Origin: Schoenoplectus triqueter
Taxonomy: Eukaryota; Streptophyta; Magnoliopsida; Poales; Cyperaceae
Assembly (NCBI GenBank): GCA_964058805.1
Contig: CAXKVV010000325.1
Span: 1-38,827, forward strand
Reading direction: 5' to 3'
DNA length: 38,827 bases
Every line of letters begins with the position of its first letter. Within the stretch, counting starts at the first letter, position 1. The notes below the pieces were generated by a model, which was not told the DNA's origin, made no database searches, and worked only from the letters and a program-made list of their open reading frames with translations. Of the stretch, positions 1 to 38,827 are shown in pieces. Both the position numbers and the translations under genes were made by a program.

Positions 1-351
1 CTACAAAATAAATAGAGTTTAGAAATAATAAAAATAAAATTCTACTATTTTAGCCATTATAAAAAATCCCAAAAATATTAATAGCTACCCCTTTTCCTGT
101 TTTTTGTAAATAATTTTCTACATAGACAAATAGGGTTTAAGAAATAAAAATAATAATAGTAATATAATAATTGTAATAATAATAATAATAATAATAGTAA
201 TAATAATGATAATAATAAATGCATCTTTATAATAATGGAAGATATTATAATAGACTTTGTGCATTTTAAGAAATGAATAAATATGCTCACATAAGGAGTG
301 TAGAGCCACATATGAATATTTGCACACATGACATGACATTTAAAGTAATTA

Positions 352-900
352 GTCAAGACAAGAACATCTTGACGTGGGATGATTAAGGCTTCAATAGCAA
401 TATGAGAAGATATGTCGAGACAAGAACATCTTGACACTTGATGAAGAACAACAAAATACGTCGAGACAGGAACATCTTGACGTGAGATGAATAAGGCTTT
501 GATAGCAGCATGAAGAAGTATGTTGAGACAGGAACATCTTGACACCTGATGAAGAATAACCAGAGCTACGACACTAACATGAAGATATACGTCGACTCTG
601 AAGAAGAAGAACATTACGATGTCCTAGAGAGGTGACATCTTAATGACTCGCTGCCATGAGCAAGTAACTCATGATTGAATACGCTCACACAAGGGGTGTA
701 GGGCTACATAGTAATTTTGCACAAGTAATGCAACACGTAGGATGATTAGTCGAGACAAGAACATCTTGACATTCGTTGAAGATTGACCAAAGCTACGACA
801 TCAGCATGGAGAGATATGTCGACTTTGAAGATGAAGAACATTACGATGTCCTAGCGAAGTGACATCTTAATGACTCGGTGTCATGAACAAGTAATTCATG
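352..900 (+). repeat. LTR stem-loop array 1 (GAACATCTTGAC repeats and related hairpins)
   Basis: Five copies of a stem-loop start at 352, 414, 460, 522 and 749. Each has a 7-nt left arm (GTCAAGA, GTCGAGA or GTTGAGA), an 8-nt loop CARGAACA and a right arm TCTTGAC; mismatches are G-T wobbles. Interspersed are GATGTC/GACATC hairpins (618-639, 845-866) and two hairpins with loop CAAGTAA, arms CATGAG/CTCATG (655-673) and CATGAA/TTCATG (882-900). The array lies in the presumed U3. Confidence 0.85.
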
Positions 901-975
901 ACCATTTGAGCTGGCAAGACTGAACTTGTCCGTCGATGAGTTTGTCTCCTGGCTCATTTCCCGAGAATGTGAGAT

Positions 976-1512
976 TGAATCGGTCTGTTGGTAGATTCAT
1001 CCACAAAACAGTGAATGTGAACCGTTCTGTAGGTAGGTTCCTTCACTAACACATGCCCCAATGTTGAACTGGCCCAGCGCTTCAGGTTTGACATTGTGTG
1101 CAATTGTGTTTCCTAGGTTTATGAATCGGCTTAGTGCTACGAATTCATGATCTAGAAGATCGGTGAGAAGAAATACGTGGGCCATAGCCACCCTTCTCCT
1201 GATTCACCAACCTCAAGATCAACCGGCTCAGTGCTTCGAGTTGTATTTTGTGTGATTGGTTGTTGACTAGTTAAGATTGAACCGGTCTGTTTGTAGGTTT
1301 ATCTTCTAGATCAACGGAGGTCGAGTCGGTCTGTATGTAGACTCACCTCAAGCCCCTATGAAGAGATTAACCTGGTCTGTTGGTAAGGTTACATCTCGAG
1401 GTGGCATGGACTGAACCGGTCTGTTTGTAGGTTCGTCCCCCATAGGATAAAACCGATCTGTTTGTAGGTTTTGTCTTCCCTAGATTGAACCGATCTGTTT
1501 GTAGGTTCATCT
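976..1512 (+). repeat. LTR stem-loop array 2 (constant loop, covarying arms)
   Basis: Eight units carry a 12-nt loop close to GGTCTGTTTGTA between complementary arms, with loops at 982, 1024, 1284, 1328, 1374, 1418, 1455 and 1492. Arms differ between units yet stay complementary: GAATC/GATTC, GAACC/GGTTC, GAGTC/GACTC, TAACCT/AGGTTA, AAAACC/GGTTTT. Several stems extend to 9-11 bp past a one-base bulge. Three further hairpins with a GCYYAGYGCTW loop (1063-1092, 1121-1148, 1220-1243) lie between them. The array ends just upstream of the TATA box. Confidence 0.88.
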
Positions 1513-1528
1513 TCCGTAGATCCCTTTT

Positions 1529-1534
1529 TATAAA
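1529..1534 (+). promoter_or_regulatory. Candidate LTR TATA box
   Basis: TATAAA after a T run, 293 bp before the LTR end. A start about 30 bp downstream would give R plus U5 of roughly 265 bp, a usual size. The same site is at 23628-23633 in the 3' LTR; in the older 5' LTR of element 2 it reads TGTAAA. An alternative promoter is the TATATAAA at 19696. Confidence 0.55.
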
Positions 1535-1831
1535 CCTAGACGACCACTTGACCATCTTTTAACCATACTATTTGCTTCTCTCTTTCAAAGATCCAGAGGT
1601 GCCTCGAGGTTCGTAGCCCAGGGTAATTAACGGTGGGGGCTTGCGCCCACCGGAATCTACAAGAACTCACAATCACTAAAAAACCCCCTGAATGTGCATC
1701 CAAATATCTCTAAACGGCAGAATCGGCCGACTCCCAGCAGATGCACGCTCGGGAGGGATCTCCGTGTCCTTCTTCCGCAACCCATCGCCCGGCGGCGGTG
1801 CGGAGCGCGCGAAAAAGGGTCGCACAGGATC

Positions 1832-1849
1832 TGGCACGCCCGGTGGGAC
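1832..1849 (+). other. Primer binding site of element 1
   Basis: It begins with TGG five bases after the LTR end and reads TGGCACGCCCGGTGGGAC, the form expected for pairing with the CCA 3' end of a tRNA. It is the same in element 2. I do not assign the tRNA species. Confidence 0.8.
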
Positions 1850-1940
1850 ATAGATTCTCCTCTTATCTCTGAAAGAGAGAGGCAAATAGAATAGTTAAGA
1901 GATACAAGTGGTCTCCTATGCGCTAAAAATGACTAATAAT

Positions 1941-1963
1941 TTTCAAGTGTTTTTGTTTTGCAG
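1941..1963 (+). promoter_or_regulatory. Candidate 3' splice site just before the gag start
   Basis: A T-rich tract ends in TTTTGCAG, three bases before the gag ATG. The same signal occurs in element 2 (AG at 24398-24399). If used, it would join a leader exon to gag and remove an upstream ATG at 1929, which in element 1 is out of frame with gag. The donor is unknown; GTATGT at 19975 and GTAGGT at 35621 (in the copies further along the elements) are candidates. Splicing is inferred. Confidence 0.45.
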
Positions 1964-1966
1964 GAA

Positions 1967-4900
1967 ATGGCATACTTTGGAAATTTCAACCTCGCTCCCT
2001 ACACCGTCACTCCTGCACAGAGCCCGGAGGGCAAGCTCTTCATGTTCTTCGGGACCATCCCGCAGGAACTCACCATCTACGGCCCAGCTCCAGTGGCCAC
2101 GATCACTCCCGCAACCGTCCGGATCTCCATCCCGGACGAGGAGGAGGACTCGATCACCCTGACTCCCAAGGGGATCTCAAATAACGTCATGGCCTCTCCT
2201 ACTACCTCCCCAAAGAGGAGAAGACGACCGTCTAAGAAGACAGCCCCAACGGCCGCAGCCCAAACTACCCGCAACTCTCAAGCGTCCAGGAAGAGGGCCC
2301 TGGATGCATACCAGAACCAGCTGGTGGCTAGGCCAGCCATCCCGGTCTCCAACAAATTTACGGCACTCCGTATAGTGGCTAAGAACTCGGCCACAGGCCA
2401 GCTCCGCCAGGCATGGGAGGTGCCTAAGCCCACACCTCGCCTAACTCAAAGGCCTCAGCGCCGCCAGGACAAGTCTCAAGCCCCTGCAGAAGCCATCTAC
2501 AAGGCTCACAGGGCCCTCAAACAGAGGAAGAGCGTCAAGAACGCTAGGTCGAGACAATACGTCTCCCGCTCCGGTCAATCTCAAGACATGGCTCGGCCGC
2601 AAGCCATTGTCTCAACTCCGCACCCGAGGAGGTTTACGCCAAAGGTAACACTTAGCACCCAGCAGGTGTGGGTCCCAAAGGGTTCCCAGCCAACAAGGTC
2701 CCAATCTCAAGCTCAGTCCAACAAGGCCGGCAGGTCCAACGCTCCGTCCGAGAGCGTATTCAACCGCTTAGGTCAAAAGAGTGTATTCAGCCGATTAGGC
2801 TCGAGAATACCACTCAATAGTCTAAAAATAACTGCCTCTGACCAAACAAAGAAGGAGAGAAGAACCGCTTGTTATGAAGAGCACTTCTCAGTCAACACCA
2901 TCAGCATAAGTTACGATACTGATCCGGACACTGATGCTGAGGTGAATATGACCCAGGATGACCAGTCTCCGCCTAATCAAGCTCACGTCACTAATACCAA
3001 TAAAAATAATGGTAGAAAAGGGAGACCACCCAAGAGAGTCAACCCCGAAGGCAACAGCAGGGAAGGGGAAGACCACAACGAAAACCCCGATCTCTTCGAT
3101 AATGAAGATGACGTTGAAGCACGTCCCGAAATGCCTATCGATGAAATTGAAATACTAAAAGGCCATATCGAGGCACGGGACGAAGAGCTGATTAGGCAAC
3201 GGGAGCTAATCGCTACCATGTTGAAACAAAATGAAGAACTAATTAAGGCGGTCAAGTCATTACAAGAATCACAAGACGCCAATTTTAAAGCTGGTAACTC
3301 CCGTCAAGAAGGGGTCCACAGTACCAAAAGCAATCATAAGGGAAAACAACCTGTCGATTCTAAACCCCATCCACATAGAACAATAGAAGTGGAGGCTGAA
3401 CCAACGGGAATATCCCGGAAAGAGATTCAAGCCATGATTGCCCAGCAAATGCAAATAGCTGGAGGTGGATACGCTATCCCTCCTGTAAAAAACTGTGGAC
3501 ATCCATACCCTGCCATATACGACTTGGAAGAATATCCTAAAGGGTATGTGATCCCCCGTTTCAGGACCTTCTCAGGGGAAGGCAATAAAGACCTGAACCC
3601 CGAACAACACCTGGCCCACTTTGTAGCCTCGTGCGGCAACACGGGTGGCAATGATGCACTGTTGTTAAGACAATTCCCTCAAAGCCTAGTGGGAACCGCT
3701 TTCCAATGGTACTATTCATTAGAAAACAACAGCATCAGGACCTGGGACGAGATGGCAGACTCGTTCAGGGCGCGATTTGTCATGGTGTCTGATAAGATAA
3801 ACATAGCCGATCTGGCAAGCACTAAACCCAAGAAAGGGGAGTCAATGACAGATTTTATCAATAGATGGCGGAACCTCAGCATCAAATGCGACCGCACATT
3901 AACCGAAGATGAGGCCGTCAACCTAATCATGAAGAACATTGACGGGTGGATGGGCATGCTTCTTGGTGTGACAAAGGTCAACACATTCAAAGACTTGCTC
4001 AGATCGGTATCCAATATGGAAAGGATGTCACCGCACACCGTGCCAAACTTTATGAATAATAGGCCGCAACGAGGGGCCCGAGCTGAAACCAAAGTGGCAT
4101 TCACCTCGCTAAAAGACAAGATGGTTGCCAACGCAGACACTCAAGGCGGCAGCAGTAGCACAAATGGCAACAATTACAACAAGGGACCCAGGCCCAATCC
4201 GGGAGGGAGTTCACGGAGTTTTGAGTCCCTCAGACAAAAGAAGACTAAACCGTACTCCTTCAGGAAAGATAAAGTTGCTCAAATCTTCAGGGGAGCACTA
4301 AAGAATGGCCTAACCCTGCCGGCCAGTAAACGCCCGGAAGATGCCGATAAATCGGACGAACCCAACTTTTGCCCATACCACAGAATAATAGGGCACTCAA
4401 TTGAAGATTGCTGGGTCTTCAAAGATTGGGTCGAAAAGGCATACAAAAACGGTGAAATTACTTTACCTAAAGGGTTCTTGCAAAGCCCATCAGCCCATGA
4501 GCAGGCCAATATGATCTCTCACGAAGAAGAGAAAGTCCCGGGCCAGTCATGCGAAGACCAGGAAGAACAATGGACTACGCACTTATCGAAGAAATCGATT
4601 AAAATGCTTAAAGCTCTTAAGAAAGAACCCGGCATGAAATGGAAAGACGACATCACGCCAGTGGTCCCACCAAAACCCAGGGTATATTATAAGGTGGACC
4701 AGAGCCAAGACCAGGTTCTTAAGAAGAAAAAGAAGCATAGAAGCAGTAAGTCCAAAAAGAACAAAATTGAAGAATACGAGCAGGGCAGTCCCGAGGCGAT
4801 TACCCTCCAACACTTCATCTCCAAAGAAGACTGGGAGAAACTAACCCTATGTCAAAAGGAAGAAAATATAAATGAAGAAATAAATAAAGAAGAAAGCGAA

Positions 4901-7900
4901 GAGATCTGGGGTGCTTCGTGCAATATGGTATATTCTTCTCACGACGAAGATATGCCAACATTAGAGGAGATGTTCTTCCCGAATGACGAAGGGGAAGCAA
5001 GCACCTCTGGGACCAAGAATGAAGAGTGCAAAGCCGTGCTCCGGTCCGGGACTTATATACCTGAGAGACAGGCTCCCAAGGATTCCGATAAAGGAAAGGA
5101 CAAGGTCCAGAATAAAGGCAAAGAGGTCGAGAATCCAAGCAAGAACCCAGAAAGAACCCGGTCGACGGGCGAAGAATATAATGTGTTGGCACATCTGCGT
5201 AAGATTCCAGCGCTATTAAGCATATTTGACGCGTTGATGATGTCACAAGACCTAAGGGAGGTACTAATTCAGGCCCTGCAAGATCCTGAGAAGTATAAGT
5301 CATATTTCATCGAGCAAAATATGCAAGAAGCCCTATTCACCGCCAAGCGGGCCGCCTGTATAAACTTCACAGACGATGACCTCCTAATAGGCACCGTCGA
5401 CCACAACCGCCCCCTATACATCACCGGAAACTGTGGAGGGCAGAAGATTGGCCGCATCTTGGTCGACGCAGGGTCTTCGATCAATATTATGCCACTTAAA
5501 ACTCTAAAGACCATCACCTTAGACGTAAAGAATCTATCTGATGAAAAGGTGATTATTCATGGCTTCAATCAAAACTCCCAAAAGGCCCTGGGAGCTATAA
5601 CTCTGAACCTGCAATGCGGAAGCCTAAGAGCGCCTACTAAATTCTATGTCATTGACGCTGAAACCTCTTATCGGGCGTTGCTGGGTCGCCCGTGGCTTCA
5701 TAGCAATCAGGTCATACCCTCTACTCTGCACCAATGCCTGAAATATATTGAGAATGGTAAGCAAAAGAGAATTGACGGAGATGTCAAGCCATTCGGGGTG
5801 CATGAGATTAAGTTCAATGACGCCCAATATTTTCTGCCTAAATCCGCTGTGGCGCCGAGCCGGCCTATAACAAAAGCAGGTCAGAAACCCTTCAATAAAG
5901 GCCCTAAATTTGATACCTCATCTGGAGAAGAAGAAGAGGTCAAATTTAATATCAAACCCCGAGGTGCTCGAGCCCAAAGACCCGGGAGAAAGTCGGGTGA
6001 AGAAGCAACCTTCCGCTTCAAACAGGTGGCTGCGTATAAGGCCCAAATAAAACCGAGCGAAATCAATACAAGTGATTCTGAAGAGGAGGTCATTTTCAAT
6101 TTTAAGCCTGCCAACACCCCTCAAATTCAGATCATAGAGGCAACTTCGGGAGAAGATTCCGAAGATTCCAACAATTCGGGCGATACCACCTCGGGAGAAG
6201 AATCTGGCCATGATCGTCAACCCTGGGAAGAGGAGTCTGACGAAGAGATCATCTATCACATCCTCAAGAAGCCATACAAAGGGCCTGAAACAGATAATGA
6301 AAGTGAGGAGTCATATATGATCAACACGGGACCCGGTAGCGGAAGGGATAACCCGGTTAGGCCAAGGCCTATAAATGAAGAACGCTCATGGCGGGAAAAT
6401 TTTGAGGGTCGCGTCTGGAATGCGATCGATGAAATAAGGCACCAAGTTGAAAATAACAGAAGAGAGGTGTCTGAACAATGGGAAGTGATGCAGGATATCA
6501 AGACGCAACACAATGAAATCATGATAATGATTGAAAACCTGCAAACCGCGATTTATAATTCCGAGCTGCTCAAAGAAATGACGAGCGAACCCCGTTCCGG
6601 GACCCCCGAAAGACAAACACCCGATAGCGGCAAACGGGTAATTGTCATAGTAGATGAATCGAAGGGGGAAGAAATAAAAGCTAAGCAACCGACCGTCATG
6701 CAAACCCTCAAGGTCAAGAAGAGTAAACCATACTCTTTTCTGAGAAATAAAACAGCTCGGATATTTGAGCAAGCCCTAAAGAGCGGATTGACACTTCCCG
6801 TCTGTAAAAGACCCGCTGACATAGAAAGAGCCGGTGAAGGCGAATTCTGCCCTTATCATCGCATATTGGGCCATACAATTGAAGAATGCTGGGTATTCAA
6901 AGACCTTATAGAAGAAGGGCATAAAAACGGGACGATCCAACTCCCGAAGAGCTTTCAACAAGACCCAGCTCCGCACAACTCGAATAACAAAGGTAAAGGG
7001 GTTGCTTATACGATCTCGCACACTCCCGTACCTAGTAAACCTAAGGCTGCGAGACGTAAGCCTATCAAAGAAATCTACCGCTCCAACTCGGTCATGAATA
7101 TTGAGATAGAAGAGGAGATGGCAGCGCTAGAGATTACTGTGGTTCCCGAAAGGCATTTCAAAGATCTCATACCAAGAGAGGTGAACCACATCCAAACCCT
7201 AAAGACCTTTGTTGTGCCGGCAAAGGTGGAACGCATCAAAGGGAAAACTATCATCCATAAGGCCATAATTTTCTATCAGAGCGATTCAACCCAGTCTCTG
7301 AAGAACCCTGATCACAATACTTGGAAGAAGTGGGTGATAGAACAAGAATTAGAGAATGCAACGAGCGATGACGCTGCATCTCATCCCTTTGGAAAGGAGC
7401 TGTACAAATTGGCAAAAAGGGCGAAATGTCTGAGGGACATATCCAAGGCCGAGGCCAAGCGCTTCGATGAACTCTGGAATGGCGGCCAGAATAAGGTCCT
7501 GGGCCTGGACGGTAAAATAAAATACACCCGGGGATTAGGGTATGACTGCGATGACGCAGCATGTTTTGAAGGGTCTCTCAACGAGTACCGTATAGAAGAA
7601 AGCTGTTGCATGACTTCTGTTGAAATGCCGGATAATAAAACAGAAGAGGACAATACCCCGGTCCTGAAAAATGCTTTGAAGCAGCTGGAAAAGGAACCTA
7701 ACACGGTCGATGAGTTAGCTGAAATCAATTTGGGGACGGAAGAAGACCCACGACCAACTTTCATAAGCGCGTCATTGCCGGAAGAGGTGGCTGACAAGTT
7801 GAAGACGTTCCTTAAAAACTATATGGACTGCTTCGCTTGGAGTTATAAAGAAATGCCTGGATTAGATCCCAACGTGGCGGTCCATTATTTGAAAATTGAT

Positions 7901-10900
7901 CCAACCTTCAAACCAATTAAACAAGCGCCGAGGCGAATGAGAATAGAACTCGAAGAGAAGGTCGTGGAGGAGACAAAGAAACTCATCGACGCCGGCTTTA
8001 TACGGGAAGAAGAGACGCCAGAATGGGTGGCTAGCATTGTCCCGGTTAAAAAGAAAAATGGGCAGATCCGTATTTGTGTGGACTTTCGGGACTTAAACAA
8101 GGCATGCCCTAAAGATGATTTCCCGCTCCCAGTAACCGAAATCATAATTGACCATACATCCTCCTATGAAGTCTTCTCCTTCATGGACGGTTATGCGGGC
8201 TATAATCAAATTAAGATGGCGCCAGAAGATGAGAGGCACACGGCATTCCGCACACCGATTGGCATATATTGTTACAAAGTCATGCCGTTTGGGCTCAAAA
8301 ATGCGGGAGCCACCTACCAACGGGCGATGACGAAGATATTTGACGATCTGATCCACAAAATAGTAGAATGCTATGTGGACGATCTAGTCATCAAAGCCAT
8401 GTCATATGAAGAACACCTCCAATACCTCGAGGTCGTTTTCAACCGCCTGAGAGAACATGCGCTCAAATTAAACCCGTTGAAATGCGCATTTATGGTATCA
8501 TCTGGTAAATTTCTGGGGTTTGTAGTACGCCACAGGGGCATTGAGATAGACCCGGGCAAGATCAAAGCAATCACTGAACTATCCCCGCCAAAGAATTTAA
8601 AACAGTTGCGATCTTTACAAGGGCAATTGGCGTACATCAGGCGGTTCATAGCCAATCTATCGGGTAAAATCCAACCCTTCACCCGGCTAACTAAAAAGAA
8701 TATCCCGTTTAAGTGGGATGGCGAGTGCCAGCGAGCCTTTGAAGAAATCAAGGCATATCTGCTCAACCCTCCAGTATTGGCAGCACCTATACCCGGGAAG
8801 GAACTTATTCTATACACGACCGCCCTGGATGGATCCTTGGGAGCTTTGTTGGCACAAGAAAACCAGGATGGTAATCAAAATGCGCTGTATTACCTAAGTC
8901 GCATGATGGTAGGGGCAGAACACGGGTATTCACCGATTGAGAAGCATTGCTTAGCCCTAATTTTCGCGGTGAAGAAATTGAGGCATTACATGCTAGCCCA
9001 CAAAATCATATTAATATCCAAGGTGGACCCTCTCAAATATCTGATGACTCGGCCAATGTTGACGGGGAGGCTGGCCAAGTGGGCTATCATCCTCACCGAA
9101 TTCGACATCACCTATACACCGCAAAAGGCGATAAAGGGGCAGGCGCTAGCAGATTTCCTGGCTGCACACCCGATCCAAGATGACTCCCCATTAAAATGTG
9201 ACTTTCCAGATGAGGAAACTCTACATGTTGAAGAAGGAAGTCCTATATGGGAGATGTACTTTGATGGTGCCTCGTCAATCAAGCCGATCGCGGGCCCGGG
9301 AGTCCCAACTGTGCGAGCTGGCGCAGGACTAGTCTTCGTAACCCCGGAAGGCGGGATAATACGACATTCTCTGGCTTTAACTGAACCATGTACAAATAAT
9401 GAAGCAGAGTATGAGGCACTCATCGCCGGATTAGAGCTGTCACTGGAGCTAAAGATCAAGGCTGTGCGCATCTTTGGGGATTCACAGCTGATAATAAATC
9501 AAATAATTGGCGAATACAAGGTCTTGAAGCCGGAACTAATACAATATCACCAAAAGGCCATAGGATTAATGAAGAAAATCCCGTACGTGTCCATCGAGAA
9601 GGTCACGAGGGCCGTGAACGGTGAAGCAGATGCGTTGGCCAAACTCGCCAAGGAGCTGGGTGAACCAACAGGGCCGGAAATCCACATCACCGTCCGCAAT
9701 AGGAGGCCATTATCATTGTGTCAAACAACAGATGAGGCGAATAATGAAAATGCTGGGCTAGAAAAGATAGAATGCCAAGAAACAATGATAACCGAAGAAG
9801 ACGATGATTGGAGACAACCGTTCATCGAATATTTCCGGCATGGCACCCTCCCCAAGGATAAAAGGATAGCTGATCAACTAAGAAAACGGGTACTACGGTA
9901 TGCATATGTGGGTAATACGCTATACCGTAGGTCTTATGATCAGTTGTGGCTGAGATGTGTATCAGGGCCTGAAGCCGGGCAAGTTATGAAAGAAGTTCAT
10001 TCTGGACTATGCGGAGCACATCAGTCTGGGCCAAAAATGAAGTTGAAGATCAAGCGAATGGGGTATTATTGGCCCACGATGGTGGCTGATTGTGAAGAGC
10101 ACGCGAAGAAGTGCCGCATGTGCCAAATACATGGCCCTTTTATACATCAAGCGCCAAACCCATTGCACCCCACGGTAGCATCCTGGCCATTTAATATGTG
10201 GGGCACAGATATAGTGGGGCCCATAGACCCTCCGACGTCGAGAGGTCACCGGTTCATCCTGGCGGCGACGGATTATTTTACAAAATGGGCTGAAGCCGTT
10301 CCACTTAAAGAAGTTAAAGCATCCGATGTGGTTAAGTTCTTCAAGACGCACATCCTCTACCGATTCGGTACCCCACAACGGATAATATCCGATAATGGAA
10401 CGGCCTTCAAGAGCTCTAAAGTCTACGCCCTGGCGGAGCAATTTAACATTGATTGGAGATTCTCGTCCATTTACAACCCGAGAGCCAACGGCCTGGCCGA
10501 AGCTTTTAACAAAACCCTAATCAATATCATGAAGAAGACCGTAGACGGTAACCAACGAGACTGGGATAATCGTCTACAGGAGGCATTATGGGCTTATCGA
10601 ACCACATACCGAACGCCTACGCAAGCTACCCCGTATTCTTTGGCTTTTGGAGTTGAAGCCGTTCTCCCTCTTGAGGTGGAATTACCGTCATTGCGGGTGG
10701 CTATGCAAAATGATATGACCATGGACGAATGCCAACAACTTAGACTGGACGAGTTGGATGCCATGGACGAGAAGAGACTGATAGCCCAGCAGAACCTTGA
10801 AATATATCAGGCAAAAATGGCAAGGGCATATGATAAGATGGCGCGAGTCAGGGCATTTCAACAAGGGGAGCTTGTTCTTGTCCTCAAGAGGCCGATCATT

Positions 10901-11056
10901 GGCCGGCACATCGGCCCAAAATTCTCTCCGAACTGGGAAGGGCCATACGTAATTGAGAAGGTATACGGGGGCGGCGCATACCAACTCATAGACCATGAAG
11001 GTGAAAGGCCCATGCCACCGATTAATGGACGATATCTGAAGAAGTACTACACCTAG
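1967..11056 (+). CDS. gag-pol: Gag-Pol polyprotein of element 1, intact (3029 aa)
   Basis: This is the complete replication polyprotein. The N-terminus (1-330) is basic, Pro/Gln/Ser-rich and probably disordered, with two SVFxRLG motifs. The Gag core lies near 525-680 and a C-x2-H-x4-H-x4-C knuckle at 802-815. The aspartic protease has active-site DAG at 1167 and a later LLGRPWLH motif. A second knuckle is at 1628-1641. Reverse transcriptase has YVDD at 2136-2139. A degenerate gypsy RNase H follows, then an archaeal-type RNase H (first Asp 2433). Integrase has zinc ligands H2678, H2685, C2716, C2719 and D2748, D2809, E2845 with exact D-x35-E spacing. The ATG at 1967 has a strong context (G at -3, G at +4) and is conserved in element 2; the open frame to 1958 rests on TTG only. 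There is no stop or intron between PR and RT, unlike classical Ogre. The frame looks functional. Confidence 0.95.
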   Translation: MAYFGNFNLAPYTVTPAQSPEGKLFMFFGTIPQELTIYGPAPVATITPATVRISIPDEEEDSITLTPKGISNNVMASPTTSPKRRRRPSKKTAPTAAAQTTRNSQASRKRALDAYQNQLVARPAIPVSNKFTALRIVAKNSATGQLRQAWEVPKPTPRLTQRPQRRQDKSQAPAEAIYKAHRALKQRKSVKNARSRQYVSRSGQSQDMARPQAIVSTPHPRRFTPKVTLSTQQVWVPKGSQPTRSQSQAQSNKAGRSNAPSESVFNRLGQKSVFSRLGSRIPLNSLKITASDQTKKERRTACYEEHFSVNTISISYDTDPDTDAEVNMTQDDQSPPNQAHVTNTNKNNGRKGRPPKRVNPEGNSREGEDHNENPDLFDNEDDVEARPEMPIDEIEILKGHIEARDEELIRQRELIATMLKQNEELIKAVKSLQESQDANFKAGNSRQEGVHSTKSNHKGKQPVDSKPHPHRTIEVEAEPTGISRKEIQAMIAQQMQIAGGGYAIPPVKNCGHPYPAIYDLEEYPKGYVIPRFRTFSGEGNKDLNPEQHLAHFVASCGNTGGNDALLLRQFPQSLVGTAFQWYYSLENNSIRTWDEMADSFRARFVMVSDKINIADLASTKPKKGESMTDFINRWRNLSIKCDRTLTEDEAVNLIMKNIDGWMGMLLGVTKVNTFKDLLRSVSNMERMSPHTVPNFMNNRPQRGARAETKVAFTSLKDKMVANADTQGGSSSTNGNNYNKGPRPNPGGSSRSFESLRQKKTKPYSFRKDKVAQIFRGALKNGLTLPASKRPEDADKSDEPNFCPYHRIIGHSIEDCWVFKDWVEKAYKNGEITLPKGFLQSPSAHEQANMISHEEEKVPGQSCEDQEEQWTTHLSKKSIKMLKALKKEPGMKWKDDITPVVPPKPRVYYKVDQSQDQVLKKKKKHRSSKSKKNKIEEYEQGSPEAITLQHFISKEDWEKLTLCQKEENINEEINKEESEEIWGASCNMVYSSHDEDMPTLEEMFFPNDEGEASTSGTKNEECKAVLRSGTYIPERQAPKDSDKGKDKVQNKGKEVENPSKNPERTRSTGEEYNVLAHLRKIPALLSIFDALMMSQDLREVLIQALQDPEKYKSYFIEQNMQEALFTAKRAACINFTDDDLLIGTVDHNRPLYITGNCGGQKIGRILVDAGSSINIMPLKTLKTITLDVKNLSDEKVIIHGFNQNSQKALGAITLNLQCGSLRAPTKFYVIDAETSYRALLGRPWLHSNQVIPSTLHQCLKYIENGKQKRIDGDVKPFGVHEIKFNDAQYFLPKSAVAPSRPITKAGQKPFNKGPKFDTSSGEEEEVKFNIKPRGARAQRPGRKSGEEATFRFKQVAAYKAQIKPSEINTSDSEEEVIFNFKPANTPQIQIIEATSGEDSEDSNNSGDTTSGEESGHDRQPWEEESDEEIIYHILKKPYKGPETDNESEESYMINTGPGSGRDNPVRPRPINEERSWRENFEGRVWNAIDEIRHQVENNRREVSEQWEVMQDIKTQHNEIMIMIENLQTAIYNSELLKEMTSEPRSGTPERQTPDSGKRVIVIVDESKGEEIKAKQPTVMQTLKVKKSKPYSFLRNKTARIFEQALKSGLTLPVCKRPADIERAGEGEFCPYHRILGHTIEECWVFKDLIEEGHKNGTIQLPKSFQQDPAPHNSNNKGKGVAYTISHTPVPSKPKAARRKPIKEIYRSNSVMNIEIEEEMAALEITVVPERHFKDLIPREVNHIQTLKTFVVPAKVERIKGKTIIHKAIIFYQSDSTQSLKNPDHNTWKKWVIEQELENATSDDAASHPFGKELYKLAKRAKCLRDISKAEAKRFDELWNGGQNKVLGLDGKIKYTRGLGYDCDDAACFEGSLNEYRIEESCCMTSVEMPDNKTEEDNTPVLKNALKQLEKEPNTVDELAEINLGTEEDPRPTFISASLPEEVADKLKTFLKNYMDCFAWSYKEMPGLDPNVAVHYLKIDPTFKPIKQAPRRMRIELEEKVVEETKKLIDAGFIREEETPEWVASIVPVKKKNGQIRICVDFRDLNKACPKDDFPLPVTEIIIDHTSSYEVFSFMDGYAGYNQIKMAPEDERHTAFRTPIGIYCYKVMPFGLKNAGATYQRAMTKIFDDLIHKIVECYVDDLVIKAMSYEEHLQYLEVVFNRLREHALKLNPLKCAFMVSSGKFLGFVVRHRGIEIDPGKIKAITELSPPKNLKQLRSLQGQLAYIRRFIANLSGKIQPFTRLTKKNIPFKWDGECQRAFEEIKAYLLNPPVLAAPIPGKELILYTTALDGSLGALLAQENQDGNQNALYYLSRMMVGAEHGYSPIEKHCLALIFAVKKLRHYMLAHKIILISKVDPLKYLMTRPMLTGRLAKWAIILTEFDITYTPQKAIKGQALADFLAAHPIQDDSPLKCDFPDEETLHVEEGSPIWEMYFDGASSIKPIAGPGVPTVRAGAGLVFVTPEGGIIRHSLALTEPCTNNEAEYEALIAGLELSLELKIKAVRIFGDSQLIINQIIGEYKVLKPELIQYHQKAIGLMKKIPYVSIEKVTRAVNGEADALAKLAKELGEPTGPEIHITVRNRRPLSLCQTTDEANNENAGLEKIECQETMITEEDDDWRQPFIEYFRHGTLPKDKRIADQLRKRVLRYAYVGNTLYRRSYDQLWLRCVSGPEAGQVMKEVHSGLCGAHQSGPKMKLKIKRMGYYWPTMVADCEEHAKKCRMCQIHGPFIHQAPNPLHPTVASWPFNMWGTDIVGPIDPPTSRGHRFILAATDYFTKWAEAVPLKEVKASDVVKFFKTHILYRFGTPQRIISDNGTAFKSSKVYALAEQFNIDWRFSSIYNPRANGLAEAFNKTLINIMKKTVDGNQRDWDNRLQEALWAYRTTYRTPTQATPYSLAFGVEAVLPLEVELPSLRVAMQNDMTMDECQQLRLDELDAMDEKRLIAQQNLEIYQAKMARAYDKMARVRAFQQGELVLVLKRPIIGRHIGPKFSPNWEGPYVIEKVYGGGAYQLIDHEGERPMPPINGRYLKKYYT
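4240..4475 (+). repeat. Zinc-knuckle module, copy 1 (end of Gag)
   Basis: The encoded block runs from a KPYSF motif through GLTLP, a C-x2-H-x4-H-x4-C knuckle (4370-4411), WVFKDW and ITLPKGF. A second copy of the same block lies after the protease (6716-6957). It resembles a nucleocapsid zinc knuckle with His in place of the second Cys. Confidence 0.85.
6716..6957 (+). repeat. Zinc-knuckle module, copy 2 (between PR and RT)
   Basis: The same motif order as copy 1 (KPYSF, GLTLP, CPYH...GH...C, WVFKD, QLPKSF) with many substitutions, so the duplication is old. It sits between protease and reverse transcriptase, preceded by an acidic segment with repeated SGEEE/VxFNxKP units (about 5920-6110). 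All metal ligands are kept. Confidence 0.85.
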
Positions 11057-11730
11057 CCCAGAGAGGGGCCCAACCGAGTAGTATCTATTGTAAATAAATA
11101 AGGAGGGAATAAGTGTTCGCTTACACACACGTGCACGAAACACAAACCCATGTCTAACCTCCACTTTTGCATAAAAATCCCAAAAACCCTACTTGTGCAT
11201 CTGTAAATAGAATGCATCTAAAAATCCAAAACCACACAAATACATTTAGCCCTATAACAAAATAAAAAATAGAATAAGGGAATACAACGCCAAAACCACG
11301 CGAGAATGTAAGGCGAGAGCTTTGGTGTTTGGGCTCACAATACAAATACCACTGGGTTTGTCCATTTGATACAGAATAAACACAAAAATGGGCAGGGTTT
11401 GCAGTTTGTCCCTCAAACTATCTGTTGCCCAATGACGAAAGTTGCTCATATTGGTCGCCCGCGGCGCGAGCCAAGGGATAGGTCGAGCAAATTGGTGGCT
11501 AGTAAATAGTCGCTTCTGAGGGCATATAAATAAATAACTCTCGTACTATTAGTAACATGTATCACTAATAACAAAAATCTGCTCTCTCCTAATAAAATAA
11601 AAGGATATATATGTAAAACAATAAAAACCTATTTTCCTACTCATAAAAAATGATGATAATTAAAAAATAATAAAACCTTTTTCAATAAGGGGTTGCCACC
11701 TTTGTCCCCGACACCATGAGTGTTATACAA
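11057..11730 (+). other. Non-coding segment after pol
   Basis: No coding frame is evident. It is AT-rich and closely matched by the region after 27111 in element 2. AATAAA-like motifs and a purine stretch (AAGGAGGGAATAAG, near 11100) follow the stop codon. Confidence 0.6.
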
Positions 11731-12441
11731 AGCCAGGTTGGGTGCATTCATCCGTAAAAGCACCACACGCCCGAAGAAATGGTGTGTCATAATCCCACGA
11801 CATATCATGGAGGGGTCAGATCAAGGGTTTACGCTTGTACCCGACATTTCATGTTAAACAAAGCGGCTCGCTTAAAGAAGTGACTTAGGTCATGGAGAGC
11901 GGACCTACCCGATGAAAGCCTGTCTCGCAGGGATGCGTGATGGATGTTTGAGGGTAGCTAAAATATAAAAAACCAGGTTGGGTACATTCACCCGCAAAAG
12001 TACCACACGCCCGAAGAAATGGTGTGTCATAATCCCACGACATATCATGGAGGGGTCAGATCAAGGGTTTACGCTTGTACCCGACATTTCATGTTAAACA
12101 AAGCGGCTCGCTTAAAGAAGTGACTCAGGTCATGGAGAGCGGACCTACCCGATGAAAGCCTGTCTCGCAGGGATGCGTGATGGATGTTTGAGGGTAGCTA
12201 AAATATAAAAAACCAGGTTGGGTACATTTACCCGCAAAAGTACCACACGCCCAAGGAGGTGATCTGTTTCTAATCCCAAAATAGATCATGGAGGGGTCAG
12301 ATTAAGGGTTTATGCTTTTGCCCGACATTCAGTGTCAAATAAAGTAATTCGCTTAAAGAAGTGACTCAGGTCATGGAGAGCGGACTTACCCGATGAAAGC
12401 CTGTCTCGCAGGGATGCGTGATGGATGTTTGAGGGTAGTAC
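11731..12441 (+). repeat. 240-bp tandem repeats, three units
   Basis: Units start at 11731, 11971 and 12211, exactly 240 bp apart, each opening with a CCAGGTTGGG motif and closing with GATGTTTGAGGGTAG. Units 1 and 2 are nearly identical; unit 3 has a diverged middle. Element 2 has only two units, the second like unit 3 here. Variable tandem repeats downstream of pol are known from Tat/Ogre elements and can seed satellites. Confidence 0.93.
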
Positions 12442-13022
12442 CCCCACAAAACAAATTGAGTGGAGATGAGTGAATGAGAGTTTCCACTTTAGCACGTAAC
12501 GGTGCACAAATGAGGGGAGAGTGGGTGAGCTTCCACAAAATAAATGTCAATTAAATATATAAGAAGCATCTACAAAATGGTGTTATCAATTGCATCCATA
12601 ATCCAATTGATACTGGTAAGTTTATCCATCAGTAATAAAGGGATAAACGGGTTTATTCTGTACCCGGCCTAGAGGTCAATACAGACAGGTTCGGTATCCG
12701 TAAAATACCACGGTTACTTGAGTTTTGTATTGCCATAAATAAAGAGAAATGATGTATAGAATCAATGTAATAGGATGTTGTAAGATTTTCCTTTTATTTT
12801 AGACGCTGCGAAGCAGTTGTAATAGGGCGCTTTGGCAAATAAGATTGGAGGTGCACAACATGAAATCAATAGAACACTTCCTCGCGCTGCAGAGGAAGCG
12901 ATGAAAGGATAATAATAGAAGTAAGCATCATCCACAATAAGAGATCAAAATGATAAATGTCAATGCATCCTATATCAAGTACAGCAAAAGAAAAGGAGAA
13001 AAGAAAAAAATGAAAGTGCAGT
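12442..13022 (+). other. Non-coding segment between tandem repeats and antisense gene
   Basis: No supported coding frame. It is closely matched at 28261-28835 apart from small indels. It would hold the 3' untranslated region and poly(A) site of the minus-strand gene. Confidence 0.5.
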
Positions 13023-16000
13023 CTATGGGCCCAAAAAGCGGGACTCCAACTCTAATAGCACAGTACTAATAGTCTCTAAATGAGTATGGAGGGAGTGCCT
13101 ATCCTCCTCCGAAGCTGCCTCGAAGTCCAAGAACTGAGTAAAGACACTATCCCGGACGCTCGTGTGAATCTGCAGCTCTGGGAGACGTCCCGCTAGATGT
13201 CGGGAGAAGCCCTCCACCGACAATCTGTGGTCCTCTAGCTCCTGCACGAGCAGTCGAGCGGGCCCACCACTGACTCCCATGGAGCGGAGAGTGGCACAAG
13301 AAGAGAGCCGCTGAAGGTAGTGGAGTCGAGCGGCCTCCAAATGCCTGCGTAGCTCATGAATCTCCAACTCGTGCTGATAAACGAGAGAGCTCGCATCCTG
13401 GTAAGCCCTAAGCAGCTCCTCACACCTCCTAGAAATGAAAGTGCTCTCGAGATGAGGTGCAATGAGTAGAGCTGGCGCGATGGTATCCCGCATCAGCCCA
13501 TACCAGTCAAAAGAGAAACCACTGGGCAGAGAGTCCAAGATCTCGAAATCTAGTGGATAGCCCCCGAAGAAGGTATCCCGGAGTGCATCCGCCAGCGCGG
13601 CCAAGGCGAGCTGCACATCCCTCGATGAAACATCTGCAAGTAAAATAAATGGGTTAGACAAATTGTTATAACCTAAGAAGAAATAAAAGGAAGAAAAGAT
13701 CTAACCTATCGCCTCATCGCCTGAGACAGGCGGGACTGAGTCAGGGATAGGGATGTCGGTCGCCTCAGGAGGACCCATAGGTGCACTAGACCCGGCTACA
13801 AAATAAAATGAAGAAGTATAAGTACATGAAAAGTAAAATACGGGTAAATGATAAAGGAAATATAAAGTACCGGAAGAAGCATGAGGCTCGGCGAGACCCT
13901 CGCTAACCGGAACCTCTGTCTCTGGGCTGTGGAATAGCTGCTCCACCAGCCAACTCTCATCCAACTCTGAGTCATAATCGACTGCAACCCGCTCAGTCGA
14001 GACTCTGCTATCTGTGGCCATGAGAGGCTGCCCGTCGGGAGATGAAGAAGCATGAGATGGCCCTCCCTCAATCAATAATGGCTCGTCGCCTGCGGGCACG
14101 ACAGCCAATGGACTCCCCTGCTCTAAAGAAGTCTCCTCTGGTCGTGCAAGAGTGAGCACTGGCCCCAAAACCACATCGAACGAGTCACCATCCCCGGTAG
14201 GCACCAATAAAATCGACGGTGAAGCAGGACCGTCATGAAAGAAAGGCTCCGAGCGGTGTGGAGATGCCATGTCATCGGCCTCAGGGTCTGTAAAATATAC
14301 ATGTAAGAATGAAAATACTAGTGCATGCTGGCAACTAGGTATTAAATGAAGCACACGAACCTGCGACGGCAAGGTCGGTGCAAAACCCTGGAATAGCAGT
14401 GCTCGCAGGCGCCGATAAATCTGCTATAATATCGTCTCGGGTAGCCTCCACAGGAGATGTCCCATGAGCTGAAAAATAAACCCTAAATCAGAGATGTAAA
14501 TGAAGTGCACCCGAATAAGGATAGGCGAGTCAGTAAAGAAAATCACCCGGAGTGGGAGAAGGAAAAGAAGATGGAGAAGATGGCTGAGAGGCGCCGTCTC
14601 GATCTCTCCCCGTGGTAGTTGGAGCCGGTGGCTCGACGTGTGGCTGAGAATGAACGTCAACTACTCGTGGACGAGGGACCGAGAACCCGGGCTCCGCGTG
14701 ATCATACTCATAAGCCAGCTCTGAATCAAAGAAGAATTGGTCGAAATGAGATGAGGCTTATCGAAAAGAAATAACCTAAAGGGATGATGAAGCATACCTG
14801 TGAGAATGGTCCTAACAGGAGCATGAGAAAACCGGCTATCTAAACCCTGAAAGTCGACAGGCTCTGCGGCAATGGCCGGGAAAGGGCTGCGATCACGCGA
14901 AACGGTGCCATCTAATAAAGGCTGGCCATCTCGCGGACATGTACTCCGGACGACCACCGGAGGGGTATATGACTGATAAGAGCGAATGGTCTCATAATAC
15001 CACTGCTGATAACGCCTCGTGAAGGTGGAAGTCCTAGAGGTGGATACCATCTGATAGCGAGTGCCTGTGCCTAGTCGGAAGAGGTGAGTGTAGCACCATC
15101 CGATACCCTCCAAATCAGTCGCCAATGATATAGGGCGGAGAAGAAGCGCTGGAATATCCTGATCCAAGCCGAACTGATGTGCACATCTATGAGGCGAATA
15201 GGGCTCGATGAACATATAATCGCCCAATCTGAGAGGAAGAAAGCCCTGACGAATACTGATCAGGTACTCCAAATCAATAGGCCTAGCTCGAATGCTAGAA
15301 GAGTCAGAAGAGGGAACTCTGCTGTCAATCACCATCCTGTCAGCAACCCTAGATGTCCCACGGGCCACTGATCTGTCTCGGGAGAAGCGTAGATGGTCTC
15401 GACTCCTGAAGAATCTATACCGGGCAGCCTCCGGAGTCAATGAAGCTGGCTGCACCCCAGCCAAGTCACTCAATAAGGGTAGACGATCTCGTAGCGTGAC
15501 CGCCATGCCGGGATCATATGAGCCAGACCAATGCAAATGGAGCCATCCGCTAATCAGATGCCACGGGATCAGCTCCTGGCACTGTGAAGGACTACGAGAT
15601 GAAGTCAGACCGCGGAGGCACCTATAAATGTTGGCCAGTACAGGGACGGCCAAAGAAATCCTGTCGCCACGCGCGATCAGGCTCGCCATAACGAACACCG
15701 AGGGCCGAATGGTGTATGCGGGGGAGCTAGGTAATAAGAAATAGCAGATCCACCAAGAAATGAAAGCTGTCAAATAAGTCTCCCGATCCACGTCATGTGA
15801 ACACAGGGTATCCTGAGATGGGATAGGGCCGTCGTGATGAATCTCGAGCCGACCTGTACCAAATGGATCTCTGGTGGAAGCCAAACCCGTAGGGCGAGTA
15901 TGGACCCGATCGGTGAAATAGGCGATCCAATGTCTGAACGGAACTCCGGGGTGCCCTCTCCGTAGATAATGGTAAATCTCATAAATCCTATGCAAAGAAG

Positions 16001-16424
16001 GCGGGAATCGAGTGAAGTCCCCCGAGTCAGCGGGCGAGACCATGAACTCGTCATAGAAATGACCGAAGATCGGCAGCCCGGTCAACTGCTGTATCTCTAG
16101 GAGGGTCGGAGTCAGCTCCCGATCGTCGATGAATAGAGTGTTGGTGGAATAGTTCCACCGCTCACAAAAGGCCCGTAGCCAGGGTGTGTCGATATGATAA
16201 TGAAACATCGACAAGAAAACCGAGTCATATATCCCGGCTCGCCTGAGCAGAGTCCCCTCCCGCATAAGCACATACCGGGTCCACTCTAGCTGATATCCAT
16301 AGCACTCCAAGGGAGTGACGAAGGGAGCAGTAGTCCACCTGTGAGCCTCCCCATCGATAATCTCCTTGCCCAGGAGATGTGTCAAAGGAGCTGTGGAAGC
16401 AACGCCTAAGGGCTGAAGGGGCAT
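13023..16424 (-). CDS. Antisense plant mobile domain (PMD, aminotransferase-like) gene, six exons
   Basis: Exons on the minus strand: 16424-14798, 14720-14547, 14468-14361, 14287-13871, 13795-13706, 13633-13023. All five introns are GT-AG, 72-78 nt long and in phase 1. The spliced frame from the ATG at 16422-16424 gives about 1008 aa; the frame stays open upstream to about 16703 without another ATG, so the 5' end is uncertain and a first exon may be missing. Exon 1 encodes the PMD core: an FCERWNYSTNT block, an ELTPTL motif, LTGLPIFG and a later ISWWICYFLLPS helix. Exons 2-5 are Pro/Ser-rich and acidic linkers; exon 6 is likely coiled coil. PMD proteins occur in plant transposons and in host MAIN/MAIL proteins linked to silencing and genome stability; the role here is unknown. 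Exon lengths in element 2 are identical, which supports coding. Confidence 0.88.
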
Positions 16425-16767
16425 GATGTCATGAGGCTGATCATCCCTGAAAAATAAACCGCCGCCTCGCGGGTAGACAGGAGTCGCTCGGATGGCTGAG
16501 ATGAGAGGAGTCCAATCGCTAGGATCCTCGTAGAAAGAATGATAATGACTCAAGGGGCGACGCGGAATAGCGTCATGAGATAAAACTACAATACCCGAAG
16601 AAGAGAAGACGTCATGAGAAATGAAATGATGAATAATAAGGAATAATGCACCAAGACAAGCCTTTCGAGCGTTCAAGGCTCGTCTTGGTGGGTGGCTCTT
16701 TGTTTACCCTTGAAAAGTTTCAAGGATGAATGGATGAATAAATGAAATAAATTGATGATAAAATCAT

Positions 16768-16793
16768 AAGAAAGGGAAAGAAGAGAGAGAGAG
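16768..16793 (+). other. Candidate polypurine tract of element 1
   Basis: An uninterrupted 26-nt purine run soon followed by TG at 16797, conserved in place in element 2 (32579-32602). If it primes plus-strand synthesis, the LTR would start near 16797 and be about 7.1 kb. A weaker candidate is the AGAGAAGGAGGGG run near 17895. The boundary is unresolved. Confidence 0.35.
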
Positions 16794-16855
16794 CAGTGGA
16801 AAGGTGGCCCACTGATCAGGAAAAGTCGCTGCATAACCCCGGAACAAATCCATTA

Positions 16856-16898
16856 GTCCCACAGTGGAATGCTGAGCGCAAAGTGAAGAGTATAAATA
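16856..16898 (+). promoter_or_regulatory. USE-like and TATA elements of hairpin cassette 1
   Basis: GTCCCACAGTG (16856-16866) matches 9 of 11 positions of the plant snRNA upstream sequence element RTCCCACATCG. TATAAATA follows at 16891-16898 after 24 bp. In plants this short spacing is typical of Pol III U6-type promoters; Pol II snRNA promoters have about 10 bp more. The three other cassettes in the window have exactly the same spacing. Confidence 0.55.
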
Positions 16899-16920
16899 CC
16901 CCGCTATTCTCTATCCACTC

Positions 16921-16993
16921 AGCATGTGTGACACCCAAGAAGATCGAGGGAGAGAGGAGACCTCTTGGGTGTCACCATGTGATTATACCTTTT
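16921..16993 (+). ncRNA. Candidate small hairpin RNA, cassette 1
   Basis: A perfect 13-bp inverted repeat (GTGACACCCAAGA at 16928-16940, complement at 16963-16975) starts about 30 bp after the TATA box. A TTTT run at 16990-16993 could end Pol III transcription. The start at 16921 is estimated from the TATA box. Expression is not shown. Confidence 0.4.
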
Positions 16994-17102
16994 CTGACAA
17001 GTGGGACCCACATGGCAGTCCCTTATGAGCAGCTCCAATGACATGGACCTAGCCTATTTTTGTTAAGAAAGCTAACCAACCCGGAACAGAGGTTAAGCAT
17101 TA

Positions 17103-17145
17103 ATCCCACAATGGAATAATATGGTGAAAGACGAGGATATAAATA
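17103..17145 (+). promoter_or_regulatory. USE-like and TATA elements of hairpin cassette 2
   Basis: ATCCCACAATG (17103-17113) and TATAAATA (17138-17145), again 24 bp apart. This is a diverged duplicate of cassette 1, displaced by 247 bp. Confidence 0.55.
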
Positions 17146-17167
17146 CCCCACCACCTCCTACTCATTC

Positions 17168-17238
17168 GAGGTGGCTGACCCTCGGGAGATTTAGGAGAGA
17201 GAAAATCTCTTGATGGGTCAGCCATTTGATTACATTTT
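17168..17238 (+). ncRNA. Candidate small hairpin RNA, cassette 2
   Basis: GGCTGACCC (17173-17181) pairs with GGGTCAGCC (17215-17223). The stem continues inward to about 20 bp with one bulge and two G-T pairs, leaving a loop of about 10 nt. TTTT lies at 17235-17238. The stem differs in sequence from cassette 1 although promoter and terminator are alike. Confidence 0.4.
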
Positions 17239-17305
17239 ATCTGACAAGTGGGACCCACCTGGCAGTCCCTTGCAGATGAATCTAACAACATAGCCTATCT
17301 AATGA

Positions 17306-17352
17306 GTCACCATGTGACCATTTTCACTGACAGGTGGGCCCCACACCTCAGT
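17306..17352 (+). repeat. Degenerate third copy of the hairpin cassette tail
   Basis: GAGTCACCATGTGA, a TTTT run and CTGACAGGTGGGCCCCAC follow the order seen downstream of cassettes 1 and 2 (hairpin end, T run, CTGACAAGTGGGACCCAC). The promoter part is not recognisable. Confidence 0.5.
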
Positions 17353-17517
17353 GACCTATTGAAGGGGGTCAGAATTGAACCCTAAAAATCTGCCTTTGAA
17401 GCTAACCCTAGAAAGGAGCTGAAGCAGTATAATCCCTATGCTACACGAAATGATGTCAATGCCAAGCTAGCATTTTGATGCAGCTAGTTATAAGAAATTC
17501 CAAATGTGATTTTGCTT

Positions 17518-17740
17518 TCAAGGCTGACCTGGTGCCAAAGCTGCGAGCAACCACCTAACTATGCTTTAATTTGTGTCAATTGCTGATAAGTAGTCAGCTC
17601 TATGACCAAATTACCCTCATGTTAAGGGATTGAAAGTCAATTTCACAAGACTGATCAGGTGCCAAAGCTGGGAGCAACCACCTGATCAAGTCTAGATTTG
17701 TATTAATTGCTGATAAGTAGTCAGCATTTGATCAAATCAA
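17518..17740 (+). repeat. Tandem duplication of about 124 bp with hairpins
   Basis: Two diverged units share GGTGCCAAAGCTG, GAGCAACCACCT and GCTGATAAGTAGTCAGC. The second unit has a 10-bp inverted repeat TGATCAGGTG/CACCTGATCA. Each unit ends with a small hairpin with loop TAAGTAG. The counterpart in element 2 is 33327-33545. Confidence 0.75.
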
Positions 17741-18156
17741 GCCCTAATGAATATCAATATAAGTCTAATTGGTATTTAGTTAGGGTGGTTTCTGCAAGAG
17801 GGAGATAATTGGCAGAGACACTGAGCTACAATTGAGATCTGGGATTAATTCTGAGGAAATAATAGGGTTTATTTGATAAAAGAATTTTTAATTCAGAGAA
17901 GGAGGGGTAAAAATGGAATTAAAAATTACAGGGATGATCATCATGATTTTAGGGATTTTTGGTGAAATTTTCATGATTTTTGGATAAGTGGAGCTATTAA
18001 AATAAATTCAGGGAAAATAAAGGCAGAATAAATGAATTAATCAAAGGCTGAGATTTGATCAGAGCAGTTCTGGGTGCAAGTTGGGGATAACAGCAGCTCT
18101 GGGTACAAACTGGGTGCAGGAAATACAGAAGGAATAAAATAAGAGAAGAGAGAGGG
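17741..18156 (+). other. Non-coding, AT-rich; no gene seen
   Basis: No credible frame on either strand. It is well conserved in element 2 (33546-33966) and includes an AGAGAAGGAGGGG purine run near 17895, a weak alternative polypurine tract. Confidence 0.5.
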
Positions 18157-18545
18157 TGTGCCACGTGTCAGCATCTCACTGGGCCACCTCATGCCACGTG
18201 TCAGCACCCTATTGGTCCACCTCAGCCATGTGGGCCCCACCCTGGTATGAGTCACTGACAGGTGGGCCCCACCTCAGTGCCACGTGGCAGACAGCCAGTG
18301 GGCCACCTCACCACCCTAGTGCCACATGGCACCACACCAGAGGTCCACTTAACCCAACCCTGTGCCACATGGCACAGCCAGAGGAGGCCATCTCACTACC
18401 CCAGTGCCACATGGCTCTACACCACAGGGCCACTTCACCCTCCCAGTGCCACATGGCAACACCATGACATCACACCTCAACACTCCAAGTGCCATATGGC
18501 AGCTAACCATTGGTGCCACATCACAGGGGACTAAGCCACATGGCA
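18157..18545 (+). repeat. G-box-like minisatellite array
   Basis: About ten imperfect copies of a GCCACRTGGCA-type palindrome are spaced roughly 35-55 bp, often followed by GGCCAC or GGGCCCCAC. The first copies contain perfect CACGTG G-boxes (bZIP/bHLH site core); later ones are mostly CACATG. The corresponding array in element 2 (33968-34160) is shorter and ordered differently. Confidence 0.8.
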
Positions 18546-19695
18546 CTACACTACAGAGCCACCTCAGCATACTATAACAGATAATTAATAGATTGATTAA
18601 ACAAGTGGACCTATCAGAGTGTGCCAAGTCAGATTGATTAAATCTAAGCAGGGAGTTAACTAATCCACAGCTGGACTAATGGGCCGAGATTCATATACTT
18701 ACATGTGGGGCCCATTTGTCAGGTTTATGAATGTATAGCTCACACAGGCAATCATGCACCTAGCCTATACACAGATCTAATCAGAGATTTAAATCAAAAG
18801 AAAGAAGCGATGTGTACTTGGCTCACTTATATTGCGCCTCTGACTGTGGGTCCCACCTAGCTGTGGACTCTGTGCGCCGGACGCACCCTCCTCTTTCTCT
18901 TCTCCTTCTCCCCTCCCTCTCTTCTTCCTTCTTCTCGACGAGGCAGAAGGCGCCATTAGAGGTGATCAAGCTCTCCAAAGCTCGCAACTCCAATTCCTTT
19001 CACCCAGAGTTAGCCTATACATAGGAGAGTATGTGCAATTGATCAGAATTGAAAAACAACAAGTGAATAAGGTGATTGAGAGAGATGAATACCTCGGGTG
19101 ATTAATGAAGCACTTCTATTCTTGCTTCAAAATTGAAAATTGATGATGCAGACCCCTTCTATTCACTTAGGCGACGCTGTGTATGAAGAAAGGAGCAGCA
19201 ATTAGGGGATGAATTGAAGTAATTGAGAAGAAGTGGTGAAGTCGGGCAAATGGAGAAAACTTGAAACCTTGCACTCTCAGCTTGAATTGGCAATGCTTGT
19301 AGCTTCCCTGTACTTACACGATGCCGTTTAGGTGATGGAAACTGTCAATTGGATGATAGAGATATGTCTTTGATCAAAGCTCACAATCGGGTGATAAAGC
19401 TTTGAATTTTGGAGATAAGCTACAATGGCAGAGAATGAATGAATGCTCTAGATACATTGGAATGAGTATATATAGTATGTTTAGATGTTCTAGAAGATTC
19501 TAGCAGCATATGAGATGTGAGTCAAACGTAGTCAACAGCCAAAGGCTTGAACTTTGGATTCGCTTGAATGGGGCCCACATCATAACAGAAACACTAACAG
19601 AATTGAAGAACCATGTTCATGAGCCAAGGGAGTCCAATTGCTGGTGTATAAGTGGTATATGGCTCTAATTCTTTTGGTACACCATCTCAATTGCT
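18546..19695 (+). other. Non-coding, rapidly diverging segment
   Basis: No supported gene. A CT-rich stretch lies at about 18885-18945. A heat-shock-element-like motif (TTC-x2-GAA-x2-TTC at 19488-19500) lies beside TATATATA (19467-19474). The segment aligns only loosely with element 2 (34161-35396). Confidence 0.45.
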
Positions 19696-19703
19696 TATAT
19701 AAA
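19696..19703 (+). promoter_or_regulatory. TATA box of a second promoter-like region
   Basis: TATATAAA is followed at about 30 bp by ACAAGGAGAGGC, and at 19975 by a good 5' splice site (AAAG then GTATGT) leading into T-rich, intron-like sequence. Element 2 keeps TATATAAA (35397-35404), the ACAAGGAGAGGC stretch and a donor (GTAGGT, 35621) although the surroundings are diverged. This may be the real start of the spliced element RNA if the LTR extends this far upstream. Confidence 0.45.
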
Positions 19704-19831
19704 CCAATTACACACACAGAAACAAGGAGAGGCAATACACACGCAAGAATAGAGCATAGACATACCCATTTTGAGAGTTAATAGTGAGAGACAGAGAGAA
19801 AGAGAGCAAGAATAGGAAGAAGAAGTAATAG

Positions 19832-20308
19832 AATCGATTGATCTCAGTTACAAACTTGAGAACTCGATTGAATTTCTTCAATCCTACAAGAAGAGAGCTC
19901 TGTCATCCTTGGATTATAGTCAGTTAGTGATTTGGAGGCTTGATTTGTGATAATTCAAGAGAAAGGTATGTAATTTGAGCTTCCATTGTAATAACAGTAT
20001 AATCGTTAGCAAATTTTCCATCTTTTCTTTTGATTTTCACCTTTTCACTCTTTTGTTTGTGAATTGCTTGATTTGATCCTTATATTTGCTTCATTTCTTG
20101 AGTGAATTTTGATCACAGGGGTTGTAATTGAACTGGTTAAATCGATTGATCTCGGTTAAAACCTGAGAACTCGATACCAGTAGGAATTCTTACTTTGATT
20201 CTTTGTTTAAACGTCAAATTCATCTCAGTTTGTGTTTGTATTTTGTGTATTCAAGGTTGTAGTGTTGTTCAAAGTCGATTGATCTCAGTTTTAACTCGAG
20301 AACTCGAC
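19832..20308 (+). repeat. Three stem-loop repeats (TCGATTGATCTC type)
   Basis: Hairpins span 19832-19869, 20141-20175 and 20274-20308. Outer arms are AATCGA/TCGATT, ATCGA/TCGAT and GTCGA/TCGAC; inner arms are of the CTCAGTT/AACTTGAG type. Arms change together between copies. Element 2 has an equivalent but re-sequenced hairpin at 35521-35575. Confidence 0.7.
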
Positions 20309-21132
20309 TAATTTGGAGTTTGGATACTGTCGTCGCGTTCTGTCGTGGAAATCCAGTCTTAATCCGAAAATTAAAGGAAGCTGAAGGTGTAATTGAGCAT
20401 GCTTTGACTGAGACAGATACTATAGAGTTTGTAAAGTCCATTAGTGATAGTATAAATAAATGAATTGCGGGAATTTAGTATGAGTTATAATCGGTACCGA
20501 GTGGTATTGTTATGCATTCTGAATAGAAAGGATAAGAATCAATTTGAATGATCTCGATCATGTCATAATGCATTGGCATACATACACGATATAGATTGAG
20601 TGCTTAATTGTCGGAAATAACGATTAATCGCATGGAATTTGTGAGATTTTTGATTCGGTACCGAATGGTACCAATTTATTTAGCTGGTGCTAATGTACAG
20701 TAGGATTCACCGTATGGATTACCAATCGGAGACCGTAGAAGCATTTCCTGTGATGAGACGATGCTAGGGCAACTACCTGATCGGAATGAGGTGGCCCCAG
20801 TCGCCGGCGACACCATTAACGCGAATCTTGGAGCTCATGTTGACTGGGGAGTCAGAGAATCGCGGCAACACGGATATTGACGCGCGTGTGTGAATCTTGA
20901 GAGGATCGGACGTGTGAAGTAAAGCGTCACATTAAACAGATATATGAATGTAAATCTGGGCCGTCCATCTAATAAAAATTAATCTTGAGGCAAATCCGGC
21001 GGCCCAAATAAGAACAGAGTTAAATGAAAGATAGTTGTTAATCTTGATACAGATCCGGCGGCCCAGATTAGGCCCATTAATTAAATAATAACAGAATAGT
21101 AATAATATGGAGTAAATAAATGATTTGAAAAT
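20309..21132 (+). other. Non-coding segment; no gene seen
   Basis: It contains two close copies of an AATCTTGA...ATCCGGCGGCCCA motif (near 20980 and 21043) and a GGGCCGTCCATC motif. Similarity to element 2 (35580-36789) is patchy. Confidence 0.45.
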
Positions 21133-22099
21133 GCTATTGAACTCCAAATTGACTCAAATTTGTTTCTAAAATTTTCTTATTTTTCATACTATTTTTCTAT
21201 ACAATAATATTCCAGTTTTAAAAATATAATCATAATAAAACATTTTAAAAGCAAAATACATCACATATATTGGTATATTTGACTTAGCTTTGACTTGTCA
21301 TTTTAAATACTATAAAAATTCCAAAAATACAAATAAAAATCATAAATAACAACTAGATATATTTTAGTGATTTTTCAAGTGATTTTCTATGAAATAATAA
21401 TAGTGATAGTAATATACTATAATAAATGATGAGATTAGCTATATTCTTTGATAAATAAAAATATATGAATAATAATAGATATTATATTGATATTTTCTGT
21501 AAAAATAATAATAAAAATAAATAGCACAAAATAAACAAAAATATACTACTATGGTAATAAACAGTAAAATGCATTTTCTTTATAATAAAGAATGATAATA
21601 TAGTTTTATAATATGAATTGTATTTCTTTTGTTATTTCTATACAAATATACAAAAATATACTTTTGATGAATAAAATGTGATAAAAATAATAGTTTTAAT
21701 AAAAACATAATGAATTTCATCCCTTATGACTAATAATAAAATCTTATACTTTTCTATAGATAATAAATAGAGATAATAAAAATAGATATAATGAATAGTA
21801 TAATAAATAGAATAGAATATTAGTAATGATTTCTTTTAGCTATTATATATATTAAAAAAAAATATATAATAATAAAATAATAATAATAATAATAATAATG
21901 ATAATAGTAAAATAGTATAGCTAACCATCTTTTGATTTTGTAAATAATTCTTACATAATGAATAGTATTACAATATAGTAGAATATAATAACAAAATTCT
22001 ATTACTTTAGCTATTATAAGCATTTTTTTTTTTTTTTTTTTTTAAAAATATAAATAAAACATAGCTATCTTACTTTCTATTATTTTTGTAAGTGATTTT
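21133..22099 (+). repeat. AT-rich segment leading into the 3' LTR core
   Basis: A very AT-rich tract, highly similar to 36790-37757 in element 2, with no gene. It includes TAA/AAT microsatellites (around 21879-21905) and a 21-nt T run at 22023-22043. It is probably U3, but there is no counterpart within the window for the 5' LTR to prove it. Confidence 0.6.
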
Positions 22100-23925
22100 C
22101 TACAAAATAAATAGAGTTTAGAAATAATAAAAATAAAATTCTACTATTTTAGCCATTATAAAAAATCCCAAAAATATTAATAGCTACCCCTTTTCCTGTT
22201 TTTTGTAAATAATTTTCTACATAGACAAATAGGGTTTAAGAAATAAAAATAATAATAGTAATATAATAATTGTAATAATAATAATAATAATAATAGTAAT
22301 AATAATGATAATAATAAATGCATCTTTATAATAATGGAAGATATTATAATAGACTTTGTGCATTTTAAGAAATGAATAAATATGCTCACATAAGGAGTGT
22401 AGAGCCACATATGAATATTTGCACACATGACATGACATTTAAAGTAATTAGTCAAGACAAGAACATCTTGACGTGGGATGATTAAGGCTTCAATAGCAAT
22501 ATGAGAAGATATGTCGAGACAAGAACATCTTGACACTTGATGAAGAACAACAAAATACGTCGAGACAGGAACATCTTGACGTGAGATGAATAAGGCTTTG
22601 ATAGCAGCATGAAGAAGTATGTTGAGACAGGAACATCTTGACACCTGATGAAGAATAACCAGAGCTACGACACTAACATGAAGATATACGTCGACTCTGA
22701 AGAAGAAGAACATTACGATGTCCTAGAGAGGTGACATCTTAATGACTCGCTGCCATGAGCAAGTAACTCATGATTGAATACGCTCACACAAGGGGTGTAG
22801 GGCTACATAGTAATTTTGCACAAGTAATGCAACACGTAGGATGATTAGTCGAGACAAGAACATCTTGACATTCGTTGAAGATTGACCAAAGCTACGACAT
22901 CAGCATGGAGAGATATGTCGACTTTGAAGATGAAGAACATTACGATGTCCTAGCGAAGTGACATCTTAATGACTCGGTGTCATGAACAAGTAATTCATGA
23001 CCATTTGAGCTGGCAAGACTGAACTTGTCCGTCGATGAGTTTGTCTCCTGGCTCATTTCCCGAGAATGTGAGATTGAATCGGTCTGTTGGTAGATTCATC
23101 CACAAAACAGTGAATGTGAACCGTTCTGTAGGTAGGTTCCTTCACTAACACATGCCCCAATGTTGAACTGGCCCAGCGCTTCAGGTTTGACATTGTGTGC
23201 AATTGTGTTTCCTAGGTTTATGAATCGGCTTAGTGCTACGAATTCATGATCTAGAAGATCGGTGAGAAGAAATACGTGGGCCATAGCCACCCTTCTCCTG
23301 ATTCACCAACCTCAAGATCAACCGGCTCAGTGCTTCGAGTTGTATTTTGTGTGATTGGTTGTTGACTAGTTAAGATTGAACCGGTCTGTTTGTAGGTTTA
23401 TCTTCTAGATCAACGGAGGTCGAGTCGGTCTGTATGTAGACTCACCTCAAGCCCCTATGAAGAGATTAACCTGGTCTGTTGGTAAGGTTACATCTCGAGG
23501 TGGCATGGACTGAACCGGTCTGTTTGTAGGTTCGTCCCCCATAGGATAAAACCGATCTGTTTGTAGGTTTTGTCTTCCCTAGATTGAACCGATCTGTTTG
23601 TAGGTTCATCTTCCGTAGATCCCTTTTTATAAACCTAGACGACCACTTGACCATCTTTTAACCATACTATTTGCTTCTCTCTTTCAAAGATCCAGAGGTG
23701 CCTCGAGGTTCGTAGCCCAGGGTAATTAACGGTGGGGGCTTGCGCCCACCGGAATCTACAAGAACTCACAATCACTAAAAAACCCCCTGAATGTGCATCC
23801 AAATATCTCTAAACGGCAGAATCGGCCGACTCCCAGCAGATGCACGCTCGGGAGGGATCTCCGTGTCCTTCTTCCGCAACCCATCGCCCGGCGGCGGTGC
23901 GGAGCGCGCGAAAAAGGGTCGCACA
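22100..23925 (+). repeat. 3' LTR of element 1 (part matched to the 5' LTR)
   Basis: Matches 1-1826 with no difference seen, including all stem-loops of arrays 1 and 2 (22451-22999 and 23075-23611) and the TATA box (23628-23633). It ends in GCACA at 23925 and passes directly into older LTR sequence of element 2. The true LTR start lies further upstream. Confidence 0.92.
23628..23633 (+). promoter_or_regulatory. Candidate TATA box of the 3' LTR
   Basis: Identical to the TATAAA at 1529-1534. If active, it could drive read-through into element 2. Confidence 0.5.
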
Positions 23926-24262
23926 GATCTGTTTGTAGGTTCATCTTCCGTAGATCCCTCTTTGTAAACTTAGACGACCACTTGACCATCTTTTAACTAT
24001 ACTATTTGCTTCTCTCTTTCAAAGATCCAGAGGTGCCTCGAGGTTCGTAGCCCAGGGTAATTAACGGTGGGGGCTTGCGCCCACCGGAATCTACAAGAAC
24101 TCACAATCACTAAAAACCCCCTGAATGTGCATCCAAATATCCCTAAACGGCAGAATCGGCCGACACCCAGCGGATGCACGCTCGGGAGGGATCTCCGTGT
24201 CCTTCTTCCGCAGAACCCATCGCCCGGCGGCGGTGCGGCGGCGCGCGAAAAAGGGTCGCACA
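23926..24262 (+). repeat. 3' end of the 5' LTR of element 2
   Basis: Corresponds to about 1493-1826 of the element 1 LTR, starting inside the loop of the last array-2 hairpin, with scattered substitutions and a 2-nt insertion. The TATA position reads TGTAAA (23963-23968). It ends in CA at 24262, five bases before the primer binding site. The missing 5' part is expected upstream of the window if element 1 is nested here. Confidence 0.88.
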
Positions 24263-24267
24263 GGATC

Positions 24268-24285
24268 TGGCACGCCCGGTGGGAC
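24268..24285 (+). other. Primer binding site of element 2
   Basis: Same 18 bases as at 1832-1849, five bases after the LTR end. Confidence 0.8.
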
Positions 24286-24402
24286 CTAGATTCTCCTCTT
24301 ATCTCTGAAAGAGAGAGGCAAATAGAATACTTAAAGGATACAAGTGGTCTTCTATGTGCTAAAATGACTAATAATTTTCAAGTGTTTTTGTTTTTGCAGG
24401 AA

Positions 24403-27111
24403 ATGGCATTCTTTGGAAACTTCAACCTTGCTCCCTACACCGTCACTCCTGCACAGAGCCCAGAGGGCAAGCTCTTTATGTTCTTCGGGACTATCCCGCA
24501 AGAACTTACCATCTATGGCCCAGCTCCAGTGGCCGCCTTCACTCCCGCGACCGTCCAAATCTCTATTCCGGACGAGGAGGAGGACTCGATCACCCTGACT
24601 CCCAAGGGTATTTCTAACAACGTCATGGCCTCTCCTACTACCTCCCCAAAGAGGAGAAGGCGCCCGTCTAAGAAGACAGCCCCAAAGGCAGCAGCCCAAA
24701 CTGCCCGTAACTCTCAAGTGTCCAGGAAGAGGGCCCTGGATGCATACCAGAACCAGCTGGTGGCTAGGCCAGCTATCCCAGTCTCCAATAAATTCACAGC
24801 TCTCCGCATAGTGGCCAAGAACTCGGCCACAGGCCAGCTCCGCCAGGCATGGGAGGTGCCTAAGCCCACACCTCGCCCAACTCAAAGGCCTCAGCGCCGC
24901 CAGGATAAGTCTCAAACCCCTGCGGAAGCCATCTACAAGGCTCACAGGGCCCTCAAACAGAGGAAGAGCGTTAAGAACGCTAGGTCGAGACGATACGTCT
25001 CCCGCCCCGATCACTCTCAAGGCATGGCTCAGCCGCAAGCCATTGCCTCCACTCCGAACACAAGGAGGTCTATACTAAAGGCAACACCTAGCACCCAGCA
25101 GGTGTGGGTCCCGAAGGGTTCCCAGCCAATAAAGCCCCAGTCTCAAACCCAGCCCAGCAAGGCCGGCAGGTCCAACGCTCCGCCCGAGAGCGTATTCAGC
25201 CGCCTAGGTCAGAAGAGTGTATTCAGCCGATTAGGCTCGAGAATACCACTTAATAGTTTGAAAATAACTGCCCCTGACCAAATGAGGAAGAAGAGAAGAA
25301 CCGCTCGCTATGAAGAGCACTTCTCGGTCAACACCATCAGTATAAGCTACGATACTGATCCAGATACTGATGGAGAAGTGAACATGGTCCAGGATGACCA
25401 GTCTCCGCCTAATCAAGCTCACGTCACAAATACCAATAAAAATAATGGTAGAAAAGGGAGACCCCCAAAGAGAGTCAACCCCGAAGGCAATAGCAGAGAA
25501 GGGGAAGATCACAACGAAAACCCTGATCTCTTCGACAACGAAGATGACGTTGAAACACGTCCCGAAGTGCCTATCGATGAAATTGAAATACTAAAAGGCC
25601 ACATCGAGGCACGAGACGAAGAGCTGATTAGGCAACGGGAGCTAATCGCTACCATGCTAAAGCAAAACGAAGAACTGATTAAGGCGGTCAAATCATTACA
25701 AGAATCACAAGACGCCAATTTCAAAGCTGGTAGCTCCCGTCAAGAAGGAGTCCACAGTACCAAAAGCAAGCATAAGGGGAAACAACCCGTCGATTCTAAA
25801 CCCCATCCACACAGAACCATAGAAGTGGAGGCTGAACCAACGGGAATATCCCGGAAAGAGATTCAAGCCATGATTGCCCAGCAAATGCAGATAGCTGGAG
25901 GTGGATACGCTATCCCTCCCGTTAAAAACTGTGGACATCCGTACCCTGCCATATACGATTTAGAAGAATATCCTAAAGGGTATGTGATTCCCCGCTTCAG
26001 GACCTTCTCAGGGGAAGGCAATAAGGACCTAAACCCTGAACAACACCTGGCCCACTTCGTAGCCTCGTGCGGCAACACGGGTGGCAATGATGCACTGTTG
26101 TTAAGACAATTCCCTCAGAGCTTGGTGGGAACCGCTTTCCAATGGTACTATTCATTAGAAAACAACAGCATCAGGACTTGGGACGAGATGGCGGACTCGT
26201 TCAGGGCACGATTTGTCATGGTGTCTGACAAGATAAACATAGCCGATCTGGCAAGCACTAAACCCAAGAAAGGGGAGTCAATGACAGATTTTATCAATAG
26301 ATGGCGGAACCTCAGCATTAAATGCGACCGCACATTAACTGAAGACGAGGCCGTCCCGCTTAAAGAAGTTAAAGCATCCGATGTGGTTAAGTTCTTTAAG
26401 ACGCACATCCTTTACCGATTTGGTACACCGCAACGAATAATATCTGATAATGGAACAGCCTTCAAGAGCTCCAAAGTCTATGCCTTGGCAGAGCAATTTA
26501 ATATTGATTGGAGATTCTCGTCCATTTACAACCCGAGAGCCAACGGCCTGGCCGAAGCCTTTAATAAAACTTTAATAAATATCATGAAGAAGACCGTGGA
26601 CGGCAACCAACGAGACTGGGATAATCGTCTACAGGAGGCATTATGGGCTTATCGAACCACGTACCGAACACCTACGCAAGCTACCCCGTATTCTCTGGCT
26701 TTTGGGGTTGAAGCCGTCCTCCCTCTTGAGGTGGAACTACCGTCATTACGGGTGGCTATGCAAAACGATATGACCATGGACGAATGCCAACAACTTAGAC
26801 TGGACGAGTTGGATGCCATGGACGAGAAGAGGTTAATAGCCCAGCAGAACCTCGAGATATATCAGGCAAAAATGGCAAGGGCATATGACAAGATGGCGCG
26901 AGTCAGGGCATTTCAACAAGGAGAGCTTGTTCTTGTCCTTAAAAGGCCGATCATTGGCCGGCACATCGGCCCGAAATTCTCTCCGAATTGGGAAGGGCCA
27001 TATATAATTGAGAAGGTATACGAGGGCGGCGCATACCAACTCATAGACCATGAAGGTGAAAGGCCCATGCCACCGATTAATGGGCGATATCTGAAGAAGT
27101 ACTACACATAG
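24403..27111 (+). CDS. Gag-integrase chimera of element 2 (902 aa, in-frame deletion)
   Basis: Residues 1-650 match the N-terminus and Gag core of element 1; residues 651-902 match integrase from just after its first catalytic Asp to the C-terminus. The join lies in GCCGT (26350-26354), present at both deletion ends in element 1 (3914-3918 and 10295-10299). The 6381 bp lost are a multiple of three. Missing are part of the capsid, both zinc knuckles, PR, RT, both RNases H, the integrase zinc domain and the first Asp, so no enzyme activity is expected; D682 and E718 remain. A Gag-like role is possible but unproven. An ATG at 24364 is in frame here, through one extra T before the splice-like site, and would add 13 residues. 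Confidence 0.8.
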   Translation: MAFFGNFNLAPYTVTPAQSPEGKLFMFFGTIPQELTIYGPAPVAAFTPATVQISIPDEEEDSITLTPKGISNNVMASPTTSPKRRRRPSKKTAPKAAAQTARNSQVSRKRALDAYQNQLVARPAIPVSNKFTALRIVAKNSATGQLRQAWEVPKPTPRPTQRPQRRQDKSQTPAEAIYKAHRALKQRKSVKNARSRRYVSRPDHSQGMAQPQAIASTPNTRRSILKATPSTQQVWVPKGSQPIKPQSQTQPSKAGRSNAPPESVFSRLGQKSVFSRLGSRIPLNSLKITAPDQMRKKRRTARYEEHFSVNTISISYDTDPDTDGEVNMVQDDQSPPNQAHVTNTNKNNGRKGRPPKRVNPEGNSREGEDHNENPDLFDNEDDVETRPEVPIDEIEILKGHIEARDEELIRQRELIATMLKQNEELIKAVKSLQESQDANFKAGSSRQEGVHSTKSKHKGKQPVDSKPHPHRTIEVEAEPTGISRKEIQAMIAQQMQIAGGGYAIPPVKNCGHPYPAIYDLEEYPKGYVIPRFRTFSGEGNKDLNPEQHLAHFVASCGNTGGNDALLLRQFPQSLVGTAFQWYYSLENNSIRTWDEMADSFRARFVMVSDKINIADLASTKPKKGESMTDFINRWRNLSIKCDRTLTEDEAVPLKEVKASDVVKFFKTHILYRFGTPQRIISDNGTAFKSSKVYALAEQFNIDWRFSSIYNPRANGLAEAFNKTLINIMKKTVDGNQRDWDNRLQEALWAYRTTYRTPTQATPYSLAFGVEAVLPLEVELPSLRVAMQNDMTMDECQQLRLDELDAMDEKRLIAQQNLEIYQAKMARAYDKMARVRAFQQGELVLVLKRPIIGRHIGPKFSPNWEGPYIIEKVYEGGAYQLIDHEGERPMPPINGRYLKKYYT

Positions 27112-27792
27112 CCCGGAGCGGGGCCAATCGAGTAGTATCTATTGTAAATAAATAAGGAGGGAATAAGTGTTCGTTTACACACACGTGCACGAAACACAAA
27201 CCCATGTCTAACCTCCACTTTTGCATAAAAATCCAAAAACCCTACTTGTGCATCTGTAAATAGAATGCATCCAAAAATCCAAAACCACACAAACACATTT
27301 AGCCCTATAACAAAATAAAAAATAGAATAAGGGAATACAACGCCAAAACCACGCGAGAATGTAAGGCGAGAGCTTTGGTGTTTGGGCTCACAATACAAAT
27401 ACCACTGGGTTTGTCCATTTGATACAGAATAAACACAAAAATGGGCAGGGTTTGCAGTTTGTCCCTCAAACTATCTGTTGCCCAATGACGAAAGTTGCTC
27501 ATATTGGTCGCCCGCGGCGCAAGTCAAGGGATAGGTCGAGCAAATTGGTGGCTAGTAAATAGTCGCTTCTGAGGGCATGTAAATAAATAACTCTCGTATT
27601 ATTAGTAACAAGTATCACTAATAACAAAAATTTGCTCTCTTCTAATAAAATAAAAGGATATATATGTAAAACAATAAAAACCTATTTTCCTACTCAAAAA
27701 AAAAAAAAAAAATGATGATAATAATAAAAATAATAAAATCTTTTCAATAAGGGGTTGCCACCTTTGTCCCCGACACCATGAGTGTTATACAA
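27112..27792 (+). other. Non-coding segment after the chimeric frame
   Basis: Closely similar to 11057-11730; no gene. It differs by an A run near 27697-27711 and small indels. Confidence 0.55.
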
Positions 27793-28260
27793 AGCTAGGT
27801 TGGGTGCATTCATCCGTAAAAGCACCACACGCCCGAAGAAATGGTGTGTCATAATCCCACGACATATCATGGAGGGGTCAGACCAAGGGTTACGCTTGTA
27901 CCCGACATTTCATGTTAAACAAAGCGGCTCGCTTAAAGAAGTGACACAGGTCATGGAGAGCGGACCTACCCGATGAAAGCCTGTCTCGCAGGGATGCGTG
28001 ATGGATGTTTGAGGGTAGCTAAAATATAAAAAACTAGGTTGGGTACATTCATCCGCAAAAGTACCACACGCCCAAGGAGGTGATCTGTTTCTAATCCCAA
28101 AATAGATCATGGAGGGGTCAGACTAAGGGTTTACGCTTTCGCCCGACATTCAGTGTCAAATAAAGTAATTCGCTTAAAGAAGTGACTCAGGTCATGGAGA
28201 GCGGACCTACCCGATGAAAGCCTGTCTCGCAGGGATGCGTGATGGATGTTTGAGGGTAGT
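27793..28260 (+). repeat. 239-bp tandem repeats, two units
   Basis: Units begin at 27793 and 28032. The first matches unit 1 of element 1 and the second matches unit 3, so element 1 has one more unit. Confidence 0.92.
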
Positions 28261-28835
28261 ACCCCCACAAAACAAATTGAGTGGAGATGAGTGAACGTGA
28301 GTTTCCACTTCCGCACGCAACGGTGCACAAATGAGGGGAGAGTGGGTGAGCTTCCACAAATAAAAGTCAATTAAATATATAAGGAGCATCCACAAAATGG
28401 TGTTATCAATTGCATCCATAATCCAATTGGTACTGGTAAGTTTATCCATCAGTAATAAAGGGATAAACGGGTTTATTCTGTACCCGGCCTAGAGGTCAAT
28501 ACAGACAGGTTCGGTATCCGTAAAATACCACGGTTACTTGAGTTTGTATTGCATACATAGAATGAATGTAATAGAATGTTATAAGATTTTCCTTTTATTA
28601 TGTTTAGACGCTGCGAAAGAATGAAGCAGTTGTAATAGGGCGCTTTTGCAAATAAGATTGGAGGTGCACAACATGAAATCAATGAAATATTTCCTCGCGC
28701 TGCAGAGGAAGTGCTGAAGGGATAATAATAAAGGCAGGCATCATCCACAACAAGAGATCAAAATGATAAATGTCAAGGCATCCTATATCAAGTATAGTAA
28801 AAGAAAAGGAGAAAAGAAAAAAATGAAAGTGCAGT
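28261..28835 (+). other. Non-coding segment before the antisense gene
   Basis: Counterpart of 12442-13022; nothing coding is seen. Confidence 0.5.
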
Positions 28836-31800
28836 CTATGGGCCCAAAAAGCGGGACTCCAACTCTAATAGCACAGTGCTAATAGTCTCTAAATGAGTAT
28901 GGAGGGAGTGCCTATCCTCCTCCGAAGCTGCCTCGAAGTCCAAGAACTGAGCAAAGGCACTATCTCGGGCGCTCGAATGAATCTGCAACTCCGGAAGACG
29001 TCCTGCTAGATGTCGAGAGAAGCCCTCTACTGACAATCTGTGGTCCTCTAGCTCCTGCACGAGCAGTCGAGCGGGCCCACCACTAACTCCCATGGAGCGG
29101 AGAGTGGCACAAGAAGAGAGCCGCTGAAGATAATGGAGTCGAGCAGCCTCCAAATGCCTGCGCAGCTCATGAATCTCCAACTCGTGCTGGTATACGAGAG
29201 AGCTCGCATCCTGGTAAGCCCTGAGCAGCTCCTCACACCTCCTGGAAATAAAAGTGCTCTCGAGACGAGGTGCAATGAGTAGAGCTGGCGCGATGGTATC
29301 CCGCATCAGCCTATACCAATCGAAAGAGAAGCCACTGGGCAGAGAGTCCAGGATCTCGAAATCTAGCGGATAGCCTCCGAAGAAGGTATCCCGGAGTGCA
29401 TCCGCCAGCGCGGCCAAGGCGAGCTGCACATCCCTCGATGAAACATCTGCAAGTAAAATAAATGGGTTAGACAAATTGTTATAACCAAAGAAGAAATAGA
29501 AGGGAAAGAAGATCTAACCTATCGCCTCGTCGCCTGAGACAGGTGGGACTGAGTCAGGGATAGGGATGTCGGTCGCCTCAGGAGGACCCGCAGGTGTACC
29601 AGACCCGGCTACAAAATAAAATGGAAAGCATAAATACATGGAAAATAAAATATGAGTAAATGATAAAGGAAATATAAAGTACCGGGAGAAGCATGAGGCT
29701 CGGCAGGACCCTCGCTAGCCGGAACCCCCATCTCTGGGCTGTGGAATAGCTGCTCCACCAGCCAACCCTCATCCAACTCTGAGTCATAATCGACTGCAAC
29801 CCGCTCAGTCGAGACTCTGCCATCTGTGGTCATGAGAGGCTGTCCGTCGGGAGATGAAGAAGCATGAGATGGCCCTCCCTCGATCAGTAATGGCTCGTCG
29901 CCTGCGGGCTCGACAGCCAATGGACTCCCCTGCTCTAAAGAAGCCTCCTCTGGTAATGCAAGAGTGAGCACTGGCCCTAGAACCACATCAAATGAGCCAC
30001 CGTCTCCAGTGGGTACCAGCAAGATCGACGGAGAAGCGGGGCTGTCATGAAAGAAAGGCTCTGAGCGATGTGGAGATGCCATGTCATCGGCCTCAGGGTC
30101 TGTAAAATCTACATGTAAGAATGAAAGTACTAGTGCATGCTGGCAACTAGGTATTAAAACGAAGCACACGAACCTGCGACGGCAAGGTCGGTGCAGAACC
30201 CTGGAGTAGCAGTGCTCGCAGGCGCCGATAAATCTGCTATGATATCGTCTCGGACAGCCTCCACAGGAGATGTCCCATGAGCTGAAAAATAAACCCTAGT
30301 CAGAGGTGTAAATGAAGTGCGCCTGAATAAGGATAGGCGAGTCAATAAAGAAAATCACCCGGAGTGGGAGAAGGAAAAGAAGATGGAGAAGACGGCTGAG
30401 AGGCGCCGTCTCGATCTCTCCCCATGGCGGCTGGAGCCGGTGGCTCGACATATGGCTGAGAATGAACGCCGACTATTCGTGGACGAGGGACTGAGAACCC
30501 GGGCTCCGCATGATCATACTCATAAGCCAGCTCTGAATCAAAGGGAATTGGTCAAAATGAGATAAGGCTTACTAAAAGGAAATAACCTAAAAGGGATAAT
30601 GAAGTGTACCTGTAAGAGTAGTCCTAACAGGAGCACGAGAAAACCGACTGTCTAAACCCTGGAAATCAATAGGCTCTACAGCGATGTCTGGGAAAAGAGA
30701 GCGGCCATATGAGATATCTCCATTAGAAAGGACATGTCCGTCACGAGGGCAAGTGACACGTGCAACTACAGGAGGAGTATATGACTGATAAGAGCGGATG
30801 GCATCATGATACCACTGCTGATAACGTCTCGAGAAAGTGGGAACTCGAGAAGTGGAAACCATCTGGCAACAAACACCTGTACCTAGTCGGAAGAGGTGAG
30901 TGTAACACCACCCGACACCCTCCAAGTCAGCTGTCAAAAACTCAGGACGAAGAAGAGGCGCTGGGATATCCTGATCTAGCCCAAACTGATGTGCACACCG
31001 ATGAGGTGAATAGGGCTCAATGAATATGTAATCACCCGATCTAAAAGGAAGGAAACCCTGGCGGATGCTAACAAGGTACTCCAAGTCAGTCAGTCTATCC
31101 CGAATGCTGGAAGGGTCAGAAGAAGGAACCCTACTATCAACCACTGACCGCTCCACGGTCCTGGCTATCCTGCGAGTCATCCGTCTATCTCGAGCGAACC
31201 TCAGATGATCACGACTCCTATAAAATCTGTATCTGGCATCTGTGGGAGTCAAAGAAGTGGGCTGCACTCCGGCTAAATCGCTCAACAGAGGTAAATGGTC
31301 TCTCAATGAAGCAGCCATACCAGGGTCATAAGAACCTGACCAATGCATATGAAGCCAGCCGCTAACCAAATGCCATGGAATCAGCTCCCTACATCTCGAA
31401 GGACTACGAGATGATACTAGACCGCGGAGACCCCTGTAAATGTTGGCCAATACAGGCACTGCTAAGGAAATCCTGCTGCCGCGGGCAATCAAACTCGCCA
31501 TGACAAATACAGAAGGCCGGATGGTGTATGCTGGGGAGCTGGGTAGTAGAAAGTAACAGATCCACCAGGAAATGAATGCGGTCAGATAAGTCTCCCGATC
31601 TATATCGTGAGAGCACAATGCATCCTGAGAAGGGGCAGGGCCGTCATAGTGAATCTCGAGACGACCTGTACCAAAAGGATCCCGAATAGAGGCTAAGCCC
31701 TCGGGACGAGTATGAACTCGATCTGTGAAATAGGCAATCCAATGTCTGAAGGGGACTCCAGAGTGACCTCCTCTCAAATGGTGGTATATATCATACACCC

Positions 31801-32236
31801 TCTGTAAAGATGACGGGAATCGAGATGAATCTCTCAAGTCAGCAGGCGAGACTATGAACTCGTCGTAAAACCAGCCAAAGATCGGCAACCCTGTCAACTG
31901 CTGTATCTCCAGGAGGGTCGGAGTCAGCTCCCGGTCATCAATGAACAAAGTATTGGTGGAATAGTTCCACCTCTCGCAAAAGGCCCACAGCCAGGGTGTG
32001 TCGATGTGATAGCAAAACATCGACAGGAAGATCGGGTTGTATATCCCAGTACGCTCAAGTATAGCCCTCTCCCGCATGAGTATATATCGAGTCCACTCCA
32101 GCTGGTAACCGTGGCACTCTAAAGGAGCCATGAAAGAAGCGGAAGACCACCGAGAGGCCTCCCCGTCAATAATCTCCTTGCCCAGGAGATGTGTCAAAGG
32201 AGCTGTAGAGGCAACGCCTAAAGGCTGAAGGGGCAT
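28836..32236 (-). CDS. Antisense PMD gene of element 2, six exons
   Basis: Minus-strand exons: 32236-30610, 30532-30359, 30281-30174, 30099-29683, 29608-29519, 29446-28836. Exon lengths equal those of element 1 to the base, and the GT-AG introns (72-77 nt, phase 1) sit at the same places. The spliced frame is intact at about 1008 aa from the ATG at 32234-32236; the open frame continues upstream past 32488 from non-ATG codons. The PMD motifs (FCERWNYSTNT, ELTPTL, LTGLPIFG, ISWWICYFLLPS) are conserved. The centre of exon 1 is far more diverged from element 1 than its flanks. An intact gene in a defective element suggests its frame has been under selection, or that the deletion is recent. Confidence 0.88.
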
Positions 32237-32578
32237 GATGTCATGAGGCTGATCATCCCTGAAGAATAAACCGCCGCCTCGCGGGTAGACAGGAGTCGCT
32301 CGGATGGCTGAGACGAGAGGAGTCCAATCGCTAGGATCCTCATAAAAAGAATGATAATGACTCAAGGGGCGACGCGGAATGGCGTCATGAGATGAAACTA
32401 CAATACCCGAAGAGGAAAAGACGTCATGAGAAATGAAGTGATGAATAATAAGGAATAATGCACCAAGACAAGCCTTTCGAGCGTTCAAGGCTCGTCTTGG
32501 TGGGTGGCTCTTTGTTTACCCTTGAAAAATTTCAAGGATGAGTAGATGAATAAATGAAATAAATTGATGATAAATCAT

Positions 32579-32602
32579 AAGAAAGGGGGAGAAGAAAGAG
32601 AG
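32579..32602 (+). other. Candidate polypurine tract of element 2
   Basis: A 24-nt purine run at the position equivalent to 16768-16793, soon followed by TG. Same caveats. Confidence 0.35.
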
Positions 32603-32664
32603 CAGTGGAAAGGTGGCCCACTGATCAGGAAAGGTCGCTGCATAACCCCGGAACAAATCCATTA

Positions 32665-32707
32665 GTCCCACAATGGAATGCTGAGCGCAAAGTGAAGAGT
32701 ATAAATA
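32665..32707 (+). promoter_or_regulatory. USE-like and TATA elements, cassette 1 of element 2
   Basis: GTCCCACAATG (32665-32675) and TATAAATA (32700-32707) with the same 24-bp gap as in element 1. Confidence 0.55.
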
Positions 32708-32729
32708 CCCCGCTATTCTCTGTCCACTC

Positions 32730-32802
32730 AGCATGAGTGACACCCAAGAAGATCGAGGGAGAGAGGAGACCTCTTGGGTGTCACCATGTGATTATATCTT
32801 TT
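32730..32802 (+). ncRNA. Candidate small hairpin RNA, cassette 1 of element 2
   Basis: The 13-bp stem (32737-32749 with 32772-32784) and the TTTT run (32799-32802) are conserved. The start is estimated from the TATA box. Confidence 0.4.
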
Positions 32803-32910
32803 CTGACAAGTGGGACCCACATGGCAGTCCCTTATGAGCAGCTCCAATGACATGGACCTAGCCTATTTTGTTAAGAAAGCTAACCAACCCGGAACAGAGG
32901 TTAAGCATTA

Positions 32911-32953
32911 ATCCCACAATGAAATAATAGGGTGAATGACGAGGATATAAATA
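32911..32953 (+). promoter_or_regulatory. USE-like and TATA elements, cassette 2 of element 2
   Basis: ATCCCACAATG (32911-32921) and TATAAATA (32946-32953), 24 bp apart, although the spacer itself has substitutions relative to element 1. Confidence 0.55.
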
Positions 32954-32975
32954 CCCCACCACCTCCTACTCATTC

Positions 32976-33046
32976 GAGGTGGCTGACCCTCGGGAGATTT
33001 AGGAGAGAGAAAATCTCTTGATGGGTCAGCCATTTGATTACATTTT
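32976..33046 (+). ncRNA. Candidate small hairpin RNA, cassette 2 of element 2
   Basis: The long stem (outer arms 32981-32989 and 33023-33031) and TTTT (33043-33046) are unchanged relative to element 1. Confidence 0.4.
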
Positions 33047-33326
33047 ATCTGACAAGTGGGACCCATCTGGCAGTCCCTTGTAGATGAATCTAACAACATA
33101 GCCTATCTGATGAGTCACCATGTGACTATTTTCACTGACAGGTGGACCCCACACCTCAGTGACCTGCTATAGGAGTCAGAATTGAACCCTAGAAATCTGC
33201 CTTTGGAGCTAACCCTAAGAAGGAGCTGAAGCAGTATAATCCCTATGCTACATGAAATGATGTCAATGCCAAGCTAGCATTTTGATGCAACTAGTCATGA
33301 GAAATTCCAAATGTGATTTTGCTTTC

Positions 33327-33545
33327 AAGGCTGACCTGGTGCCAAAGCTGTGAGCAACCACCTAACTATGCTTTGATTTGTGTCAATTACTGATAAGTAG
33401 TCAGTTATTTGACCAAGTCACCCTCATGTTAAGGGATTGAAAGTCAATTTCACAAGATTGATCAGGTGCCAAAGCTGGGAGCAACCACCTGATCAAGTCT
33501 AGATTTGTATTAATTGCTGATAAGTAGTCAGCATTTAATCAAATC
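33327..33545 (+). repeat. Tandem duplication with hairpins, element 2
   Basis: Equivalent of 17518-17740. The first TAAGTAG-loop hairpin has arms ACTGA/TCAGT (33389-33405) where element 1 has GCTGA/TCAGC (17582-17598). Confidence 0.75.
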
Positions 33546-33967
33546 AAGCCCTAATGAATATCAATATAAGTCTAATTGGTATTTAGTTAGGGTGGTTTCT
33601 GCAAGAGAGAGATAATTGGCAGAGACATTGAGCTACAATTGAGATCAGGGATTAATTCATAAAGAATAATAGGGTTTTATGAATAAAAGAATTTTTAATC
33701 CAGAGAAGGAGGGGTAAAAATGGAATTAAAAATTACAGGGATGATCATCATGAATTTAGGGATTTTTTGGTGAAATTTTCATGATTTTTGGATAAGTGGA
33801 GCTATCAGAATAAATTCAGGGAAAATAAAGGCAGAATAAATGAATTAATCAAAGGCTGAGATTTGATCAAAGCAGTTCTGGGTGCAACTTGGGGACAGAG
33901 GCCTCTTTGGGTGCAAACTGGGTACGAAAGAACACAGAATATATAAAATAACAGAGGAGAGAGGGTG

Positions 33968-34160
33968 TGCCACGTGGCAACACCAGAATGAGCCAAGTCA
34001 GCATACGTGTGCCACGTGGCACACATCCATTGGACCACCTCAGCATATGTGGGCCCCACACCAGTGAAGCCAGCAAAGAAGTGGACCCCACCAATATGCC
34101 ACGTGGCAGTTAATGATAGGGCCATCTCAGCAATCTTGCCACATGGCAGAACACGTGGTA
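33968..34160 (+). repeat. G-box-like array, element 2
   Basis: About four GCCACRTGGCA palindromes, three with perfect CACGTG cores, plus a separate CACGTG. It is shorter than the array in element 1. Confidence 0.75.
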
Positions 34161-35396
34161 TAACACATCAGCAGATTAACTTTCACACATTCAAACCCAT
34201 GTGACATGTGTCACAGCCTGATTGGTGACACATCACCCCAATTAACCATGTGAAAATCATTAGCTTAAACCTTGTAAGACTGACATGTGGGTCCTAATTA
34301 AGGCTAAATGATGATTAATCCCTAAATGTTAGCTAAACAGCAAGATTAAATCCTGACAAGTGGGGCCAGGTTGTAAGCATCATGAGGCAGAGGCGCATAG
34401 CGATATAATGAACCAAGCCCATTCAAATAAAGCCAAGATTTAAATAAAAAGAAAGAAAGTAAGGGACACACCTGGCTCTCTTGCACCGACCCGCTGACGA
34501 TGAGTCCCATTTTCTTGTGGTTCACGTGAATCAGCTCCAGCCTGCGCCGAGCCCTCTTCTTTCTCCTTCCTTCTTCTTTTCCTTTTCTTTTCACCATGGT
34601 TGGACACAGATGGCGCCATTGGTAAAGGATCTAATAATGCGTTGCACCCTAAGTTGACTGCTTCTAGCCTGAACGACATTACATGAAGACGATGAGGCGC
34701 AAGTGATCAGAAATCAAAAGGAGGCAACATAGAGTGAGATGCAGCAAGAAAATGCACCTCGAGTCAAAGAAAGGAACTTTGAAATGATAGCTTGAAACCT
34801 GAAATTGATGATGAAATAAGCTTCCTAGATCTCAGGCGACAGTGTTAAGACAATGATTGAAGAGAATTGAATGCTAGGAATAAGGAGAATGCCAACTAGC
34901 TATCGGATCAAATGATGAAGTGGTTGAACTCTATATTAGAATAAGCAATTGAATAAGGGTAAGATCTGAGATGCTTCTTCACAGTAAAGAGATGTTATTG
35001 GGACAGGTAATCGAAGAGAATGAGCAGGAGAAGATGACAATCTAATGGATAAGTTCAAGCTAAGAGATGAAATCGGACAAGTAAATAAAGCATTTATAGT
35101 GACCCCGAGCTGGAGATAAATGGTGAGTGAGTATAGGCTAGCTACTGGAAATATCCAGAAGAATCTAGAAGGAATTAATTGAAGGCAGGATTGGTTAGTG
35201 GCAAAAGAGTAAATATTACAAATGATGTAACAAACTCCCTAACGGTTAGAGTTGTCAAAGAATTGGGCTAAGAAGAAGCACACATACATCCTGGCCATTG
35301 AATTGGGTATAATCAAGGGTTAAGATCAATTAGAAGCTGCAATCCGACCAATATCCATTGAACCAATCACAATCTAGCTTTGCTAACCCCTTTGCC
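34161..35396 (+). other. Non-coding, diverged segment; no gene seen
   Basis: A CT-rich stretch near 34553-34595 matches in position that of element 1. CCAAT lies at 35363-35367, upstream of the TATA box. No coding frame is supported. Confidence 0.45.
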
Positions 35397-35404
35397 TATA
35401 TAAA
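35397..35404 (+). promoter_or_regulatory. TATA box of the second promoter-like region, element 2
   Basis: TATATAAA conserved with 19696-19703, followed by ACAAGGAGAGGC and, at 35621, a possible donor GTAGGT. Confidence 0.45.
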
Positions 35405-35520
35405 CCAAATTAGAGAACAGAACAAGGAGAGGCTGGAAGAGAGATTAGCAATTAAAAAAGAAAAGAGAATTCTGTCAATTAACAGCAAGAGAGAGAGGAA
35501 GAGTGAAAGAAGATTCAATT

Positions 35521-35575
35521 GAATCAATTGATAGTAGATTTGGTTTCTCAAAACCAAAGTCTCTCAATTCGATTC
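35521..35575 (+). repeat. Compound stem-loop at the leader position, element 2
   Basis: Outer arms GAATC/GATTC and AATTGA/TCAATT enclose an inner perfect TTTGGTTT/AAACCAAA hairpin with a 4-nt loop. It occupies the position of the hairpin at 19832-19869 in element 1 but with different arm sequences. Confidence 0.65.
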
Positions 35576-35579
35576 TTTG

Positions 35580-36789
35580 ATAGCCTCTACACAGCCTTTT
35601 CATCATCTGCAAGCTTAATGGTAGGTGTTTTCTTGAAGTTTAGGTTGTAATTGAAGATGATCTCATGAGATTGTATAGTAAAATCTGATTTTTATGTTAA
35701 ACAGTTCGATAATTTGCTATTTTTCATTCAAAGTCAGTTCTATAATATTGATTCTATCTTCCATTTGCATTTTCAATTGAATTTCAAGAATTATCTTCAG
35801 ATTAAGTTATGAATTTCAAGTAACCAAAGATTTGATCTTTCAGCTTAAGATTTCATGCAGTCACTCGCATCTTTTCTTTTTATTTCTTTCATATTGATTG
35901 AATTATGGGATTGGTAGTAGAGTAAATAACTCTCCCATTCACCAAGGAGGTTAATCATCTGTCCCAAACTGAATCGATAGTAGGGTAGCCTAACCCTCTC
36001 GATTCCGCTACCAGAGTGAAGATTTGAAGGCTCACGATTGACCCAGGGTGCAAGAAAGCTTTGTAATTGAAACCAATTTGGTGTATAGCATCCAGACAAA
36101 AACGATCGGTACCGAAGCTGATAGCATGGAAGTCGAACAAGCTATGTATGATACTTTCAGAGGAAATTGACTTCACAAACATGATCAAGAAGCATAAACG
36201 ATCAATAGCAGAAGATTAATTGTGGGAATTATTGATCAATTAAGTTAAATTCGCGATTAGAAACTCAACTGGTACCAAGTTGAACACTGTACCGAAACTG
36301 GTACTCATACACACACTAAAGCACCGCACCGATCTTCAATCAGATGCCATAGACGTATTCTTGACAAAGAGGCGATACTATTGAACTTATCTGATCGGAG
36401 GGACGGAGCTCCGGTCGCCGGAAACAGCCTTCAGCGTGAATCTCAGCGGAGCGGTCAACGGGACAGTCAAAGGGACGAGTGAGCACGACCTTCAGCGCGC
36501 AAACACGAAGTTTGATGCTCAAGAACGCATCTTGAAGAAATCAAACGCTGACTGTGAATCGCGATTCAAAAGAGGAAAAGGATTCAATCTGGGCCATCCA
36601 TCTCACGCGAACGAATCTTGAAGCTAATCCAACGTTCTAAATAAATCGCTGAGGCCGGCCCAATCGAGAAGTAAAAGAAAATATAAGTAGGCCCAACTGT
36701 CAAAAATTAAAAGGAAAATTAATCCGGCCCAGTTAAGTTAATCCGATTTTAACAGAAAACTAAAGTTTAATAATAAATAAATCGTTTGA
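35580..36789 (+). other. Non-coding segment; no gene seen
   Basis: Patchily similar to 20309-21132; no supported frame. Confidence 0.45.
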
Positions 36790-37757
36790 AAATGTTCTTG
36801 AACTCCAAATTGACTCAAATTTGTTTCTAAAATTTTCTTATTTTTCATACTATTTTTCTATACAATAATATTCCAGTTTTAAAAATATAATCATGATAAA
36901 ACAATTTAAAAGCAAAAAAACATTACCTATATTGATATGTTTGACCTAGATTTGACTTGTCATTTTAAATACTATAAAAATTATAAATAATAACTAGATA
37001 TATTTTAGTGATTTTTCAAGTGATTTTCCATGAAATAATAATGATGATAGTAATATACTATAATAAATAATGAGATTAGCTATATTCTTTGATAAATAAA
37101 AAAATATATGAATAATAATAGATATTATATTGATATTTTCTTGATATTTTCCTGTAAAAAGAATAATGAAAATAAATAACACAAAATATACAAAATATAC
37201 TACCATGATAATAAATAGTAAAATACATTTTCTTTTATAATAAAGAGTGATAATATAGTTTTATAATATGAATTGTATTTCTTTTGTTATTTCTATACGA
37301 ATATACAAAATATACTTTTGATGAATAAAATGTAATAAAAATAATAGTTGTAATAAAAACATAATGAATTTCATCTCTTATGACTAGTAATAAAAATCTT
37401 ATACTTTTCTATAGATAATAAATAGGAATAATAGAAATAGATATAATGAATAGTATAATAAATAAGATAGAATATTAGTAATGATTTCTTTTAGCTATTA
37501 TAGATATAAAAAAAAATAATAATAATAATAAAAAAATATAAAAATAAAAAATAATAAATAAAAATAATAATAGTAAAATAGTATAGCTAACCACCTTTTA
37601 ATTTTGTAAATAATTCTTACATAATGAATAGTATTACAATATAATAGAATATAATAACAAAATTGTATTATTTTAGCTATTATAAGCATTTTAAAAAAAA
37701 ATAATATAAATAAAAATCATATCCATTTTATTTTCTATTATTTTTGTAAGTGATTTT
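36790..37757 (+). repeat. AT-rich segment leading into the 3' LTR of element 2
   Basis: Highly similar to 21133-22099 after a more diverged stretch. AT-rich with short AAT/TAA runs. Confidence 0.6.
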
Positions 37758-37960
37758 CTATAGAATAAATAGAGTTTAGAAATAATAAAAAAAATAGAAT
37801 TTTACTACTTTAGCTATTATAAAAAATAAAAAATATATAAATGAAACTCTAGTTAAATAGCTAACCCCTTTTCTATTATTTTGTAAATAATTTTCTACAT
37901 AGATAAATAGAGTTTAAGAAATAAAAATAATAATAATAAAAAATAATAATAGTAATAAGA

Positions 37961-38014
<54 letters not shown>

Positions 38015-38827
38015 GCATCTTCATAATAAAAATAATAATGAAAGATATTATATAATAGACTTTGTGCATGTTAGAAATGAATAAACATGCTCACATAAGG
38101 AGTGTAGAGCCATATAGGGATATTTGCACACATGATATAATATTTTGAATAGTCAAGACGAGAACACCTTGACGGAGGATAAATAAGGTTGCAATGACAA
38201 CATGAAAAGATGCGTTGAGACAGGAACATCTTGACGTGAGAAGATTAAGGCTTCGATAGCAATATAAAGAAGATACGTCGAGACAGGAACATCTTGACGT
38301 GAGATGATTAAGGCTTTATTAGCAATATGAAGAGATATGTCAAGACAAGAACATCTTGACACTTGATGAAGAATAATAAGATGCGTTGAGACAAGAACAT
38401 CTTAACGTGAGGTGATTAAGGCTTCGATAGCAGCACAAAGAGACACGTCGAGACAAGAACATCTTGACGCTTGATGAAGAATAACCAGAGCTGCGATATT
38501 AACATGGAGATGTACGTCGACTCTGAAGAAGAAGAACATTATGATGTCTTAGATAGGTGACATCTTAATGACTCGCTGCCATGAGCAAGTAACTCATGAT
38601 TGAATACGCTCACACAAGGGGTGTAGGGCAACATAGTAATTTTGCACAAGCGATGCAACACGTAGAATGATTAGTCGAGACAAGAACATCTTGACGCTCG
38701 CTGAAGAATGACCAAAGCTGCGACATCAGCATGGAGAGATATGTCGACTTTGAAGAAGAAGAACATTATGATGTCCGAGCGAAGTGACATCTTAATGACT
38801 CGGTGTCATGAACAAGTAATTCATGAC
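37758..38827 (+). repeat. 3' LTR of element 2 (part matching the element 1 LTR; cut by window)
   Basis: Aligns with 1 to about 904 of the element 1 LTR but is longer, through a larger TAA-type microsatellite (about 37960-38008) and extra stem-loop repeats: seven GAACATCTTGAC-type hairpins between 38153 and 38698, against five in element 1. The rest, including array 2, lies beyond the window. Confidence 0.88.

Follow-up and report, generated by a model that had tools for sequence, protein, structure and literature searches.

The NC of MoMuLV, which has one zinc knuckle, binds UCUG, as described in the available part of the source (PMC7599994). For the yeast element Ty3, UTRs or POL sequences are reported to be needed for localisation and packaging of the RNA, and the RNA packaging signals of yeast Ty1 and Ty3 are called not precisely defined in those portions of the text that were accessible (PMC4974528, PMC11381356). 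For the RNA of plant LTR retrotransposons, no paper found in our literature search places the signals by which it is selected for particles. Here we describe an LTR retrotransposon of Schoenoplectus triqueter whose LTR carries an array of short hairpins with near-constant loops and differing, complementary arms. Such an array is apparently undescribed: Rfam gave no match above the gathering score for window positions 1–2000, its three weak matches each falling below that score, and the literature searched, mostly outside subscription papers, held no description of constant-loop hairpin arrays in LTRs.

The window, meaning the whole stretch of DNA analysed, is a 38.8-kb contig from an assembly of 82 Mb, and holds LTR retrotransposon sequence arranged in tandem. 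The LTR sequence at position 1 is repeated identically at 22100 (22099 bp apart), and near the end of the contig lies a related third LTR, 88% identical over 38277–38576, which is cut off before its array. A sense ORF (1958–11056) has gag, reverse transcriptase, RNase H, second RNase H (RVT_3) and integrase domains, with the Pfam order Retrotrans_gag, RVT_1, RT_RNaseH_2, rve when pieces of the ORF were scanned apart. Having gag, reverse transcriptase, RNase H, an integrase placed after the reverse transcriptase and flanking LTRs, the element is a Ty3/gypsy LTR retrotransposon. The RVT_3 match (PF13456, E 1.7e-17) lies directly before the integrase domains, which is the Tat-type arrangement if a second RNase H of this kind between reverse transcriptase and integrase is, as we take it to be, the mark of the Tat lineage. 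A CX2HX4HX4C motif occurs twice in the one sense ORF, at 4370 and 6848, more than 800 residues apart.

Three antisense ORFs (13023–13661, 13701–14372 and 14661–16676) lie between pol and the 3′ LTR, a Retand-like feature. The last of them matches the Pfam domain PMD (plant mobile domain), and the best of its protein's relatives from named organisms is in the sedge Carex littledalei, at 39% identity, closer ones, at up to 95%, coming from JGI sources. The two minus-strand ORFs beside it, in 13023–14372, have no Pfam match at E 0.01, and similar ORFs are found in the second element; a Pfam scan of all three antisense ORFs gave no TRP28 (PF04195) at E 0.01. Internal repeats in tandem, about 240 bp in period, lie between pol and the antisense ORFs, at 11645–12438 and 27707–28259. 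In the second element most of pol is missing, and the ORF passes from gag directly into integrase at a junction near 26356. That such pol-deleted copies form a mobilised non-autonomous family is unsupported, since the junction was spanned in one of 40 scored genome matches and that match is the window itself. An R/U5 hairpin at 1631–1652 (CGGTGGG..CCCACCG) is conserved, appearing as CGATGG..CCATCG in one diverged LTR (L073) and in a G-U form in another (L075), and having one pair broken in a third (L072).

The first-pass annotation had placed eight constant-loop hairpins at 976–1512, just upstream of an LTR TATA box, and all eight were found there, with 12-nt loops and complementary arms (Table 1). 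Their loops start at 982, 1024, 1284, 1328, 1374, 1418, 1455 and 1492, span 982–1503 and differ from GGTCTGTTTGTA at 0 to 3 positions. The arms of units 1 to 4 are TGAATC/GATTCA, GAACC/GGTTC, GAACC/GGTTT (with one G-U) and GAGTC/GACTC, and those of units 5 to 8 are TAACCT/AGGTTA, GAACC/GGTTC, AAAACC/GGTTTT and GAACC/GGTTC. A covariance-model search lists six of the eight, the remaining two overlapping listed neighbours. The location thus stands, but the row is not a regular one: two units are followed by a 260-bp gap, filled by other predicted hairpins, and then by six more. The TATA-like TTTTTATAAA at about 1521–1530 is not conserved among 13 aligned LTRs, differing in L034, L074, L078 and L079 and having nothing alike in L072 and L085, so that a position just upstream of a TATA box holds for some copies only; across the 13 LTRs the hairpins lie 5′ of a common conserved block. 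A 335-bp tandem duplication at 23588–24121 joins the LTR end (..GTCGCACA) to the loop in the middle of the last type-A hairpin; the joint falls at the shared letters GATCTG, and the copy therefore begins within the hairpin loop.

Table 1. Positions in the window of the hairpins and other features discussed in the text
Feature	Position	Strand	Basis
Eight type-A hairpins, loop GRUCUGUNNGUA or near	976..1512	+	sequence and arm-swap test
Second copy of the type-A array, in the next LTR, 100% identical	23075..23611	+	sequence comparison
Type-C hairpin with a long outer stem and loop UGUCCGUCGAUG, distantly matching the type-A plan	907..956	+	fold; sequence
Type-B hairpin 1 (loop core GGCYYAGYGC)	1061..1095	+	fold; alignment; co-change test
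Type-B hairpin 2	1113..1154	+	fold; alignment; co-change test
Long hairpin M, flanked by type-B hairpins 2 and 3	1158..1204	+	fold; two compensatory changes between LTR families
Type-B hairpin 3	1215..1249	+	fold; alignment; co-change test
Type-D hairpin 1 (GTCRAGA-CARGAACA-TCTTGAC)	352..373	+	sequence; G-U/A-C count
Type-D hairpin 2	414..435	+	sequence; G-U/A-C count
Type-D hairpin 3	460..481	+	sequence; G-U/A-C count
Type-D hairpin 4	522..543	+	sequence; G-U/A-C count
Type-D hairpin 5	749..770	+	sequence; G-U/A-C count
Type-E hairpin 1, loop CAAGTAA, arms CATGAG/CTCATG	655..673	+	sequence; genome pattern search
Type-E hairpin 2, loop CAAGTAA, arms TTGCA/TGCAA	717..733	+	sequence
Type-E hairpin 3, loop CAAGTAA, arms GTCATGAA/TTCATGAC	880..902	+	sequence; genome pattern search
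Type-F hairpin 1, arms GATGTC/GACATC	618..639	+	sequence
Type-F hairpin 2, arms GATGTC/GACATC	845..866	+	sequence
LTR 3′ end (..TCGCACA)	1820..1826	+	shared sequence stops there in the 13-locus alignment
Candidate loop reader: knuckle-like motif CX2HX4HX4C in the sense ORF's gag part	4370..4411	+	sequence; role putative

The arms are complementary beyond chance. In the window, the inner arms of each unit pair with their own partners at 5.75 of 6 positions compared to 4.70 of 6 when arms are swapped between units (p ~0.001). The same comparison in 24 arrays, which include many relatives, was significant at p < 0.01 for the inner arms in 16 and at p < 0.05 for the outer arms in 8. The remaining 8 of the 24 showed no inner-arm advantage at the p < 0.01 level, and in L074, L076 and L099 swapping the inner arms hardly alters their pairing. 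Over 230 units, inner positions were paired in 89.9% of cases with own and 78.6% with swapped arms, and outer positions in 68.7% and 59.5%. The signal is real but modest owing to the fact that most stems share one basic sequence, so that it comes from the units departing from it. Stems had also been thought to continue past a one-base bulge, and over the family this is the common form: the register with a one-base 5′ bulge is the best, ties included, in 203 of 253 units (out of 302, those having 5 or 6 of the six inner positions paired), the remainder being 34 with no bulge and 16 with a 3′ bulge, and in the 230 units it pairs 68.7% of outer positions compared to 47.1% and 49.1% in the other registers. 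The window's own outer arms, however, pair no better than swapped ones (p 0.29).

The type-A hairpins are accompanied by several other classes. The segment 901–1515 of U3 is predicted to be in near-continuous pairing, and the stretch 300–899, taken as a control within U3, also folds better than shuffles (z −3.3), a result that led to inspection of this stretch and so to the type-D, type-E and type-F hairpins. Type-F arms hardly vary and therefore show no covariation. The type-E loop CAAGTAA occurs three times in the LTR, each time with different complementary arms (of 6, 5 and 8 bp). Outside the LTRs, the sense strand has it four times up to near the window end, two of these being copies of one place, and all four have arms of 0 bp. 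The type-E pattern CATGARCAAGTAAYTCATG has 885 matches in the genome and none when reversed. Among the roughly 100 matches listed, all have G with C or A with T, though the pattern permits mixed forms, and a single old duplication may be the origin of this split.

The type-A loop is widespread in the host genome. The pattern GRTCTGTNNGTA has 2849 matches in the 82 Mb compared to 213 for the reversed control, and the longer GGTCTGTNNGTAGNTTCATC has 361 compared to 0. Six diverged LTRs (L072, L073, L075, L076, L085 and L086) each have 7–16 matches to the loop on very different arms, with a few of the matches out of register. An LTR of the main family (L088) has 10, and the other regions among the 20 examined have 1 to 6, most of the stretches covering only part of an LTR; in three of the 20 (L087, L089 and L090) the matches look like chance. 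A covariance model built from 26 units was searched over 26 sources. Among its best 300 matches, L097 has at least 17 hairpins at E <= 0.01 and L095 at least 19 when weaker ones are included, and the only places in the window that appear there are both LTR arrays and a duplicated piece of LTR at 23910.

We compared window positions 963–1445 with their counterparts in an orthologous alignment of 23 sequences, from which two partial ones were dropped before the tree was built, leaving 21. At 112 stem pairs, a list partly chosen from the fold and from inspecting the alignment, both partners changed on the same branch 24 times compared to 8.5 ± 2.6 expected, a number reached by none of 2000 draws, and slid partners gave 7–11 such co-changes. 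The mean over 30 reconstructions was 23.3 double changes, 19.1 of them ending as a standard pair. With type-A stems set by rule, inner positions co-changed 7.1 times compared to 2.8 (P 0.0035; 0 to 4.6 with slid partners) and outer positions 7.0 times compared to 1.2 (0 of 2000 draws; 1 to 5.6 with slid partners), with the caveat that some slid registers stay high: outer partners at +1 to +3 give 3.5–5.6 co-changes and inner partners at +1 give 4.6. For instance, GAGGT/ACCTC in the window is AAGAT/ATCTT at the matching hairpin of L073, and TAACCT/AGGTTA is TGATCT/AGATCA in L085.

Two further alignments had rows chosen or fitted for pairing. The first (A1) holds 26 units picked from 45 diverse ones, drawn from the 253 of 302 units that have 5 or more of the six inner pairs, so its percentage of pairing leans upward; the second (A2) holds the best 150 of 300 listed matches (135 distinct) fitted to the model, and likewise leans to pairing. 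With rows so obtained, the covariation score exceeded all 500 shuffles and the slid controls. In the model-aligned units 91.8% of stem cells were paired compared to 28–44% with the partner slid by one to three columns, and all ten stem pairs vary on both sides. An all-pairs covariation scan against a tree-based null of 100 alignments, which has low power with 21 related sequences, found no stem pair at E < 0.05 (best E 3.7). A family-wide covariation check had been proposed for the idea that the secondary structure is maintained, and it comes out divided: the stem-targeted tests, that is the co-changes and the covariation score, support the idea, as does the excess of G-U over A-C described below, but the all-pairs test does not. 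The hairpins as sequence, the conservation of their loops and the compensatory changes in their stems are supported directly by these alignments, and with good confidence we judge the secondary structure of the array likely to be conserved.

Coordinated changes could also arise without any function. If a palindromic unit were duplicated in tandem and polymerase template switching then repaired the resulting quasi-palindromes, repair of one arm from the other would yield coordinated changes with no selection, and the units do seem to be related by duplication, spacings of 44–51 bp being frequent in the diverged LTRs. Such repair would be expected to erase a bulge, yet the one-base 5′ bulge recurs across most units and families. 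The loops are near-constant between arms that differ, and tend to change jointly across units, and the preference for G-U over A-C likewise speaks against a purely mutational origin. Template switching had been named from the start as the non-selective alternative; given the recurrent bulge and the concerted loops on differing arms, we think it unlikely.

The loops themselves show a further order. The first three bases of each loop have potential pairing partners in its final three (G-A, A/G-U and U-G). In the model-fitted alignment the second and third of these pairs are kept in 98% of cells, with changes that are one-sided only, the third pair passing from U-G to U-A in 13 cases, to C-G in 3 and to another form in 2. 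Pairing of this kind would expose a six-base apex, C-U-G-U-N-N. UCUG is present in all eight type-A loops and nowhere else in 901–1515, though the motif is not universal, as diverged loops also carry UAUG and UCUA. Four of the five top scores in the all-pairs scan join equivalent loop positions of different hairpins. One such pair, columns 418-462, has E < 0.01, with no null score as high in the 100 null alignments, and the others (411-455 at E 0.26, 70-462 at E 0.33 and 70-418 at E 0.55) are not significant. A loop variant of 11 nt (GNTCTGTAGTA or near, ending TAGTA) takes the place of the 12-nt loop in several units at once in L074, L078, L079, L082, L091 and L075. The loops of different units thus seem to change jointly while the arms stay different, which suggests a common reader. 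Self-complementarity of the loop GATC as a kissing-dimer signal is not favoured, since GG, GT and GA are all found at loop positions 1–2.

What might read the loops is a separate matter. The first-pass annotation had listed RNA packaging, dimerisation, stability and 3′-end formation as possible roles. Plant far upstream elements include UUUGUA/UGUA-like motifs, and the loops could be far-upstream polyadenylation elements, with the hairpins shortening the distance to the poly(A) site and only the 3′ LTR being cleaved. UGUA is present in six of the eight window loops, and U3 would be found only at the 3′ end of the RNA. The remaining two loops are without UGUA, however, as are the TTGGTA or TTAGTA loops that are common in the family. 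In addition, up to 17 hairpins far exceed the usual length of such elements, and simple UGUA elements would have no need of kept stems, so we regard a device for 3′-end formation as improbable. A different possibility is a defence against silencing, in which dense stems too short for Dicer would make the 3′ end of the RNA a poor target for small-RNA cleavage. This would agree with the almost full pairing predicted for 901–1515 and with uninterrupted inner stems of no more than 13 bp among the listed units, but it leaves the constant loops and their joint change unexplained, and it seems to us very improbable indeed.

G-U pairs fit RNA of one strand, the opposite strand showing A-C in their place. 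The six inner positions of 302 loop-selected type-A units, a few of which are out of register, hold 115 G-U compared to 54 A-C, and a hand count of the five innermost positions in arm pairs seen in at least two loci (four out-of-register pairs excluded) gives 9 compared to 3, all such counts being inflated by shared ancestry. When single changes are placed on the tree, stems gain 70.6 G-U and 55 A-C, compared to 119.6 and 141.5 for matching directions in unpaired columns. The resulting odds ratio of about 1.5 is just below usual significance, and the choice of some stems from folds in which G-U was allowed leans in the same direction. On internal branches the gains are 18.6 G-U and 11.0 A-C, compared to 46.4 and 46.1 in unpaired columns, too few to separate alone. 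Among 65 distinct type-D units, positions 4–7 hold 67 G-U compared to 5 A-C; the innermost positions were fixed by the selection of units, so only position 4 outward counts. Position 5 has C-G in 44, T-G in 16, T-A in 4, A-G in 1 and C-A in none, as if it had changed, apparently, via the wobble. At position 4, where column frequencies predict about 1.3 A-C among the 65 units, chance would account for finding none, and position 8 has 9 G-U and 7 A-C. Overall, the sense strand has a modest excess of G-U over A-C in the type-A array and a strong one in the upstream type-D class.

Folding speaks less clearly about the strand. Folded one by one, 69.5% of the 302 type-A units have their better fold on the sense strand. 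The whole window array, compared to 24 shuffles for each fold, has z −4.5 on the sense and −3.4 on the antisense strand, but in five of six diverged arrays the stronger z is on the antisense strand, and their sense values (−1.4 to −3.5) overlap those of controls (−1.9, −1.9 and −3.3). We therefore rejected whole-array fold energy as evidence for the sense strand, as it does not separate the two. This lack of a sense-strand preference would suit an element that acts as DNA, in which the hairpins would be palindromes bound by a transcription factor or by a DNA-binding protein that the element encodes, or would form cruciforms upstream of the promoter; the array lies directly upstream of the conserved LTR core, and type-D and type-F arms taken alone resemble ordinary palindromic sites. 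A reader of duplex sequence, however, would not require type-A arms to change letters and yet stay complementary, nor would it account for G-U being preferred over A-C on one strand, and the constant part in types A and E is the loop rather than the arms. Action as DNA is thus unlikely in our view, and sense-strand RNA is, at moderate confidence, the likely active form.

The explanation that we prefer, tentatively and at somewhat less than even confidence, is that the U3 hairpin chain could be a sense-RNA platform for Gag with a role in packaging or assembly. U3 would be a chain of short hairpins active as sense-strand RNA, each presenting a conserved loop on an exchangeable stem. From its position 5′ of the conserved LTR core, the array would be missing at the start of the genomic transcript and would occur in it once, in the 3′ LTR, near the 3′ end. 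In type A, the 12-nt loop would add two pairs (A/G2-U11 and U3-G10, or variants) under a G-A closure and so show the C-U-G-U-N-N apex, with the one-base bulge beneath an upper stem of 5–6 bp. Many such loops in a row could make a multivalent landing platform for a loop-reading protein, most likely the element's own Gag, and the job might be selective packaging or particle assembly. We infer Gag as the reader, and with it a packaging function, from the probable 3′-end placing, the many similar loops, the confinement of UCUG to the loops in 901–1515 and the analogies with MoMuLV and Ty3. Retroviral packaging signals lie in the 5′ leader and not in U3, where the array would fall if transcription starts at or below the conserved core, and this difference counts against the packaging reading. 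Other loop classes carry other motifs, so that a single UCUG reader would leave part of U3 unexplained.

A wider and more doubtful possibility is that the U3 of a large plant retrotransposon lineage serves as an RNA display of several constant-loop classes, in which the loops would track a trans-acting reader while the stems drift. If this is true, the code for packaging or assembly of an LTR retroelement would be located in U3 and composed of many equal sites. The strongly patterned loop motif makes the selection of RNA for particles directly testable, and searching for constant loops on changing stems would be a route to such signals in other elements.

Among related elements, Retand shares a long region between pol and the 3′ LTR with antisense ORFs and tandem repeats, as described in the accessible text of PMC11963269. 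The tandem repeats there are internal, that text contains neither "hairpin" nor "secondary structure" and has "palindrom" twice, and it reports antisense TRP28 in 97% of clusters, compared to none in the three antisense ORFs here. Ty3 is of the same Ty3/gypsy type and needs cis sequences of both RNA ends; the available portions of PMC4974528 and PMC11381356 describe no constant-loop hairpin array, which is the feature of the present element. With the packaging signal of MoMuLV, in the part of PMC7599994 at hand, the array shares UCUG lying outside stems and a zinc-knuckle reader, established there and proposed here. The MoMuLV site, however, is a linker in the 5′ leader, where dimerisation exposes more sites, whereas here the sites are apical loops in U3 and the candidate motif is CX2HX4HX4C. 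A similar picture emerges for the packaging signals of ssRNA viruses and hepatitis B virus (PMC6281560, PMC7612645, as far as their accessible text goes), which like the array consist of many stem-loops with a common loop motif. Those signals are dispersed over the genome and have reported coat or core contacts, whereas the hairpins described here are clustered in U3 and have a putative reader. With the hairpins clustered and their binding hypothetical, we do not claim membership of that group, but in its working the array would resemble the multiple packaging signals of RNA viruses.
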